DNA from: Pedobacter sp. Leaf250
GTDB taxonomy: Bacteria > Bacteroidota > Bacteroidia > Sphingobacteriales > Sphingobacteriaceae
Assembly: GCF_920984735.1 (NCBI RefSeq)
Contig: NZ_CAKLBU010000014.1
Coordinates: 1 to 64,000 of the forward strand
DNA: 64,000 nt
Reading direction: 5' to 3'
Shown: piece by piece, positions 1 through 64,000 of the stretch
How the letters are laid out: every line of letters begins with the position of its first letter
How positions within the stretch are numbered: position 1 is the stretch's first letter
Notes under the pieces: generated by a model
What the model saw: only the letters and a program-made list of their open reading frames with translations
Told to the model about the DNA's origin: nothing
The model's database searches: none
Translations under genes and position numbers: made by a program

Positions 1-128
1 TGAAAAATCTACAATTTCACGTATATTTGACATAAGCCTTAGTTTTGAGTATAAAATTATCTTTTTATTGTAGCAAGTTTGACTACTTCTCGAACTAAGG
101 CTCTTATTAATACATGGATACTTTTTGC

Positions 129-161
129 AAACCTCGCAGGTTTTTAAAACCTGCGAGGTTT
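129..161. repeat. Perfect 16-bp palindrome, dispersed hairpin type
   Basis: Arms 129-144 and 146-161 are perfect inverted complements around one central base, with a GC core of CCTCGCAGG/CCTGCGAGG. There is no adjacent T-run, so it is not a clear terminator. Hairpins with this core recur in intergenic DNA of Bacteroidota as far as I recall. Further left, AGCCTTAGTT (34-43) and AACTAAGGCT (93-102) form a second, longer-range inverted repeat. I see no supportable gene in bases 1-343. Confidence 0.7.
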
Positions 162-277
162 AAAACAAAAAGATTGAAGTGTATGGCGGGGCTGAAGGCT
201 GCCAAATGCAACTGCACCTCCATTTTCAAAAAAAGATTTTTGACTTTGAGGTGCAGCGATTTACAATCAAAATTTGA

Positions 278-285
278 TACATTTG
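278..285 (+). promoter_or_regulatory. Probable -7 box of ffh promoter
   Basis: TACATTTG matches the Bacteroidota -7 consensus TAnnTTTG. It lies 58 nt upstream of the ffh start codon. No good TTTG -33 element is present at the expected 19-23 nt spacing, so the call rests on the -7 box alone. Confidence 0.5.
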
Positions 286-343
286 CCTTTTATTAAAAAC
301 ATTGGCTTTTACCACGGGTAATTAGCTTATAGCTTAAGAAAAC

Positions 344-1684
344 ATGTTTGATAATTTACAGGACAAGCTAGACAGAGCATTTAAAGTATTAAAAGGACAA
401 GGCAGCATTACGGAAATTAACGTGGCAGAGACCATGAAAGAGATTCGTAAAGCATTACTGGATGCTGACGTTAACTATAAAACAGCCAAAACTTTTACGG
501 ATGAGGTAAGGCAAAAAGCATTGGGGCAAAACGTATTAACTGCGGTTTCTCCGGGCCAGTTGCTTACTAAAATCATGAACGATGAGCTTGCCGCCTTAAT
601 GGGTGGTGAGGTTACGGAATTGGACACCAAAGCTAACCCAACCATTATTTTAATTGCAGGTTTGAATGGTGCAGGTAAAACTACTTTCGCCGGCAAATTG
701 GCTCTACACTTGAAAGGTAAGGGTAAAAAACCTTTGTTGGTGGCTGGCGATATGTATCGCCCTGCGGCGGTAGATCAGCTGGAAGTTTTAGGAACTTCGG
801 TTGGTGTATCGGTTTATGCGAACCGCGAATCGAATGATCCGGTTGGCATTGCTCTGGAAGGTATTGCACATGGTAAACAAAACGGAAATAACGTCATTAT
901 TATCGATACCGCTGGTCGTTTAGCGATTGATGAATCGTTAATGAACGAGATATCGGAAGTTAAAGCCCAAACACAGCCACACGAAATTTTATTCGTGGTG
1001 GATTCGATGACCGGTCAGGATGCGGTGAATACAGCAAAAGTATTTAATGATCGTCTTGATTTTACGGGTGTTGTTTTAACCAAATTAGATGGTGATACCC
1101 GTGGTGGTGCTGCGCTTTCGATTAAATCGGTAGTGAACAAACCGATTAAATTTATTGGTACTGGCGAGAAAATGGAAGCACTGGATGTTTTCTATCCGGA
1201 CCGTATGGCATCGCGTATCTTAGGTATGGGTGATGTGGTTTCACTTGTTGAACGGGCTCAAATGCAGTTTGATGAGAAGGAAGCTGCAGAATTACAGAAG
1301 AAAATCCGCAAGAATAAATTTGATTTCAACGATTTCTATAGCCAGATTCAGCAAATTAAGAAGATGGGTAACATGAAGGATTTGATGGGCATGATTCCAG
1401 GTGTGGGCAAGATGATGAAAAACGTGGATATTCAGGATGATGCTTTTAAACCTATCGAAGCCATTATTAATTCGATGACGCCGTTTGAAAAGGAAAATCC
1501 AGATGCAATTCAACAAAGTAGACGATTAAGAATTGCAAAAGGTTCTGGTAGCAAAGTAGAAGAGGTTACCAAGCTGATTAAACAATTTGAGGATATGCGT
1601 AAAATGATGAAGCAGTTTTCAAATCCAGCTGCGGCAGCAGCTATGATGAAAGGTATGCCGAAAATGCCAATGGGCAGAAGATAG
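344..1684 (+). CDS. ffh: Signal recognition particle protein Ffh (SRP54)
   Basis: GTPase of the signal recognition particle. It binds signal sequences on ribosomes and docks with FtsY at the membrane. The 446 residues show the N domain, then the G domain with GLNGAGKTT (P-loop), DMYRPAAVDQL, DTAGRL, TKLDGDTRGG and GTGEK, then a C-terminal methionine-rich M domain ending in KGMPKMPMGRR. Length is normal for the family. The start gives the usual N-terminus MFDNLQDKLDRAFK. It is monocistronic, with its own -7 box and a terminator hairpin 44 nt after the stop. Confidence 0.97.
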   Translation: MFDNLQDKLDRAFKVLKGQGSITEINVAETMKEIRKALLDADVNYKTAKTFTDEVRQKALGQNVLTAVSPGQLLTKIMNDELAALMGGEVTELDTKANPTIILIAGLNGAGKTTFAGKLALHLKGKGKKPLLVAGDMYRPAAVDQLEVLGTSVGVSVYANRESNDPVGIALEGIAHGKQNGNNVIIIDTAGRLAIDESLMNEISEVKAQTQPHEILFVVDSMTGQDAVNTAKVFNDRLDFTGVVLTKLDGDTRGGAALSIKSVVNKPIKFIGTGEKMEALDVFYPDRMASRILGMGDVVSLVERAQMQFDEKEAAELQKKIRKNKFDFNDFYSQIQQIKKMGNMKDLMGMIPGVGKMMKNVDIQDDAFKPIEAIINSMTPFEKENPDAIQQSRRLRIAKGSGSKVEEVTKLIKQFEDMRKMMKQFSNPAAAAAMMKGMPKMPMGRR

Positions 1685-1727
1685 GATTTTGAAAGTTGAA
1701 AGTTAAAATAGCGAAGCTTTAATACAT

Positions 1728-1760
1728 AAATCCCAATCAGAAATGGTTGGGATTTTTTTA
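1728..1760 (+). terminator. Rho-independent terminator of ffh
   Basis: AAATCCCAA (1728-1736) pairs with TTGGGATTT (1747-1755) around a 10-nt loop and continues into a T-run. Confidence 0.8.
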
Positions 1761-1764
1761 TGAC

Positions 1765-1840
1765 TTTGGAAATGAGCGGTTTGCTGTCCTGCCTTACCTA
1801 CTCCCGATGAAAATCGGGATTCATACAATCGGGTTTAGAC
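1765..1840 (-). repeat. Dispersed AAACCCGAT-family element, copy 1
   Basis: Read on the minus strand it begins TCTAAACCCGATTG, contains an internal CCCGAT...ATCGGG hairpin, and ends CTCATTTCCAAA. The same end motifs occur at 22514-22620, 27140-27239, 46857-46922 (left end only) and 59567-59673. All five copies are intergenic. Confidence 0.65.
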
Positions 1841-2242
1841 ACAAAATTGGTTTAGGATAAAAATTATAACTTAATCTTTGTATTCTTTGTGTCTTTGCAG
1901 TTAAATGCTATCTTAGTTATTCTCAATTTATTCATCCCCGAATAATATAACATCCCGTTTCAATTTCGCGATTAAATTAATGCTTGTAAAAACATATGGG
2001 AGTGCTGTGTATGGTGTAAATGCTTTGACCATCACCATTGAAGTAAGCACAAAACCATATAATAAGAATTACGAGAAAAATATTATAAACAAGGAAATAA
2101 TAGTTAGAGCAGCTACAATAAAGTAAACTGCCCTAATGAAGCTAGCTTAAGCTGCCTTGAAAGATAAAAATAAGAAAAAATTTGGATTTAAACACAGAAT
2201 CTATATGGTTCAAAAATAATATTAATAAAAAGTTAAACAGAA
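1841..2242. other. AT-rich gap without a supportable gene
   Basis: No convincing reading frame, RNA gene or terminator was found. Near 1880-1906 a run reading CTTTGTGTCTTTGCAGTTAA resembles short sequences scattered in Bacteroidota gaps. Together with the broken gene that follows, the segment looks like decaying DNA. Confidence 0.5.
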
Positions 2243-2651
2243 ATGACAACGAAACGCATCTCAAAAAAATTACTTACAATGTAATTGGTGCCGCAATAGA
2301 AATCCATATCACTTGGCCCTAGTCTATTTGAAAGTGTTTATCATGAATGCATCAAACATGAGCTGATCCTTCGAAACATAAACTTCCTAACAGAGATTTC
2401 CATGCCTGTACGGTATAAAGGAATCGAAGTTGCCACCAATTTAAGATGTGATTTATTAATTGAAAATTGCTTGGCGGTTGAAATAAAAGCATCAAACACA
2501 ATCGAACCTATATTCGAAGCACAAATATTAACTTACATGAAAATTATTAGAGGTGCCTCAAGGTTTGATTATAAATTTCAATTGTGTTAATATATTTAGT
2601 GAAGGACAAAAGACGTATATTAATGATTTTTACCGATTTTTAGAAGATTAA
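2243..2651 (+). pseudogene. GxxExxY-type protein, frameshifted remnant
   Basis: Three reading frames together rebuild a GxxExxY family protein (PDDEXK-like, PF13366 type). A first piece reads ITYNVIGAAIEIH (about 2269-2310). A second, in another frame from 2312, reads LGPSLFESVYHEC and continues through VRYKGIEVA and AVEIKASNTIEPIFEAQILTYMK. A third, from about 2556, reads PQGLIINFNCVNIFSEGQ and stops at 2651. Frame breaks therefore lie near 2311 and 2555. A third break may lie in the A7 run at 2263-2269, where one more A would join an ATG at 2243 to the first piece. The family is a small nuclease-like protein of unclear role. No intact product is expected. Confidence 0.85.
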
Positions 2652-2660
2652 ACGCCCCGA

Positions 2661-3413
2661 ATGATTAGAACGCTCATAATTGAAGACGAACCCGCCATCC
2701 GCAAAGAAATTGAATGGCTATTACAACAAGAAAATCAGTTTAATTTAATTGGCTACGCAACAAGCGTAGCCGAAAGTTTAGTGCTGATCAAAGCCACAAA
2801 TCCAGAATTAATTTTGATGGATATTCAGCTAACGGATGGCACAGCTTTCGATATACTGGATCAATTGGTAGAAATTCCATTCCGTATTATTTTTATCACC
2901 GCATACAATCATTTTGCAGTTAAAGCGATTAAATTCGGCGCTCTTGATTACCTCTTAAAACCTTTAGATGATGCGGAATTTAAATCTGCGTTAGCAAAAA
3001 TTGTTACAAATGATGAAAATAACATCACTCAGCAAAAACAGCAAATATCCATCCTAAAATCACAATCAGGCCATGGTGAAAGCAACTTGGAAAGCCGAAT
3101 TGTACTGCATACTTTAGAATTTTTGCAGGTTTTGCAACTCCGAGAAATTATTTACTGCCAAAGTGAAGGTGGTTATACCAATTTTTTCCTAACTGAAGGG
3201 CGAAGGATTATGATATCAAAACCACTTAAGTTTTATGATGAACTGTTACCAGAAAAGTGGTTTCTCCGTCCACATCAATCTTATTTGGTAAATGTTTTAT
3301 ATGTAGATAAATTTCTAAAATCTGGAACAATTGTATTGAAAGACAAGACTGAAATACCTGTTTCGGGCCGAAGAAAGGATTATATTTTACAACACATCAA
3401 CCATATCGATTAA
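2661..3413 (+). CDS. LytTR-family response regulator
   Basis: Two-component response regulator of 250 aa. The N-terminal receiver domain (about 1-120) has the acidic pair near E8/D9, phosphoacceptor D54 in LILMDIQL, and KPLDDAEF. The C-terminal LytTR DNA-binding domain (about 150-250) contains EIIYCQSEGGYTNF, RPHQSYLVN and VSGRRKDY. This domain class usually binds short direct repeats about 21-22 bp apart. No kinase gene is adjacent; the only LytS-type kinase in view is at 15166-17118. Repeat boxes of the right spacing lie upstream of several nearby genes. The gene starts 10 nt after the GxxExxY remnant and is followed after 24 nt by a metallo-beta-lactamase gene, so the two may be co-transcribed. 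Confidence 0.93.
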   Translation: MIRTLIIEDEPAIRKEIEWLLQQENQFNLIGYATSVAESLVLIKATNPELILMDIQLTDGTAFDILDQLVEIPFRIIFITAYNHFAVKAIKFGALDYLLKPLDDAEFKSALAKIVTNDENNITQQKQQISILKSQSGHGESNLESRIVLHTLEFLQVLQLREIIYCQSEGGYTNFFLTEGRRIMISKPLKFYDELLPEKWFLRPHQSYLVNVLYVDKFLKSGTIVLKDKTEIPVSGRRKDYILQHINHID

Positions 3414-3437
3414 TAGAAATAGCCTATCCATAAAATC

Positions 3438-4571
3438 ATGAAGCAAAAGATATTAAAAACCTTAAAATGGATGCTCATCGTTTTAGTTTCATTGATTTTG
3501 ATACTCACGGTTGCTACTTATTTATACATGAAAAAGCCGCTATTCGGTAAGGCTTCCGATGGTGCGAGACTGGAACGCATGAAAAAATCGCCGCATTTTA
3601 AAGATGGCGTATTTCACAATCTCAATCAAACACCTGAACTTACCGAAGGCTATAGCACAATTGGTGTTATTTACGATAAACTCTTTGGCGATCATCCTCG
3701 GGTAAGCCCTATTGATAGTATCCCATCAAAAAAGGTAGACTTATTACATTTGCCTATTGATTCGAACATTTTAGTATGGTTTGGTCATTCTTCCTACTTT
3801 ATTCAATTGGATGGAAAACGCATTCTAGTTGATCCCGTTTTTAGTGGAAATGCATCGCCAGTACCCGGAACCGTTACTGCCTTCAAAGGAACAGACAGAT
3901 ATAGTGTGGAAGACTTGCCAAATATCGATTACCTTATTATTTCGCACGATCACTATGATCATGTAGATTATGAAACCTTAATAAAGCTTCGCCCGAAAAC
4001 AAAAAAAGTTTTTTGTGGCCTGGGTGTTGGGGCTGATTTTGAAGAGTGGGGCTACAACGTAAAAGATATTTATGAAAAAGATTGGGATGAAACCATCGAC
4101 TTAGGTGGTGGTTTTTTTATCCATACCACACCTACAAGGCATTTTTCGGGGAGAGGTTTTACCCGCAACAACACTTTGTGGATGTCGTACGTTTTTAAGA
4201 GCCCTAGCATGAAAATTTACATTGGTGGAGACAGTGGTTACGATACGCATTTTGCAAAAATTGGAAAGAAATTCGGACCAATAGATTTGGCCATCTTGGA
4301 AGATGGACAGTATGATCTCAAATGGAAATATATTCATTTACAGCCTGCAGAAGTTTTAAAAGCTGCGAAGGACCTAAATGCCAAACGACTTTTTCCTGTA
4401 CATTCATCAAAGTTTGTTCTCGCCAACCACCCATGGGATGAACCATTAGTTAAAATAACAGAATTAAATAAAACCACGAAAATCCCGTTGGTAACTCCAA
4501 TGATTGGTGAATTTGTTTTCCTTAAAAATATCAACCAAACATTTAAACCCTGGTGGATTGGCATTAAATAA
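3438..4571 (+). CDS. MBL-fold metallohydrolase, NAPE-PLD/UlaG-like
   Basis: A 377-aa protein with an N-terminal membrane anchor (about 9-31) and a metallo-beta-lactamase domain. Visible motifs are WFGHSSYFIQLDGKRILVDP, the metal motif SHDHYDHVDY (near residue 170), TRHFSGRGF and GGDSGYD. This arrangement is that of the Lactamase_B_2 group, which includes N-acyl-phosphatidylethanolamine phospholipase D-like enzymes. The active domain probably faces the periplasm. The substrate cannot be told from sequence. It follows the LytTR regulator by 24 nt on the same strand, and its stop is followed by a repeat array that precedes the next gene. Confidence 0.85.
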   Translation: MKQKILKTLKWMLIVLVSLILILTVATYLYMKKPLFGKASDGARLERMKKSPHFKDGVFHNLNQTPELTEGYSTIGVIYDKLFGDHPRVSPIDSIPSKKVDLLHLPIDSNILVWFGHSSYFIQLDGKRILVDPVFSGNASPVPGTVTAFKGTDRYSVEDLPNIDYLIISHDHYDHVDYETLIKLRPKTKKVFCGLGVGADFEEWGYNVKDIYEKDWDETIDLGGGFFIHTTPTRHFSGRGFTRNNTLWMSYVFKSPSMKIYIGGDSGYDTHFAKIGKKFGPIDLAILEDGQYDLKWKYIHLQPAEVLKAAKDLNAKRLFPVHSSKFVLANHPWDEPLVKITELNKTTKIPLVTPMIGEFVFLKNINQTFKPWWIGIK

Positions 4572-4600
4572 ATGATGCTCAAAATAGTGATTTAAGCCCG

Positions 4601-4689
4601 ACGAATAATAAACAAATCCTTACAATACAGTTTTTTCGCTTACGAATAATAAAGTGTCAAAACAGGTACAAGATTATGGAGTATATTAA
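4601..4689 (+). promoter_or_regulatory. Tandem ACRAATAAT boxes plus -7 element (array a)
   Basis: ACGAATAATAA occurs at 4601 and again at 4642. A weaker ACAATACAG lies at 4622, giving spacings of 21 and 20 bp. TATATTAA at 4682, 40 bp after the start of the last strong box, fits a -7 element. The TPR gene starts 53 nt further on. I infer a binding site for the LytTR regulator encoded at 2661-3413. Confidence 0.6.
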
Positions 4690-4742
4690 GGCTCATCAAA
4701 AAGTTTAAGTATCTGAATGTTACTTAATTCAACCTGTATCTC

Positions 4743-6542
4743 ATGAGATTTAAATTAATTATTCCCTTAATTTTTATAGCTCTAATTGTTGCGAATTCGG
4801 CTGTTGCACAAAATAAAACCGTTTTTGAAAAAAATGCAGATTCATTAATAAAAATTGGTCAGCCTGAAAAAATAATTCCATATCTTGAAAAAGAATTAAA
4901 AAAAACACCTAAAAACGAATCGCTTTTGCGGTTATTGGGCTTTTATCATCTTCAAAATAATAACCTGGTAGAAGGTGAAAAGTTTTATCGAACAGCATTA
5001 TCGATTAACCCGAAATGTGCCCGGTGTTATTTAAATATTGGTCGCATACAGGCAACAAAAAATGAAGGAAATGAAGCTTTGGTGTCAATAAACAAAGCCA
5101 TTTCAATTGATGCCAAAGATGCTTTGTTGTTTTCTACAAGAGCAAAAATTAAAGCACAATTTGGTGATCAATTTGGTGCATTGGCCGATCATAATAGGGC
5201 CATTCAATTGGCACCAAATAACGCCGAATATTACACCGAACGTGGAGCTTATAATGCCAACAATAGTTATCATAGTTTAGCGCTAACAGATTTCAATAAA
5301 GCCATAAGCTTATCGCCCGAGGCCTACGATGCCTATTATTACAGAGGAGGTGTTTATAATAGTCAAAATAAAACTGAGGATGCTTTAAACGACATCAACA
5401 AAGCGATTCTTTTGAACAATAAACAGGCTTATTTTTACGATGGAAGAGCAGCAATTTATGCAAATTTAGGTCAATTTGATAAGGCTCTATCCGATTATTC
5501 ACAATCAATAAAACTAAATCCTAAAACTTATCCTGCTTATATCAATCGTGCTAAAGTATATTATGAGCTCGAAAATTTAGATGCTTCCTGCAGAGATTAC
5601 TCCATAGCAAAGCAGATATTAATTAATCAAAAAATAAATGATGCCGAGTTACTAAAAACCATTGATGAATCGGTCGCCGATTTCTGCGATGAAGCAAAAC
5701 CAAGCTACTATTACCAAAGAGGTATTGCGCATTATAACTTAAAACAATACGATAAAGCTTTATTGCAATATGCTAAAGGTTTGCAAAAATTTCCAAAAAA
5801 CGCAACGATGTTCTCATTTAAAGGTAATGCTTATCTGGCTTTAACAGACTATAAAAGTGCAGCAGAAAACTACAAAGCATCATTAGAAAATAAGGAAAAT
5901 TTACTTAGTGAAATTAAATCGAATCCACGTTTTACAGCGGCAACAACTGCAGAAATTAATGGCTATTACAATTCTTCCCTGGCTTCAATTTATTTAGGAC
6001 TGTCTGATTGCTACGCAAATGGTGAGCACTTCGAAATAGCACTTGAAACAATAAATACGGCAATTGCCCTAGCGCCAGACATCAACTCGTTTGGGAAAGA
6101 AACTTATTTTAATCGCCGTGGAAATATTTACTTAGCTACAGAAAAATATAACCTGGCGCTAAGCGATTTTAATAAAAGTATTCAACTAAAAAATGAATAT
6201 GCGCCTGCTTATGTAAACAGAGCGGTAGCTCGAGTTAGCCTCACCGAAAATATTAAGAAAACCACCTATCACATAAATACGGAAATAGCCAATCAACCTG
6301 CCGCCATCAATTGGGTAGTAAACAATAAATCAGCTATAAAAAAATCTGAGAGCAGTTTACTTTCTGCTTTAGCAGATTGCAATAAGGCAATTGAACTAGA
6401 TAAAAACTTCGCTTTTGCGTATTATGTTCGAGGATCAATAAAACAAATATTAAGTCAGCAGGATTTTTGTATTGATATACTTACAGCAAAAAAAATGGGC
6501 TTCGAAATTGATGAAACCATGTTGAAGAATTGCAACCAGTAA
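4743..6542 (+). CDS. Secreted tetratricopeptide-repeat protein
   Basis: A 599-aa protein with a Sec signal peptide ending near ANSAVAQ. It consists almost wholly of TPR units, for example in the segments ALADHNRAIQLAPNNAEYY, ALTDFNKAISLSPEAYDAYY and ALSDYSQSIKLNPKTYPAY. More repeats follow between about residues 320 and 590. TPR arrays mediate protein-protein contact; no catalytic domain is visible. The likely location is the periplasm. It begins 53 nt after the -7 element of array (a) and is followed after 10 nt by the next gene, so the two probably form an operon. The partner protein is unknown. Confidence 0.85.
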   Translation: MRFKLIIPLIFIALIVANSAVAQNKTVFEKNADSLIKIGQPEKIIPYLEKELKKTPKNESLLRLLGFYHLQNNNLVEGEKFYRTALSINPKCARCYLNIGRIQATKNEGNEALVSINKAISIDAKDALLFSTRAKIKAQFGDQFGALADHNRAIQLAPNNAEYYTERGAYNANNSYHSLALTDFNKAISLSPEAYDAYYYRGGVYNSQNKTEDALNDINKAILLNNKQAYFYDGRAAIYANLGQFDKALSDYSQSIKLNPKTYPAYINRAKVYYELENLDASCRDYSIAKQILINQKINDAELLKTIDESVADFCDEAKPSYYYQRGIAHYNLKQYDKALLQYAKGLQKFPKNATMFSFKGNAYLALTDYKSAAENYKASLENKENLLSEIKSNPRFTAATTAEINGYYNSSLASIYLGLSDCYANGEHFEIALETINTAIALAPDINSFGKETYFNRRGNIYLATEKYNLALSDFNKSIQLKNEYAPAYVNRAVARVSLTENIKKTTYHINTEIANQPAAINWVVNNKSAIKKSESSLLSALADCNKAIELDKNFAFAYYVRGSIKQILSQQDFCIDILTAKKMGFEIDETMLKNCNQ

Positions 6543-6552
6543 AAAACGAAAT

Positions 6553-7215
6553 ATGAGATATTTACTATTGTTTATTATTTTCCTTTCGTTTGAAACCAGT
6601 GCACAAGTGCTGCAAAATTTTGTTGAACCTGCTGGCAAAAGAAAGGTTTTTGAAGCAAAAGGCGACCTTGACAAAGATGGGGTTGATGAAATTGTAATGG
6701 CCTACAATACCGGAAAGCAGGTAGATCGGTTAGGTTATACCAGAGAACTATATATCTGCAAAGTAATTAATGGTAGTTTAAAACTTTGGAAACAAAATAC
6801 CTCAGTATTGTGGAATAGTGATGATTGTGGTTTTTGCACTGATAATGGTATTAATTTATCAATAAAAATAAAGAATAATACCATGATTATTGAGCAAACC
6901 TTTTGGCACAATACAAGACACACCAGTATCCACAAAAACATTTATCGCTACCAAAATAATGATTGGTTTCTAATTGGATCTACTTATAACGACGACTATA
7001 ATTGCGGCTACCATCATACTTACGACATTAATTTTTCAACCAAACAGGTGCATGTAAGTTACGATAACGAAGATTGTGAAGATTCTGTTCAATTGTATCC
7101 TGCTTCCGAAAAATCTTTTAAATATCCTTTTAAATCTATCCCAAAAATGGATGGATTTACACCGGGTAAAACTGAAATCAAAATCCCCAATTCCAAGCAG
7201 TTTTTTTATTATTAA
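6553..7215 (+). CDS. Secreted protein with one FG-GAP-like Ca-binding motif
   Basis: A 220-aa protein of unrecognised family with a signal peptide ending near FETSAQ. Residues about 36-50 read AKGDLDKDGVDEIVMAY, which resembles the Asp-rich calcium loop of FG-GAP/VCBS repeats; only one such unit is visible. Several cysteines (CGFC, NCGYHH, EDCED) suggest disulfides in a periplasmic or outer-surface setting. A similar GDFTGQGEKEMAF stretch occurs in the gene at 11449-12252, so the two may be distantly related. It follows the TPR gene by 10 nt. No function is assigned. Confidence 0.7.
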   Translation: MRYLLLFIIFLSFETSAQVLQNFVEPAGKRKVFEAKGDLDKDGVDEIVMAYNTGKQVDRLGYTRELYICKVINGSLKLWKQNTSVLWNSDDCGFCTDNGINLSIKIKNNTMIIEQTFWHNTRHTSIHKNIYRYQNNDWFLIGSTYNDDYNCGYHHTYDINFSTKQVHVSYDNEDCEDSVQLYPASEKSFKYPFKSIPKMDGFTPGKTEIKIPNSKQFFYY

Positions 7216-7228
7216 GGAGATCAAAGAA

Positions 7229-7318
7229 TCAGATAATTGTTTAGTTGCCACAAATAATTGTTAAATGCTAACGAATAATAATTGGTCAGAAATTGCTTAA
7301 ACGCTTTAGTTAGTTTAG
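7229..7318 (+). promoter_or_regulatory. Three boxes at exact 21-bp period plus -7 element (array b)
   Basis: TCAGATAAT (7229), ACAAATAAT (7250) and ACGAATAAT (7271) lie exactly 21 bp apart, and all three continue with A- or T-rich ends and a TTG. TAGTTTAG at 7311 is 40 bp after the start of the last box. The array begins 13 nt after the preceding stop codon and faces the gene at 7556. Confidence 0.65.
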
Positions 7319-7555
7319 TGTCGTTAAACAAAAACATCCTTAACCTATGGGGAGTAAAATTGCGAAAGCATAATTTATAGTTTTTGGTTCTAATTAACAG
7401 TTGTTTTGATTTTAGAAATGTAACGCCTCTTATTTGATGGCATAGGCGGTGTAAAATTTCAGTATCTGTATCCAGCATTTACTGTATTTTATGCCTCCTC
7501 ATCAAATCCTTTGACAAATTTCCTCATCTCGCTTTTGATATCAAATAATTAATAA
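7319..7555 (+). other. Long putative leader of the gene at 7556
   Basis: If transcription starts just after the -7 element of array (b), about 230 nt of leader precede the gene. CGCCT (7424-7428) can pair with AGGCG (7444-7448). An eight-codon frame starts at an ATG near 7349. I recognise no known riboswitch. Confidence 0.3.
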
Positions 7556-8180
7556 ATGAGAAAAATACGGTTTCTAATTTTCTTCTTATTCAGCATAACT
7601 ATTGCAAATGCACAAACAAGTTATGCTGATATTCAAAAAAAATGTAAAAGCGGCCCTTAAGAGCTATTCTTCAGAAAATCCGAATTATCCTATTTTGAAA
7701 AAACTGGTAACTGCCTTTGAAAAAGCAAAGAAATTAAAACCAGCTTATCTGGAGAAAGACAACTTGGGAATCGCCATTTTTCTTTCGAGCCAAAATCCTG
7801 AACTGGATATTTTTCCTGCTCGTTATACCTTTGAGCATGAACGGATTAATTTTTCAGCTTTGCGCAATAAAAACACAAAAAAGCCAAGTGATGATATGCG
7901 GGAATATGTTAAAACCTATATCGAAGATTTTAACCATTTAGGAAACACCACCATATTTAAAAAATTAATTTATAATGCACCCGAAACCGAAGGCACCCTT
8001 ACATCTAACACTACAGAACAGATTGTTAAAGAGCCTTATGCCACTACTTTTGTCCGTGGTGATGATACTTGGATGTATGCCATGAGCACTGGCAATCAGG
8101 GCATCATATTGTATGCTTTTAAAATGACTGTATCAGGCGAAAATTTAATGGATATAAGCGTAGATTCCAACCATAAATAG
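7556..8180 (+). pseudogene. Secreted protein interrupted by a frameshift in an A8 run
   Basis: An ATG at 7556 opens a good signal peptide (MRKIRFLIFFLFSITIANAQ), but that frame stops after CKSGP near 7660. The rest of the protein (NVKAALKSYSSENPNYPIL to DISVDSNHK) is in the next frame and stops at 8180. The frames meet in eight consecutive A at 7635-7642; seven would restore one frame of about 207 aa. The body alone could start at an ATG at 7602 but would lack the signal peptide. The family is not recognised. The break may be a pseudogene mutation, a phase-variable tract, ribosomal slippage or a sequence error. Array (b) lies upstream. Confidence 0.75.
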
Positions 8181-8351
8181 TAAGGTTTTAAAGCTATCTC
8201 TACCAAACCTGTGTTATTACCAATCCTCACCATTAATAAAATATGCATAAAAACTCTTCTCGAACAAAAAAAATGATGCGTATATTGATTTGCTAAAACT
8301 GTACAGTCAGGCTATACTGTATTAATAACCCCAAGTAATTCATCCCAAATA

Positions 8352-9389
8352 ATGAAAAAATTTTTTTTCTCCATTGTATTTCTAGTACATTTTTATCCAT
8401 GCTTTTCTCAAAAAAATATTAACGTAAAAATTGATGAGAGAATAGAAGCCATCACCATTTTTTACACGCTGGCTACCAGAGATACCTTAGATAGAAAACC
8501 AACTCCTTCCACATATTATCGAGATTTCAACAATCATTTCGAGAAATACAAAAATCACAATACACTAAATTGGTACAGAAATTTATCTTCATGGGATAGT
8601 TACGACTTATCCATCATTGGCTTATTTTTAACAGATAAATATCCGTTTTCATTAGCAATACCCTATTCTGACAGTCAGCTACGGAGTGTAGACATGACAA
8701 CTTTTTTAAGCAAGTTTAATGAATTTTATAAAGCATGTGATGTGGAAAGTTTTATAACAAGCCACAAAAATGAATATGATAGAATCACAGCATTTGCTAA
8801 GAAATCAATTGTGGAAAGTAATATTTTGAACGATGTTAAACTGTTTTACAATAAGCCTTCTGATGGGGAGATACTAATATTTGCAGACGTATTAAATAAT
8901 TTAGGCAATAATGCCATAGAAATCAAAGACGATAAATTTAAGGGTAAAAAGATTTTTAAGTTGGCGTATTTGCAGGATGAAAATATAACTCAAACCAATG
9001 ATACTGAAGTGAAGTTTGTACCCTTATCAAATGTGGTAATACACGAAATATCTCATCTATTTGTAAATGATTTTATACCTAAATATAAAGAAAGGTTAGC
9101 CAAAAAGAAAGACCTGTTTTTAATGACTTCTAAAAATGAAAAGTTAAATGAAAATAGATGGGAAAATGAATTGGATGAGCTGATTGTGAGGGTTTGCGTT
9201 TCAAAAATTTTAGGTAAAAAATATGGAAAAGAGCGAGAGTTAAAGGAAGTGGAAAATCAATCGAAACATTTTAAATATTTCGAGCAGTTAAACTCATATT
9301 TTGACAACTATATCCAAAATAGAAACAAGTATAAAAACATAACTTCATTCTATCCAGAACTAATAAATTTTATAGAATCTTTAAAATAG
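8352..9389 (+). CDS. Putative secreted zinc metallopeptidase, DUF4932-like
   Basis: A 345-aa protein with a signal peptide ending near FYPCFSQ. The motif VVIHEISHLFVN supplies HExxH at H231, E232 and H235. Glutamates in NELDELIVR (E273 and E276) could be the third zinc ligand of a gluzincin-type site. The overall pattern recalls DUF4932 proteins, which I cite from memory. It would act in the periplasm or outside the cell. The start gives a basic n-region and a hydrophobic core. It has its own upstream gap of about 170 nt without a clear ACRAATAAT array. Confidence 0.7.
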   Translation: MKKFFFSIVFLVHFYPCFSQKNINVKIDERIEAITIFYTLATRDTLDRKPTPSTYYRDFNNHFEKYKNHNTLNWYRNLSSWDSYDLSIIGLFLTDKYPFSLAIPYSDSQLRSVDMTTFLSKFNEFYKACDVESFITSHKNEYDRITAFAKKSIVESNILNDVKLFYNKPSDGEILIFADVLNNLGNNAIEIKDDKFKGKKIFKLAYLQDENITQTNDTEVKFVPLSNVVIHEISHLFVNDFIPKYKERLAKKKDLFLMTSKNEKLNENRWENELDELIVRVCVSKILGKKYGKERELKEVENQSKHFKYFEQLNSYFDNYIQNRNKYKNITSFYPELINFIESLK

Positions 9390-9440
9390 TGATATGCTTA
9401 TCAATTATCAACCTCATAAACCACACCAAAACAAATAATT

Positions 9441-9860
9441 ATGGCACTTATTAATCCGCACATTAACTTTAACGGCAATGCCGAAGAAGCATTCAATTTT
9501 TACAAAGCAGCATTTGGCGGCGAATTCTCAAATGTTGTACGCTTTAAAGATATGCAAAACAGCGAATTACCATTAGCAGAAAATGAAGTCAATAACATCA
9601 TGCACATTGCTTTACCCATTGGCGCTAATACATTAATGGGCAACGACATCCCCGAATTTATGGGCAAAGTAGATGAAAATGAGAACCGGTCGAAAATATC
9701 TGTTAGTGCAGAAAGTAAAGATGAGGCTGACAAATTATTTACTGCCCTTTCAGCTGGTGGTTCGGTCGAAATGCCAATCGACAATAGTCCGTGGGGTTCA
9801 TATTTTGGAATGTTCAGAGATAAATTCGGTATTGAATGGATGATTGAATATGCAGGCTAA
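9441..9860 (+). CDS. VOC-family PhnB-like protein
   Basis: A 139-aa protein of the glyoxalase/vicinal oxygen chelate superfamily, PhnB-like subgroup. It shows INPHINFNGNAEEAFNFYKA, GGEF, NNIMHIALPIG and the C-terminal WGSYFGMFRDKFGIEWMI. Members are small cytosolic dimers; many have no proven substrate. The length is typical. It is the only clearly ordinary cytosolic enzyme in this accessory block and is followed at once by its own terminator, which suggests a separate transcript. Confidence 0.9.
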   Translation: MALINPHINFNGNAEEAFNFYKAAFGGEFSNVVRFKDMQNSELPLAENEVNNIMHIALPIGANTLMGNDIPEFMGKVDENENRSKISVSAESKDEADKLFTALSAGGSVEMPIDNSPWGSYFGMFRDKFGIEWMIEYAG

Positions 9861-9893
9861 TTTGTTAATTTTTACAATCTAACCTCAAAATAT

Positions 9894-9927
9894 AATCCTC
9901 GCTTACACAATAGGCGAGGATTTTTTG
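9894..9927 (+). terminator. Terminator after VOC gene
   Basis: AATCCTCGC (9894-9902) pairs with GCGAGGATT (9914-9922) and runs into TTTT. The first box of array (c) begins within 2 nt of its end. Confidence 0.85.
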
Positions 9928-9928
9928 T

Positions 9929-10019
9929 ACAAATAATAATTCATATCCAACAAATAAAAATCGGGTTTAAACGAATAATAAAATGGGCAATCGTTTTAGC
10001 TTAAGTGATGTTATTTTTA
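9929..10019 (+). promoter_or_regulatory. Three boxes at exact 21-bp period plus -7 element (array c)
   Basis: ACAAATAATAAT (9929), ACAAATAAAAA (9950) and ACGAATAATAA (9971) are spaced exactly 21 bp. TATTTTTA at 10012 lies 41 bp after the start of the last box, and the next gene starts at 10040. This is the cleanest of the five arrays. Confidence 0.7.
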
Positions 10020-10039
10020 AATAAATAAAACTGATTTAT

Positions 10040-10540
10040 ATGATTGTATCATCACAAACGTACGCCATCATCCTCATTGCAATTGTTGTATTAATTAGTT
10101 TAAAACCACTGTATTCAAAGCTTGTAAAAAAGCAAGGTAAAAAAGATGATTGGATGTTTTTGCTGATCCTACTGATTTTACCAATCAATTGGTATACACC
10201 AACACTTATAACTGTTACAGATTGTAACCAATTTATAAAAGAGGTGATGTTGTTTCCAGCAAAAAGAGAAGGAATATCGATAAGCTACGGAAGAAAAAAT
10301 CACATTTTCAATCATTCTAAACAAACGCTCGGTTTGGAATATCTATACTATGGAAGCGATAAAAAAGAAGACGGTCAAAGAGATTTGGTTATTTTTCCCG
10401 GTAAAACTGCCATGGTGAATGAAGTGAAGATCGACTATGTTTTTGAAGCGCCGGCAAAAAGTGTTTCCACAAAATCAAGTGGTGCTACAAAAACCATGTT
10501 GTATTGCGAAAAAGATAGTGATGAACAATCAATCCAATAG
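10040..10540 (+). CDS. Small membrane protein of unknown function
   Basis: A 166-aa protein with two likely membrane segments near residues 8-24 and 39-56. The hydrophilic C-terminal part (about 60-166) carries two cysteines. No family is recognised. It is first in a likely three-gene operon (gaps of 33 and 29 nt to the next two genes) downstream of array (c), so it is probably under the same control as the other genes of this block. Confidence 0.65.
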   Translation: MIVSSQTYAIILIAIVVLISLKPLYSKLVKKQGKKDDWMFLLILLILPINWYTPTLITVTDCNQFIKEVMLFPAKREGISISYGRKNHIFNHSKQTLGLEYLYYGSDKKEDGQRDLVIFPGKTAMVNEVKIDYVFEAPAKSVSTKSSGATKTMLYCEKDSDEQSIQ

Positions 10541-10573
10541 TACCGGATTTATAATCTATACAAACAAAGCCCT

Positions 10574-11419
10574 ATGAAAACCATAAATTATATCTGCGTT
10601 ATTTCGCTAATTGCCCTCGTTTCTTGCAATACGAAAGACAAACAACCAGAAACGCTCCAGGCCAAAGGAGGCTTCGATCTCGAAAAAGTAACCTTTGCTG
10701 AAAATATCCCTAAGCTTTACGGCAACAACGTTTTATTAAGCGATGGCATGAGATATGATAGTACTGAAAATGGAAAACTTACAGACACGCTGCTAAAGTA
10801 TAAAATCAGCAATTCGATGCTGGGTGCTTTAAAAATTAATGTACCACAAAAGGATTTCGGTTATTTATATCAAAGTCATACATCAGATAGTTTGGCCAAA
10901 TTCAATGGTACATATTTTAGCAACTTGAATATATTAACCGATAAAAACAAAAAAGCTGTAGCCTTTTATGCGGAAGGTGAAATTTATGATCTAAAAGCGA
11001 AAAAAGCTTTCCTTGCTAAAATGAAAGAAAAATACGGTGATCCAAAATATTCAATTTTCATTTCTCATGAGTTTAACCAATGCTCTTATGAATGGGTTTT
11101 AAAAGATCGTACCATTCAACTGGAAACTTCAAAAGGATTTAGCGCCACTTTTAGTAGTGATAGCGATGCAAAATCAGGAGAATACCTCCGCTTCGATTTA
11201 CTTATTATTGCTAACGATAAAAAAGAGCAGGTGTATAATGCCCATGTTTACGAGTTCGGCGATAAAGTAATGTACGATGGCAAATACAGAAGCTTGAAAG
11301 ATTTACAACTAGATAAAAAATCAACCTTTAAAGATGTTTTTCTGTTAAACTCTACCGATAAAAAATACTTAGATGATCCAACGGACCAATATGATATTAG
11401 TCGGGAAGAAACTGAATAA
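10574..11419 (+). CDS. Lipoprotein of unknown function
   Basis: A 281-aa protein with a lipobox IALVSC (Cys about residue 19), so it is probably lipid-anchored in the inner or outer membrane. The body is hydrophilic and lysine-rich, with no motif I recognise. It sits between two membrane-protein genes in the putative operon 10040-12252 and is likely to be co-expressed with them. Confidence 0.7.
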   Translation: MKTINYICVISLIALVSCNTKDKQPETLQAKGGFDLEKVTFAENIPKLYGNNVLLSDGMRYDSTENGKLTDTLLKYKISNSMLGALKINVPQKDFGYLYQSHTSDSLAKFNGTYFSNLNILTDKNKKAVAFYAEGEIYDLKAKKAFLAKMKEKYGDPKYSIFISHEFNQCSYEWVLKDRTIQLETSKGFSATFSSDSDAKSGEYLRFDLLIIANDKKEQVYNAHVYEFGDKVMYDGKYRSLKDLQLDKKSTFKDVFLLNSTDKKYLDDPTDQYDISREETE

Positions 11420-11448
11420 ACGCATTTTTATTTTAAAATCTTTGTACC

Positions 11449-12252
11449 ATGGAAAATTCTAATTTCAATATCGAACCAGTCCAAAATACAGAAATTATTC
11501 CTCAACCAAAACGTAAAAACAGAGCTAAAACCGTTATTTGGATAATTGTAGCCATTATAGTTATAGCAGGAGCCACAGGTTTTGCTTATTTATATGGTGG
11601 CTACAAAATGCGCCAGGACTATTATAATAGCGGCGATAGTACCAGCTATCCTGCTGATAGTGTTTTTGTTGATGGTTGGGCAAGCCCCGAGGATTTTGCC
11701 ACCTGGAAAGGAGCAACGTTTACTATTCCACAATATAATGATATACCAATCGCCTTTCAAAGGGCTATTGTTAAAATTTTTATGGATAATAATTACTTCA
11801 GTAAGGATAATAACGATTTATACTTTTTTACCAAGATCAAAGATCGGGCTTATCGTGTAATTGCTTACGGAGATTTTACAGGTCAGGGTGAAAAAGAAAT
11901 GGCCTTTTTGCTCGAAAAATCGGATTATGCCAGTAGCGCCATTTATATTATCCCTCAAAAAGGCAATATATTATACTGGAAAGAATTGAGTGGCGAATTA
12001 CCAACCATAAAAAGCTTTAAAAAAGGTGCACTCATTTTTATGGATAAGATGGAATTAACACCTGCACCTAGTGATGGGATTATTAAGCAAACAAAAAATT
12101 CTAAATATGTATTGATTTATAATCGCCAAACCAAAACCTTTGATCAATACTATCAATATACAAATGAAGATATAAAAAGCGCAAACGAGGAAACAGATGA
12201 AGGTGAAGAAGAAGCAGATGAACCCGATTCAGCAACCGTTGCAGAACTGTAA
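11449..12252 (+). CDS. Single-pass membrane protein with FG-GAP-like motif
   Basis: A 267-aa protein with a basic, proline-rich N-terminus of about 27 residues, one membrane segment (about 28-49), an extracytoplasmic domain, and a very acidic tail (EETDEGEEEADEPD). The stretch AYGDFTGQGEKEMAFLLE resembles one FG-GAP/EF-hand-like loop and the motif in the product of 6553-7215. No function is assigned. It is the last gene of the operon behind array (c); a minus-strand gene converges 5 nt after it. Confidence 0.65.
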   Translation: MENSNFNIEPVQNTEIIPQPKRKNRAKTVIWIIVAIIVIAGATGFAYLYGGYKMRQDYYNSGDSTSYPADSVFVDGWASPEDFATWKGATFTIPQYNDIPIAFQRAIVKIFMDNNYFSKDNNDLYFFTKIKDRAYRVIAYGDFTGQGEKEMAFLLEKSDYASSAIYIIPQKGNILYWKELSGELPTIKSFKKGALIFMDKMELTPAPSDGIIKQTKNSKYVLIYNRQTKTFDQYYQYTNEDIKSANEETDEGEEEADEPDSATVAEL

Positions 12253-12257
12253 AAGTG

Positions 12258-12503
12258 TTATAAATTTCGTGATTTAAGTTCTTGTTTCATTTTTTTGATA
12301 TTGCCCAGGTTTAAAATTACTATTGGCAAAAGTGCAATTGGAATAACAGTTAAGGGCGTAAATCCTTTTTTAAAGGTTAAAAACATACTTAGCCCAAATA
12401 AAAGCATCAACATTACAATAAGCGTGTAAGTAGCAGCTTTAGCTAATTTTTCATTTTTTTGCAACTGATCGTTACTCATTTCGGCAAATTTGTTTTCACT
12501 CAT
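12258..12503 (-). CDS. Small two-TM protein
   Basis: An 81-aa protein with a charged N-terminus (MSENKFAEMSNDQLQKNEK) and two predicted membrane helices at about 22-43 and 50-67, ending in basic residues. The family is not recognised. It is convergent with the preceding operon and has only 5 nt of spacing. On its own strand no clear TAnnTTTG box is close to the start. Confidence 0.6.
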   Translation of the reverse strand: MSENKFAEMSNDQLQKNEKLAKAATYTLIVMLMLLFGLSMFLTFKKGFTPLTVIPIALLPIVILNLGNIKKMKQELKSRNL

Positions 12504-12607
12504 GTTAAGGATGGGTTATTATTCTTAAATACTGGAATATTTAAATCTTCTACTGCTAAAATAGCAGATACAAGCATCTTTAACAAACTTATTTCATTAT
12601 TGTAAAA

Positions 12608-12698
12608 ACGAATTATAGATGAAATTCAGCGAATTATAAACCATATCCAACGGTTGTCAATTGGGTAATAATCAATTCTTTGATAATGATTAATATAG
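12608..12698 (+). promoter_or_regulatory. ACGAATTAT boxes at 21-bp period plus -7 element (array e)
   Basis: ACGAATTAT (12608) and GCGAATTAT (12629) are 21 bp apart. A weak third unit, ACGGTTGTC, lies at 12650. TAATATAG at 12691 is 41 bp after that weak unit. The variant ACGAATTAT also occurs as the last box of the array at 17134-17186. It precedes the gene at 12723. Confidence 0.5.
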
Positions 12699-12722
12699 TA
12701 TAACAAAAGGCTTTCAAATATT

Positions 12723-12971
12723 TTGAACATGCCCTTTAAGTTTAATTTAAACCTAAATATTTTCAAAATGACAATTACTTACATGATGTTGGCATTTACA
12801 ACAATTTACCTAACGGCAACTTACTTTTACTACCGCCATACGGTTAAGAAAGGCACAGAATTTAGATATAAACCAATTTTCTTATTAATAATTGGGCTTC
12901 TGTTCTTGTTATCGCTTTATGGCAGTGTTACCAACCAACCATTTAACACCATAGTTCCATTTATTGGTTAG
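12723..12971 (+). CDS. Small two-TM protein
   Basis: An 82-aa protein. An internal ATG at 12768 would give the shorter form MTITYMMLAFTTIYL of 67 aa; both starts lie after the predicted promoter, so the choice is open. Two membrane helices are likely (about 18-37 and 53-70), separated by a basic loop YRHTVKKGTEFRYK. The family is not recognised. It is the first gene behind array (e) and is followed after 42 nt by a hydrolase gene. Confidence 0.6.
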   Translation: MNMPFKFNLNLNIFKMTITYMMLAFTTIYLTATYFYYRHTVKKGTEFRYKPIFLLIIGLLFLLSLYGSVTNQPFNTIVPFIG

Positions 12972-13013
12972 GGCTGAAAATTTTTATTTAAACCTTACAT
13001 CCTCGCTATACCA

Positions 13014-14009
13014 TTGAAAAGAACAAAAGCTATATATATTGCCATTGCTACCATACTCATTTGGTACATTTTTATTTGGTGTAAATTTTATTTTTTCAGT
13101 AAGGTTTATACACAAGATAAAATGGATAAAGAGTTCGCTGCATTGAAAATGAATGCGCCACTTATTGATTCAATTAACATTAGAGGCTATAACATTAAAT
13201 ACATTAGCAATAAAAAAAATTATACCGAAGAAGGCGATCAATTTGGAAAGAAAAAACCGTATTTGGTATTGCTACATAACAGCGATAAAAACGCAGCTTG
13301 TTTTCTAAATTATTTTAAAAATAAAACGCTGGCGAATAAGTTTCACATCATCGCTATTGATAGAATTGGTTTTGGGAATACAACTTTCAAAAAGCCTGAG
13401 CAAATGAATTCTCTTTTCAAGCAAGAAGAAAAAGAATTTGGAAATATTGCCGATTATGCTTCTGGGATAGCTGTAAAAGAGGCTTTGAATGCTGAAGGAC
13501 AACACATGGAGGAAGTTAGAATTGTAGCTAACGGGAGTGGTGGCATGGCTGGCTTACAGGCTTATTTATATGAGAATATTTCATTCTCAAAACTCTTTTT
13601 ATTTAACCCTGATTTAAGCAGTAGATTTTTCTTGAGTAAGTTTTTTAGTAAGATAATCGTAAGCCCGATAATGGTTTGGAGTTTTCCAAGAGCATTTGTA
13701 AGCAAACACCACGATCTACTTTTGGCTGATGAATATAAGGACGAGAAATTTGAAAAGTTGATTAAAAATGTTCAATTTTCTGAGAATAGAGAAGCGACAG
13801 ATAATGGCTACATGTATCCAAAGGGGTTAAAATCTGTTTTTTTCTTAGGCTTGAGTAAAAACGAAAAAGAACGAATAACCAAAATTTCTGGAAAAAAAAG
13901 CTTTGTTTTTCAAGCCAATGATGTTAATATCTACACAGGGCCAGAAGATGTTCTGAAAACGATATTGGCTAATGATGTTTACACATTACAGTTTAACAGA
14001 ATAAAATGA
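13014..14009 (+). CDS. Membrane-anchored alpha/beta-hydrolase fold protein
   Basis: A 331-aa protein with a TTG start, which gives a good signal anchor (MKRTKAIYIAIATILIWY). The next in-frame ATG is 36 codons later and would remove the anchor. The fold is suggested by YLVLLHNSDKNAACF, FHIIAIDRIGFGNT and the nucleophile-elbow-like VANGSGGMAGL. That elbow has Asn where the usual GxSxG has its first Gly. The catalytic His is not obvious, so activity is uncertain. Its stop overlaps the ATG of the next lipoprotein gene by 4 nt (ATGA), implying translational coupling. Confidence 0.65.
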   Translation: MKRTKAIYIAIATILIWYIFIWCKFYFFSKVYTQDKMDKEFAALKMNAPLIDSINIRGYNIKYISNKKNYTEEGDQFGKKKPYLVLLHNSDKNAACFLNYFKNKTLANKFHIIAIDRIGFGNTTFKKPEQMNSLFKQEEKEFGNIADYASGIAVKEALNAEGQHMEEVRIVANGSGGMAGLQAYLYENISFSKLFLFNPDLSSRFFLSKFFSKIIVSPIMVWSFPRAFVSKHHDLLLADEYKDEKFEKLIKNVQFSENREATDNGYMYPKGLKSVFFLGLSKNEKERITKISGKKSFVFQANDVNIYTGPEDVLKTILANDVYTLQFNRIK

Positions 14010-14944
14010 CGAAGATTTTCACCATCGCAATTGTATTGCTTATAAGCTTACAATCTTGTAAATCGCAAGTTACCGATCATGTTGAGTTGCTCGAAAATTT
14101 GAAGTACGATCAGGATAAAGAGATGTACCAGGCGGCATTAACAACCTTATACCCTGCAGAAGTTACCATTAATGATTATCCGATTGGAAGGGGTTTGGCT
14201 TATTTCGGGCACGAAATCTACTACATTGCAGATCTCGGGCTACAAAAAAAAGGGCGCCAAACGGCTACAGTTACGATAGATTTAAAGAATTTTAAACCTA
14301 CTGAAAGCGATAAACCCATCCTCTTTTTGGCTGTTTATTACAGCGGCGATGTTTCCATGCCCTCAATTGATGACAAAGAAGATGTATTGGTGCATTATGT
14401 GTTGCTTGAAAAAGATATAACCGAACAGGATATTAAAAAAGGTTCAATTACCAAAACCTTTACTTTTGAAGCGAAGGAAGTTCGTACAAATTTGGATAGT
14501 TGGAAAAATTCTAGAAAATTAACCGTTAATGACGCCTTGTTTAATCAGTTGTATAGCGAATACGAAAAGCTACAAACAGATTTAAATGCTTCGGATAAAG
14601 GTAATGCCATTGAAAAAATGAAAGTTGCCGAGTTTGAAACTGCCCAGCTTAGAAATGCAAAAAAAGAATGGATTGTAGATGAACGCAAAGCTTTATTTTC
14701 TAATCATTGGAAGTTGCTGCCAAAAGATAGCTGTAAAATAAAAATTTACGGTGACGGCAAGATTGCCACATTGGTTAAAAAAGATGATTCGATCATTTCA
14801 GTATCAGCGGTATCTTCAAATCCAAAATCTAAGAACGAAAGAACTACACAGTTTTTGAACCTGTATTTCCATATCCCAAATAATAAAAGCGATTTGGAAT
14901 TGACCCGATTTGATGGTTATGCCATTACTAAATTTGGAAAGTAA
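14006..14944 (+). CDS. Lipoprotein of unknown function
   Basis: A 312-aa protein with a lipobox SLQSC near residue 17, so it is probably membrane-anchored. The rest is hydrophilic. No domain is recognised. It is coupled to the alpha/beta-hydrolase gene through a 4-nt overlap, which suggests that the two products act together or at equal level. It is the last gene of the unit behind array (e); a 221-nt gap then separates it from the kinase gene. Confidence 0.7.
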   Translation: MTKIFTIAIVLLISLQSCKSQVTDHVELLENLKYDQDKEMYQAALTTLYPAEVTINDYPIGRGLAYFGHEIYYIADLGLQKKGRQTATVTIDLKNFKPTESDKPILFLAVYYSGDVSMPSIDDKEDVLVHYVLLEKDITEQDIKKGSITKTFTFEAKEVRTNLDSWKNSRKLTVNDALFNQLYSEYEKLQTDLNASDKGNAIEKMKVAEFETAQLRNAKKEWIVDERKALFSNHWKLLPKDSCKIKIYGDGKIATLVKKDDSIISVSAVSSNPKSKNERTTQFLNLYFHIPNNKSDLELTRFDGYAITKFGK

Positions 14945-15165
14945 ATTAAAAATTCATTTAAGGTCTTTCATTCTTAACTCACCCGTATTTAAATCTCGAA
15001 CACTAATTAGTGATGAAGAAATTAGAGTTGCAAATGATTATGCCAATTACCTAACACAACGGTTTTTATTCGGATGCTAAAAAATGTTTAGGGGTAAGCC
15101 TATAAGTCTTTAAAAAAATGTAACATTATGTTCTAAAGTCAAATGAACGTTTTAGCTACTATTCA

Positions 15166-17118
15166 ATGAAATTACGCCGTCTATATTTTTGCCTCCTTGC
15201 CGCATCAGTTTTTTATGCATGCAAACAAGATCAATCTAGAAGCAAAAATGAGCAGTTGCTTAAACACAAAACTTCAATTACGGCCCTTTCGGCTAAACAA
15301 ACCACAGCATCAAACGCCGATTCTATTTTGCAAGCCTGGAAGCGCTTCAACGCAGATCCAATCGTATTGGCCGACACCGACTTAAATACAAAAACGAAGT
15401 ACAATTTAGGTAAAATGTTTGCCCGAAAAAATCCTGATAGTTCTAAAATGTTTTTACAACAAGCTTTAGAACTTGTTGAAGGCAGTAATCGCTATTTGGA
15501 AATTAAAGCTAATCTGTATAATGGCATGGGCAATTTGGCCAATGCAGAACCTTTAGAACATCAGGCCAATTATTATTATAACAAGGCGGCTATGATTGTG
15601 CTGTCAGATTCTACTTTGACTTTGAAACCCATGGCCAAGGCAATTATTTTATTGGCCGCCGCACAAAGTAATAAAAGTTTGCAGCAGTATAGTCTAGCCT
15701 TAAAAATGAATTTGGCAACTTTAAAATTAATGCCCCAATTGCCACCAAATGTTACCAACCAGCAACGGGTTTTAACACAATTGATCTCATTAATTTATAC
15801 TGCGGATTTTCCTAAGAATGATATAGAAAACTATCTGAAGAAATTAGAAAAACTGCAAGCTACCTATCCCGATGACTTTAACCCCAGATTTTTATATGAT
15901 AGCAAACTCCTTTATTTCGATAAGGCCAATAATATAGATTCTGTTTTAAAATATTCTTTACTCAATGCAGCAATCGATGAACAATTTTATGGAGAAAGGC
16001 CAACGGAGCCTACCGCAGCAGGTAATATTTACACTACTTACACCAACATTGTAGCCAATTACGTTAAGGCAAAAAATTATACTGGGGCAAAGCTGTTTCT
16101 AAAAAAAGCCAATGATATTTTTAAGCAAAGTGGTAATCTCTTAGAATATGAGGATTTAATTAGAGGTGGAGAAGCAAGTTCGAGTTATTATGCTGCAATT
16201 GGTGAGAAAGACCAGGCGCTTCAAACTGCACAAGATGTAATTGCTTTACAAAAAGAAAATTTTGAAATCGAAAACACACAGGCTGTTGCCGAAATGGGAG
16301 CACTATATCAAATCCAGGCGAAAGACAATTCCATTGAGCGATTAAATGAAGACATCAAAATAAACACCTTAAAGTTAGAACGCAATAAGCTATCATTAGT
16401 TATTACGGCCCTCATCATTTTAATCCTGCTTATTGTTATTTGCTTGTTTTACAGCATTTATAAACAACGCAAGTTAAAACAGGAAAAAGAAAATGTTCAG
16501 TTGCAACAGCAATTGTTGAGAACACAAATGGAGCCTCATTTTATTTTTAACACGCTATCTGCGTTGCAAAGTTTTATTCGGTTGGATGAAAAAGATGAGG
16601 CTATTAAATACCTGAATCAATTTAGCAGACTGTTAAGAAGTAGTTTAGAGTTGAGCAGAGAAAAATTAGTACCGCTAAGCCAGGAAATAGAAACGCTTGA
16701 AAACTATTTGAGTTTACAGCAAATGCGCTATAACAATATTTTCAATTTTGAGATCAAAACTCCATTTAATGAAGATCTGGAAATGCTTATGATTCCACCG
16801 ATGTTAATACAACCTTTTGTAGAAAATTCGATTTTACATGGCATTAATTTAAATGATAAGGATGGTTTTGTTAATGTAGATTTTACGATTACTAATCAAA
16901 ATTTAAAGGTTACCATTGCCGATAGTGGCAAAATCGCTGGCGAAAAGAAACCACAAAACCATCAATCGCTTTCAGGCATCATCAGTAAAGAAAGATTACA
17001 GCTTTTAGGTAAAGAGCGGAATCAGGATGCCGGAATTACGCAAAACAAAACCACAAATGGCGGTACAATTGTAACTCTTAGCATTCCTTTCGCCCTGAAC
17101 GAATCAATGGGTGGCTGA
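15166..17118 (+). CDS. LytS-type sensor histidine kinase with TPR sensor
   Basis: A 650-aa protein. An N-terminal signal sequence with a weak lipobox (VFYAC) is followed by a helical TPR-like sensor region (about 40-390), one membrane helix (about 409-432), a coiled linker, and the His_kinase/HATPase pair typical of LytTR systems. H458 in TQMEPHFIFNTL is the phosphoacceptor. N554 in PFVENSILHGI marks the N-box, and NGGTIVTLSIPF closes the ATPase domain. The sensor part would be periplasmic. The LytTR regulator at 2661-3413 is the only candidate partner in view, 11.8 kb away. The promoter region lacks ACRAATAAT boxes. Confidence 0.93.
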   Translation: MKLRRLYFCLLAASVFYACKQDQSRSKNEQLLKHKTSITALSAKQTTASNADSILQAWKRFNADPIVLADTDLNTKTKYNLGKMFARKNPDSSKMFLQQALELVEGSNRYLEIKANLYNGMGNLANAEPLEHQANYYYNKAAMIVLSDSTLTLKPMAKAIILLAAAQSNKSLQQYSLALKMNLATLKLMPQLPPNVTNQQRVLTQLISLIYTADFPKNDIENYLKKLEKLQATYPDDFNPRFLYDSKLLYFDKANNIDSVLKYSLLNAAIDEQFYGERPTEPTAAGNIYTTYTNIVANYVKAKNYTGAKLFLKKANDIFKQSGNLLEYEDLIRGGEASSSYYAAIGEKDQALQTAQDVIALQKENFEIENTQAVAEMGALYQIQAKDNSIERLNEDIKINTLKLERNKLSLVITALIILILLIVICLFYSIYKQRKLKQEKENVQLQQQLLRTQMEPHFIFNTLSALQSFIRLDEKDEAIKYLNQFSRLLRSSLELSREKLVPLSQEIETLENYLSLQQMRYNNIFNFEIKTPFNEDLEMLMIPPMLIQPFVENSILHGINLNDKDGFVNVDFTITNQNLKVTIADSGKIAGEKKPQNHQSLSGIISKERLQLLGKERNQDAGITQNKTTNGGTIVTLSIPFALNESMGG

Positions 17119-17133
17119 TGTTAAACTGCATTG

Positions 17134-17224
17134 ATAAATAATTTCGTTTCTAGTGCGAATAATAATTCAAAGTCTACGAATTATAATCGCTTCAGGATTT
17201 ATAGAATATTCCTGTCTATATTTA
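17134..17224 (+). promoter_or_regulatory. Three boxes at exact 21-bp period plus -7 element (array d)
   Basis: ATAAATAAT (17134), GCGAATAAT (17155) and ACGAATTAT (17176) are spaced exactly 21 bp. TATATTTA at 17217 lies 41 bp after the start of the last box. The array starts 15 nt after the kinase stop codon. The next gene begins at 17410, leaving a leader of about 180 nt in which nothing else is clear. Confidence 0.65.
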
Positions 17225-17409
17225 GAATAAACACGGTTTAACCACTAGAATGAAGATAAATTTATTTTTTCTTTTTTGAAACTTATGGAGAATAATTCAA
17301 TAGATAAACCTACCATAATTTGCTCAATGTCAAAAATGGCTTATGCTAATGATATCAGTATTTTCATTTTTTACTTGTATTAAATCTTCAATATAAAAAA
17401 TAACAAATC

Positions 17410-18156
17410 ATGGGCAAATTATTTATTACGCTTGCATTCATATTTATTTCGGCAACGGCATGGCCGCAAGTAACCAATGCCTTAAATAGTTCTTTGAAAA
17501 ATAAGGTATTGGAGCAATTGGGACTAAAACCAGAAGAAATTAATGAGGAATTATATGTTGAAAAAGTTTTGCCATATGCCAAAACGCAAACCGCAATCGT
17601 AATTTGCAAAAACAGAAAAAGTGAGCTTGATAAAAATGACGACAGCTCTTTTGAACTGGATGCATATATTATTATTGCCAATAATATAACTGGCAAAATT
17701 TTGTATAAATATTTCGAAGAAAGCGAATGGATCTCTGATGCAATTATGCTTACAGGTATTACCATCGACACAGGTATTTTCACCTTAAATAATGAAACCC
17801 GGGCTTTTGGTGTTCAAACAAGTTATGCAAATGGCAGTCAGCCAAACCCGCACCACCATACTGATCTTTCCTTATTCGTTCAAAGTAATAAAACGCTTAA
17901 AAAGGTGCTTAATAATTACACCACACAAACGTTTGGTGGCGAATGGGATACGCGTTGCGCTGGCGAATTCGAAGATGTAACTTCCACAATAATCATCGAT
18001 AGGCGCAGTAAATTCAAAAACTTTAACAGTTTAATTATCAAGGATAAAATCACAAAAATCAGAAATACCTTCGTGAATGAAGATTGCGTTGAGAAGAAAA
18101 CTTTTACCCACCGCACCAATAAATTGAAATATAATGGTATGGAATATACTAAATAA
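17410..18156 (+). CDS. Secreted protein of unknown function
   Basis: A 248-aa protein with a signal peptide ending near SATAWPQ. The body has no domain I recognise. It includes a histidine cluster (NPHHHTDLSLF) and a few cysteines in the C-terminal half. It is the first gene behind array (d) and is followed after 25 nt by another exported protein gene, so an operon 17410-18997 is likely. Confidence 0.65.
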   Translation: MGKLFITLAFIFISATAWPQVTNALNSSLKNKVLEQLGLKPEEINEELYVEKVLPYAKTQTAIVICKNRKSELDKNDDSSFELDAYIIIANNITGKILYKYFEESEWISDAIMLTGITIDTGIFTLNNETRAFGVQTSYANGSQPNPHHHTDLSLFVQSNKTLKKVLNNYTTQTFGGEWDTRCAGEFEDVTSTIIIDRRSKFKNFNSLIIKDKITKIRNTFVNEDCVEKKTFTHRTNKLKYNGMEYTK

Positions 18157-18181
18157 TCAATAGGTAAAATTAAAGCTGAAA

Positions 18182-18997
18182 ATGAAACGTTATTTTAAAG
18201 GATGCCTGATTGTAATTGGTGTATTGCTCTTAATACTGGCCGTTTTTGTTGGTTTATTTTGGTGGTCGATGGAGAACAATAAAGCGAATGCCGAGAGTGA
18301 TGCTGAAGAATTATCAAAAGCATGCGATACGGTAAAATACATTACCGAAAATCCATATTTAACGTTTATAAAATTTGTCCCAAAAGAGCTTAAAACTTTA
18401 CGGTTTCAAATTTTAAGAGATGGTAAAATCAGCAATGATACTTTGGTTAAAACATCATTTAACAAAAATTCGGATTTGAGAATAAATTTCCCTTACAAGA
18501 AGTTTTTAAAAACGGATACCATTATATTAACTACCCAAAACCAACTAAAATATTATGTTTCCGGCTATGGCCATTATGCCTATTTACATTACGGAATGTT
18601 TGGTTATGTAGGCTCAAGTGATTGCCGCTTTTCAGAAAACTGCATCATTAACAATCAGGTATCAAGTGGAATAATCGACAAATTTAGTGGTTGGATAAAT
18701 CCAGAAAAATCAAAGCATATCCGTACAATTCCACCTAGCGGTGAAGAATATCAAGCCTTTGTTACCAAGTGTAAAATCAATTTAAAAGAAGCCGAGCAAA
18801 TTTTTATAAACCAAAGAAAAAACGAGCACCTTTATTCTGTGCTTTCTTACGGAATTGAAGTTGGACCAAAGGAAAGCTTTTATGTTTTCGGAGAAGAACG
18901 GGAATCTAACAGAGATCATATCGATATTGTTAAAATTAATACGCGGACAGGTAAGTTCATCAGGTATACCAATTATCCATTCGATAGCGATAGGTAA
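18182..18997 (+). CDS. Single-pass membrane protein of unknown function
   Basis: A 271-aa protein with an N-terminal membrane anchor (about 6-29, YFKGCLIVIGVLLLILAVF) and a largely hydrophilic outer domain with three or four cysteines. No family is recognised. It follows the preceding secreted-protein gene by 25 nt and is probably in the same transcript. Confidence 0.65.
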   Translation: MKRYFKGCLIVIGVLLLILAVFVGLFWWSMENNKANAESDAEELSKACDTVKYITENPYLTFIKFVPKELKTLRFQILRDGKISNDTLVKTSFNKNSDLRINFPYKKFLKTDTIILTTQNQLKYYVSGYGHYAYLHYGMFGYVGSSDCRFSENCIINNQVSSGIIDKFSGWINPEKSKHIRTIPPSGEEYQAFVTKCKINLKEAEQIFINQRKNEHLYSVLSYGIEVGPKESFYVFGEERESNRDHIDIVKINTRTGKFIRYTNYPFDSDR

Positions 18998-19113
18998 GCT
19001 CTTAATATAATTTGAATAATTTAACTGCTTACAAACGAGTGATTAGTTAAGGATTAAATTGTAATCAGCGCTTAAAGGTTTAAAGCAATTTATCTTCCAG
19101 GGATATTAAAATT

Positions 19114-19428
19114 ATGAAGAATAAAATTTATCAATATGTAATTATCCGGCTGTTGATATTAACATTTGGACTTCTAATAATTTATCGTTTCGCCATTTAT
19201 TTGCTGCCCAAAAACATTCGGGAAGATCAATTTTCTTTCATTGGCGAAATAAATTTAATAGTGAATTTAAGCCTTGCCTTCTACATTGCTTTTAGTGGTT
19301 TTATTTATTTCGAATACTTAAAATTTAAAATAAATCGCCAGGCCGAATTAAAGAAAATGGCAGTGGTTACTCTAGTTATTAATTTAGTAATGGTACTTAT
19401 CTTACTTTTTTTATCCTTTAATTTATAA
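19114..19428 (+). CDS. Small three-TM protein
   Basis: A 104-aa protein with three predicted membrane segments (about 10-30, 45-67 and 82-102). The family is not recognised. Its stop codon overlaps the start of the next gene by one base (TAATG), so translation of the two is probably coupled. Confidence 0.6.
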   Translation: MKNKIYQYVIIRLLILTFGLLIIYRFAIYLLPKNIREDQFSFIGEINLIVNLSLAFYIAFSGFIYFEYLKFKINRQAELKKMAVVTLVINLVMVLILLFLSFNL

Positions 19429-20093
19429 TGAAGTCTCTCAAAATTAAATCCATTATTAAATGGTTATTCCTGGCAGCTGTAGTCGGTTTTGCTGTTGTTT
19501 TCATTACCAGTTATTCTATAAAATTCAAAACCGAAAATTATATTTATTCTGATATTAAGAATGTTCCTAAAACTAAGGTTGCTATTATTTTTGGCGCTGG
19601 CATTAGAAATAATAAACCCAGCAAATACTTAAAAGATAGGTTAGATGCAGGTATTTCATTGTTAAAAAACAATAAAGTTGATAAGCTTTTACTTTCTGGC
19701 GATAACGGCAGAGATGAATATGATGAGCTAACCGTAATGAAATTGTACTGTTATGAAAATGGAGTAGATACCACTAAAATTTATATCGATTATGCTGGTT
19801 TTGATAGCTATTCCACTATGTATCGGGCAAAGCAAATTTTTAAGGTCGATACAGCAATCCTGGTTACTCAAAAATATCATTTGAATCGGTGTATTTATAT
19901 TGGAAATAAACTTGGGATAAAATGTTATGGTTATAATGCCAACACAGGAATTTATAAAGGTTATAAATATTATGCTTTCAGAGAAAATTTCTCTTTAACA
20001 AAATCAACTTTAGATATACTGCGACATAGAAAACCAAAATACCTGGGAAATGCGGTTGATATTAATGGACCATCTAATTATACGAAAGAGTAA
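19428..20093 (+). CDS. SanA/YdcF-type DUF218 membrane protein
   Basis: A 221-aa protein with an N-terminal membrane helix (about 12-30) and a DUF218 domain. Motifs are AIIFGAGIRNNKPSKYLKDR, KLLLSGDNG, DSYSTMYRAKQIF and ILVTQKYHLNRCIYIG. Relatives include SanA and ElyC, which affect envelope integrity and drug exclusion in enterobacteria. The biochemical activity is not settled. It is coupled by a TAATG junction to the small membrane protein before it and closes the accessory block. Confidence 0.85.
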   Translation: MKSLKIKSIIKWLFLAAVVGFAVVFITSYSIKFKTENYIYSDIKNVPKTKVAIIFGAGIRNNKPSKYLKDRLDAGISLLKNNKVDKLLLSGDNGRDEYDELTVMKLYCYENGVDTTKIYIDYAGFDSYSTMYRAKQIFKVDTAILVTQKYHLNRCIYIGNKLGIKCYGYNANTGIYKGYKYYAFRENFSLTKSTLDILRHRKPKYLGNAVDINGPSNYTKE

Positions 20094-20370
20094 TCTTGCG
20101 AGCTGGAGTGTTTAGTAGACAAAAAACTACTAATGAGCACCGTAAATAATCCTTCATTGACTTTTACACATTTCACAAAACTGAAATTATACCTAAGCAT
20201 TTAATTATCAATAATTTAAAACATCATACTAATTTTTCTAATGCACTGATTTCTTCATGTTTTTTGCTTAAGCTTTTCATTTTGGCACAACCATTGTAAA
20301 CGGGTTGTTACATTTTAACTAACCGAATTCGTTGTCTACCGCAGCAAATTCAAAATTGAAAAACATAATT

Positions 20371-20742
20371 ATGAAAAAGACAGTTCAAATTTTCAGCATG
20401 CTTTTAATAGCATTAACAGTAATGGTTTCGTGTAAAAAAGATACCGATCCAGCCGATAGAGATTTTTTTGTAGGCACTTATAGAGGAACAGTTTCTTACA
20501 GTAAAGGCGATACAAAAATAAATAGTACCGATGGTAGAGTAACTGTAACTAAAGTTGATGATACCTATAGTTTTTTCTTTGGCAATAACATTCCTGATAT
20601 CACAGGAGTAAAATTCCAGGAAAGTGGCAATACTTACATTAGTGTTGGAACTGGTGTTATAGGCATTACAATTGATGCCAGCACTTTGAAAATTGGTGTT
20701 TCCAATTCGAATGGTACATGGACGGCAAATGCCACCAGATAA
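20371..20742 (+). CDS. Small lipoprotein
   Basis: A 123-aa protein. The ATG at 20371 is preferred because it gives a clean lipoprotein signal with lipobox VMVSC (Cys about residue 22); a TTG at 20332 would put 13 hydrophilic residues in front of it. The mature part (about 100 aa) is rich in Thr, Ser, Gly and Val, as in a small beta-structured domain. The family is not recognised. A strong terminator follows. The gap before it (20094-20370) holds only TTAGTAG (20112-20118) paired with CTACTAA (20127-20133), without a T-run. Confidence 0.7.
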   Translation: MKKTVQIFSMLLIALTVMVSCKKDTDPADRDFFVGTYRGTVSYSKGDTKINSTDGRVTVTKVDDTYSFFFGNNIPDITGVKFQESGNTYISVGTGVIGITIDASTLKIGVSNSNGTWTANATR

Positions 20743-20756
20743 TTTAAAACTTTATA

Positions 20757-20789
20757 AAATCCCGGCCCTGGTCGGGATTTTTTTTTGCT
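20757..20789 (+). terminator. Terminator after small lipoprotein gene
   Basis: AAATCCCG (20757-20764) pairs with CGGGATTT (20773-20780) and is followed by an uninterrupted T-run. Confidence 0.9.
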
Positions 20790-20800
20790 CCGTTTTTAGC

Positions 20801-20808
20801 TAGCTTTA
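20801..20808 (+). promoter_or_regulatory. -7 box directly before the Crp-family gene
   Basis: TAGCTTTA lies 4 nt before the ATG at 20813. A transcript starting at the usual distance would begin at or beside the start codon. Confidence 0.45.
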
Positions 20809-20812
20809 CCAA

Positions 20813-21382
20813 ATGAGTGCTGAGTTAAGAAAACATATTGAAGAAATCGTTCCGCTTACCGATCAGGAGTTTGACTTTATCAACAATCATTTTAAAACCA
20901 AAAGTTTAAAAAAGCACCAATATTTAATACAGGAAGATGAGTTTGTTAAAAACATTTACTTTGTTGTTAAAGGGTTATTAAAAGCAACCTACACCGACAT
21001 CAATGGAAAAGAATATATCATACAGTTTGCCATGGAAAACTGGTGGATTTCTGATTTTCAGGCCTTTTACAATGAAACCAAATCGATAACAAATATTACC
21101 TGCTTAGAAAATGTAGAACTTCTTTACATCAGCAAAGCACATTTGGATAAAATTTGCAGTGAAAGCCATAAAATGGAACATTTTTTCAGAGTTAAGAACA
21201 GTTCGGGTTATGTGGCATTACAACAGCGAATTTTATCATTGTTAAGTACCCATCCAAAAGAAAGATTCGAACAATTCACACATCAATATCCACAACTCTT
21301 ACAAAGGGTTTCTAAAACCATAATTGCAGCTTACTTAGGCATTTCTCGAGAAACGTTAAGCAGACTTTCGAGTAAATTGTGA
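20813..21382 (+). CDS. Crp/Fnr-family transcriptional regulator
   Basis: A 189-aa protein with a cyclic-nucleotide-binding-like beta-barrel (about 10-120; YLIQEDEFVKNIYFVVKGLLK) and a C-terminal winged-helix segment (about 145-189) with TIIAAYLGISRETLSRLSSK as recognition helix. The Arg/Ser phosphate-cassette residues of true cAMP binders are not evident, so the ligand is unknown. Such regulators in Bacteroidota often stand beside a target gene. Here the next gene, a PfpI-like protein, lies 84 nt downstream on the same strand and may be regulated by it. Confidence 0.88.
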   Translation: MSAELRKHIEEIVPLTDQEFDFINNHFKTKSLKKHQYLIQEDEFVKNIYFVVKGLLKATYTDINGKEYIIQFAMENWWISDFQAFYNETKSITNITCLENVELLYISKAHLDKICSESHKMEHFFRVKNSSGYVALQQRILSLLSTHPKERFEQFTHQYPQLLQRVSKTIIAAYLGISRETLSRLSSKL

Positions 21383-21466
21383 TTTGGCGCACAGAAAATT
21401 AGTGATTCAAATCCTTTACTACCGTTAAGCATTCGCCTAAGTTTGTAGTACAATTTAATTAAAGAT

Positions 21467-22144
21467 ATGAACAAGAAAGTTTTATTCGTGCTTACGAGCC
21501 ACGACGAATTAGGAAATACTGGATTAAAAACAGGTTTTTGGTCAGAAGAATTAGCGGCCCCATATTATACTTTAACCGATAAAGGCGTTGATGTTGTTTT
21601 GGCATCTGTAAAAGGTGGTCAGCCACCAATCGACCCGAAAAGTGAAGATCCCTCATTTCAAACCGATACAACCAGAAGAATGGATAAAGACTCTGTTCTT
21701 TTAGAAAAACTAAAAAATACGGCTCCATTAACAGAAGTTAAAATGGAAGATTATGATGCCGTATTTTATCCAGGAGGTCATGGTCCACTTTGGGATTTGG
21801 CCGAAAGTGCTGTTTCACAAAAATTAATAGTAGACTTTTACGAAGCCAATAAACCTGTAGCTTTTGTTTGTCATGCTCCAGGCGTTTTAAAAGATGTGAA
21901 AGTAGGTGGAGAATATTTGGTAAAAAATAAAAAAGTAACAGGCTTTACCAATACAGAAGAAGATGCCGTTCAACTTACCAATGTTGTGCCTTTTCTGGTT
22001 GAAGATGTATTAAAGAAAAATGGTGGTCTTTACAGTAAAATAGACGATTGGAATCCTTATGCTGTAGTTGATGGTTTATTGATTACTGGTCAAAACCCAG
22101 CATCATCAGAAAAAGTAGCCGAAGAATTATTGAAATTAATATAA
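21467..22144 (+). CDS. DJ-1/PfpI-family protein (Hsp31-like)
   Basis: A 225-aa protein of the type 1 glutamine amidotransferase-like fold. It shows VLFVLTSHDELGNTGLKTGF, EDYDAVFYPGGHGPLWDLAE and the nucleophile Cys135 in PVAFVCHAPGVL. Family members act as chaperones, deglycases or glyoxalase III-like enzymes in the cytosol. Sequence alone does not decide between these. It lies behind a Crp-type regulator gene and is monocistronic as far as visible. Confidence 0.9.
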   Translation: MNKKVLFVLTSHDELGNTGLKTGFWSEELAAPYYTLTDKGVDVVLASVKGGQPPIDPKSEDPSFQTDTTRRMDKDSVLLEKLKNTAPLTEVKMEDYDAVFYPGGHGPLWDLAESAVSQKLIVDFYEANKPVAFVCHAPGVLKDVKVGGEYLVKNKKVTGFTNTEEDAVQLTNVVPFLVEDVLKKNGGLYSKIDDWNPYAVVDGLLITGQNPASSEKVAEELLKLI

Positions 22145-22193
22145 TCAATATCATAGTGCATGGGTTGCAAAAACGCCATGCACTATTTTATTT

Positions 22194-22454
22194 TTAAATA
22201 ATAAATCCGTCTTCTTCTTCGTCATCAGCTTCGGGCACATATTTCTCAATGGCCTGCCCAATGGCATTTACTTCTTCATCTTCCTCAAAAATCGGAAGTT
22301 CTGTTTTGTAATCCATTTTTAACCAAATAGAGGAAGTATCTCTCTGAATCTGAATGTATTCCTTTCCATCTTTAAAAATGGTATAAGAATCGTTTCCCTC
22401 TGGGAAAACCGAATAATTTACTGGTCCTATTTCTATATCGAATGGTTCTTGCAT
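22194..22454 (-). CDS. Conserved small acidic protein
   Basis: An 86-aa protein starting MQEPFDIEIGPVNYSVFP. The ATG at 22454 is chosen because a TATCTTTG -7 box covers the TTG codon 18 nt upstream that would otherwise extend the frame. The protein is beta-rich in its first 55 residues and ends in an acidic tail (PEADDEEEDGFII). No membrane segment or signal is present, so it is probably cytosolic. The function is unknown. Confidence 0.65.
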   Translation of the reverse strand: MQEPFDIEIGPVNYSVFPEGNDSYTIFKDGKEYIQIQRDTSSIWLKMDYKTELPIFEEDEEVNAIGQAIEKYVPEADDEEEDGFII

Positions 22455-22469
22455 GGCTAATTTTTTCTT

Positions 22470-22477
22470 CAAAGATA
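22470..22477 (-). promoter_or_regulatory. -7 box of the small acidic protein gene
   Basis: TATCTTTG on the minus strand, 15 nt before the chosen ATG. It is a perfect match to TAnnTTTG and decides the start. Confidence 0.6.
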
Positions 22478-22513
22478 AAGTTTTAATGAAATAATTGTTG
22501 GCTGCGACTAATG

Positions 22514-22620
22514 TTTTGGAAATGAATGGTCCTGTTTTTCATGGCGGCTTGCGGCCCCGCTTTTCGCTGCAACAAAAGCAGAGAAAGCTTTTGGTTTCCG
22601 CTGCAATCGGGTTTATAAAC
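22514..22620 (-). repeat. Dispersed AAACCCGAT-family element, copy 2
   Basis: On the minus strand it begins GTTTATAAACCCGATTGCAG and ends ACCATTCATTTCCAAAA. It aligns along its length with the copy at 27140-27239, sharing the ends, a CCATGG-like centre and a CCCGC/GCGGG box. The rest of the gap 22473-22845 shows nothing else supportable. Confidence 0.75.
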
Positions 22621-22845
22621 AGCGTAAATTTACTTAGCTAATAAATACCTGCACCACGCCAGTATTCATCCGATATTTAAAACGAAAAACCTAATGCAAG
22701 TGCTTTTTAAAAAAATAATCGGAAACACAGATGGAGTATAATGGAGAAATGCAATTGCCGTTAACCAAAAAATTACTTCCTATTGTTTAAAAATTGCCTC
22801 AATTGTACTACTTTACACCAAACATTTTACGGTTAAGATTAGAAG

Positions 22846-24228
22846 ATGAAGTTAACGTTTTGGGGCGCTGCACAACAGGTAACAGGAAGTATGCACCTAC
22901 TCGAAGTTGGGCATTATAAAATATTGATAGATTGTGGTTTAGATTATGAAAAGGAAACCTATCAGGAAGAAAACCAACAATTTCCTTTCGATCCTGCCGA
23001 TATAAACCTGGTTATTTTAACCCATGCCCACATTGATCATTCTGGAAATTTACCCACTTTGGTGCGGCTCGGTTTTGATGGTCAAGTACTTTGCACAGCA
23101 CCAACAGCCGATTTAACATCTATTTTACTGTTCGATTCTGTTGAACTTTTTTTAAGAAAACAAAGTCGTAAACCCCGTACTAAACGCGGTAACTTCAGCG
23201 GACCAAAACCTTTGTATTTGCACAAGCATGTGATGGATACAATCGAACGTTTTGTAACGATCGCATTCAATAAACCTTTTAAAATTAACGGCGATATCAG
23301 CTTAACTTTTATTCCTGTTGGGCATTTACTGGGTGCTGCTGCCGCAGTTTTAACCGTTAATGATAATGGGGAAGAAAAGAAAATTGCTTTTTCGGGCGAC
23401 ATCGGCCGAGAGCATTATCCTGTTTTGGTAAAACCAGAGCCCATTCCTGAAGTAGATTATTTTATTTGCGAATCTACTTATGGTGGGCGCTATCATACAA
23501 AAGACCAAACTCTAGAAGAACGCTTGGTAAAAGAAATTACCGAAGCTTGTATTAAAACCCCCGGAAGGTTAATTATCCCGGCTTTTAGTATTGGCAGAAC
23601 CCAGTCGCTGGTTTTTGCTTTGAATCAAATTTTCACCAAAAGACTTTTACCGCCAATACAGATTTTTGTTGATAGCCCCATGGCTATCCAGGCCACTGAT
23701 GTTTACCGTAAACACCATAACCTGGTGAATCAGGAAGCAAAAGATTTCTATAAAACCATGGGTGATGAATTTGAATTTGAGCATCTGGCATACGTTCAAA
23801 CCATGAAAGAAAGTAAGGATGTTTCCAATTATTTCGACCCGTGCATCATTATCTCATCAGCTGGAATGTTAGAAGGCGGCCGAATTCAGGATCATCTTTA
23901 TTACAATATTCAAAACTACTATTGCACCATTCTTTTCATTGGTTATTGCGCTAAAGGAACATTGGGTTATAAGCTTTTAAGCGGTGCGCCCATTGTAAGA
24001 ATTAAGGATCGTGAGTTGATGGTGTATGCTACCATTCGCCAAACCGATTTATTGAGTGGCCATGGCGATCATGATGATTTGATTAGAACAGTGAAACAAA
24101 CAGGACAACCAAAAAAAGTTTTTCTGGTTCATGGAGAAGATAAGAGCTTAAGAAGTCTGGCAACAGCTTTAAGCGAAGATGGATTTAATGTGGTTGCGCC
24201 AGAAAGAGGTGAGGTTTTTGAGATTTAA
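22846..24228 (+). CDS. Beta-CASP metallo-beta-lactamase exonuclease family protein
   Basis: A 460-aa protein with the full metallo-beta-lactamase/beta-CASP/RMMBL order of mRNA 3'-end processing nuclease relatives. The metal motif is LTHAHIDHSGNLP. Later motifs are VGHLLGAA, FSGDIGRE, CESTYGGR, the beta-CASP segment IIPAFSIGRTQSLVFAL with VDSPMA, then SSAGMLEGGRIQDHL, SGHGDHDDL and KVFLVHGED. It is cytosolic and probably an RNA-processing or RNA-decay nuclease; the substrate is unknown. The length is typical. Confidence 0.93.
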   Translation: MKLTFWGAAQQVTGSMHLLEVGHYKILIDCGLDYEKETYQEENQQFPFDPADINLVILTHAHIDHSGNLPTLVRLGFDGQVLCTAPTADLTSILLFDSVELFLRKQSRKPRTKRGNFSGPKPLYLHKHVMDTIERFVTIAFNKPFKINGDISLTFIPVGHLLGAAAAVLTVNDNGEEKKIAFSGDIGREHYPVLVKPEPIPEVDYFICESTYGGRYHTKDQTLEERLVKEITEACIKTPGRLIIPAFSIGRTQSLVFALNQIFTKRLLPPIQIFVDSPMAIQATDVYRKHHNLVNQEAKDFYKTMGDEFEFEHLAYVQTMKESKDVSNYFDPCIIISSAGMLEGGRIQDHLYYNIQNYYCTILFIGYCAKGTLGYKLLSGAPIVRIKDRELMVYATIRQTDLLSGHGDHDDLIRTVKQTGQPKKVFLVHGEDKSLRSLATALSEDGFNVVAPERGEVFEI

Positions 24229-24280
24229 TTTAGTTCAATTGTTCATTAGTCATTAGGCGAGTAGTCATAAATATCGCATC

Positions 24281-24350
24281 ATTGCGAGGCACGAAGCAAT
24301 CTAAACGAAAGGTACAATCCAAATTTTGAGATTGCTTCGTGCCTCGAAAT
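24281..24350. repeat. Hairpin repeat of the GATTGCTTCGTGCCTCG family
   Basis: ATTGCGAGGCACGAAGCAAT (from 24281) and ATTGCTTCGTGCCTCGAAAT (to 24350) form a near-perfect 20-bp inverted repeat around about 30 nt. The same arm occurs once at 25723-25748 and as a perfect pair at 31275-31351. Confidence 0.85.
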
Positions 24351-24418
24351 GAAGATGAATAGAAATTCCATCCTCCATTTCCCCTCTTACATCTTCCATT
24401 TCCCTTTTACATCTTCCT

Positions 24419-25666
24419 TCAAACCCTCACTTGCCCTTCACCTCTAACCACCCATTTATAACTTGTTAACTCCTCCAAGCCCATTGGACCGCGGGCATGA
24501 AGTTTTTGTGTACTTATACCAATTTCTGCGCCTAAACCAAACTGTGCGCCATCTGTAAAGCCTGTTGAGGCATTTGCATAAACCGCAGCTGCATCAACCT
24601 CATTTAAAAACCGAGTGATGTTTTCAGCATCTTCCGAGATAATGGCTTCGCTATGTTTTGAACTGTAATTTGCAATGTGATTTAAAGCCTCGTCTAAATC
24701 TTGAACAACTTTAACAGCCAGTTTTAATGATAAAAATTCCGTTCCGAAATGTTCTTCTGTTGCTTGCTTTAATAATGCTTCAGGATATGAGGATTGTAGG
24801 GTTTCGTAACTTCTTTCATCAGCAAAAAGCTCAACACTACCATCTGCTAATGGTGCTAATAGTTCAGGTAAGTCAGCTAACCTAGTTGCATTAATTAATA
24901 AGCAATCAAGCGAATTACAAACACTCACTCTTCTTGTTTTGGCATTGAAAATAATCGCTTTCCCTTTTTCTAAATCACCAGATTCATCGAAATAAGTGTG
25001 AACTATTCCGGCACCTGTTTCAATTACCGGAATCTTGCTGTTCTCGCGAACATAGTTAATTAACGACTGGCTTCCGCGTGGAATCAGCACATCAACAAAA
25101 CCTCTGGCTTCGAGTAAAGCTTCTGTTGCAGCTCTTTCTGCTGGCAATAAAGTCAAAACATCTGGATTAATTTCATGCTTTGCCAAAACACTATGGATTA
25201 CTTTTGCAATCGCCAAATTTGAAAACTCGGCATCGCTTCCGCCTTTTAAAACGGCCACATTTCCAGTTTTAAAACATAATGAAAATACATCGGCAGTAAC
25301 ATTTGGCCGAGCTTCATAAATTACACCAACCACACCCAGCGGCACACGCACTTTTTGAATCTGAAGCTTATTTTCTAAAATTTTATCAGATAGAATTTCG
25401 CCTAGCGGACTGGTTAGGTTAACTACATTCTTGATATCACCAGCAATATCGGCGATGCGCTGGGCAGTTAATTTTAGTCGATCATATTTTGGATCTTCAA
25501 CGGGCATTTTAGCAAGGTCTTTGATATTTTCAGCTAGAATATCTTCCGCATGTAAAGCTAAAGCATCAGCCAAATCAGCCAAAACAGCATTTGTTTTTTC
25601 CTTGCTTAAGCCAATCAATGTACGACTTGCTTGTTGCGCCTTTTCGAAGTATGGTTTGTAATTCAT
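24419..25666 (-). CDS. proA: Gamma-glutamyl phosphate reductase ProA
   Basis: Reduces gamma-glutamyl phosphate to glutamate semialdehyde with NADPH, the second step of proline synthesis in the cytosol. The 415 residues show the aldehyde-dehydrogenase-like fold with VPLGVVGVIYEARPNVT, LKGGSDAEFSN, IPRGSQSLINYV, the active-site Cys in RRVSVCNSLDCLL, and GPMGLEELTSYKW at the C-terminus. The length is normal. It lies downstream of proB on the same strand, 133 nt away; a half copy of a hairpin repeat sits between them. Confidence 0.97.
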   Translation of the reverse strand: MNYKPYFEKAQQASRTLIGLSKEKTNAVLADLADALALHAEDILAENIKDLAKMPVEDPKYDRLKLTAQRIADIAGDIKNVVNLTSPLGEILSDKILENKLQIQKVRVPLGVVGVIYEARPNVTADVFSLCFKTGNVAVLKGGSDAEFSNLAIAKVIHSVLAKHEINPDVLTLLPAERAATEALLEARGFVDVLIPRGSQSLINYVRENSKIPVIETGAGIVHTYFDESGDLEKGKAIIFNAKTRRVSVCNSLDCLLINATRLADLPELLAPLADGSVELFADERSYETLQSSYPEALLKQATEEHFGTEFLSLKLAVKVVQDLDEALNHIANYSSKHSEAIISEDAENITRFLNEVDAAAVYANASTGFTDGAQFGLGAEIGISTQKLHARGPMGLEELTSYKWVVRGEGQVRV

Positions 25667-25722
25667 TTTTTAGTATCTGGTAGCGAGAATCAAGTATAAA
25701 GACTGGTGTTTGCAAAGCATTA

Positions 25723-25748
25723 AGATTGCTTCGTACCTCGCAATGACG
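25723..25748. repeat. Single arm of the GATTGCTTCGTGCCTCG hairpin repeat
   Basis: AGATTGCTTCGTACCTCGCA followed by ATGACG matches the right arm at 31326-31351 with one difference. No matching left arm is present within the gap, so this is a half element inserted between proB and proA. Confidence 0.75.
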
Positions 25749-25799
25749 ATAGTATAAAACTTCCCCATGGCTTTAGTCTTTATGCTTTAGTCTTTCAGC

Positions 25800-26879
25800 T
25801 TAAATCGCCGAGTAAAAATAATCATAATGCACCAGTGGTTTTTGTTTCTTCTGCCCAATTCTTTCTTTTGCTTTATCCGAACTGTATTCTGCTATGCCTA
25901 AACCAATTAACTGGTTTTTTTCATCAACAATTTTAATGATATCGCCTTTCAAAAAATCAGATTGTATTTCGATAATTCCAACGGGCAACAAACTTGTCGC
26001 TTTGCCAGAAGTTAAAACACTTTTAGCACCATCGTTTAGTTTTACTATTCCTGTGGCAGAAGTTTCGGAATGGGCAATCCATTTCTTTTTCCCTGATTTC
26101 GTTTTTTCAGGAACAAACCGAGTATGTACAATTTCATTATTCAGCAAAGAGGTGAGCACATGATCGGTTGTTCCGTTGGCAATGTGGACGGTAATTCCAA
26201 GTTTAGCCACTTTCTGAGACATGGTCGATTTCGTAACCATCCCTCCTCGGCCAAATGATGATTTACCCGTTTGAATAAAAGAGGCCAGATTAGATACAGC
26301 TCCTGTAATTTCCTGAATCACTTCTGATCCTTCCACCTTCGGGTCGCCATTGTAAATTCCATTAACATTTGATAAGATGATCAAAGCATCGGCATTTAAC
26401 ATGGAGGCAATTAAACCTGCCAGTTCATCGTTATCGGTAAACATTAATTCAGTTACCGAAACCACATCATTTTCGTTAACCACCGGAATTACATCATTTT
26501 GCAGCAAAATGTGCATACAGTTTTTCATGTTAAGGTAATGTGCCCGATCGCGAAAATCCTCTTTGGTTACCAACACCTGCGCACATTTAATTTGATGTGG
26601 TTCAAAAAAATTGGAGTAGGTATTAATCAATTTTACCTGACCAATAGCGGCCAATAGTTGTCGCGTGGTAACAGCATCTTGCTTTTCTGAAACCTTAATT
26701 AAACTTCTGCCCGAAGCTACAGCGCCAGAAGAAACCAAAATCACTTCTATCCCTTGCTTTTTAATTTCAGCCAGCTGATTAACCAAATGCTGAATTCGTG
26801 ATTCATCAGGCAAGCCATTTGGCTGTGTAATTACGTTCGACCCAACTTTAACAACTATTCTTTTGTAACCTAATTTCAT
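25800..26879 (-). CDS. proB: Glutamate 5-kinase ProB
   Basis: Phosphorylates glutamate with ATP, the first step of proline synthesis. It has an amino-acid kinase domain with KRIVVKVGSNVI, LVSSGAVASGR, VVNENDVVSV, DNDELAGLIA and SSFGRGGMVTKS. A C-terminal PUA-like domain (about 275-359) contains GDIIKIVDEKNQLIGLG. The ATG at 26879 gives MKLGYKRIVVKVGSN, the usual N-terminus; a TTG at 26921 would add 14 residues and is less likely. The product is 359 aa. proA follows on the same strand. Confidence 0.95.
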   Translation of the reverse strand: MKLGYKRIVVKVGSNVITQPNGLPDESRIQHLVNQLAEIKKQGIEVILVSSGAVASGRSLIKVSEKQDAVTTRQLLAAIGQVKLINTYSNFFEPHQIKCAQVLVTKEDFRDRAHYLNMKNCMHILLQNDVIPVVNENDVVSVTELMFTDNDELAGLIASMLNADALIILSNVNGIYNGDPKVEGSEVIQEITGAVSNLASFIQTGKSSFGRGGMVTKSTMSQKVAKLGITVHIANGTTDHVLTSLLNNEIVHTRFVPEKTKSGKKKWIAHSETSATGIVKLNDGAKSVLTSGKATSLLPVGIIEIQSDFLKGDIIKIVDEKNQLIGLGIAEYSSDKAKERIGQKKQKPLVHYDYFYSAI

Positions 26880-26983
26880 CACTGCTATTTGATGTGGCAA
26901 TTTAACACCTATTTTTTTCAATTGAAATGAATATCAGCAGGTTGGTGAATTTTTACGAAAATGATAATTATTAGCAGCGGATT

Positions 26984-27113
26984 TTAACCACAGATTTGCA
27001 CAGGAAAATACCGATTTTATCGTTAAAACATTTATGCTGGACATATTTTCTATGTGTGATTGAGTTGGGCAGGTACTATTTTATCTGTGTTTATCCTGTA
27101 TATCTGTGGTTAA
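26984..27113. repeat. Inverted repeat with CCACAGAT/ATCTGTGG arms
   Basis: TTAACCACAGATTTGCACAGGA (from 26984) and the roughly complementary TATCCTGTATATCTGTGGTT (from 27092) flank about 85 nt. The arms differ by a few bases. It resembles dispersed gap sequences of this phylum rather than a gene. Confidence 0.5.
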
Positions 27114-27139
27114 TTATTCGCCAAAAGCAAAAATCCTCT

Positions 27140-27239
27140 GTTTTTAAACCCGACAGCAGCGAGGACGAAGTGTAACGAAGTAAAGCGAATGGCGGGACTG
27201 CATTTCCCCATGGAAAACCAAACCATTCATTTCCAAACC
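27140..27239 (+). repeat. Dispersed AAACCCGAT-family element, copy 3
   Basis: It begins GTTTTTAAACCCGACAGCAG, contains GGCGGGACTGCATTTCCCCA, and ends AACCATTCATTTCCAAACC. It aligns in reverse orientation with the copy at 22514-22620. It ends 50 nt before the oligopeptidase gene. Confidence 0.75.
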
Positions 27240-27288
27240 AATCTATAATAAAAATTCATTAAATTGCATCAACCTGAACCAAACCATC

Positions 27289-29442
27289 ATGATGAAACGT
27301 ATTTTACCCTCGCTGATTTTACTTGGAGCAATTTCGGCCTGCAACAACCCCAAAAAACAAGAAATGAAACCTATAAAATGGCCGGATGCCAAAGCACCCG
27401 TGGCGGAGATTATCCCTCATAAAAGAATTATTCACGGCGATACCGTAGTGGATAATTATTATTGGATGATTGATTATTTTAAAAAAGGACCAGATAGCAC
27501 TAAAGTTGTTAACTATTTAAAAGCCGAAAATGCTTATCTGGATGAGATGATGAAAGGAACTGAAAAGTTTCAGGCAGATTTGTTTAAGGAAATGAAAGGC
27601 CGGATTAAGGAAAAAGATGAATCGGTACCTGTTTTTAAAAATGGTTATTTTTACTATTCCCGAACCGATGATGGGCAGCAATACTATAAATATTGTCGCA
27701 AAAAAGGAAGCTTAAGCGCTGCTGAAGAGATTTTACTGGATGTTGATGCTTTGGCAAAAGGACATTCTTATTACAGCGCAACTGGATTTAGTGTTAGTCC
27801 GGATAATAAGTTATTGGCTTTTGGAGTGGATAAAGTTTCACGTAGGCAATATACTATCCAAGTTAAGAACCTCGAAACCGGCGAAATTTACAAAGATGCT
27901 ATAACCAATACTGAAGGTAGTGCAGCCTGGGCCAATGATAATACAACACTGTTTTATACCTCAAAAAATACGGTAACCTTATTAAGTGAAAAAATTAAAA
28001 AGCATGTACTAGGAACTGACACTAAGGCCGATGTTGTAGTTTATGATGAGAAAGACAATACCAATTATATAGGTGTAGGTAAATCGAAAAATGGCCGCTA
28101 CATCATGATTTCTTCTGCAGGTACGTTAACAACTGAATTTAGATTAATTGATGCCGACCATCCTGAAGCGACTTTTAAAATTTTTACGCCACGATCTAAA
28201 GATGTTTTATATGATGTGTTGCCTGTTGACGATAAATTCTACATCATTACCAATTGGAATGCGAAGAATTTCCGCTTAATGGAATGTGCTTTAGATAAAA
28301 CTGAAAAAGAAAATTGGAAGGAAGTGATTCCAAACCGTAAAGATGTTTTGCTGGAATATGGTGATGAATTTAAGGATTACCTGGTTTTATCTGAACGTAA
28401 AAATGGTTTAACAGAACTCCGCGTTTTGAAAACTGGCGGTGGTGATTATTATATTAAATTTGATGAACCAGTTTATGCCGCGGGTATTGGTTCAAACCCT
28501 GAATACACTGGCAAAACGCTTCGTTACAATTATACTTCGTTAACTACGCCAAATTCTGTTTACGATTACGATTTGCAGAAAAAAGATAAAAAATTAATGA
28601 AGCAACAAGAAGTTGTTGGTGGTTACGATGCAAAAAACTATGAAACCGAACGTGTTTTTGCAACCGCAAAAGATGGAACTAAAATTCCAATTGCCATAGT
28701 TTATAAAAAGGGATTTAATAAAAACGGGGAAGCACCATTGCTGCTTTATTCTTATGGATCATACGGCTCAAGCACTGAAGCTTCTTTTTCTTCACAGCGT
28801 TTAAGCTTGCTCGATAGGGGGTTTGCTTTTGCTATTGCTAATATTCGTGGCGGACAAGAAATGGGTAGGCAATGGTATGAAGATGGTAAATTGATGAAAA
28901 AGAAAAATACATTTACCGATTTTATTGCTGCCGGAGAATATTTGGTCGATCAAAAATACACTTCCAAATCGCACCTATATGCTCATGGGGGCAGTGCAGG
29001 TGGTTTGCTTATGGGAGCGGTTGCTAATTTGGCTCCTGATTTATGGAACGGTATAATTGCAGATGTGCCTTTTGTTGATGTGGTTAATACCATGCTCGAT
29101 GAAAGTATTCCCTTAACTACAAATGAGTTTGATGAGTGGGGAAATCCAAAGAAAAAAGATGCTTATACTTATATGAAGAGCTATTCGCCATACGAAAATG
29201 TAGAGAAAAAAGCATATCCAAATATGTTGGTTACCACAGGATTACACGATAGCCAGGTGCAGTATTTTGAACCAGCAAAATGGGTAGCGAAACTTAGGGC
29301 AACAAAAACCGATAAAAACATTTTGTTATTAAAAACCAATATGGAATTTGGTCACGGCGGTGCATCGGGTCGTTTCGATTATTTAAAAGATGTAGCATTA
29401 AGATGGGCATTTTTATTTGCCCTGGAGGGTATTGAGAAGTAA
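27289..29442 (+). CDS. Oligopeptidase B-like S9A peptidase, lipoprotein
   Basis: A 717-aa serine peptidase of family S9A. The N-terminal part is a beta-propeller; the C-terminal alpha/beta-hydrolase domain holds S569 in AHGGSAGGLLMG, D654 in TTGLHDSQVQYFEP and H689 in FGHGGASGR. The segment ENVEKKAYPNMLVTTG is typical of oligopeptidase B, which cleaves short peptides after basic residues. A lipobox AISAC follows a signal sequence, so the enzyme is probably anchored in the envelope rather than cytosolic. The start could be 27289 or the next codon, also ATG. Confidence 0.93.
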   Translation: MMKRILPSLILLGAISACNNPKKQEMKPIKWPDAKAPVAEIIPHKRIIHGDTVVDNYYWMIDYFKKGPDSTKVVNYLKAENAYLDEMMKGTEKFQADLFKEMKGRIKEKDESVPVFKNGYFYYSRTDDGQQYYKYCRKKGSLSAAEEILLDVDALAKGHSYYSATGFSVSPDNKLLAFGVDKVSRRQYTIQVKNLETGEIYKDAITNTEGSAAWANDNTTLFYTSKNTVTLLSEKIKKHVLGTDTKADVVVYDEKDNTNYIGVGKSKNGRYIMISSAGTLTTEFRLIDADHPEATFKIFTPRSKDVLYDVLPVDDKFYIITNWNAKNFRLMECALDKTEKENWKEVIPNRKDVLLEYGDEFKDYLVLSERKNGLTELRVLKTGGGDYYIKFDEPVYAAGIGSNPEYTGKTLRYNYTSLTTPNSVYDYDLQKKDKKLMKQQEVVGGYDAKNYETERVFATAKDGTKIPIAIVYKKGFNKNGEAPLLLYSYGSYGSSTEASFSSQRLSLLDRGFAFAIANIRGGQEMGRQWYEDGKLMKKKNTFTDFIAAGEYLVDQKYTSKSHLYAHGGSAGGLLMGAVANLAPDLWNGIIADVPFVDVVNTMLDESIPLTTNEFDEWGNPKKKDAYTYMKSYSPYENVEKKAYPNMLVTTGLHDSQVQYFEPAKWVAKLRATKTDKNILLLKTNMEFGHGGASGRFDYLKDVALRWAFLFALEGIEK

Positions 29443-29450
29443 TTATATAT

Positions 29451-29508
29451 TTGTCATTCTGAGCTTGTCGAAGAACAATTTAGTGTTTCGACAGGCTCAA
29501 CATGACAA
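29451..29508. repeat. Hairpin repeat of the TGTCATTCTGAGCTTGTCGAA type
   Basis: TTGTCATTCTGAGCTTGTCG (from 29451) pairs with the complementary CGACAGGCTCAACATGACAA ending at 29508, with three mismatches over 22 bp. It starts 8 nt after the oligopeptidase stop and may also act as a transcription stop. The motif is widespread in Bacteroidota gaps as far as I recall. Confidence 0.75.
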
Positions 29509-29540
29509 TCCTTAGATTTTAAATCGCTTATATTTATTTA

Positions 29541-29993
29541 ATGAATACCAAACTTAAAACGCTTCAAATTATCCACCTTGCCTTGTGCAGCGGTGTGGCA
29601 CTTTTTGCCTTAGTAACCATTTTCCTAAATCGAGAAATCATGTTTTTTGATGCCAATCCTGCAACCACTGCGCCCTTCAATCCAATTTTTCCCATCGTGG
29701 GATTGATAACTGTTTCAGCGAGCATATTTTTCTTTAAAAATTTGATTGGCAAAATTGATAAATCTGAAACTGCTGATACCAAAATCAATCTATATCAAAG
29801 CGCATTTATTATTAGTGCGGCATTATTAGAAGGTGGTGCACTTTTTAATGTGGTTGGTTTTTTTATTACGCACAATGCTTTCTTTTTAATTTTTGCAGCT
29901 GCCAATTTTATTTTTTTAGCGCTAAAACATCCTACAAAAGATAAATTGATTTCATCTTTACAATTGCAATACCCAGATACGGAGGCTTTATAA
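29541..29993 (+). CDS. Four-TM membrane protein of unknown function
   Basis: A 150-aa protein with four predicted membrane segments (about 9-27, 48-66, 87-107 and 110-130) and a hydrophilic tail. I do not recognise a named family. It ends 26 nt before the start of the M16 peptidase, which has its own -7 box, so the two may be transcribed separately. Confidence 0.65.
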   Translation: MNTKLKTLQIIHLALCSGVALFALVTIFLNREIMFFDANPATTAPFNPIFPIVGLITVSASIFFFKNLIGKIDKSETADTKINLYQSAFIISAALLEGGALFNVVGFFITHNAFFLIFAAANFIFLALKHPTKDKLISSLQLQYPDTEAL

Positions 29994-30004
29994 GCGAATT
30001 GCAG

Positions 30005-30012
30005 TATCTTTG
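30005..30012 (+). promoter_or_regulatory. -7 box of the M16 peptidase gene
   Basis: TATCTTTG, a perfect TAnnTTTG, 7 nt before the ATG at 30020. It supports that ATG over the TTG at 29999, which would lie upstream of the promoter. Confidence 0.6.
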
Positions 30013-30019
30013 CCCACCA

Positions 30020-31252
30020 ATGGAATACAAAGTTCATACTTTACCGAATGGCATCCGCTTGCTGCATGTGCCTTCGGCATCAACAATATCTCACGCTTGC
30101 ATTATCATCAATACGGGTTCTAGAGATGAACCTGAAGGCAAAGCAGGTTTGGCCCATTTTATAGAGCATTTAATTTTTAAGCGTACAGAAAAACGCAGCA
30201 CAAATCAAATTTTAAATCGATTGGAAAGTGTTGGAGCAGATCTGAATGCTTACACAACCAAAGAATATACCTGCGTTCATGCTTCCTTTTTAAATCCTTA
30301 TTTAGATAGAACGCTTGATCTTTTTAACGATATTATTTTTCATTCAACTTTTCCAGAAGAAGAAATGGATAAGGAAAAGAGTGTGATCCTTGATGAGATT
30401 GCATCTTATCTAGATCAACCCGAAGAAGCGATAAATGATGATTTTGAGGATATGCTTTTTGCTGGCAATGCTTTAGGCAATAACATTTTAGGCACTACTG
30501 AAAGTGTAAGCAACTTCACCCGTGAGGATGTTATTAATTTCCGAAAAGCGAACTATCGCACCAACGAAATCGTGATTGCCGTTTTAGGCGATTATAGTTA
30601 CAATAGTTTTGTTAAAAAAGGCACAAAACATTTTAACGATGTGGAAGAAAATTCTCCATCATTAAATAGAACAAAGCCCTCAGTTTTAAATCCAACATCT
30701 ACCAATATTTACAAGCCTATTATGCAATCGCATTGTATTATTGGAACGCAAACTTACTCTACACATCACAAAAACAAGGCTGGATTAATGTTGCTAAATA
30801 ATTATTTTGGTGGCAATGGAATGAGTTCTGTTTTAAATCTTCAAATCAGAGAGAAATACGGAATTGCTTATACCATAGAATCTAATTTTTCTCCAATAAG
30901 CGATACGGGCATTTTCTCAATTTATTTTGGAACCGATAAAGAGAAACACAATAAGGCATTATCGTTAATTTTCAAAGAAATGAAAAAGTTGCAGGATAAT
31001 CCTTTGAACGAATTGCAACTGCAAAAAGCTAAAAATAAATTCATCGGACAAATTGCCTTAAGCGAAGAAAACAGAATTGGCTTGATTATTTCGATGGCGA
31101 AGAGCTTAATCGATCATAATAAAATTGATTCTTTAACACAGGTTTTTGAAAGGATTAATAAAGTTTCCACTACAGAAATGGCCGAAATTGTAGCAGAAGT
31201 TTTATCGCCAGAGCAATTGAATATATTTACTTTCAGTCCAATACTGGAATAA
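30020..31252 (+). CDS. M16-family zinc peptidase
   Basis: A 410-aa protein of the mitochondrial-processing-peptidase/PqqL-type M16 family. The inverted zinc motif HxxEH is in GLAHFIEHLIFK, with the downstream glutamate in the DKEKSVILDEIASY segment. The second half shows YFGGNGMSSVLNLQIREKYG, as in the non-catalytic M16_C domain. It lacks a signal peptide, so it is probably cytosolic. The ATG at 30020 is chosen because a TATCTTTG promoter box lies just before it. The substrate is unknown. Confidence 0.92.
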   Translation: MEYKVHTLPNGIRLLHVPSASTISHACIIINTGSRDEPEGKAGLAHFIEHLIFKRTEKRSTNQILNRLESVGADLNAYTTKEYTCVHASFLNPYLDRTLDLFNDIIFHSTFPEEEMDKEKSVILDEIASYLDQPEEAINDDFEDMLFAGNALGNNILGTTESVSNFTREDVINFRKANYRTNEIVIAVLGDYSYNSFVKKGTKHFNDVEENSPSLNRTKPSVLNPTSTNIYKPIMQSHCIIGTQTYSTHHKNKAGLMLLNNYFGGNGMSSVLNLQIREKYGIAYTIESNFSPISDTGIFSIYFGTDKEKHNKALSLIFKEMKKLQDNPLNELQLQKAKNKFIGQIALSEENRIGLIISMAKSLIDHNKIDSLTQVFERINKVSTTEMAEIVAEVLSPEQLNIFTFSPILE

Positions 31253-31274
31253 TTGTTATTTTTGCAACAACTTC

Positions 31275-31351
31275 CGTCATTGCGAGGCACGAAGCAATCT
31301 CATTCCTGTTTACGTTAATGGTGTGAGATTGCTTCGTGCCTCGCAATGACG
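31275..31351. repeat. Perfect 26-bp inverted repeat, GATTGCTTCGTGCCTCG family
   Basis: Arms 31275-31300 and 31326-31351 are perfect complements (outer end CGTCATTGCGAGG) around 25 nt. It is the best copy of the family also seen at 24281 and 25723. It lies between the M16 peptidase and def. Confidence 0.9.
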
Positions 31352-31373
31352 ACTGATTAAAATTTTTTACATA

Positions 31374-31934
31374 ATGAAATTACCCATAGTAGCATACGGC
31401 GATCCTGTATTAAAGAAAATAGGAACCGATATCGACGAAGATTATCCAGAATTAAAAGAGCTGATTGCCAATATGTTCGATACCATGTATTATGCAAATG
31501 GTGTTGGATTAGCCGCTCCACAAATTGGTTTGCCAATTCGTTTATTTATTGTTGATACAGGAGAGGAAGAAGATGGTACACCTGGCTACAAGAGGGTATT
31601 CATCAATGCCCAAATTGTAGAGGAAACCGGCGAACCCTGGAGTTTTAATGAAGGCTGTTTAAGCATTCCCGATATCCGCGAAAATATTATGCGCAAACCA
31701 AACATTAAAGTAAATTTCTTTGATGAGAATTGGGTAGAACATACTGAAGATGTGGATGGTTTACCTGCTCGGGTAATTCAGCATGAATACGACCACATAG
31801 AAGGAAAACTTTTTACTGATAAAGTAAGTATTTTACGTAAAACAATGTTGAAAAGTAAATTGGATGCCATTTCAAAAGGAAATATTAAAACGGATTACAA
31901 AATGAGGTTTCCGAATAAAAGCAAGAAAAGATAA
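31374..31934 (+). CDS. def: Peptide deformylase
   Basis: Removes the N-formyl group from nascent proteins in the cytosol. The 186 residues show the three family motifs: GVGLAAPQIG (motif 1), EGCLSIP (motif 2, metal Cys) and QHEYDHIEGKLF (motif 3, HExxH). The length is normal for the type found in Bacteroidota. The start gives the usual MKLPIVAYGDPVL. It stands alone between a hairpin repeat and a hypothetical gene. Confidence 0.97.
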   Translation: MKLPIVAYGDPVLKKIGTDIDEDYPELKELIANMFDTMYYANGVGLAAPQIGLPIRLFIVDTGEEEDGTPGYKRVFINAQIVEETGEPWSFNEGCLSIPDIRENIMRKPNIKVNFFDENWVEHTEDVDGLPARVIQHEYDHIEGKLFTDKVSILRKTMLKSKLDAISKGNIKTDYKMRFPNKSKKR

Positions 31935-31943
31935 GTTCAACTT

Positions 31944-32516
31944 ATGCGCACAGTTTTAATCTCTTTACTTATCCTATCAAGCAATTTTTGCTGGTGTCAA
32001 AGCACAACTGACTGGGATAAATATTGTAAGTTTTGGGTTCAGGATATTGATAGAGAGGAAAAATTCTTAATATCCAACAATACCGATCTTAAAAATTTAG
32101 CGGATAAGAAAGTAAGTTTTATTATTCCTAACCTGCCTAATAAGAAATTAGACAATGGAAATCGTTACATAATTGCTTATATCGCAAACTTTAGCTCAGA
32201 TACAGTAGCTATAAGTCGAGCGGATGCAACGATGGCTAATTCATCTACAGAGATTTTAGTCGATAAAAAATGGTTATTGTTTCAAAAATCAGCAGGTTCA
32301 TCCTGCGGAAATAGCTATTGGACCATGAAGCTAGCACCCAAACACTATATTACACTGGAAATAGAAAACACTGGAAATAATGGTAAAATTCGAATTCCAT
32401 TCAAAGCAGTTATTAAACTAGGCAGCAGTAGCTTGGAGTCCAATCAATCATACATTTATGTGTCTAAGGAAAGGCTGAAGACTGCGGGTAAGCCTATACG
32501 GGATATCTCATTCTAA
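31944..32516 (+). CDS. Secreted protein of unknown function
   Basis: A 190-aa protein with a signal peptide ending near SNFCWCQ. The mature part is predicted beta-rich, with one CGNSYW segment. No family is recognised. It follows def by 9 nt and may be read from the same transcript, but it shares no evident function. Its stop overlaps the 3' end of the convergent minus-strand gene by 4 nt. Confidence 0.6.
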   Translation: MRTVLISLLILSSNFCWCQSTTDWDKYCKFWVQDIDREEKFLISNNTDLKNLADKKVSFIIPNLPNKKLDNGNRYIIAYIANFSSDTVAISRADATMANSSTEILVDKKWLLFQKSAGSSCGNSYWTMKLAPKHYITLEIENTGNNGKIRIPFKAVIKLGSSSLESNQSYIYVSKERLKTAGKPIRDISF

Positions 32517-33151
32517 TTTTCATTCCGCTTCTTATCTCCATCAAAAATCTGCTGCATCAATTTACCCCAGGCAAAAGGATTTAACAAAGGATTGGTTTGC
32601 ACCATATTTTTATTGATCATGCGATCAAAATTATAGCGGTAATTCTGACTACCTATTTCCTGACCATCACGAGGCAAAGTTTGAATCAAGCCATTAATTG
32701 AAGATCTGGATAGGTTTTTCTTGGCGATAGCCATATCATCATCAGCCAGTTTCATGGATAAAAATTCGCGGGTAAATTCTTCTGTAGTGGCCCAAGGAAA
32801 AACTCTTACAGATGGCAAATCGATTACATTTGCTTTAAGCTTTACCATTATCGTGTATTTGCTATCTGGTGTGCCCGTTGGAATAACTGTTGAGAATTTT
32901 TTATAACCAATGGCGGTAAAAAGAATGGTATCGCCTGGATTAACAATAAAAGTGAAATAACCTCTATAATCGGCAGCAACACGTTTGCCACTGGCCGAAA
33001 GATTGGTAATGGTAACGTATGGAATTACATTCGTGCTATCAATATCAGTAATGATCCCAGAAAATTGTATCAATTTTTCTTCTACTGGTCTTTGTTGTGA
33101 AAAGGCAGATATAGAAAAAAACAGGCAAACTAGGGCAAAACAATATCTCAT
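32513..33151 (-). CDS. Exported protein with carboxypeptidase-like regulatory domain
   Basis: A 212-aa protein with a signal peptide (ending SISAFSQ) and a CarboxypepD_reg-like beta-sandwich (about 28-115). Its typical segments are FSGIITDIDSTNVIPYVTIT, DYRGYFTFIVNPGDTI and FTAIGYKKF. Such domains begin many TonB-dependent receptors, but here the protein ends after about 100 more residues without a barrel. It is probably periplasmic or envelope-associated. A TACTTTTG box lies 5 nt before its ATG. Confidence 0.8.
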   Translation of the reverse strand: MRYCFALVCLFFSISAFSQQRPVEEKLIQFSGIITDIDSTNVIPYVTITNLSASGKRVAADYRGYFTFIVNPGDTILFTAIGYKKFSTVIPTGTPDSKYTIMVKLKANVIDLPSVRVFPWATTEEFTREFLSMKLADDDMAIAKKNLSRSSINGLIQTLPRDGQEIGSQNYRYNFDRMINKNMVQTNPLLNPFAWGKLMQQIFDGDKKRNEN

Positions 33152-33156
33152 TAAGA

Positions 33157-33164
33157 CAAAAGTA
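33157..33164 (-). promoter_or_regulatory. -7 box of the carboxypeptidase-like-domain gene
   Basis: TACTTTTG on the minus strand, 5 nt before the ATG at 33151. It matches TAnnTTTG and implies a very short or absent leader. Confidence 0.5.
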
Positions 33165-33203
33165 ATTTTAATAATAAAACTTCCTTGTTAAATATTGTTA
33201 AAG

Positions 33204-33449
33204 CTAAACCTGCTCGGCCATGTTTACCGCCACAACCGAAGTAATTTGAGGCACAGCTTTCATAATTGCTTGCTCAATACCCGATTTCATGGTCATGAAA
33301 CTCATCGGACAAGAACCGCAGTTACCTAAAAGCTTAAGCTTTACTGTTCCTTCTGATGTGATTTCTTCAACAGAAACATCCCCTCCATCAGCTTTTAAGT
33401 AAGGTCTGATAGTTTCTAATGCCTGTTCTACTTGCTCTGTTAAATTCAT
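33204..33449 (-). CDS. NFU-type iron-sulfur scaffold protein
   Basis: An 81-aa NifU C-terminal-domain protein that holds a Fe-S cluster between subunits and hands it to apoproteins in the cytosol. The motif LGNCGSCPMS supplies the CxxC ligands, preceded by IRPYLKADGGDVSVEEI. The ATG at 33449 starts MNLTEQVEQALETIRPYL; longer upstream frames would overlap the mrp coding region. It follows the Mrp-type carrier gene by 34 nt, a functional pair. Confidence 0.93.
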   Translation of the reverse strand: MNLTEQVEQALETIRPYLKADGGDVSVEEITSEGTVKLKLLGNCGSCPMSFMTMKSGIEQAIMKAVPQITSVVAVNMAEQV

Positions 33450-33483
33450 TATGTGTATTTTAAAATATAAAAATAGTAATTTT

Positions 33484-34560
33484 TTAGCAATTAGCCACTT
33501 GTGCATTATTGATGGATATTTGCTGCGCAATTTTACTTGCAATATCTCCAAATATAACATCCAAAACCGGATTTTGATTTAACGCTACCGGTTTGCCATT
33601 ATCGCCAGCTTCAGCAATGCTCTGAATAATTGGAATCTCACCTAAAAACGGAACATCAAACCGCTCCGCTAAAACTGTTCCTCCACCTTTACCAAAAATG
33701 TAATATTTGTTATCTGGCAACTCTGCAGGGGTAAAGTACGACATGTTTTCGATCACGCCCAAAATTGGAATATTAATCCCCGGCATGCGGAACATGGCCA
33801 AACCTTTATGTGTATCTGCCAATGCAACTTGCTGTGGAGTAGTTACCACTACCGCTCCAGAAATCGGGAAGCTTTGTGTAATTGTAATGTGGATATCGCC
33901 TGTGCCAGGAGGAAGATCGACAATTAAATAATCTAATTCGCCCCAATTGGTATCATTAAACAACTGTTTTACCGCATTTGACGCCATTGGTCCACGCCAC
34001 GGTACCGGTTGACCAGGATCTGCAAAGAAACCAAGCGACAATAATTTAATTCCATATTTTTCAATCGGAATAATTTTCGTTTTGCCATCTGCTGTTTCCA
34101 CTGCTCCAGGTTTAGCATCAACCAAATCAAACATGGTTGGTACCGACGGACCATAAATATCGGCATCGATTAAACCCACCTTAGCACCATCTTTAGCCAA
34201 AGTTACAGCCAAGTTGCTCGATATGGTAGATTTACCTACACCTCCTTTGCCAGATGAAACCAAAATAATGTTTTTGATGTTATCCAATGAAGAGGTGTTG
34301 ATTGGTTGAGTTACCCTGGAAGTTACATTAATATTTACTTCAGCATCTGCTGAAACAAAATGCTTAACCGCATTTGTACACGCATTTTTTAGCATATCCT
34401 TCATCGGGCATGCTGGCGTAGTAAGTTCTAAAGTAAAATTGACCTGGTTATCGGTTATCTGTAAATCTTTAATCATGTTTAAGGTAACCAAATCTTTTTT
34501 CAGATCAGGATCTTCAACATTTTTTAAAGCATCTAAAACTTGTTGTGGGCTAATTGGCAT
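33484..34560 (-). CDS. Mrp/ApbC-type P-loop iron-sulfur carrier
   Basis: A 358-aa protein with an N-terminal MIP18/DUF59 domain (about 1-85; VLDALKNVEDPDLKKDLVTL) and a ParA/MinD-type ATPase domain. The latter has the deviant Walker A SSGKGGVGKST, DADIYGPSVP and DLPPGTGDIHIT. It loads Fe-S clusters on target proteins in the cytosol. It precedes the NFU scaffold gene on the same strand. The start gives MPISPQQVLDALKNV, typical of the family. Confidence 0.95.
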   Translation of the reverse strand: MPISPQQVLDALKNVEDPDLKKDLVTLNMIKDLQITDNQVNFTLELTTPACPMKDMLKNACTNAVKHFVSADAEVNINVTSRVTQPINTSSLDNIKNIILVSSGKGGVGKSTISSNLAVTLAKDGAKVGLIDADIYGPSVPTMFDLVDAKPGAVETADGKTKIIPIEKYGIKLLSLGFFADPGQPVPWRGPMASNAVKQLFNDTNWGELDYLIVDLPPGTGDIHITITQSFPISGAVVVTTPQQVALADTHKGLAMFRMPGINIPILGVIENMSYFTPAELPDNKYYIFGKGGGTVLAERFDVPFLGEIPIIQSIAEAGDNGKPVALNQNPVLDVIFGDIASKIAQQISINNAQVANC

Positions 34561-34833
34561 TGCATAAATTTAAATTCAAAATTAACAAAACATAGCCATA
34601 AATACTTTTATTTAATGTTTTATACTGTAATTTTAACACGAAATAAACATTTGATTGTTACGTTTAAGCAATTTGTTCCGTTAACAGTTTGTAGCTTTCA
34701 AATGATGAGTGCATTGTAAATGTTTTAACATCATGCATTTTGAATTTTTGTGATTTTAAATTGTTAGTTTGCAGTATAAAAATTGAACATTTCAATAATT
34801 AATCGAATAAATAGTTAAACTTTTTACCCACTT

Positions 34834-36981
34834 ATGCGCATACCAAAAATTAAGATCCCTAAGAAATATTTGAAAATTGGAGCATGGATTTTAGGTGTTT
34901 TCTTGATCATTTTTATTGCAATAGGGGCATATGCATACAGCAAAAGGGAGGCGCTTTTGAAAAAAATGGTGGCCAAAGCCATTGCTAAAGCAAATAAAGA
35001 TTACGATTTGGATGTTAAAATCGGATCTGCAGGGTTTACAGGCATGAGTACCGTTAAAATGACTAACATTTCTGTGGTACCTAAAGAACGCGATACACTT
35101 TCCAACATCGGCGAATTAAGTATTGGCGTAAAATTGTTCCCGCTGATTTTTGGAAATGTAAAACTATCAGAAGTTGAATTAAGCGAGGGTTTTGTGAATG
35201 TAGTTTTCAAAGATTCAACGAGTAACATCGACTTCATCCTCAAACGAAAAAAGAAAGACAGCACTGAAAGTAAGGGAAAGGCAAACCTACCAGAAATTGC
35301 AAACAACCTTTTAAATCAGGTTTTATATAAAATTCCTGATGATATGGACATGAAGAACATGGTTTTTAAATTTAACGACCATGATACCGCTAAATTGAGT
35401 TTTGCTACCACAGCCACCATTGATGACGGTGATTTAAAATCGACGATTAATGTAAATGATGGCGAATCAACCTGGCATATAGATGGCTTGGTAAACCCAG
35501 GAAGCAAGCAATTAAAATTTATGGCTTATGCCGATGGCAAAAAATTGGAACTTCCCTATTTAAACAATAAACTAAATGCCAAATTAAGTTTCGATACCTT
35601 AGAAACTGAACTTAAAGATGCTGGATATAGTGGTGATGACTATAAAATATCTGGCTCCTGGTCGGTTAAAAACATGTTAATTAACCAAAAGAGAATTGCA
35701 AGCAATGATATTATTGTACAAAGCGCAAAGTTGGATGCGGATGTTTTGGTAGGACCGAACTTCGTTGCTTTGGATAGTTCATCAACTGCTTATTTAAAAA
35801 ATGCCGAGATCCATCCTTACATTAAGTACACGCTTGGCAAAAATAAAATCTATGAGCTGAAAATTAACGCTGAAGAGCAGGATGCACAAGCCATTTTGGA
35901 TGGTTTCCCTCAGGGTTTATTTGAATCTTTAGATGGCTTGAAGGTTCAGGGAAAAGTAAAGTATAACCTTAACTTTTATTTAGATACAAAAATTCCAGAC
36001 AGCGTTAAATTCAATTCTACCTTAACGCCCGTTAATTTTAAGATTTTACAATGGGGCAAAACAAACCTTCAAAAAATTAATAGTCCGTTTGTTTACACGC
36101 CTTACGAATATGGCAAACCCATGCGGGATATTACCATTGGGCCTGCAAATCCAAATTTTACACCCCTAAATTCCATTTCAAAAAACTTTATTAACGCTGT
36201 TTTAACCGCTGAAGACCCATCTTTTTATACCCACAATGGGTTTGTAGAAGAATCTATCCGTAAATCAATTGCTGTTAATTTTAAGGAGAAGAAATTTAAA
36301 CGTGGCGGAAGTACCATCAGCATGCAATTGGTAAAAAATATTTATTTAAGTCGCCAGAAAACTTTAGCCCGTAAAGCCGAAGAGATTCTCATTGTTTGGT
36401 TAATTGAACATAATCATTTGGTGAGTAAGCAGCGCATGCTTGAGGTTTACTTCAACATCATGGAACTTGGGCAAAACATTTATGGAATTGGAGAAGCATC
36501 AAGATATTATTTTGGAAAGCAACCAGCTGATTTGACTATCGGCGACGGTTTATTTTTAGCCAGTATTGTTCCTAAGCCAAAAGCATCAATGTATAAATTT
36601 ATGGCCGATGGAAGTTTAAAACCATATATGTTTAACTACTTTAGGTTTATGGGGAACATTATGGCGAGGAGAGGTTTAACACCTGGAGATACATCAGGCT
36701 ACGGTTTCTACAATGTTCGATTAAGAGAAGGATTGCGCCGTTACCTGGCACCAGATACTGTAGAAATTGATACCAACGTTTTTGATGATGACGAAGATGG
36801 AATGCCCCCAGTAATTATGCAGGATAAAAACAAAAATCTATTCGACAGAATTTTTGGTGGCGGAAATAAAAAAGATACGGTGATCGCCAAACCTGCTGAT
36901 ACTACAAAAACTAAAAAGCAGCTTAGACAGGAACGTAGAGAACAGCGGCGAAGGGAAAAGGAGCAAGAAGAAGGTGGTTAA
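34834..36981 (+). CDS. GT51 peptidoglycan glycosyltransferase with AsmA-like N-terminus
   Basis: A 715-aa protein. One membrane helix (about 16-33) is followed by a long beta-rich AsmA-like region (about 40-430), then a family-51 glycosyltransferase domain (about 440-640). Its motifs are LTAEDPSFYTHNGF (catalytic Glu), RGGSTISMQLVKN and RKAEEILIVWLIE. It polymerises lipid II on the outer face of the inner membrane. No transpeptidase domain follows; the tail is basic and low in complexity (TKKQLRQERREQRRREKE). The 273-nt gap before it shows no perfect -7 box. Confidence 0.88.
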   Translation: MRIPKIKIPKKYLKIGAWILGVFLIIFIAIGAYAYSKREALLKKMVAKAIAKANKDYDLDVKIGSAGFTGMSTVKMTNISVVPKERDTLSNIGELSIGVKLFPLIFGNVKLSEVELSEGFVNVVFKDSTSNIDFILKRKKKDSTESKGKANLPEIANNLLNQVLYKIPDDMDMKNMVFKFNDHDTAKLSFATTATIDDGDLKSTINVNDGESTWHIDGLVNPGSKQLKFMAYADGKKLELPYLNNKLNAKLSFDTLETELKDAGYSGDDYKISGSWSVKNMLINQKRIASNDIIVQSAKLDADVLVGPNFVALDSSSTAYLKNAEIHPYIKYTLGKNKIYELKINAEEQDAQAILDGFPQGLFESLDGLKVQGKVKYNLNFYLDTKIPDSVKFNSTLTPVNFKILQWGKTNLQKINSPFVYTPYEYGKPMRDITIGPANPNFTPLNSISKNFINAVLTAEDPSFYTHNGFVEESIRKSIAVNFKEKKFKRGGSTISMQLVKNIYLSRQKTLARKAEEILIVWLIEHNHLVSKQRMLEVYFNIMELGQNIYGIGEASRYYFGKQPADLTIGDGLFLASIVPKPKASMYKFMADGSLKPYMFNYFRFMGNIMARRGLTPGDTSGYGFYNVRLREGLRRYLAPDTVEIDTNVFDDDEDGMPPVIMQDKNKNLFDRIFGGGNKKDTVIAKPADTTKTKKQLRQERREQRRREKEQEEGG

Positions 36982-37101
36982 TCAGTTTATACCTCATGGC
37001 TTTTATCATTTTAAAGGCCAAGTATTCGAATGTTGAAGTCCGCGAAACATTTCAACATTAAAATAAATCCAACATTACAACATTAGCACACCACATTATC
37101 A

Positions 37102-37644
37102 ATGCATAAAATAAAAGTAGAAGATAAGGAATTCGAGATTTTTTTAGAGAATGATACCTTAAACAAGAGAATCCGTTTGCTGGGGATCCAAATTAATGTA
37201 GATTATGAGGGCAAATGCCCCTTATTTATTGGAATCCTGAATGGCAGTTTCCTTTTCATGGCCGATTTAATCAAGGAAATTAATGTGCCTTGCGAAGTTG
37301 CTTTTATGCGTGTTGCTTCTTACGAAGGAACCTCCAGCAGTGGGCAAGTTAGGGAATTAATCGGTTTGCCTGATAATATTGAGGGTAGAGACATCATCAT
37401 TGTGGAAGATATTGTAGACACAGGTTTGACCCTTACACACATTATCAAAAGTTTAAAAGAAAAGAAACCTGCAACATTAAAAGTAAGTTCACTTTTGCTT
37501 AAACCAAGCGCTTTAAAGTATGAAATTGAGGAGCTTGAATACGTTGGTTTTGAAATACCTAATGAATTTGTGGTGGGTTACGGCCTAGACTATAACGGAC
37601 TCGGTAGAAACCTGACTGACATTTATAGGGCAACTGAAGGATAA
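37102..37644 (+). CDS. hpt: Hypoxanthine phosphoribosyltransferase
   Basis: Converts hypoxanthine (and guanine) with PRPP to IMP or GMP in purine salvage, in the cytosol. The 180 residues carry the PRPP-binding motif IIIVEDIVDTGLTLTHI and the substrate segment FVVGYGLDYN. The length is normal. It begins 120 nt after the glycosyltransferase gene and is followed by psd, which has its own promoter box, so co-transcription is not required. Confidence 0.95.
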   Translation: MHKIKVEDKEFEIFLENDTLNKRIRLLGIQINVDYEGKCPLFIGILNGSFLFMADLIKEINVPCEVAFMRVASYEGTSSSGQVRELIGLPDNIEGRDIIIVEDIVDTGLTLTHIIKSLKEKKPATLKVSSLLLKPSALKYEIEELEYVGFEIPNEFVVGYGLDYNGLGRNLTDIYRATEG

Positions 37645-37672
37645 TTTTTCGAGCTGATTAATTTATTTTTCG

Positions 37673-37680
37673 CACCTTTG
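37673..37680 (+). promoter_or_regulatory. Probable -7 box of psd
   Basis: CACCTTTG differs from TAnnTTTG only in its first base. It overlaps an in-frame TTG at 37678 and therefore favours the ATG at 37699 as the psd start. Confidence 0.45.
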
Positions 37681-37698
37681 TGCAATAATTTTAACGTA

Positions 37699-38358
37699 AT
37701 GACCATACACAAAGAAGGCTATACCACCATCGCGATAACCATTTTATTAATTTTCGTAATCAACGCCGTTGTTGATTACAAATATTACGATATTACCTGG
37801 TTGCGTTGGTTTATTTATATCTTTTCAGCCGCTTTATTTATTATTGTGCTTCAATTTTTCCGTAACCCAAGCCGTACATTTTCAGCTGGTGAAGAATTGG
37901 TAATTTGCCCGGCAGATGGAAAAGTAGTGGTAATTGAAGAAACACAAGAAGGAGAATATTTTAAAGATAAACGTTTGCAGGTTTCTATTTTTATGTCGCC
38001 GGTAAATGTTCACATCAACCGTAATCCAATTTCTGGGGTGGTTAAGTTTTTCAAATATCATCCAGGTAAATATTTGGCAGCCTGGAACCCAAAATCATCA
38101 ACTGAAAACGAGCGTACAACCACTGTTGTAGAGCACTCAAATGGAACGCCAGTATTGTTCCGTCAAATTGCTGGAGCTTTGGCCCGAAGAATTGTATGGT
38201 ATGTTAAAGAAGGAGATCAGGTTAAACAAACGGAACAATTTGGCTTTATTAAATTTGGCTCCAGAGTAGATGTTTTTCTTCCTGTAGGAACAAAAGTAAA
38301 TGTTGAACTTAATCAAGTGGTAAAGGGTGGAATAACTACCTTGGCTACATTGAGTTAA
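37699..38358 (+). CDS. psd: Phosphatidylserine decarboxylase proenzyme, short form
   Basis: Makes phosphatidylethanolamine from phosphatidylserine at the inner membrane. The 219 residues begin with two hydrophobic helices (about 8-52), followed by the PSD domain with ICPADGKVVVIEE, IFMSPVNVHINR and the self-cleavage region FIKFGSRVDVF. There, Gly-Ser yields the pyruvoyl group. This is the compact form typical of Bacteroidota. The start at 37699 is preferred because a CACCTTTG box overlaps the earlier TTG. Confidence 0.95.
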   Translation: MTIHKEGYTTIAITILLIFVINAVVDYKYYDITWLRWFIYIFSAALFIIVLQFFRNPSRTFSAGEELVICPADGKVVVIEETQEGEYFKDKRLQVSIFMSPVNVHINRNPISGVVKFFKYHPGKYLAAWNPKSSTENERTTTVVEHSNGTPVLFRQIAGALARRIVWYVKEGDQVKQTEQFGFIKFGSRVDVFLPVGTKVNVELNQVVKGGITTLATLS

Positions 38359-38382
38359 GATAACGAAATAGATTATTTTTTT

Positions 38383-38420
38383 AAGGAAGTCAAGTTTTAA
38401 AACTTGACTTCCTTTTTTTA
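38383..38420. terminator. Bidirectional terminator between psd and mscS
   Basis: AAGGAAGTCAAGTTTT (38383-38398) and its exact complement (38399-38414) form a 16-bp palindrome with a T-run after it. An A-rich left flank provides U on the other strand. It serves both convergent genes. Confidence 0.85.
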
Positions 38421-38433
38421 TACCCAATTTGAG

Positions 38434-39606
38434 CTAGTCAGTAGCGTCATTTCCTACTTCCTTCTCATGGTCATCATTCAAAGGTCTGTCGCTTATAAGG
38501 CGCTGTGTTGGATAAGCAAAATCTGATTTATTTCGCATCACGATATCCATAATCTCCAGGTTAATTTCCTGCCTGATTTTTAAAAATTCTGCATTGTCAA
38601 GGATGGTAACAAAGTAAGATATTTCAATGTTCAAACCAGAATCTCCAAAACTTTTAAATGAAGCACTACCATCGGCAGTACCATCTCTCTGGTTAACATA
38701 GCTTTCAATTTCCGACACGATTCTTTTAACAGAGTCGGCATTTGTTTCATAAGTTAAACCGATGGTAAAAGCAACCTTGCGCAGGTTTCTCAGCGAAAGA
38801 TTTTCCAACACACCATCAATCATTCCTCGATTGGGAATTGTAGCCATCGTTTTCTCCGAAGTGCGGATCCTGGTGCTTCTAAAACCCACTTTCTCCACAG
38901 TTCCTTCCACACCATCAACCTTAACTAAATCGCCAACTACAAAGGGTTTATCCAAAAAGATGGTAAAAGAGCCAATTAAGTTTTCTAAGCTCTCTTTTGC
39001 GGCTAATGCAATGGCAATACCTCCAATACCTAAGCCTGTAATTAGCGTCAATACATTTACCTCAAATACGAAACCCAACAGCGTAAAAAAACCTATAAAA
39101 ATCACTAGGGTTTTAAAGAGTTCTTTTAAAAACGGAACCAGTTGATCATCAGATTTATTATGTGTTAGCGATGCTTTGAACAATAGCACATGACTAATAA
39201 AATCAATAATTCTTAAGATGATCCAAAATATGGAAAGGATGATCATAAATAGAAAAATCCTATCGATACAATCGCCAATGCTAACCGGAATTGCTTCTTT
39301 GGTTTTGCCCACCAGTTTGCTGTAGTGAAAAAGTGCAACTTCTAAAGGGTGCTTAAGTTGATTGATGGAGAGATAAAGTGTAACCAGAAGAATGAGGGTT
39401 TCAATCGGTTTAACCAGCAAAGCCACAAAAGCTTCATCATGAGATTGTTGAGAGAAACTTTTAAAGAGCTTAAACAAGAGTTTGCTTAAAAGTTTTGAAA
39501 CAATGCGTTTAAAAATTAAACCAAACAATAATATACCACCAAATAGGCAGTAAGCTTTTACCGTATTTCCCCAAAATACTTGGTCGAAAAATGCAGAATC
39601 CAACAT
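38434..39606 (-). CDS. MscS-family mechanosensitive ion channel
   Basis: A 390-aa membrane protein. Four to five hydrophobic segments (about 18-35, 60-85, 115-135 and 165-205) lead into the MscS core: TGLGIGGIAIALAAKESLENLIGSF, then the beta domain FVVGDLVKVDGVEGTVEKVGFRSTRIRT and a cytoplasmic C-terminal domain. It relieves hypo-osmotic pressure at the inner membrane. A TACCTTTG box lies 5 nt before the ATG, so it is probably transcribed apart from rplS upstream. Confidence 0.92.
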   Translation of the reverse strand: MLDSAFFDQVFWGNTVKAYCLFGGILLFGLIFKRIVSKLLSKLLFKLFKSFSQQSHDEAFVALLVKPIETLILLVTLYLSINQLKHPLEVALFHYSKLVGKTKEAIPVSIGDCIDRIFLFMIILSIFWIILRIIDFISHVLLFKASLTHNKSDDQLVPFLKELFKTLVIFIGFFTLLGFVFEVNVLTLITGLGIGGIAIALAAKESLENLIGSFTIFLDKPFVVGDLVKVDGVEGTVEKVGFRSTRIRTSEKTMATIPNRGMIDGVLENLSLRNLRKVAFTIGLTYETNADSVKRIVSEIESYVNQRDGTADGSASFKSFGDSGLNIEISYFVTILDNAEFLKIRQEINLEIMDIVMRNKSDFAYPTQRLISDRPLNDDHEKEVGNDATD

Positions 39607-39611
39607 AAAAA

Positions 39612-39619
39612 CAAAGGTA
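39612..39619 (-). promoter_or_regulatory. -7 box of the mscS-type gene
   Basis: TACCTTTG on the minus strand, 5 nt before the ATG at 39606. It is a perfect consensus match. Confidence 0.6.
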
Positions 39620-39677
39620 TAAACAAAAAAACCTCCACGAAATTAATCGTGAAGGCTATATCTTATAATAAAGAATA

Positions 39678-40025
39678 TTATTTTCTCAAAGATTTGATAC
39701 GAGCAGCTTTACCAGTTAAAGCACGTAAGTAGAATAATTTCGCTCTACGAACTTTACCATAGCTATTTACTTCTACCTTCTCGATGTTTGGAGAATTGAT
39801 AGGGAAAATACGCTCAACACCAATACTGTTGCTAATTTTACGAACTGTGAAAGTTTCGTTAGCACCTGCACTGTTACGTTGAATTACAACACCTTGGTAA
39901 ATTTGAATACGTTCTTTATTACCTTCGCGAATTTTATAGTGTACGCTCACTGTATCGCCAGACTTGAACGCAGGAAAATCTTTTTTCGCGATGGCCTGCT
40001 CTTCAACAAATTTTACTAAATCCAT
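39678..40025 (-). CDS. rplS: Ribosomal protein bL19
   Basis: Protein of the large ribosomal subunit, 115 aa. Recognisable segments are [41 protein letters not shown] and [20 protein letters not shown]. The length is normal. It is downstream of trmD on the same strand (137-nt gap), as in the widespread rpsP-rimM-trmD-rplS order. Confidence 0.98.
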
Positions 40026-40162
40026 GATTTTAAGCTATTAAATCGATATTTCAACCCGTGAAATTCGGATTGCAATATTAGGGATTTTTTTTCAATTAAA
40101 AAAACTAATTTTATTTTTTCCACAATCTTTTAGAAATCCACATTGCGGCTAGGTAAAGGCTT

Positions 40163-40837
40163 CTATTCCAAAAGGTCAGGACGGCGGGTTTTAGTGCGCT
40201 CAAGTGCTTGCTCATGGCGCCATTCGTTCACCTTTGCCTCATGCCCGCTGAGTAAAACATCGGGTACTTTATGTCCACGCCAATCGGCCGGACGGGTGTA
40301 TACAGGCGCATCTAGAAGCTCTCCCTGAAAGCTATCAGACAGGGCAGAAGTTTCATCATTTAATACCCCTGGAATTAACCTAACTACCGCATCTACCACA
40401 ATTGCAGCCGGCAGTTCTCCGCCACTTAAAACATAATCGCCAACAGAAATTTCGCGGGTAACGAAAATATCGCGAATGCGCTGATCTATTCCCTTATAAT
40501 GCCCACATAAAATGATGATGTTTTTTTTGATGGATAATTCGTTAGCAGTGCTTTGGTTAAGCGTTACGCCATCCGGGCTCATAAAAATGATTTCATCATA
40601 TTCTCGCTCTGCCTGCAGTTTCTCGATACAGGCGGCAAAGGGCTCAATGCTCATCACCATGCCACTACCGCCACCATATTGGTAATCATCTACACTTTTT
40701 TGTTTATTGGTTGCGTAATCACGTAAATTGTGAACAACAATTTCGGCAATTCCCTTTTTTTGGGCACGTTGTAAAATAGAATGGGCAAAAGGGCTTTCAA
40801 GCAAAGCAGGAAGAACGGTTATGATATCGAAACGCAT
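40163..40837 (-). CDS. trmD: tRNA (guanine-N1)-methyltransferase TrmD
   Basis: Methylates G37 next to the anticodon of a tRNA subset, using S-adenosylmethionine, which prevents frameshifting. The 224 residues show the trefoil-knot signatures [41 protein letters not shown] and [19 protein letters not shown]. It starts [13 protein letters not shown]. Unlike in many bacteria it has its own perfect TACCTTTG box 4 nt before the ATG, and a lipoprotein gene separates it from rimM. Confidence 0.98.
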
Positions 40838-40841
40838 GATG

Positions 40842-40849
40842 CAAAGGTA
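40842..40849 (-). promoter_or_regulatory. -7 box of trmD
   Basis: TACCTTTG on the minus strand, 4 nt before the trmD ATG. It implies a leaderless or near-leaderless transcript. Confidence 0.6.
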
Positions 40850-40928
40850 AGAATAGTTTGGCGTTTAGCGATAGGTGTTGGTTCAGACAGTTCAAGCTAT
40901 AAAAAAATCTACCTTACATCGGATAGCA

Positions 40929-41540
40929 CTAAACTGTCCATTGATCATGAATTATAGCCACCAAATAATATGCGTTTTCATACTTTTTAAAAACAAATCT
41001 TAAACTGGTCCAATCTAGTCCTTTGTATTTTTCATCAGAGCCTTTAAAATAATATTCGGTGAAATGAAGTTGCGGATAGCTTTCTTTTAGGTTGTTGATG
41101 GTATTGCCCTGCCCGATAAATTCATCATAACTCTTTTTTTCGGCGTTTAAATAATCTGCATTATAAATGAAACGTTCAATATAGGGCTTTACTTTTATTT
41201 TAATGGCCTCACCGCTACCATCGAAGTGGCCCCAGGTTAAAGTCCAGTTTTTCTCAATAGCTTCTAAAAAATCTTTAGCTAAAACATGTTTGTGTGTTGG
41301 ATCGATAAAGCCATATGGAGAAAACCTGACGCCATCAACTGGATGAAAACAGGATGCAAAGGTTGGATAATCTTTTTCTTTCAATGCTTTTAAAGCCTTT
41401 AAACCCACTGCTTCGATTGAATCTTTTTGCGTTATTTGCGCAATTGGTTTTTCGGCATTAGCTTTATTTTCTGATGGCTTGTTTTGATTACAACCAATAA
41501 ACAGCAATGCCGCAGCAAAGGCAACGAGTAAACGTTTCAT
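40929..41540 (-). CDS. Lipoprotein, gene inserted between rimM and trmD
   Basis: A 203-aa protein. The ATG at 41540 gives MKRLLVAFAAALLFIGCNQ, a clear lipoprotein signal with lipobox LFIGC; an upstream TTG/ATG extension is unnecessary. The mature part (about 185 aa) shows GVRFSPYGFIDPTHKHV and SLRFVFKKYENAYYLVAIIHDQW and resembles small beta-rich envelope proteins. No function is assigned. It interrupts the ribosomal operon order rpsP-rimM-trmD-rplS. Confidence 0.75.
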   Translation of the reverse strand: MKRLLVAFAAALLFIGCNQNKPSENKANAEKPIAQITQKDSIEAVGLKALKALKEKDYPTFASCFHPVDGVRFSPYGFIDPTHKHVLAKDFLEAIEKNWTLTWGHFDGSGEAIKIKVKPYIERFIYNADYLNAEKKSYDEFIGQGNTINNLKESYPQLHFTEYYFKGSDEKYKGLDWTSLRFVFKKYENAYYLVAIIHDQWTV

Positions 41541-41584
41541 AAAAACTAAACGAACAAAGCCCAAAAAGGTTTATTGTTAAAATT

Positions 41585-42112
41585 TTACTGATCTAAATAA
41601 ACATCTAATAAACCTTCGGGTAAATCAAGTGTTAAAATTTTTTCTTCGCTATCTATTTCGACGATGAAATCTTCATTAAGCGGAAAAAGAATTTCGGTTT
41701 CTTTATAAACCACAGTAGCTACAAATTGCTGTGGATATTCATTTACCTCCAAGATTTTCCCAAGTTCGCCCAACGTTTCATCAATGGCAGTAAAACCCTT
41801 CAAATCGGTATAGAAAAATTCGCTTTCATCACGTTCTGGCATTTGAGATAAAGGCAAGTATAATTTCTTTTTTAATAAGGGTTGAGCTTTATCGATATGA
41901 TCCACATCATCAAAATTGAAATAGCCTGTTTTGTTTGCCTGCAATTTAAATTCTGCTATAAAGTATGGTACAAGCTTTCCATTCATGTCAGCAAAAACCA
42001 CATCAAACGCCAGTTGCTCATATTCATCGAATTCGAAAAATATCTGAACTTCTCCTTTTAAACCCCTTGTTTTAGTAACGTAACCTATGTAAAATGCTTC
42101 TTCGTGTTTCAT
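41585..42112 (-). CDS. rimM: Ribosome maturation factor RimM
   Basis: Assists maturation of the 30S head by binding uS19. The 175 residues start with the typical FYIGYVTKTRGLKGEVQIFF, then show KLYLPLSQMPE and the PRC-barrel C-terminal half (about 95-175) with LGKILEVNEYPQQFVATVVY and LPLNEDFIVEID-like segments. It lies 152 nt downstream of rpsP; a terminator hairpin stands between them. Confidence 0.95.
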   Translation of the reverse strand: MKHEEAFYIGYVTKTRGLKGEVQIFFEFDEYEQLAFDVVFADMNGKLVPYFIAEFKLQANKTGYFNFDDVDHIDKAQPLLKKKLYLPLSQMPERDESEFFYTDLKGFTAIDETLGELGKILEVNEYPQQFVATVVYKETEILFPLNEDFIVEIDSEEKILTLDLPEGLLDVYLDQ

Positions 42113-42204
42113 ATTACCCCAAACCCCTAAAGGGGCTTTTAAATACTAAATAGATGCTGATCCCGAACATTTGGGACAGCATGATGATTGTGTTAAAAAT
42201 CTCT

Positions 42205-42243
42205 TTAAATAAAAATAGCGTTCCGAAATTCGAAACGCTATTT
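42205..42243 (-). terminator. Terminator after rpsP
   Basis: AAATAGCGTT (42213-42222) and AACGCTATTT (42234-42243) form the stem; on the minus strand it runs into TTTTATTT. It would limit read-through from rpsP into rimM. Just beyond it, CCCCTAAAGGGG (42125-42136) forms a further short hairpin. Confidence 0.75.
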
Positions 42244-42264
42244 CTTAAAACAAAATAATTAAAA

Positions 42265-42825
42265 TTATTCTGCTCCTTCTTCTTTAGTAGCTTCTGCTGC
42301 AGGCGCTTCTTCAGTTGCTTCAGCTTCAACAGCTGGAGCTTCTTCTTCAACAACTTCTTCTGCAACTGGTGCATTTTTAGCTGCGATTGCTGCTGCTCTG
42401 TCTTCTTTTTTCTTAGCTTCTGCCGCTAATGCTGCTTTACGCACATCTGCTTTCGAAGTAGCTAAACCTTCTGTTTTACCAGAGATTTTACCAGCTTTAG
42501 CATCAACCCAGGCAGTAAATTTCTCATCTGCTTGTTCTTGAGTTAAAGCACCTTTTTTAACACCACCTTCTAAGTGTTTTTTGTATAAAACACCTTTGTA
42601 AGATAGAATAGCACGAGCTGTATCAGTTGGTTGTGCACCACTGTTAACCCAAGCCAAAGTTTTTTCGAAGTTAATTTCGATAGTAGCAGGATTGGTGTTT
42701 GGGTTATAAGAACCTAAACGCTCAATAAATTTACCATCACGTGGAGAGCGAGAATCTGCTACCACAACGTGGAAAAAAGGCTTTCCTTTTTTACCGAATC
42801 TTTGCAATCTGATTTTAGTTGCCAT
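42265..42825 (-). CDS. rpsP: Ribosomal protein bS16 with long Ala/Glu/Lys tail
   Basis: Small-subunit protein, 186 aa. The first about 80 residues are the conserved core: [40 protein letters not shown] and [21 protein letters not shown] charged, alanine-rich extension of roughly 100 residues follows ([20 protein letters not shown]). Such tails are usual in Bacteroidota bS16, as I recall; their role is not settled. The promoter is one of the best in the window. Confidence 0.97.
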
Positions 42826-42881
42826 TTCTTTTCGTATTTATGTATTCAACATAGTTCCCGGAGCTACATGCTGCGGGGCTG

Positions 42882-42913
42882 CAAAGATAAGTAATGGATT
42901 GATACTTTGCAAA
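42882..42913 (-). promoter_or_regulatory. rpsP promoter, TTTG-N20-TATCTTTG
   Basis: On the minus strand, TTTG (42910-42913) and TATCTTTG (42882-42889) are separated by 20 nt, which is the ideal Bacteroidota architecture. The leader would be about 50 nt. Confidence 0.8.
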
Positions 42914-43012
42914 TTGAAAAAACAATAAAGAACAAAGCCTAAAATTCTAATATAATTGGAAAGCTTAAACACGGGATTTGATCTTTATCCTTGCGCCTTC
43001 ATCCTTGTTCAT

Positions 43013-43020
43013 TTATCTTT
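43013..43020 (+). promoter_or_regulatory. -7 box of the 5'-nucleotidase-like gene
   Basis: TATCTTTA, 6 nt before the ATG at 43027. It supports that start over an ATG-like upstream extension from 42991. Confidence 0.5.
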
Positions 43021-43026
43021 ACCGAT

Positions 43027-43548
43027 ATGAAAAGAATTGCCATTGATATGGATGAGGTTATTGCCGATGCCTTAACAAAATTTATCAAGCTTTATAACCG
43101 CGACTACAACGTTCCTTTAGATTTAAAAATTGATGCCGGTAACGAAATTTATCATCACGTTCCGCAAGAGGTAAATCAAAAATGGTTTGAATATATTAAT
43201 GAACCAGGCTTTTTTCGTGATTTGGAAGTAATTGCCGATAGCCAACGTGTAATTATGGCGCTGCAGGAAAAATACGATGTCTACATTGTTTCTGCCGCAA
43301 TGGAATTTAGAAACTCATTAGTTGATAAATATGATTGGATGGCAGAACATTTTCCCTTTATCGATTGGCAGCACATTATGTTTTGCGGCAATAAAATCGT
43401 AAATGTTGATATCATCATTGACGACCGCATTAAAAATTTCGTCAATTTCTCTGGAAGGCCTTTATTATTTACTTCGCCACATAATTTACTCGTTACCGAA
43501 TACGAGCGGGTAAACAACTGGGAAGAAGTTGCGGGTTTGTTGCTTTAA
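43027..43548 (+). CDS. 5'(3')-deoxyribonucleotidase-like HAD phosphatase
   Basis: A 173-aa protein of the NT5C group of HAD hydrolases. Motif I is IAIDMDEVIADALTKFIKLY with the nucleophile and acid Asp. Motif II lies in YIVSAAMEF, and motif IV in DIIIDDRIKNF. It probably dephosphorylates deoxynucleoside monophosphates in the cytosol. The start at 43027 is chosen because a TATCTTTA box lies 6 nt before it and because it begins the conserved first strand. Confidence 0.9.
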   Translation: MKRIAIDMDEVIADALTKFIKLYNRDYNVPLDLKIDAGNEIYHHVPQEVNQKWFEYINEPGFFRDLEVIADSQRVIMALQEKYDVYIVSAAMEFRNSLVDKYDWMAEHFPFIDWQHIMFCGNKIVNVDIIIDDRIKNFVNFSGRPLLFTSPHNLLVTEYERVNNWEEVAGLLL

Positions 43549-43566
43549 TATTTTAGCGTTAATACG

Positions 43567-43658
43567 CCGTCATTTCGACCGTAGTGGAGAAATCTTTTTA
43601 ATAGATAAAAAGATTTCTCTCCCGAAATTTCGGAACTACGGTCCAGTCGAAATGACGG
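43567..43658. repeat. Long hairpin repeat of the CGTCATTTCGA family
   Basis: CCGTCATTTCGAC (from 43567) and GTCGAAATGACGG (to 43658) are outer complementary arms. Inside, GAGAAATCTTTTTA and AAAAAGATTTCTC extend the pairing, with CCGTAGT/ACTACGG as further stem. A partial arm of the same family is at 59427-59460. It lies between two convergent genes. Confidence 0.8.
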
Positions 43659-43670
43659 CAAAGAGTTTAA

Positions 43671-46600
43671 TTAAAAATTAAATTCTCCTACCAGGTTACC
43701 CCCACTACTTCCGGCAGCCATTGGCAATACAATAACTTTTCTTTGTTGCTTGCCGGTTGAGTATCGAGTGTAAATCTCAGCTGTAACAGTTGTTGGTCCG
43801 CTGATATTAATCTGGCGATCGCCATAATAGTTCACTTCAATTTTATACTTTCCTTTTATCGCTTTTTTGATCATAAATTGTTCAGGGCCATAACCCGATG
43901 TAAAATCATTACTAATTCTGCCTCCAATTGTGGTTCTGTTGTTTCCATAATATCCTTTCTCGCCAGTAGGATCGGTAAGCCATAAATCGATATCGGTATC
44001 ATTTTTATTCCAGTTTAAAACTACTCTAATATCTACAGGGAAGGCCAAAACCAATCTTTTATCTATCTTTTTGGTATTTAGCCTTGAACCATATTGAGTA
44101 ATCAAATTATTAATTTCTGAAATAATTATTTCCTCAATTCCCTGATCTCGATCAGCTATTTGCGAATTATAACTTTGCGTTAGAACTTTATACAAATTAT
44201 CTAAGGCTTTTTGATATTGACCAGCATCTGCCAAGGCCAAAGCATAATCGCGGTAACTTTGCGCATCCATTGGCCGCCATTGCAAAACCTTTCCTGTAAT
44301 AAAAATTTCTTCTTGATAATTTCCGGTTTGCTTTAATTTATAAGCTAACGCTTTATATAAATCCGCATTTTCTAAATCCAAATCAGCTATACTGCTTAAA
44401 ATAGTGAGCGCCCTAGCACTATCTTTTTGCTGATAAAACCAATTGGCTACATCAAAATAAAACATGGGCGTGGTAATATAATCTGGACGCATTTTCAAAT
44501 AAGCCTGGTATGCGCTATCTGGTTTTCCAATAAGATTTTTCATGTAATCTTTATCACTTTTAAATTCAGGGATAACGATTGCGGGTTGTTGTTCTCTTTT
44601 ATCTTGACTACTATTTGTTATGCTCAAGCCTGCAACACTTCCTTGTAAAGATGATACAGTATTCATTGATTGGGACCTAATGACTGTAGTTGCGCTAGCA
44701 GTTTCCATTCGCTTTGCTTGTGCTGAATTACCAACAACTACAATTTCCTGTAAAGCCTGGCGATCATCTGACTTGGCTTCTCGCTCTGAAGCAACGGGCG
44801 GAGGCGGCATCGTTACGGTAGCAACTCTTGGTGGAGATGCCTGAGTTGCTTGTGGTCTCGGCAGTGGCGCATCACCAACTGGGCTAGCGACAACAACAGG
44901 CGGAGCAGGAGTTCCTCTAGCTACTCTATTTTCTGGAGTTGGATATTGTTCCTTCTGTTTCGCGGGTTCTTTATAAGAAAAATCCGTATTCCACCAGGTT
45001 TTTAGTTCTTTAGTCATCGCTATGGCAGCATTTAACAAATCTGTTTTACGTTCTAAAATATCGGTTCGGCGTTGTTTTAAAACTGCATCATAATCCTGAC
45101 GTAATTCTGCAGGGGGTGTTACATCGTAACGTAAATAGTCTTCCAGATTTTCAAGCACAATTAAGCTCGTGTTACGGGTAACGATTCCAAATTGCTTGCT
45201 TAGTAAACTGATATCATCTTTATTAGCCTCATATTGAATATCCATTTCGGCAATTTTCTTTTGCGCCCATACGCGACTCACATCAATGCTGCTTAGGGAA
45301 TGCTCAGTAGCGTTTAACTTGATGGTTTGCTCTGAAATTACCGTTGTGCCATAACCAAATTGAAGTATGAATTCTGTATTTAAACCATTTAAGATTCCCG
45401 CAACTGATAAATGACCATTTACATTTACACGCATCGAAGGGTAAGTTTGGCGAATATCATTGCCATTTTTAATCCCGATAAATTGTAGGTTTTGCTGACT
45501 CAATTGTTTAAAAGCATCTTGAATAGAACTATTATTTAGGTTTACAAACTGTCCACCAGATTTGGAGCTAATATATTTTAAAGTGCTGTAATCTGCTTTT
45601 AAAGCTGTATTGATACAATGAACAGGCTTATTTAGTGCAATGGTATTTTTACCAAAAGTAGATAACCCATCACTGAATAAAATATATTCATCTGCCTGAA
45701 AAGAATTGGCATTTATAGCGCTGAAATTAGTTCCACCATCGTAGATAAGGCTTTCTAATTTTGTTTTCAAGGCAGACCAGTTTCCGTTAGTAATTACAAA
45801 ATTTCCAGCGTTTTTGAAGTTATTGTTAAGTAGCCCCAATTGTATGGTTAAATTTTGTTTTTGAGCAATGATTAATCCTAAAAGTTCGATGTCTTTTTTG
45901 GTATCTCGTTGTATCCCGCTTAAAGAAGTATCCCAAATTAGCCCAATTTGATTTGCCCATTGCCTTGGCCTGCTTTGTGTTTTAGGAAAAACATTTACCA
46001 AAAAATAATAGCCGTTGGATGCTTTTTGCATTTGCACCTCTGGTAAATCATTTCGTTTTGGCAAATTGATAGTTAAGCCGTTTTTAGGTTGATAATTAGT
46101 TTTATTAATTTCGCCTACGTAAGTATTGCCATTTGCTTTTAAATCGAACGATCCATCAGGTTGCTCAGCAAGTTCGGGTTTGAGCACACTTTCATAAACT
46201 GTGGTTTTAAGTGAAAATTTGTCTATCGCCTGGTTATAATCTAAAGGTAAATGATAGCGTAAAACATTGCCATTATTAAAATTCAGCTCTTCCTCATAGC
46301 CTACAATTATGATTCTGCTTCCATTAGCGGGCAATGGGTAAATCCTTGTACGAAAATTATTACCTTCTACTTTTTCTAACAAACCTGGGTCGATCCGGCG
46401 GCGTTCTATGCTTTCAAAAACCTCTGTAGCTTTGGCTTTTTCTACAGGAACGGCTTCACGCATTTTGCCATTAATATCTAATGCATAACGACTAATACTC
46501 ACCCCTTCCGGCATAGGAAAAGTTAGCTCACCTTCTAACACGCGGTTGCTACTATTTTGGAAAGTCATTGTCATCACTGTTGTAGCAATATTCCCTGTAA

Positions 46601-46751
46601 TTTGAACATCAATATTCAGCTTACTCAATTTTACCGCTGGCTTTTCATTTCCGGCATTTCCCTGCTGAACTTTTAAAACAGGCATTTGTGCCTGGATATA
46701 TAAGGAGATGAATAATAAGGGGATGAGGAGTAATTTTTTAGATCGTTGCAT
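43671..46751 (-). CDS. VIT/vWA/TPR/DUF2135 exported protein
   Basis: A 1026-aa protein with a signal peptide (ending SLYIQAQ). The VIT domain spans about 35-150 (FQNSSNRVLEGELTFPMPEG). A von Willebrand A-like region (about 265-440) has MIDAS-type DTSLS near residue 272. A proline-rich linker (about 625-655) follows. A stretch at about 665-706 reads like a TonB receptor plug (LQEIVVVGN ... SLQGSVAGLSI). TPR units (about 735-860) precede a DUF2135 domain (about 900-1010, TDIDLWLTDPTGEKGYYGN). It is probably a periplasmic or surface adhesion/scaffold protein. The plug-like segment is not followed by a barrel. Confidence 0.85.
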   Translation of the reverse strand: MQRSKKLLLIPLLFISLYIQAQMPVLKVQQGNAGNEKPAVKLSKLNIDVQITGNIATTVMTMTFQNSSNRVLEGELTFPMPEGVSISRYALDINGKMREAVPVEKAKATEVFESIERRRIDPGLLEKVEGNNFRTRIYPLPANGSRIIIVGYEEELNFNNGNVLRYHLPLDYNQAIDKFSLKTTVYESVLKPELAEQPDGSFDLKANGNTYVGEINKTNYQPKNGLTINLPKRNDLPEVQMQKASNGYYFLVNVFPKTQSRPRQWANQIGLIWDTSLSGIQRDTKKDIELLGLIIAQKQNLTIQLGLLNNNFKNAGNFVITNGNWSALKTKLESLIYDGGTNFSAINANSFQADEYILFSDGLSTFGKNTIALNKPVHCINTALKADYSTLKYISSKSGGQFVNLNNSSIQDAFKQLSQQNLQFIGIKNGNDIRQTYPSMRVNVNGHLSVAGILNGLNTEFILQFGYGTTVISEQTIKLNATEHSLSSIDVSRVWAQKKIAEMDIQYEANKDDISLLSKQFGIVTRNTSLIVLENLEDYLRYDVTPPAELRQDYDAVLKQRRTDILERKTDLLNAAIAMTKELKTWWNTDFSYKEPAKQKEQYPTPENRVARGTPAPPVVVASPVGDAPLPRPQATQASPPRVATVTMPPPPVASEREAKSDDRQALQEIVVVGNSAQAKRMETASATTVIRSQSMNTVSSLQGSVAGLSITNSSQDKREQQPAIVIPEFKSDKDYMKNLIGKPDSAYQAYLKMRPDYITTPMFYFDVANWFYQQKDSARALTILSSIADLDLENADLYKALAYKLKQTGNYQEEIFITGKVLQWRPMDAQSYRDYALALADAGQYQKALDNLYKVLTQSYNSQIADRDQGIEEIIISEINNLITQYGSRLNTKKIDKRLVLAFPVDIRVVLNWNKNDTDIDLWLTDPTGEKGYYGNNRTTIGGRISNDFTSGYGPEQFMIKKAIKGKYKIEVNYYGDRQINISGPTTVTAEIYTRYSTGKQQRKVIVLPMAAGSSGGNLVGEFNF

Positions 46752-46856
46752 AATTTTATTTTTTATAGTGATGCAAAATCTTTGGCTATTTCATAAATTT
46801 ATTTTTAGGGCGCTTTGTTTATAAAGCGAAAATAACAGCAGAAACCTGCGTAAAAT

Positions 46857-46922
46857 AAACCCGATTGAACGGAAATATCCCGATTTTTCCTTCGGGAATT
46901 GAAGTGAAAGCGGGACAACTGT
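46857..46922 (+). repeat. Dispersed AAACCCGAT-family element, copy 4
   Basis: It begins AAACCCGATTGAACGG, has an internal CCCGATTTTTCCTTCGGG hairpin and an AAAGCGGGACAACTGT end. It shares the AAACCCGAT and GCGGGAC boxes with the copy at 59567. The CATTTCCAAA end is not evident here. Confidence 0.65.
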
Positions 46923-47003
46923 AACCGATTAAACAGAAGCCTTGCTTTACAAAAATTGTAACAATTAAATAAAATTAGCTTCTAATTATTAAAAACTGAA
47001 ACT

Positions 47004-47330
47004 ATGTTATTAACCACAACGCCTTCTGTTGAAGGCAAAAAAATTGTAAAATATGTTGGTCTGGTTACTGGTGAGACCATTATTGGTGCAAATATTTTTA
47101 AAGACTTATTTGCTGGAATAACCGATATTGTTGGTGGAAGATCGAGTTCTTACGAACGGGTATTGCGTGAAGGAAAAGATACAGCGCTGAATGAGATGCA
47201 GCAATATGCAGCAGCTTTAGGTGCAAATGCAATTGTTGGTGTAGATTTAGACTATGAAACTGTAGGAAGTGGCGGCAGTATGCTCATGGTGAGTGCAAAT
47301 GGTACTGCAGTAATTTTAGAAGATTTATAA
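47004..47330 (+). CDS. YbjQ/UPF0145-family protein
   Basis: A 108-aa protein of the YbjQ (heavy-metal-binding-domain-like) family. It shows [36 protein letters not shown] and [17 protein letters not shown]. Members form small pentameric cytosolic proteins of unknown role. The length is typical. It is convergent with pfkA, with a terminator hairpin between them. Confidence 0.92.
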
Positions 47331-47335
47331 AAGAG

Positions 47336-47364
47336 AAGGTTCCGAAAATCGGAACCTTTTATAT
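47336..47364. terminator. Terminator between YbjQ gene and pfkA
   Basis: AAGGTTCCGA (47336-47345) and TCGGAACCTT (47349-47358) pair perfectly around a 3-nt loop, followed by TTATATTTT. It probably serves both convergent genes. Confidence 0.85.
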
Positions 47365-47365
47365 T

Positions 47366-48349
47366 TTAGAAAGACAAAATATCAATTAATTTAATCCATT
47401 TCGAGCTTACTTTTTCTGCATCAATGTGTTTTATGGCATGATCGAACGGGGTAAATGTAATTTCGCGATTTACCTGCCCGGCCATTACACAGCTTTCGCC
47501 ATTAATTAGGCCTTCAACCGCTGCCACGCCTAGCTGACTTGCTAATACCCGATCCATACAGGTTGGTTTTCCACCACGCTGAATGTGCCCCAATACCGAA
47601 ACTTTCGTGTCGTAATGTGGGTATTTCTCCTGAAGAATTTCACCAACTTTAAAAGCTCCGCCTGTTTCATCGCCTTCTGCCACAATGATAATTTTTGATG
47701 CTTTATCTTTACGGCTATGTTCTAGTTTATGCAAAATATCATCGGCATTCATGTTCGCTTCCGGAATCATAATGGCTTCTGCACCCACACCAATTCCACT
47801 TCTTAGCGCAATTAAACCCGAATCGCGGCCCATAACTTCTACAATAAAAAGCCTATCGTGAGATTCCGCTGTATCTCTAATTTTGTCTACTGCATCAATA
47901 ACGGTATTAATAGCCGAATCGTAACCGATCGTAAAATCAGTTCCCGCCAGGTCATTATCTATAGTTCCTGGAAGACCAATAATTGGGAAATCGAATTCTT
48001 TAGAAAAGATATTTGCTCCGGTAAAAGTACCATCACCACCAATAACCACCAATGCATCGATGTTTTTTTCTTTTAAATTTTTATAGGCTTGTTGGCGACC
48101 TTCAATTGTTTTGAAAGCCTCACTACGAGCCGTTTTTAAAATGGTTCCGCCACGTTGAATGATGTTTGCAACAGATTTACGTTCCATTGCAATGAAATCA
48201 TTATTAATTAAGCCTTCGTATCCACGGATAAACCCAGTGACATTAATATCGTAATAGATTGAAGCTCTTACTACGGCTCTTATTGCGGCGTTCATGCCTG
48301 GCGAATCGCCACCAGAGGTTAAAACACCAATGTTCTTTATCTTATTCAT
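47366..48349 (-). CDS. pfkA: ATP-dependent 6-phosphofructokinase
   Basis: Phosphorylates fructose 6-phosphate to the 1,6-bisphosphate, the committed step of glycolysis, in the cytosol. The 327 residues show VLTSGGDSPGMNAAIRAVVR, VIGGDGTFTGA, GLPGTIDNDLAGTDFTIGYD and SVLGHIQRGGKPTCMDR. The ATG at 48349 (MNKIKNIGVLTSGGD) is preferred because the frame upstream overlaps the end of dsbD. It begins 4 nt after the dsbD stop, so the two are likely to be co-transcribed. Confidence 0.96.
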   Translation of the reverse strand: MNKIKNIGVLTSGGDSPGMNAAIRAVVRASIYYDINVTGFIRGYEGLINNDFIAMERKSVANIIQRGGTILKTARSEAFKTIEGRQQAYKNLKEKNIDALVVIGGDGTFTGANIFSKEFDFPIIGLPGTIDNDLAGTDFTIGYDSAINTVIDAVDKIRDTAESHDRLFIVEVMGRDSGLIALRSGIGVGAEAIMIPEANMNADDILHKLEHSRKDKASKIIIVAEGDETGGAFKVGEILQEKYPHYDTKVSVLGHIQRGGKPTCMDRVLASQLGVAAVEGLINGESCVMAGQVNREITFTPFDHAIKHIDAEKVSSKWIKLIDILSF

Positions 48350-48353
48350 TTGA

Positions 48354-50033
48354 TTATTTCTTTCCTTTGAAAACATCTAAGGCACTTTGCAAATATAGTG
48401 CATATTCCTTGGCATCAAAGATTGCGCCTTGTGGGGCAACTAGTGTATTTAAATCATGTCCTGCCAGTACATAAAATGGCTGCGAGTTTGAGTTATATTT
48501 TGTTGCCTGAAAATCAGCATTCCAAGCACCTAAGTCTTCAGTATCTTTTCGTAAAATTGAAGAATAATGAACCTGATTTGCAGGAACTTTTGCCGCTCTT
48601 TCATCTACATATAATTGGATCAGCACAAATTCTTCTTTAATTAAACGGCCCACTTCAGGATCAATCCAAACTTTATCTTCCATTTTTCTGCAGTTCACAC
48701 AAGCGTGACCCGTAAAATCGATAATCATCGGTTTATTTACTTTTTTAGCGTAGGCTAAACCTTCTTCCAAATCAAAAAACGCATTGAAACCACGAGGTGG
48801 GTGCAAAACCTCACTATATTTAACTTTTACAGGAAATTCTGATGAGCTTACTGACGGCTGAACATTTCCCCCAAGGATAAAATCTTGAGTATTCATTGGT
48901 GGCGCCAAACCACTTAAGGTACTTACTGGCGCACCCCATAATCCAGGTAAAATATAAACCGCAAAAGAGAAAGACAGAATAGCTAAAAATAATCTTGGCA
49001 CAGAAACATATCGCAAATCACTATCATGAGAAAATTTGAGTTTTCCTAACAGATAAATACCCATCAATACGAAAATAACAATCCACAAACAAAGGAAAAC
49101 TTCTCTGTCGAACCATTCCCAATGCCATACTAAATCTGCAGCTGATAAAAACTTTAATGCTAAAGCTAATTCCAAAAATCCTAGGCAAACTTTAACGCTA
49201 TTAAGCCATCCACCAGATTTAGGCATGCTATTTAAAAAGCCAGGAAAAATTGCAGATAATGTGAATGGTAAAGCCAAAGCCAGGGCGAAACCGAACATAC
49301 CTACCGCCGGGCCGAGTACATTTCCTTTTGAACTTGCTTCAACAAGCAAAGTTCCAATAATCGGCCCTGTACAAGAAAAGGATACCAAAGCCAAAGAAGC
49401 AGCCATGAAAAATATGCCTCCTAAACCTTTGCTGCTATCCGCTTTCTGATCGATTTTGTTTACAAATGAACTGGGTAGCGTAATTTCAAATGCACCAAAG
49501 AACGAAATTGCGAACACAATGAGCAATATAAAAAAAGCGAAGTTGAACCAACCACTGCTGCTTAACTCATTTAATTTGCTCGACCCAAATAATAAGGTAA
49601 TTAAAAGGCCGAAAACAACGTAAATAACAATAATCGATATTCCATAGATAATGGCTTGCCCAATTCCTTTTTTTCTGCTTCCGGCTCGTTTTGTAAAATA
49701 ACTAATGGTAAGAGGAACCATAGGAAAAATACATGGCATTAAAAAGGCAAGAAATCCGCCAAACAAACCCTTGATAAAAGTTTGCCAAAGTGTAAGTTTT
49801 TCAGTTTCTGCAGCTTTGGCTACAGGCTTTGTAATGGCTTTGGTTTCTTTTTTAACAGTATCTTTAACAATGTTATTCGATGCACTATCTTGTGCCGAGC
49901 CTACCTCGGTAAAAACAATATCATCGGGCGGAGTTGCTGCAGTGGTATCTTGAGTTACTAAAGCATAACCCTTAACAGCAGGCAATGCAAAAAGCATTGT
50001 AGCCATTAATAACAATAATAAGACCTTTTTCAT
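48354..50033 (-). CDS. dsbD: DsbD-type thiol:disulfide interchange protein lacking the alpha domain
   Basis: A 559-aa inner-membrane protein that carries electrons from cytosolic thioredoxin to the periplasm. A signal or membrane segment and a linker (about 1-85) are followed by eight membrane segments. These carry the two cysteines in FLMPCIFPMVPL and SFSCTGPIIGTLL. A C-terminal thioredoxin-like gamma domain (about 420-559) has CxxC in DFTGHACVNCRKM. The N-terminal alpha domain of classical DsbD is absent and appears as a separate gene at 50179-50628. It precedes pfkA by 4 nt. Confidence 0.92.
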   Translation of the reverse strand: MKKVLLLLLMATMLFALPAVKGYALVTQDTTAATPPDDIVFTEVGSAQDSASNNIVKDTVKKETKAITKPVAKAAETEKLTLWQTFIKGLFGGFLAFLMPCIFPMVPLTISYFTKRAGSRKKGIGQAIIYGISIIVIYVVFGLLITLLFGSSKLNELSSSGWFNFAFFILLIVFAISFFGAFEITLPSSFVNKIDQKADSSKGLGGIFFMAASLALVSFSCTGPIIGTLLVEASSKGNVLGPAVGMFGFALALALPFTLSAIFPGFLNSMPKSGGWLNSVKVCLGFLELALALKFLSAADLVWHWEWFDREVFLCLWIVIFVLMGIYLLGKLKFSHDSDLRYVSVPRLFLAILSFSFAVYILPGLWGAPVSTLSGLAPPMNTQDFILGGNVQPSVSSSEFPVKVKYSEVLHPPRGFNAFFDLEEGLAYAKKVNKPMIIDFTGHACVNCRKMEDKVWIDPEVGRLIKEEFVLIQLYVDERAAKVPANQVHYSSILRKDTEDLGAWNADFQATKYNSNSQPFYVLAGHDLNTLVAPQGAIFDAKEYALYLQSALDVFKGKK

Positions 50034-50120
50034 TTGTGTGTTTTGTGTGTTCGAGGCGTGAAATTAAGAATTATTTTATAAACGCCTTTAGTTTAAGCCT
50101 GTTCTGGCCTAGATTTTACT

Positions 50121-50157
50121 TTAAAAAGAAACAGTCCCGAAACTATTCGGGACTGTT
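50121..50157 (-). terminator. Terminator after the DsbD alpha-domain gene
   Basis: AACAGTCCCGAA (50130-50141) and TTCGGGACTGTT (50146-50157) pair perfectly with a 4-nt loop. On the minus strand the stem runs into TTTCTTTTT. Confidence 0.85.
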
Positions 50158-50178
50158 ACATAAATATTTTATTCTCAA

Positions 50179-50628
50179 TTATTTAACGGGTATGCTAAAT
50201 TGTACTTCTTCTGGTGGTAAACATTGCCTGTCGTTACAAACCATAAATTCTACCTTACCTTTTACAGTAGTAGTGGCTTTGTTCAATTTAACCTTTTGGG
50301 TAAAAACTACCGATTTTTCAAAGAAACTTACATTCATTTTAAATGTATCTTCATATTTGGTAATGGCTTTAGGCTCCGCGGTTTTGCCTATCAAAGAAAA
50401 ATCTTTCGATGGTGAGAAAGCGAAAGTGGTTTTAACGGGGCCGCCATCTTTAACATTTTGCGAATAGATATGCCATCTGTCATCAATTGTGGCTTTTAAA
50501 TATAGAACAGCTTCAGTTTTACTAACTTTCTTTGCTGCGTAAGACCAAGTTACTGGTTTTTCAATTTGAGCAAATGCCGCAGCAACAGTAAATAATACCA
50601 TTGATAACGCCAGTGTGATTTTTTTCAT
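50179..50628 (-). CDS. Free-standing DsbD alpha-domain-like protein
   Basis: A 149-aa periplasmic protein with a signal peptide (MKKITLALSMVLFTVAAAFA). The beta-sandwich body resembles DsbD_N, with WHIYSQNVKDGGPVKTTFAF and the cysteine pair in MVCNDRQCLPPEE. This is comparable with the CxxxxxCYPP-type motif of the DsbD alpha domain. It would pass electrons between the DsbD gamma domain and client proteins. The ATG at 50628 gives the best signal peptide. It lies 7 nt after birA and 145 nt before dsbD, with a terminator between. Confidence 0.85.
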   Translation of the reverse strand: MKKITLALSMVLFTVAAAFAQIEKPVTWSYAAKKVSKTEAVLYLKATIDDRWHIYSQNVKDGGPVKTTFAFSPSKDFSLIGKTAEPKAITKYEDTFKMNVSFFEKSVVFTQKVKLNKATTTVKGKVEFMVCNDRQCLPPEEVQFSIPVK

Positions 50629-50635
50629 TATGTGT

Positions 50636-51412
50636 TTATTTTGTGTGTGTAAATTCAATTTCTTTAAAGTTAAACGACTTTTGGCAGCCTGCTACTTCCA
50701 CTAATAACCTGCCATTTTCATCAACTCCATTAATCACTCCTTCAAAAACCTCACCATTTTCTTTATAATATGCTGATTCTCCTAACCTATATAGCTTTTC
50801 AAGGTAATAATTTTTCAAGATACTAAATTTTCCTGATTTCAAAATTAGGTAGTATTTCTCCATAAAAACGAATAATTTCTCCATAATTACTTCCAGCTGA
50901 AATTCCTTTTGTAAAATCTGAATGACAGAAGTGGCTCGATGTTCAATTTCTTTTGGAAAATCTGTTTGATTAATGTTTAAGCCAATGCCAATAACGGATG
51001 ATTTTATTCTTGAGCCTGTCAGTGAGTTTTCTATTAAAACGCCACCCAGTTTCTTGTCAAAATGATGCATATCATTGGGCCATTTTATTTTTATGCCAGT
51101 CGGGATAAAATGCGATAAAGTATCGCAAATGGCTAAACTAACAGCCATATTAAGATAAAACTGTTTATCTAATGGTAAAAAAGATGGCTTAAGGTATATA
51201 CTGGTGCTAATGTTTTTACCTACCTGACTTTGCCAAACACTATTTTGTTGTCCTCTACCGGCAAATTGATTGTCTGCCATAATTACAGTCCCTTCGGGTA
51301 ATGGCTCGGATTTTGACACCAATTCTTTTAAAAAGTTATTAGTAGAATCAACTTCTTTTAATTTGATTAAATTTTGACCAACAAATAGTGTCGAAAAAGT
51401 GTTATTTTGCAA
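50636..51412 (-). CDS. birA: Biotin-[acetyl-CoA-carboxylase] ligase
   Basis: Attaches biotin to the carrier protein of acetyl-CoA carboxylase. The 258 residues show VDSTNNFLKEL, ADNQFAGRGQQNSVWQSQVG (the biotinyl-AMP binding loop), IKWPNDMHHFDKKLGGVLIE and IGIGLNIN. No N-terminal DNA-binding domain is present, so it is a class I ligase and not a repressor. The start is a TTG at 51412; no earlier ATG fits. It is divergent from rsfS. Confidence 0.93.
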   Translation of the reverse strand: MQNNTFSTLFVGQNLIKLKEVDSTNNFLKELVSKSEPLPEGTVIMADNQFAGRGQQNSVWQSQVGKNISTSIYLKPSFLPLDKQFYLNMAVSLAICDTLSHFIPTGIKIKWPNDMHHFDKKLGGVLIENSLTGSRIKSSVIGIGLNINQTDFPKEIEHRATSVIQILQKEFQLEVIMEKLFVFMEKYYLILKSGKFSILKNYYLEKLYRLGESAYYKENGEVFEGVINGVDENGRLLVEVAGCQKSFNFKEIEFTHTK

Positions 51413-51456
51413 GTGTTGAATTTATAATATTGTAATTCCAAAATTAAAGCATTTTA

Positions 51457-51831
51457 ATGGTAAAAAAGAAAATAGTAGCCCTTTCTACATACCTTTCTGA
51501 ATTGGCCGTTCATGGCATACAAGAGAAAAAAGGAGAAGATATAGTGCGGTTAGATTTAAAAAATATTCATACATCTGTAGCAGATTATTTTATTATAACG
51601 AGTGCAAATTCTGGCACTCAAGTGAAAGCAATTGCCGATAGTGTAGAAAAAGAAATTTACAAGGCCACTCAAACCGATCCTCGACATAAGGAAGGTTTCG
51701 AATCGGCCGATTGGATTATTCTTGATTATTTTGATGTGGTTGTGCACATTTTTAAAACCGAAAAACGCCATTTTTATGGCATAGAAGAATTGTGGGGAGA
51801 TGCAGAAAGTACAAATTACAAAAGCGCATAA
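51457..51831 (+). CDS. rsfS: Ribosomal silencing factor RsfS
   Basis: A 124-aa protein that binds uL14 and blocks subunit joining when nutrients are short. Family segments are KNIHTSVADYFIITSANSGT, ADSVEKEIYK, ESADWIILDYFDVVVHIF and RHFYGIEELWGDAE. The length is normal. It is followed by ftsH after 27 nt, a common order in Bacteroidota. Confidence 0.96.
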   Translation: MVKKKIVALSTYLSELAVHGIQEKKGEDIVRLDLKNIHTSVADYFIITSANSGTQVKAIADSVEKEIYKATQTDPRHKEGFESADWIILDYFDVVVHIFKTEKRHFYGIEELWGDAESTNYKSA

Positions 51832-51858
51832 CCTCTAGAACCATTTTGAAAAAGAAAA

Positions 51859-53964
51859 ATGAACGATAATCAAAATACAAACGAAAACAAAAAACCGGGA
51901 AAGAGAATTCCTAATATCCCGAAAAAACCAAAAAAAGGACCAAAGTTTAATATTTTTTGGGTGTATGCGGCAATTATAGTTGCTATCATAGCTGCCCAGG
52001 TTTTATTTTCTGGTGATGGTGGTAAAAAAGTTGATTATCCAGAATTCGAAAGCAAAATGCTTTTGACTGGAGATGTAGAAAAACTGGTTGCTTACAAAAG
52101 TGAAGACTTAGTTAAAGTGGAAGTTTACATTAAAAAATCGGCCTTAGATAAACCCGAATACGAAAAATATAAAAGTACCAGCAGATTTTCGACAGCTAAT
52201 AGTGGCCCGATAGTATATTTCAATGCCGGTACAATGGATGGCCTGGATAAGCAATTGGCAGAATCTCAAAAAGATCTTCCAACAACACAGCCTAGAATTT
52301 TGGCAGAAAAAGATAGCCGCAGCAATCCTTTCTTAGGCTTACTAGTTAACATTGGTTTACCATTACTTTTATTAATCGGTTTCTGGATTTTTATGATGCG
52401 CAGAATGGGCGGCGGTGGCGCTGGTGGCGGTCAAATATTCAGTATTGGAAAATCGAAAGCAACACTTTTTGATAAAGAAAGTCAAGTTAACATTACTTTT
52501 AACGATGTTGCAGGCTTAGAAGAAGCTAAACAAGAAGTAATGGAAATTGTAGATTTCCTTAAAAACCCTAAAAAATATACCAACTTAGGTGGTAAAATTC
52601 CAAAAGGTGCATTACTTGTTGGTTCTCCGGGTACGGGTAAAACGCTATTGGCGAAAGCTGTAGCGGGTGAGGCGCAGGTTCCATTTTTCTCACTTTCAGG
52701 TTCTGATTTCGTAGAAATGTTTGTGGGTGTGGGTGCATCACGTGTGAGAGATTTATTTAAGCAAGCAAAAGATAAAGCACCATGTATCATCTTTATTGAT
52801 GAGGTTGATGCCATTGGCCGTGCTCGTGGAAAAAACAGTGTGATGGGTGGAAACGATGAGCGTGAAAACACACTGAACCAGTTATTGGTAGAGATGGATG
52901 GTTTTGGAACAGATTCTGGAATCATTATTCTTGCTGCGACCAACCGTCCGGATGTATTGGATTCAGCATTATTGCGTCCGGGACGTTTTGATAGACAAAT
53001 ATCTATTGACAAACCAGATTTAGTTGGTCGTGAGCATATTTTTAATGTTCACCTTAAACCAATTAAAACTGCTGAAGAAGTTGATGCTAAAAAATTATCG
53101 GCTCAAACACCTGGTTTTGCTGGTGCAGAAATTGCCAATGTTTGTAATGAGGCTGCGCTTATTGCCGCTCGTAGAAACAAAGAGCAGGTGGATATGCAGG
53201 ATTTTCAAGATGCGGTTGACCGTGTAATTGGTGGTTTAGAGAAGAAAAATAAAATTATCTCTCCAGAAGAGAAACGAATCGTTGCTTATCATGAGGCAGG
53301 TCATGCTATTGCTGGCTGGTTCTTGGAACATGCAGATCCGTTGGTTAAAGTTTCCATTGTACCACGTGGTGTTGCAGCATTAGGTTATGCGCAATATTTA
53401 CCAAAAGAACAATTCTTATATACAACAGAGCAATTAATTGATGGTATGTGCATGACGATGGGTGGCCGTGTAGCAGAGGACATTACTTTTGGTAAAATTT
53501 CTACTGGTGCGCAAAATGATTTAGAACGCATTACCAAACTTTCTTATGCCATGGTTAGTATTTATGGTATGAATGAAGCAGTTGGAAATGTTTCTTTTCA
53601 CGATCCTCAAAATGAATATAATTTCAATAAACCATATTCTGAAAAAACTTCTGAATTGATTGACGTAGAGGTTCGTAAATTGATTGGTGATGTATATATC
53701 AAAACCAAACAATTATTATTAGATAAACAAGATGGATTAGAAAAATTAGCTCAAAAATTATTGGAAAAAGAAATTTTATTCCAGGCAGATTTAGAGGAAA
53801 TTTTGGGTAAACGTCCTTTTGATACACGTACAACCTATGATGAATTTGTAAACGGTACTGGCGATCAAAGTCCGGCTGCTGAAGGCTTGATTCATGATGG
53901 TGTTAGCGATACAGATATCAATAAAGAAGTTACAGGTGTAAATCCAGCTTCGGAGAAAGAATAA
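51859..53964 (+). CDS. ftsH: ATP-dependent zinc metalloprotease FtsH
   Basis: Membrane-bound AAA+ protease that degrades misfolded and regulatory proteins. The 701 residues show a charged N-terminus, TM1 (about 33-50), a periplasmic domain, and TM2 (about 153-173). The AAA module has Walker A GSPGTGKT, Walker B CIIFIDEVDAIGR and the SRH region ATNRPDVLDSALLRPGRFD. The zinc site is AYHEAGHAIAGWF. An acidic tail ends the protein. It forms a hexamer in the inner membrane. It follows rsfS by 27 nt and ends before a hairpin. Confidence 0.98.
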   Translation: MNDNQNTNENKKPGKRIPNIPKKPKKGPKFNIFWVYAAIIVAIIAAQVLFSGDGGKKVDYPEFESKMLLTGDVEKLVAYKSEDLVKVEVYIKKSALDKPEYEKYKSTSRFSTANSGPIVYFNAGTMDGLDKQLAESQKDLPTTQPRILAEKDSRSNPFLGLLVNIGLPLLLLIGFWIFMMRRMGGGGAGGGQIFSIGKSKATLFDKESQVNITFNDVAGLEEAKQEVMEIVDFLKNPKKYTNLGGKIPKGALLVGSPGTGKTLLAKAVAGEAQVPFFSLSGSDFVEMFVGVGASRVRDLFKQAKDKAPCIIFIDEVDAIGRARGKNSVMGGNDERENTLNQLLVEMDGFGTDSGIIILAATNRPDVLDSALLRPGRFDRQISIDKPDLVGREHIFNVHLKPIKTAEEVDAKKLSAQTPGFAGAEIANVCNEAALIAARRNKEQVDMQDFQDAVDRVIGGLEKKNKIISPEEKRIVAYHEAGHAIAGWFLEHADPLVKVSIVPRGVAALGYAQYLPKEQFLYTTEQLIDGMCMTMGGRVAEDITFGKISTGAQNDLERITKLSYAMVSIYGMNEAVGNVSFHDPQNEYNFNKPYSEKTSELIDVEVRKLIGDVYIKTKQLLLDKQDGLEKLAQKLLEKEILFQADLEEILGKRPFDTRTTYDEFVNGTGDQSPAAEGLIHDGVSDTDINKEVTGVNPASEKE

Positions 53965-54010
53965 GTAGCGTATGCTTAATTGCATATAAAAACAATTATA
54001 CATAAGTTTG

Positions 54011-54039
54011 AAACCTTGAACCTCAAAAATTCAAGGTTT
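54011..54039 (+). terminator. Hairpin after ftsH
   Basis: AAACCTTGAA (54011-54020) and TTCAAGGTTT (54030-54039) pair perfectly. The T-run is interrupted, so termination may be partial. Confidence 0.6.
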
Positions 54040-54072
54040 CATCCGTTTTAAGACGGTTCATTTTATTTGATA

Positions 54073-54717
54073 ATGAAGGATAATACCACGGCAAAAGAAC
54101 AGATTTTGAAAAAAATAAGGAAGGCGCTTTTAGAGAAGCGTGAAAATCCTTATCCAAATCTTGAGGAGTATCCTTTGTACAAAAAAAATACCGAAGAGCT
54201 TGAAATATTGTTTGCAGAGCAACTAACCGCTATTTCAGGAAATTTTATCTTTTGCGAAGATGGAATTGATTTTTTTGAAAATATGCTTCAATTGGCAGAT
54301 AGGTTTAAGTGGCGAAAAATTTACTGCTGGGAACCCGAGCTTCAAGAATTTTTATCTAAGTATGAATTTCCATTTTATCAAACGGATAAAGATTTTGAAC
54401 AGGCCGAAGTAGGTATTACTTTATGTGAAGCATTAATTGCAAGAAATGGTAGCGTAATGGTTACCAATCAAAGTGCAGCGGGCAGAAGATTAAGCATTTT
54501 TCCGCATCACCATATTGTAATTGCCAGAACAAGCCAGTTGGTATTGGATTTAAAAGACGCATTTCAGCTTCTAAAAAATAAATATGGAAACCAAATTCCA
54601 TCGATGATCAGTAACATTACCGGGCCGAGTAGAACGGCTGATATTGAAAAAACCTTAGTATTGGGCGCACATGGCCCAAAGGAGTTGTTTGTGTTTTTAA
54701 TTGATGATTTTTCTTAA
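54073..54717 (+). CDS. LUD-domain (LutC/YkgG-like) protein
   Basis: A 214-aa protein of the LUD family, whose members include LutC of the lactate-utilisation iron-sulfur complex. It shows the segments ITLCEALIARNGSVMVTN and RRLSIFPHHHIVIARTSQLV, then ISNITGPSRTADIEKTLVLG with HGPKEL. No LutA or LutB partner is adjacent, and in this phylum the gene commonly follows ftsH, so a lactate role is not implied. The ATG at 54073 follows a TTTATTTG box by 3 nt; a TTG at 54067 is less likely. Confidence 0.88.
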   Translation: MKDNTTAKEQILKKIRKALLEKRENPYPNLEEYPLYKKNTEELEILFAEQLTAISGNFIFCEDGIDFFENMLQLADRFKWRKIYCWEPELQEFLSKYEFPFYQTDKDFEQAEVGITLCEALIARNGSVMVTNQSAAGRRLSIFPHHHIVIARTSQLVLDLKDAFQLLKNKYGNQIPSMISNITGPSRTADIEKTLVLGAHGPKELFVFLIDDFS

Positions 54718-54789
54718 AAAATTTCCGTTTCTAATTTATTAACCATAGTTTTATACTACATACCGTTTTAGTATGCGGTATTATAATTT

Positions 54790-55869
54790 ATGAGCAAAGT
54801 AATAAATACGGTAATTGCCGGTACAGGAAGTTATATCCCTGAAAATATTATATCTGGTAACGAATTCTTAAATTCAACTTTTTTCGAGAACGGAACACAG
54901 CTCGAAAAAGAGAATTCTGAGATTATCCATAAGTTTTCCGAAATCACTGAAATCGTGGAGCGCAGATATGCTTGTCCAGAACAATTGAGCAATCATATTG
55001 GAGCCAAAGCGGCCGAAAAAGCAATTGAAAATGCCGGTATTGATAAAGAAACCTTAGATTATATTATCTTTTGCCATAATTTTGGAGATATTCCACTCGG
55101 AAGCAACCGTACTGATATTTTGCCTTCTTTGGCCTCAAAAGTAAAACAACATTTAGGTATTGTTAATCCTGATTGTGTGGCTTACGATATCATATTTGGA
55201 TGTCCGGGGTGGGTACAGGGTTCTATACAAGCAGATTATTATATCAAAAGTGGTGATGCCAAAAGCGTAATGGTTATTGGCGCAGAAACCTTAAGCAGAA
55301 TTATCGACCCACACGATCGCGACAGCATGATTTTCTCTGATGGTGCAGGAGCCGTAATATTCCAGGCACAAGAAGAAGAGGACGAAAAGAAAGGGATTCT
55401 GGCGCACAAAACTGAAACGCATGCCGTAAACTATGGCAATCTCCTAACTATGGGCAAGGGTTATCATCCCGAAGAAAACAGTGGAAATTATTACCTTAAA
55501 ATGAATGGGCGCAAACTTTATGAGTTTGCTGTGGTACAGGTTCCGCAGGTAATTAAAAAAGCGATCGATAAAGCAGGGCTAAGCGTTGATGATGTAAACA
55601 TCGTCTTTGTACACCAAGCCAACGGAAAAATGGATACTGCAATTATGAAACGTTTGTTTAAGCTTTATGGTAAAGATACCGTACCTGAAAATTTAGTTCC
55701 CATGACGATTTCCTGGCTGGGCAATAGCTCTGTAGCTACAGTACCAACCTTATTAGATTTGGTTTTAAAAGAGCAAGTTAAGGGTTACAAAGTGAAAGCT
55801 GGAGATGTTGCTGTCTTTGCATCAGTTGGTGCAGGCATGCATATTAATGCTTTTATTTATCGTTTTTAA
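54790..55869 (+). CDS. 3-oxoacyl-ACP synthase III-type enzyme
   Basis: A 359-aa thiolase-fold condensing enzyme of the KAS III group. The catalytic triad is visible: C138 in DIIFGCPGWVQGSIQA, H275 in NIVFVHQANGKMD and N312 in WLGNSSVATVPTLL. FabH starts fatty acid synthesis, but Bacteroidota carry several paralogues and this one may serve another pathway. It stands alone, and its last 4 nt overlap the end of a convergent TPR gene. Confidence 0.88.
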   Translation: MSKVINTVIAGTGSYIPENIISGNEFLNSTFFENGTQLEKENSEIIHKFSEITEIVERRYACPEQLSNHIGAKAAEKAIENAGIDKETLDYIIFCHNFGDIPLGSNRTDILPSLASKVKQHLGIVNPDCVAYDIIFGCPGWVQGSIQADYYIKSGDAKSVMVIGAETLSRIIDPHDRDSMIFSDGAGAVIFQAQEEEDEKKGILAHKTETHAVNYGNLLTMGKGYHPEENSGNYYLKMNGRKLYEFAVVQVPQVIKKAIDKAGLSVDDVNIVFVHQANGKMDTAIMKRLFKLYGKDTVPENLVPMTISWLGNSSVATVPTLLDLVLKEQVKGYKVKAGDVAVFASVGAGMHINAFIYRF

Positions 55870-57353
55870 TTAGCTAAACGTTTTAATCCTGCTTTAGCCT
55901 GGCTTTCTATGCTGTTCTCATATTCATGATTTTTCATGGCAATGGCTGTATTGAAAGCGTCCTTAGCTTTTACTGTATTTTTACGTTTTTCGTACACTTT
56001 GCCCATTTGTAGAGCGGCATTTGCGGCAAAATAATATTTTAAATTTTTCCCTTGATTAATTGTTGCTTGGTAGGCGCTCAAAGCTTCATCATCTTTACCC
56101 AAATCATCGTATATTCTTCCCAAACGGTAACTGTACTCAGCTTTATCCTTATCTGATGAAAAGTCATCGGCTTTTTTGCCATCAAGGATTTGCAGCGCCT
56201 TCGTTAAATAACCACCATCAAACAATAACCTTGCTTTCAACAATTCTATTGACGGTTGCGGCGCAGACGCTTCATTTTTCGCCTGTTTATCTTTTTCATT
56301 ATAAGTGTAACCATTATTAATGGCCTTTGCGATAAAGGTTGAATATCCATTTTTATCGCCTTTTAAAAGCGCAATCCATGCCAGATGAAGGTTAGCGTCT
56401 TTAATATAACTTACGCCCTTGTTGGTGCTTAAAAAACGATTAAAGTAAGTGCCTGCATTTAAATCCAATTTGTTTAAATGAGCAACGCCTTCCAAATAAT
56501 CCAGATAGGGGAAAGGTTGATAAAGTGCTCCTTCTGGCTTTTTTGCAAGAATGGCAATTGCCTCATCATTATGTGCATTTTTAATGCAAACATAGCTTCG
56601 CAAATAACTTTTCAATAAGCTGGTATCAGCAATTCGATCGGTGTATTTCATCGTTTTCGAATAAGCTGCAGTGCTGTGGGCAACATCACTTAATACATAA
56701 GAATAGTAAAAAACTACTTCTTCATAAAAGGGCTCATACGATGATTTTGGCAAATTATCAGCCAGCTTCTCGAACATATTTAAGCCTGTTTGAAGATTTC
56801 CCCTTATTCCAAAAGTTGATAAAGTACTTTTTAATGCTCCATCTGGAAGGTTTCCTAGTACAGCATTAATTAAACCCAATCCTTTCATATTTAAATGAAA
56901 ACCAGGGAACTTTTTTACGTTATCTTGCAGCAATCCGTTGGCCTTTTTTATTTCCATGGCCGCATTAAAATATTCTCCAAACCGCCCGCGAATTAATGCC
57001 CATTGTAAATTGATTTCAGCCTGTGCATATAAATAATATGGAGAGCTTTTATCATCATCACTTATTTGATCCAACCGGGATGATTTATTACCTTTTAAAC
57101 GATCAAAATCTGCTTTGCTTTCAGAGGTTAAAACGGTAAAATAATCGACATAATTTTCTAATAGTGGAATGATGGAATTGTTAGGATGCTGCTTCTTCTC
57201 AGTAGAAATGTAAGCCCTTGCGTTGCCTAATTTAAGTTCGAAGATACTTTTATAAGCGTTTAAACAATTGGCATTAAAATCAAAGTTTGCGAATAGCGAA
57301 AGTGGAAAAACCAGTAATAGTGAAAACGTAAATAAGCGCAACGATTTAATCAT
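55866..57353 (-). CDS. Exported TPR protein
   Basis: A 495-aa protein with a signal peptide (ending PLSLFA) and helical repeats throughout. Clear TPR units lie in the C-terminal part, for example KALQILDGKKADDFSSDKDK, YSYRLGRIYDDLGKDDEALS and AALQMGKVYEKRKNTVKAKD. It is probably periplasmic; the partner is unknown. Its 3' end overlaps that of the KAS III gene by 4 nt. Confidence 0.85.
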   Translation of the reverse strand: MIKSLRLFTFSLLLVFPLSLFANFDFNANCLNAYKSIFELKLGNARAYISTEKKQHPNNSIIPLLENYVDYFTVLTSESKADFDRLKGNKSSRLDQISDDDKSSPYYLYAQAEINLQWALIRGRFGEYFNAAMEIKKANGLLQDNVKKFPGFHLNMKGLGLINAVLGNLPDGALKSTLSTFGIRGNLQTGLNMFEKLADNLPKSSYEPFYEEVVFYYSYVLSDVAHSTAAYSKTMKYTDRIADTSLLKSYLRSYVCIKNAHNDEAIAILAKKPEGALYQPFPYLDYLEGVAHLNKLDLNAGTYFNRFLSTNKGVSYIKDANLHLAWIALLKGDKNGYSTFIAKAINNGYTYNEKDKQAKNEASAPQPSIELLKARLLFDGGYLTKALQILDGKKADDFSSDKDKAEYSYRLGRIYDDLGKDDEALSAYQATINQGKNLKYYFAANAALQMGKVYEKRKNTVKAKDAFNTAIAMKNHEYENSIESQAKAGLKRLAN

Positions 57354-57456
57354 TTGGATGAGTATTCTTTGAATCCTTTTTGCAGCAATTGGATTTCAAA
57401 TTTTTAATAAATATTTACATTAACGCTTAAATATCATTCTTGTTTTGCGTATAAAC

Positions 57457-57489
57457 AAAAAACGTCCTGATTTTCATCAGAACGTTTTT
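57457..57489 (-). terminator. Terminator after the zinc-ribbon gene
   Basis: AAAAAACGT (57457-57465) and ACGTTTTT (57482-57489) form the outer stem with CTGAT/ATCAG inside and one mismatch. On the minus strand it ends in a T-run. Confidence 0.75.
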
Positions 57490-57509
57490 AAAATTTTTTA
57501 AGCAATGTA

Positions 57510-58253
57510 TTAAGCTTCTGCTACTTCGTGAGTTAAAGCCTCATCAACCAAAATACGACCACAGTGTTCGCAAACGATAATTTTTTTACGTTGACGAATA
57601 TCCAACTGGCGTTGAGGTGGAATTTGGTTAAAACAACCTGAACAAGAATCGCGGTCAATAGTTACAACTGCCAAACCGTTAATTGCATTTTTGCGTAAAC
57701 GTTTGTAAGCAATTAATAATCTTTCGTCGATAGTTGGCTCTGCCTTATCAGCTTTCTTTTGTAAATCCTGCTCATCTTTTTCAGTTTCAGCAGTAATTAC
57801 ATCAAGTTCGCCCTTTTTAATATCTAAATCTTTTTTTCTGCCATCTAGCTCAGCTTTGGCAGCTTCGTAGATTTCAGTTTTAGAAGTGATTTCGAAACCA
57901 TGTTCTTTGATTTTCTTTTCAGAAACCTGGATATCTAAACCTTGAATTTCAATTTCTTTAGTTAAAGCATCGTATTCACGGTTATTTTTAACTTCTTTTA
58001 ATTGAGTATCGTATCTTTTGATTGCTGCTTGAGCATCTTTGATTGTATTTTTACGGTTTACGATTGAATCCTCAAGATCATCAAGTTCGCCTTTAATTTT
58101 TGAAATTCTAGTTTCTAATCCTAAAACATCATCTTCTAAATCGGCTACCTCCATTGGTAATTCGCCACGTACCTGACGGATTTTATCAATTTTTGTGTGG
58201 ATATTTTGTAATTCGTATAAAGCTTTTAGCTTTTGTTCTACGGTTTGTTCCAT
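57510..58253 (-). CDS. Coiled-coil zinc-ribbon protein (CT398-like)
   Basis: A 247-aa protein. A long coiled coil (about 1-180, rich in Glu/Lys heptads) ends in a C4 zinc ribbon with CSGCFNQIPPQRQ and VCEHCGRIL. This is the architecture of the CT398/zf-RING_7 family, suggested to bind RNA or assist other proteins; the function is not settled. Its ATG overlaps the stop of the Nif3 gene (TAATG), so the two are translationally coupled, an arrangement I recall from other genomes. Confidence 0.88.
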   Translation of the reverse strand: MEQTVEQKLKALYELQNIHTKIDKIRQVRGELPMEVADLEDDVLGLETRISKIKGELDDLEDSIVNRKNTIKDAQAAIKRYDTQLKEVKNNREYDALTKEIEIQGLDIQVSEKKIKEHGFEITSKTEIYEAAKAELDGRKKDLDIKKGELDVITAETEKDEQDLQKKADKAEPTIDERLLIAYKRLRKNAINGLAVVTIDRDSCSGCFNQIPPQRQLDIRQRKKIIVCEHCGRILVDEALTHEVAEA

Positions 58254-59350
58254 TAAAACAAGTAATTTATGGGGTTTGTATTTTGCTCCGTTAAACGGAT
58301 TGCAAAGTTAGTAAATTTTTTCTGAATAATTTCAAGCAATAAATTTGAGGTAAATTGTTCAGTTTCAAAGTGTCCAATGTCGGCAATGATGATTTTTTCT
58401 TCCGCATCGAAAAACTCATGGTATTTAAAATCGGCGGTGATAAAGGCATCTGCTCCGGCGGCAATGGCCTCTTTTAAAAGGAAACTTCCAGAGCCACCAC
58501 AAACAGCCACTTTTTTAATCCTTTTACCAATTACATCGGTGTGCCTAACCACTTTAGCCTGCATCCGGTCTTTAACTAAATGTAGAAAATCATAGGCATC
58601 CATATCGTATTCCAGCCAGCCTACCATTCCTAATCCAACCATTTCATGTTTATTTTCGAGTTGATAAATATCATAGGCGACCTCTTCATAAGGATGATTT
58701 TCGAAAAGTGCTACCAATATTTTTCGCTCAACTTGGGTGGGATAAACCATTTCGATCCGAACTTCCTGTTCACGGTGGCGTATCCCCCTTTCGCCTACAA
58801 AAGGATCAGACGCTTCGTTTCCTTTAAATGTTCCAATTCCATCGGCATTAAAGCTACATTCGCTATAATTTCCAATGTTACCGGCGCCGGCATAAAACAA
58901 AGCAGAACGTAATTGCTCGGCTTGTGCATGCGGACAATAAGTAACCAGCTTTTTTAGAATTCCTGTTTTTGGGGAAAGTACTTTCGTTCCCGTCAAGCCT
59001 AAGCGCTTGCATATTTGAGCATTTACACCTGTATGAATCGAATCCAAATTGGTATGAATGGCATACAAAGCGATGTTATTTTTGATGGCTTTTAACACTA
59101 CCCGCTCCACATAATTTTTTCCATTAAGTTTTTTTAACCCTTTAAAAACAATTGGGTGATGGGTAATGATGAGGTTACATCCTGTTGAGATCGCTTCATC
59201 AACAATTGATTCTATACAATCTAAAGCCACTAACGCCGCCCGAACATCCATATTTGGATCGCCAACTATTAAGCCCGAATTATCGTAATCTTCCTGATAA
59301 TTTAATGGCGCAATGCTTTCCAGATAATTAGTTATTTCTGATAATCTCAT
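58253..59350 (-). CDS. Nif3-like dinuclear metal centre protein
   Basis: A 365-aa protein of the Nif3/YbgI family (NIF3, DUF34), a toroidal hexamer with a two-metal site. It shows DNSGLIVGDPN, LIITHHPIVFKGLKKL, YAIHTNLDSIHTGVN and the C-terminal ADIGHFETEQF. A PII-like domain is inserted in the middle (about 130-230), as in the longer members. Some are annotated GTP cyclohydrolase I type 2, but the true role is uncertain. It has a TATCTTTA box 4 nt before its ATG. Confidence 0.93.
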   Translation of the reverse strand: MRLSEITNYLESIAPLNYQEDYDNSGLIVGDPNMDVRAALVALDCIESIVDEAISTGCNLIITHHPIVFKGLKKLNGKNYVERVVLKAIKNNIALYAIHTNLDSIHTGVNAQICKRLGLTGTKVLSPKTGILKKLVTYCPHAQAEQLRSALFYAGAGNIGNYSECSFNADGIGTFKGNEASDPFVGERGIRHREQEVRIEMVYPTQVERKILVALFENHPYEEVAYDIYQLENKHEMVGLGMVGWLEYDMDAYDFLHLVKDRMQAKVVRHTDVIGKRIKKVAVCGGSGSFLLKEAIAAGADAFITADFKYHEFFDAEEKIIIADIGHFETEQFTSNLLLEIIQKKFTNFAIRLTEQNTNPINYLF

Positions 59351-59354
59351 GGTA

Positions 59355-59362
59355 TAAAGATA
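59355..59362 (-). promoter_or_regulatory. -7 box of the Nif3-like gene
   Basis: TATCTTTA on the minus strand, 4 nt before the ATG at 59350, implying a near-leaderless mRNA. Confidence 0.45.
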
Positions 59363-59426
59363 TGTAATTTGAGGTTTTTTGTTTGTGGTTTTTTTTGATA
59401 GTAAAAAAGGGAATTATCAATCCAAT

Positions 59427-59460
59427 CGTCATTTCGAGCGATGCCGAGAAATCTTTTTAA
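59427..59460. repeat. Partial arm of the CGTCATTTCGA hairpin family
   Basis: CGTCATTTCGAGCGATGCCG followed by AGAAATCTTTTTAA matches the left arm of the hairpin at 43567-43658. No right arm is found nearby, so it is truncated. No supportable gene lies in 59351-59746. Confidence 0.65.
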
Positions 59461-59566
59461 GTCGAACTGCAATGTTCAAAGATTTACCTGTTCCGCTGCG
59501 CTTCAATCAAGATGATGGCAAGCTTAAAACGCTAAGTTTTAACCATGCGCTGCAATCTTTGCCATC

Positions 59567-59673
59567 TAAACCCGATAGTAACGAAAAGCCCGCCCCGATT
59601 TTTCTTCGGGTGCGGACTTGTAGTGTATAGCGGGACAAACATTAAAAAAAGATGCTGTCTTTGCTTTCCAAAA
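59567..59673 (+). repeat. Dispersed AAACCCGAT-family element, copy 5
   Basis: It starts TAAACCCGATAGTAACG, has CCCCGATTTTTCTTCGGG as internal hairpin and AGCGGGACAAAC as a box, and ends GCTTTCCAAAAG. It is close to the copy at 46857 in its left two thirds. Confidence 0.7.
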
Positions 59674-59746
59674 GAATTATTTTCAAAACTTACGAAGTCT
59701 CCTAACGCCCGCTTCCCTTGAAACTTCGTGAGTTAAGATGAATTAA

Positions 59747-60124
59747 TTATGCCTGCTGAAATCCGCCGCCCATTCTTACCATTTGTAAGCTTTCGAAAAC
59801 TGCTTTCTGGTTGTACTCAAATGCCAGGCTTTTGTGGTTAATCACATCTACAATGGTACCAATTGCACATAAACCACCGGTAAAGAAATATAAAATCCCC
59901 ATACCAATTTGTCCGATTACAAAACGGTGGATTCCGGCGAAGCCTAAAAATCCGATTAAGGCAAGCAATAAAATTTCTGATGGTTGCTTTCTGCGGCTAC
60001 CGTAAATCATTAAGAAGTTACGCAATTGCTGCTCGTTTAACCCTGTTGTTGCTTGTTGTAAGTAGGCGTATTCTTCTGGCGTTATACCTGGTAACGACAT
60101 TAAAGGCGATTGAAATATATCCAT
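59747..60124 (-). CDS. TM2-domain protein
   Basis: A 125-aa protein. A cytosolic N-terminal helix (about 10-45) precedes two membrane helices joined by a short turn: LLALIGFLGFAGIHRFVIGQ and GILYFFTGGLCAIGTIVDVI. This is the TM2 signature with the conserved Asp near the end of the second helix. The function of the family is unknown. It follows a DUF2752 gene by 5 nt on the same strand. Confidence 0.9.
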   Translation of the reverse strand: MDIFQSPLMSLPGITPEEYAYLQQATTGLNEQQLRNFLMIYGSRRKQPSEILLLALIGFLGFAGIHRFVIGQIGMGILYFFTGGLCAIGTIVDVINHKSLAFEYNQKAVFESLQMVRMGGGFQQA

Positions 60125-60129
60125 GGTTT

Positions 60130-60432
60130 CTATGTATTTGTTGTTTGAATTTTAAACTTATTTCTATTTTTTATCAATGTATAAATTCTATAAATTATAA
60201 TTAAAAGTGCTGGAAAGCCAAACCAGTGTTGGGAAAAGCTTTCGGTAAAACGACCATGAAATATATGGCTTATCGACCTCCCCAAACCGCATCCCGGACA
60301 CCAACCCTCGTAACCTAAATTGGCCAGCGGACAAAGTGTAAAGTGATGCTCATGACCATTAGCTGTTGCCAATAACACTAAAGCTGTCAGCCAGAACATG
60401 AGTTCTAGAGGAAAGTTTTTAATGTGTTTCAT
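60130..60432 (-). CDS. DUF2752 membrane protein
   Basis: A 100-aa protein with a first hydrophobic helix (about 7-25), the DUF2752 signature CPLANLGYEGWCPGCGLGRS, and a second helix (about 68-87). The cysteine motif CPxCGxxR is diagnostic. The role is unknown. It is followed by a TM2-domain gene 5 nt away, so the two probably form an operon. Confidence 0.88.
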   Translation of the reverse strand: MKHIKNFPLELMFWLTALVLLATANGHEHHFTLCPLANLGYEGWCPGCGLGRSISHIFHGRFTESFSQHWFGFPALLIIIYRIYTLIKNRNKFKIQTTNT

Positions 60433-60576
60433 GCTTTCAATTTATATGTTTTAGAGGATTTACCAGAAGCTTTGTTACTGAAATATACGTTTATTCGACG
60501 AACCGTAAATTTAAACCGACGAATTAAGAATGGAACACGAGAAACTACACACAAACTTAAAAAACCTTTAACAAAG

Positions 60577-60611
60577 TTTGCGGTTAAATAGAAAAGATAA
60601 GCTTATTTTTG
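60577..60611 (+). promoter_or_regulatory. mfd promoter, TTTG-N23-TATTTTTG
   Basis: TTTG (60577-60580) and TATTTTTG (60604-60611) are 23 nt apart. The -7 box ends 4 nt before the TTG start of mfd, so the transcript should have almost no leader. Confidence 0.65.
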
Positions 60612-60615
60612 TGCC

Positions 60616-63600
60616 TTGAACATTCGCGATTTAATAAACAGATACAAAACCGACGATAGGGTAACCGAATTTACCAAAGCGTTAAACAGTACCAAAAACC
60701 CGAAGATACAATTAAAGGGATTGGTGGGTTCTGCCGATGCCATTGTTGCGCTTTCCTCGTATTTTATACTTCATAAACCCTTGCTTTTTATTCTTCCAGA
60801 TAGAGAAGAAGCTGCTTATTTTCAATCTGATTTGGAAAGTGTTTTAGATAAGCAGGTTTTGCTGTTTCCTTCATCATACCGAAAATCATTCGATTTTACG
60901 CAAGTGGATACTGCAAATGTATTGGCACGTGCTGAAGTTTTAAATGAATTGAATCACGATTCGGAATATGGAAAAATTGTGGTTTCGTACCCGGAGGCTA
61001 TCGCTGAAAAAGTAATTGATCGCTCCGCGTTGGAAAAAAATACTCTAGAAATAAGTCTGGGCGCTAAATTGGGCATCGATTTTATTAATGAATTTTTAAT
61101 CGATTACGATTTCGATCGGCGTGATTTTGTTTACGAACCCGGGCAGTTTTCTATTCGTGGCGGTATTGTCGATATTTTTTCTTTCTCTTCCGATTTACCT
61201 TACCGCATTGAGTTTTTCGGCGATGAAGTGGAAAGTATCCGCAGTTTTGAAATCGAAAGTCAGCTTTCGGTAAACGATGTAAAATCACTAACTATTGTAC
61301 CTAATGTACAGGCAAAGTTTTTAACGGAAAGCAATATTAGCATTCTCGATTATATTGATCAGGATACGCAGCTTTGGTTTAAAGATGTTGAATTTACCCT
61401 TGATATTGTAAAAGCAGGTTACAAGAAAGCGGTTGAACTTTGGAAGGCACTCTCGCTCGATGATAAAAATAAAAATCCGGAATGGATTGATCCAAAGTTT
61501 GCTTTTACGGATGAAAAATTATTGGGCGATCATCTTCAGGATTTTCCAATTATCGAATTTGGTAAACAGTTCTTTTATAAAACCGACAATCGCTTTGAAT
61601 TCGAAACCAAGCCACAGCCATCTTTCAACAAAGATTTTAATCTCCTAATTCACAATTTAAAGGAGAATGAAAAAGCTGGAATAGTAAATTTCATTTTTAC
61701 TGATTCGCCAAAGCAAATAGAGCGTTTATACGCCATTTTAGAAGATATTGATAAAACGGCAAAATTTACGCCGATCAACAGCATGTTGCGTGAGGGTTTT
61801 GTCGATCCTCAAATTCAGACTGCTTTTTACACCGATCATCAAATTTTCGATCGTTACTATAAATATAAACTTAAAAAGGGTTATCAGAAAAGTCAGGCAA
61901 TTACACTGAAAGATCTTCGTGAACTGAAATCTGGCGATTATGTTACCCACATTGATCACGGTATTGGAAAATATGCCGGCTTGGAGAAAGTTGATGTAAA
62001 TGGCAAAACACAGGAAATGATCCGCCTGATTTATGCGGATAACGATTTGCTGTACGTGAATATCAATTCGCTAAATCGCATTGCGAAATACAGCGGTAAA
62101 GAAAGCGGCGTTCCAAAAATGAATAAATTAGGAACCGACGCCTGGGATAAACTCAAAAAGACTACAAAAAAAAAAGTTAAAGACATTGCCCGCGATTTGA
62201 TCAGGCTCTATGCCCTGCGTAAAACGCAAGCGGGAACGGCTTTTTCTCCGGATAGTTATCTGCAAACCGAGCTTGAGGCTTCCTTTATTTATGAGGATAC
62301 TCCAGATCAGTTAAAAGCGACTCAGGATGTGAAAAAGGATATGGAATCACCTCATCCTATGGATCGATTGGTTTGCGGCGATGTTGGGTTTGGTAAAACC
62401 GAAATTGCAGTGCGTGCTGCTTTTAAAGCTGTTACGGAAGGCAAACAAGCGGCTGTTTTAGTGCCAACAACTATTTTGGCCCTGCAACATTTCAAAACAT
62501 TTTCTTCCCGTTTAAAAGACTTTCCGGTTACAGTAGATTACATTAATCGCTTTAAAACCAATAAGCAGATTAAAGATACCCTGGCCGAAGCCGCAGCAGG
62601 AAAAGTTGATATTTTGATTGGCACACACCGTTTATTGAGCAAGGATGTAAAGTTTAAAGACTTGGGCATCATGATTATTGATGAAGAGCAAAAATTCGGT
62701 GTAACTGCAAAGGAAAGATTAAAAGCTGTTCGTGTAAATGTAGATACCTTAACACTTACCGCCACACCGATTCCAAGAACTTTACACTTTTCTTTAATGG
62801 GTGCCCGCGATTTATCGATTATTAGTACACCACCGCCAAATCGCCAACCCGTAAATACCGAACTTCATGTTTTCAATGATAAATTGATTCAAGAAGCAGT
62901 ACAGTTCGAATTGGATAGAGGCGGACAGGTTTTCTTTGTACATAACCGTGTTAACGATTTGATGCAATTGGGTGGATTAATTCAAAAATTAGTTCCAAAA
63001 GCTCGAATTGGTCTTGCCCATGGCCAATTGGATGGAGATGCTTTAGAAGATGTGATGCTCGATTTTATTAATGGAGAAAAAGATGTTTTGGTTGCTACTA
63101 CCATAATTGAAGCTGGTTTGGATATTCCGAATGCCAACACCATTATCATCAATCATGCGCACATGTTTGGCTTGAGCGATTTACACCAAATGCGTGGCCG
63201 CGTGGGCAGAAGCAATAAAAAGGCCTTTTGTTATTTGTTGTCACCGCCACTTTCTACGTTAACTTCTGAAGCCAGAAAACGTTTGAGCGCCATCGAAGAA
63301 TTTTCAGATTTGGGCAGCGGCTTTAATGTAGCTATGCGGGATCTGGATATCCGTGGTAGCGGAAATTTGTTAGGTGCAGAACAAAGTGGTTTTATTGCCG
63401 AAATTGGTTTTGAAATGTACCATAAGATTTTGGATGAGGCCATCCAGGAGCTTAAAGAAGCCGAATTTAAAGGTTTGTTTGAAAATGAACCTGCTCGTCC
63501 GTTTGTAGGTTTTACACAGGTTGATACCGATTTAGAATTATACATTCCTGACGCTTACATTACCAATATTACTGAACGTTACAATTTATACACTGAACTT

Positions 63601-63954
63601 TCTAAACTGGATAATGAGACCGAACTGGCTGTTTTCGAAAAGCACTTAGCCGACCGTTTCGGTCCGGTGCCGCCGCAGGTTAAAACCATGTTAAGTGTGG
63701 TGCGATTACAATGGCTTGGCAAGAAATTGGGTTTTGAAAAAATCAGTTTTAAGAAAAATAGCTTACGTGGTTATTTTTTAAGCGATAAACAATCTGCTTA
63801 TTTTGATTCGAATACTTTTACCAGGATCTTAACTTTTGCTCAAAATCATCCACGGATGTGCAACCTGAAAGAAGTTAAAAATACTTTACGCATTGCCTTT
63901 GATAATATCAACACAGTTGAAGAAGCTATTGAAACTTTAGAATTAATCGACTAA
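60616..63954 (+). CDS. mfd: Transcription-repair coupling factor Mfd
   Basis: Displaces RNA polymerase stalled at DNA damage and recruits UvrA. The 1112 residues show the UvrB-like N-terminal part (about 1-350, with FSIRGGIVDIFSF), the RNA-polymerase interaction domain (about 430-500, SGDYVTHIDHGIGKYAGLEK), and the RecG-like translocase. The translocase has Walker A CGDVGFGKTE, DEEQKF, TLTATPIPRTL and QMRGRVGRS. A TRCF C-terminal domain (about 960-1060) follows. The start is TTG, giving MNIRDLINRYKTDD; no upstream ATG exists in frame. Confidence 0.97.
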   Translation: MNIRDLINRYKTDDRVTEFTKALNSTKNPKIQLKGLVGSADAIVALSSYFILHKPLLFILPDREEAAYFQSDLESVLDKQVLLFPSSYRKSFDFTQVDTANVLARAEVLNELNHDSEYGKIVVSYPEAIAEKVIDRSALEKNTLEISLGAKLGIDFINEFLIDYDFDRRDFVYEPGQFSIRGGIVDIFSFSSDLPYRIEFFGDEVESIRSFEIESQLSVNDVKSLTIVPNVQAKFLTESNISILDYIDQDTQLWFKDVEFTLDIVKAGYKKAVELWKALSLDDKNKNPEWIDPKFAFTDEKLLGDHLQDFPIIEFGKQFFYKTDNRFEFETKPQPSFNKDFNLLIHNLKENEKAGIVNFIFTDSPKQIERLYAILEDIDKTAKFTPINSMLREGFVDPQIQTAFYTDHQIFDRYYKYKLKKGYQKSQAITLKDLRELKSGDYVTHIDHGIGKYAGLEKVDVNGKTQEMIRLIYADNDLLYVNINSLNRIAKYSGKESGVPKMNKLGTDAWDKLKKTTKKKVKDIARDLIRLYALRKTQAGTAFSPDSYLQTELEASFIYEDTPDQLKATQDVKKDMESPHPMDRLVCGDVGFGKTEIAVRAAFKAVTEGKQAAVLVPTTILALQHFKTFSSRLKDFPVTVDYINRFKTNKQIKDTLAEAAAGKVDILIGTHRLLSKDVKFKDLGIMIIDEEQKFGVTAKERLKAVRVNVDTLTLTATPIPRTLHFSLMGARDLSIISTPPPNRQPVNTELHVFNDKLIQEAVQFELDRGGQVFFVHNRVNDLMQLGGLIQKLVPKARIGLAHGQLDGDALEDVMLDFINGEKDVLVATTIIEAGLDIPNANTIIINHAHMFGLSDLHQMRGRVGRSNKKAFCYLLSPPLSTLTSEARKRLSAIEEFSDLGSGFNVAMRDLDIRGSGNLLGAEQSGFIAEIGFEMYHKILDEAIQELKEAEFKGLFENEPARPFVGFTQVDTDLELYIPDAYITNITERYNLYTELSKLDNETELAVFEKHLADRFGPVPPQVKTMLSVVRLQWLGKKLGFEKISFKKNSLRGYFLSDKQSAYFDSNTFTRILTFAQNHPRMCNLKEVKNTLRIAFDNINTVEEAIETLELID

Positions 63955-64000
63955 ATGGATCCAACCTTATTACTCGATTTAGTGAAAATGCAAATGCCTT
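63955..64000 (+). CDS. Start of a gene cut by the window end
   Basis: An ATG directly after the mfd stop opens MDPTLLLDLVKMQMP and runs to the edge. It is too short to identify. The immediate junction with mfd suggests co-transcription. Confidence 0.4.
   Translation, partial: MDPTLLLDLVKMQMP

Follow-up and report, generated by a model that had tools for sequence, protein, structure and literature searches.

The window, that is, the whole 64-kb stretch of DNA that was analysed (36% G+C), carries five promoter arrays of a 9-bp box, approximately RCGAATWAT, that recurs with a 21-bp period in two or three copies separated by 12-bp spacers (Table 1). In every array the start of the last box lies 40-41 bp before the start of a -7-like element, exactly where the original prediction had placed both, and A2, A3 and A5 do consist of three boxes at 21 bp. 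The only -7 element that is neither TAnnTT nor like TATATTAA is that of A4, an array which the genome profile matched with only 11.4 bits (E 1.9); the boxes and -7 element of A4 are kept in four related genomes, and those of A1-A4 in two close relatives. The same block was said to encode a LytTR regulator and a LytS-type kinase, and the Pfam matches confirmed this: the regulator combines a receiver with a C-terminal LytTR DNA-binding domain (both over the cut-off), and is the sole LytTR gene on the contig (C14), with 14 LytTR genes over the cut-off in the genome. Since a receiver domain and a histidine kinase are present, the pair is not of the LytTR Regulatory System type, in which a membrane inhibitor replaces the kinase. 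The N-terminus of the kinase reads like a lipoprotein signal, and no TPR repeats were found in the kinase by Pfam.

Table 1. Genes, box arrays and -7 elements of the window
Feature	Position	Strand	Details
LytTR response regulator, 250 aa, proposed binder of the boxes	2661-3413	+	PF00072 9.1e-18, PF04397 5.4e-16
Array A1	4601-4650	+	boxes 4601-4609, weak 4622-4630, 4642-4650; last start 20 bp after the weak one; profile 33.0 bits
-7 element of A1	4682-4689	+	TATATTAA; offset 40
A1 target, TPR protein	4743-6542	+	TPR families; export signal by reading
Second gene behind A1, exported	6553-7215	+	no Pfam family; its family makes up 8 of 128 regulon proteins
Array A2	7229-7279	+	boxes 7229/7250/7271, exactly 21 bp; profile 43.8 bits
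-7 element of A2	7311-7318	+	TAGTTTAG; offset 40
A2 target, exported, split over two frames in the window	7557-8180	+	intact ORFs (208, 214 aa) in two relatives
DUF4932 protein downstream of A2 target	8352-9389	+	PF16286 7.3e-30; possibly on the A2 transcript
Array A3	9929-9979	+	boxes 9929/9950/9971, exactly 21 bp; profile match broken into two partial ones
-7 element of A3	10012-10019	+	TATTTTTA; offset 41
A3 operon, three genes	10040-12252	+	10040-10540, 10574-11419, 11449-12252; no Pfam families
Array A4	12608-12658	+	boxes 12608, 12629, degenerate third 12650
-7-like element of A4	12691-12698	+	TAATATAG; 41 from the degenerate box
A4 target, 67-aa membrane protein	12768-12971	+	array-led also in G073, G025, G062, G021
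Two more genes, A4 to kinase	13014-14944	+	13014-14009, 14006-14944; no Pfam family
LytS-type histidine kinase, 650 aa	15166-17118	+	PF06580 4.2e-21
Array A5	17134-17184	+	boxes 17134/17155/17176, exactly 21 bp; profile 43.4 bits; starts 16 bp 3' of the kinase stop codon
-7 element of A5	17217-17224	+	TATATTTA; offset 41
A5 operon, four genes	17410-20093	+	last gene DUF218 / SanA-like

The regulon had been thought to be local, but the genome scan that had been suggested revealed eight further sites on four other contigs, namely C16 (four), C12 (two), C4 (one) and C3 (one, borderline). The claim that the window holds no equally good array elsewhere stood for its 25-64 kb part, which was searched with a box matrix built from 25 boxes of the own genome, while arrays of the same quality do occur elsewhere in the genome. 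Two of the sites, C4:123830 (35.6 bits) and C3:74978 (20.3 bits), lay outside the training set; in each of them TAnnTT stands at offset 40, and the N-terminus of the product is of the export type. When two boxes with at most 2 mismatches were sought as a loose pattern, the genome yielded 50 matches, and 37 for the reversed pattern, which did not separate the signal from noise; match counting was therefore replaced by a profile and the matrix. With the matrix, no box pair scoring at least 15 at a spacing of 20-22 was found in 167 kb of strand (window 25-64 kb plus 12 paralogue loci); the 31 pairs counted in the scan include the own-genome training arrays. A test set free of motif bias was provided by 16 loci of other genomes selected by the regulator protein alone, in which the pairs scoring at least 17 numbered 18 at 21 bp and 20 at 42 bp, the latter formed by the two outer members of box triplets; every remaining spacing between 12 and 41 had only 0-3. 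TAnnTT stood at offset 40 (11 arrays) or 41 (one) in 12 of the 17 arrays of these loci, the remaining offsets between 15 and 79 having no more than one array each, and at a looser threshold the offset was kept in 17 of 27. This count was made on the regulator-picked loci because that from a larger non-own set (32 of 44 arrays) was partly circular: the profile used to retrieve many of its arrays already includes the -7 element.

The arrays were found to travel with the regulator and kinase genes. At the kinase stop codon, 18 of the 24 non-own loci with a regulator orthologue and a downstream kinase had a significant array (19 of 25 including the window), where chance would give about one in 24; pair starts from -41 to +131 relative to the stop were scored with a matrix from own-genome boxes only, and p<=0.05 per locus against 1000 dinucleotide shuffles was required. 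Seven of the eight Flavobacterium loci passed. Some of the loci are close kin (G073/G025, several of Flavobacterium) and do not count as independent. No significant array was present 3' of the kinase in L074, L075, L079, L139 and L292, L287 reached only p 0.12, and none was seen upstream of the regulator gene. In the genus survey, at least three profile matches occurred in 6 of 17 genomes with a regulator orthologue versus 1 of 82 without (Fisher p 7e-5; 5 of 16 versus 1 of 82, p 3e-4, minus the own genome), the orthologue cut of >200 bits having been chosen after the list was seen. The one genome of the latter group with that many matches is G021, at 78% completeness; its kinase, 75% identical, is followed by an array. 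Ten of the 17 orthologue genomes had no profile match at E<=1e-3, which box drift may explain in part, and five of the 82 without an orthologue had a match; outside the genus, one of 151 genomes searched in the family survey had a match at E<=1e-4, a single one. The box letters themselves differ between regulator subfamilies: G occupies position 8 in 19 of the 20 boxes of G050, which has another regulator subfamily, whereas the own genome has it in 3 of 22, G062 in 2 of 14 and G054 in 3 of 12.

In relatives the kinase orthologues adjoin the regulator gene: of the 25 loci where a kinase match lies downstream, 21 have the two no more than 300 bp apart. In the window 11.8 kb separate them. Trees put the window regulator into a 10-row clade with G062/G035 (96/92) and the window kinase with G050/G274 (100/99), and congruent alternatives, for groups named after the trees were seen, were rejected; a shared history of the two was not recovered. 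According to the trees, the regulator and the kinase come from two different ancestral pairs. Passages of PMC10197871 describe an adjacent LytTR/kinase pair of F. johnsoniae, FJOH_RS09515/FJOH_RS09520, that was mutated in all five coevolved lines, one mutation per line. Its identity with the present pair was checked through the F. anhuiense orthologue L246 and rejected as unsupported: L246 already carries T at nt 44 and A at nt 46, which is at odds with the reported C44T and G46A, whereas other LytTR genes (L236, L237, L231, L232) are compatible with them.

The products behind the arrays had been described as secreted or membrane proteins, and this received strong support, as 131 of 138 array-led genes were envelope-like by hydropathy versus 16 of 37 background ORFs, in a crude test with a few genes counted twice and length cut-offs of 60 and 100 aa. 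The genes that follow the conserved array are not related from one genome to the next, those of 19 loci forming 17 groups, and the cargo is a mixture of TPR, MORN, TonB_C, beta-propeller, DUF218/SanA, zinc ribbon and thioredoxin-like families with many unknowns, most of it without an informative family. Known anti-phage systems were looked for with PADLOC models in the 88 regulon proteins of relatives, as distinct from the 40 of the own genome; none matched at E<=1e-3, and for this set anti-phage defence was rejected. Two proteins of the C12 cluster exceeded the cut-off of 35 for NF047539 (XAC2610-related, immunity-type inhibitors) with 61.3 and 62.9 bits, and the window protein 6553-7215 did not match it. 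An XAC2610-like fold for the latter was also considered and dropped: by sequence it has no solved relative, and its poor model (pLDDT 60) gave unrelated propellers as best Foldseek hits (E 0.018), with XAC2610 (4qtq) at rank 49 (E 0.24).

Primary-sigma promoters of Bacteroidota carry a -33 TTG element. In 41 arrays, no column above 0.3 bit was seen from -26 to -2 upstream of the -7 element, so that no -33 element is conserved. The -7 element, at its fixed offset, reads TAnnTT followed mostly by T and A (A or G), and misses by one letter the TAnnTTTG given for the primary sigma factor in a portion of PMC9723704. The claim that LytTR regulators bind repeats so spaced agrees with the layout in the parts of PMC4847170 and PMC6193735 that treat such sites, direct repeats of 9-11 nt with spacers of 11-13 nt, and the boxes and spacers found here fall within both ranges; as judged by comparison between genomes, the LytTR reading of the arrays is well supported. 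The arrays are, with good probability, operators from which the regulator, phosphorylated by the kinase, would switch on envelope operons genome-wide. Upon its presumed signal the kinase would phosphorylate the regulator, which would then bind two or three 9-bp boxes that are in phase, 21 bp equalling two turns of the helix. With the -7 element at -12 to -5, the last box would lie at about -52 to -44, and the bound regulator could touch RNA polymerase at promoters with a -7 element and no conserved -33 element. Some 13 arrays on five contigs would be turned on in this way, with operons for lipoproteins, periplasmic and inner-membrane proteins. The different ancestry of the window kinase counts against the proposed pairing.

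Chance or compositional repeats of AT-rich intergenic DNA would be in keeping with the base composition of the window and the frequent matches to loose patterns, yet such an origin is scarcely credible, for spacing and -7 offset recur in loci picked independently of the motif, pairs at other spacings are not equally numerous there, the array position is kept across genera, and the footprints of A1-A4 are conserved in relatives. The arrays might instead be operators of another LytTR protein or an unrelated transcription factor, with the 2661 gene a mere neighbour: that the regulator binds the boxes is our inference, any of the 14 LytTR proteins might bind, C16, C12 and C4 bear arrays and no LytTR gene (on C3 the site and a LytTR gene, a different one, are some 14.5 kb apart), and four genomes without the orthologue have single matches. 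We consider this unlikely, as an array sits at the 3' end of this pair's kinase gene in two genera, arrays co-occur with the regulator orthologue, box letters vary with its subfamily, and the 12 paralogous LytTR loci gave best matrix scores of 2.6-14.6, one above 11. The regulator could also be a repressor, with the boxes braking otherwise active promoters, since the sign of control cannot be read from the position of the boxes only. This is quite improbable: the boxes stop upstream of the core promoter, the lack of a conserved -33 element is as expected of activator-dependent promoters, and sites of the same layout that are characterised for Streptococcus mutans in sections of PMC6193735 activate.

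What operons activated by the regulator would be for is a separate matter. An envelope-response role is plausible, and that the set serves envelope protection or defence is a guess, against which count the scarcity of informative families in the cargo and the 88 proteins of relatives that gave no PADLOC match. About an even chance is given to a general programme of envelope stress or surface remodelling that plays no special part against competitors; the mixed cargo and its many unknowns suit it, whereas the fast turnover of the cargo, and the few XAC2610-related and alpha-2-macroglobulin-like members, from families tied to the blocking of hostile enzymes, fit defence somewhat better. A more specific reading, possible but rather doubtful, is a coordinated innate defence of Bacteroidota, in which one two-component system with interchangeable sensors and a plug-in promoter (21-bp array and -7 element) would command rotating exported protectors of the envelope against the enzymes and toxins of rivals. 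As a joint part of this doubtful reading, the cargo would be exchanged around a promoter that persists, as does its place after the kinase, and the kinase of this lineage would have been replaced from another pair.

The YpdA/YpdB system of Escherichia coli has few targets, compared with the roughly 13 arrays here, and YpdA is a multi-pass membrane kinase, in contrast to the lipoprotein-like N-terminus of the window kinase. Its arrays have two boxes rather than two or three. It resembles the present system in its LytS-type kinase, its LytTR regulator and the direct repeats upstream of the target promoter, as described in portions of PMC4847170. In the Gram-positive LytTR bacteriocin regulons (HdrR/BrsR, PlnC/PlnD), one regulator likewise drives a number of operons, from 9-bp repeats that 12-bp spacers keep apart (extracts of PMC6193735; see also PMC2714321), but the phylum and the promoter type are different, and no bacteriocin family was found in the cargo among the 25 top families listed per search. 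The arc clusters under Gac/Rsm in Pseudomonas aeruginosa are, in a part of PMC8926400, scattered, functionally independent protection clusters under one sensing pathway; they have another type of regulator, and the comparison is of the works-like kind only, defence here being a guess. The mechanism, LytTR activation from direct repeats, is of a known kind. Judged by searches of the open-licence literature, in which no described operator of a Bacteroidota LytTR regulator was found, the regulon, its layout and the partner swap look new.

Bacteroidota hold many LytTR regulators. A specific candidate operator with fixed promoter geometry is now supplied, and in two genera it is linked with a single family of these regulators. 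That regulator and kinase are of mixed descent offers a natural case of a two-component partner swap for the study of specificity residues, and dozens of genes of unknown function are drawn into one regulon, which gives a first handle on their purpose.

The five promoter arrays (A1–A5) of a 9-bp box, approximately RCGAATWAT, and their -7 elements lie where the original prediction had placed them. The 21-bp period holds for all boxes in three arrays; in A1, the middle box is weak and one step measures 20 bp; in A4, the third box is degenerate and the -7-like element departs from TAnnTT. In multiple alignments of orthologous promoters (A1–A3 with two relatives, A4 with four), boxes and -7 elements were kept and the spacers had diverged.

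A loose pattern was uninformative when the arrays were compared with chance (50 matches vs. 37 for the control). With a box matrix trained on 25 boxes of the own genome, no pairs scoring at least 15 at a spacing of 20–22 were found in 167 kb of strand (25–64 kb of the window and 12 paralogous LytTR loci). The cleanest test was provided by 16 loci selected in other genomes solely on the basis of the regulator protein, where pairs scoring at least 17 occurred 18 times at a spacing of 21, 20 times at 42, and 0–3 times at each of the remaining spacings between 12 and 41. TAnnTT followed at an offset (start of last box to start of -7 element) of 40 or 41 in 12 of the 17 arrays, and at any other offset from 15 to 79 in at most one array each. 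Lowering the threshold to 14 gave 33 pairs at 21 bp, 23 at 42 bp and 0–6 elsewhere, with TAnnTT at offset 40/41 in 17 of 27 arrays.

The regulon had been thought to be local. A sequence-only profile (R1), built from ten own-genome arrays, gave 11 matches in this genome at E ≤ 1e-3, ten places being the training arrays or pieces of them and one, on contig C4, being new; the next match, on C3 (E 0.003), combines three boxes spaced exactly 21 bp apart with TAnnTT at offset 40, and its product carries an export-type N-terminus. Since about 13 arrays, A4 counted, lie on five contigs, the regulon is spread out. Fourteen LytTR genes exceed the Pfam cut-off in this genome: one on C14 (the regulator), one on C3 (~14.5 kb from the array), and none on C16, C12 or C4.

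Arrays and genes discussed in the text
Feature	Source	Position	Strand
Arrays, five (A1–A5)	C14 (window)
Arrays, four	C16
Arrays, two	C12
Array, one	C4	123830
Array, one	C3	74978
Putative small gene upstream of regulator	window	2264-2651
LytTR response regulator gene	window	2661-3413	+
Exported protein gene behind A2	window	7557-8180
LytS-type kinase gene	window	15166-17118	+
C12-cluster proteins, two	L033 (C12)	12316-16009
Long array-led protein	L301 (genome G054)	5191-10785

Among 99 genomes of the genus, 17 have a regulator orthologue (>200 bits) and 12 have R1 matches at E ≤ 1e-3. At least three matches were present in 6 of the 17 genomes with the orthologue vs. 1 of the 82 without (Fisher p 7e-5), or 5/16 vs. 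1/82 with the own genome left out (p 3e-4). The one exception, G021, is 78% complete and encodes a kinase 75% identical, with an array behind its gene. Ten of the 17 had no R1 match, and five of the 82 had at least one. Regulator and kinase genes adjoin in most orthologous loci, and an array at the kinase stop codon (p ≤ 0.05) was found in 18 of 24 non-own loci having both genes, a count that includes 7 of the 8 loci of Flavobacterium (two known by name, Flavobacterium sp. LHD-85 and F. anhuiense, the others assigned to the genus by their group). None was significant in L074, L075, L079, L139 and L292, and L287 gave p 0.12. The box differs between regulator subfamilies: its position 8 is G in 19/20 boxes of genome G050 vs. 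3/22 in the own genome.

In the regulator tree, the window regulator shares a clade of ten rows with G062 and G035 (96/92). In the kinase tree, the window kinase groups with G050 and G274 (100/99); the regulators of these two genomes are just ~50% identical to that of the window. Forced agreement of the trees was rejected in both directions (p-AU 3.8e-66 and 2.9e-67; groups picked after the trees were seen, kinase row G274 incomplete). By this incongruence, the regulator and the kinase of the window go back to separate two-component pairs. A single kinase match at E ≤ 1e-50 is present in the own genome, and a second close regulator was not found in it. In the window, as in G073 and G025, 11.8–14 kb separate regulator from kinase, and array-led genes occupy this interval.

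Across 41 arrays that have TAnnTT at offset 40 or 41, no column at positions -26 to -2 ahead of the -7 element was conserved above 0.3 bit. PMC9723704 describes a -7 box at -12 to -5, which would place the last box at roughly -52 to -44; the promoters are read as putatively activator-dependent.

The predicted secreted or membrane nature of the products is strongly supported: by a simple hydropathy rule, 131/138 array-led genes (own and related genomes) were envelope-like vs. 16/37 background ORFs. Among the first 25 families listed per query are TPR, DUF4932, VanW, TonB_C, BamB-like propellers, DUF218/SanA and MORN for 40 own-genome proteins, and MORN, WG repeats, AhpC-TSA, zinc ribbon, VanW and an alpha-2-macroglobulin-like protein for 88 proteins of relatives. 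Two C12-cluster proteins match the XAC2610-related family above its cut-off; PMC10933484 presents XAC2610 as an immunity protein similar to lysozyme inhibitors. Clustering of 128 proteins left 65 singletons, the first readable gene at the array behind the kinase fell into 17 groups across 19 loci, and the promoter persists while its cargo is exchanged.

The gene behind A2 is split over two frames here, and its ORF is intact in two related genomes. One array-led protein of G054 has 1865 aa; bacterial alpha-2-macroglobulin domains were matched by one of the 88 relatives' proteins, most likely, by length, this one. The putative small gene upstream of the regulator seems broken by eye and presumably resembles GxxExxY proteins.

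Mechanistically, this is the LytTR mode already known, with binding of the boxes predicted. Searches of open-licence papers turned up no description of a LytTR operator or regulon from Bacteroidota. According to Table 2 of PMC10197871, an adjacent LytTR/kinase pair was mutated once in every one of five coevolved F. johnsoniae lines; this seems not to be the pair of the window, though the mutation pattern merits attention.
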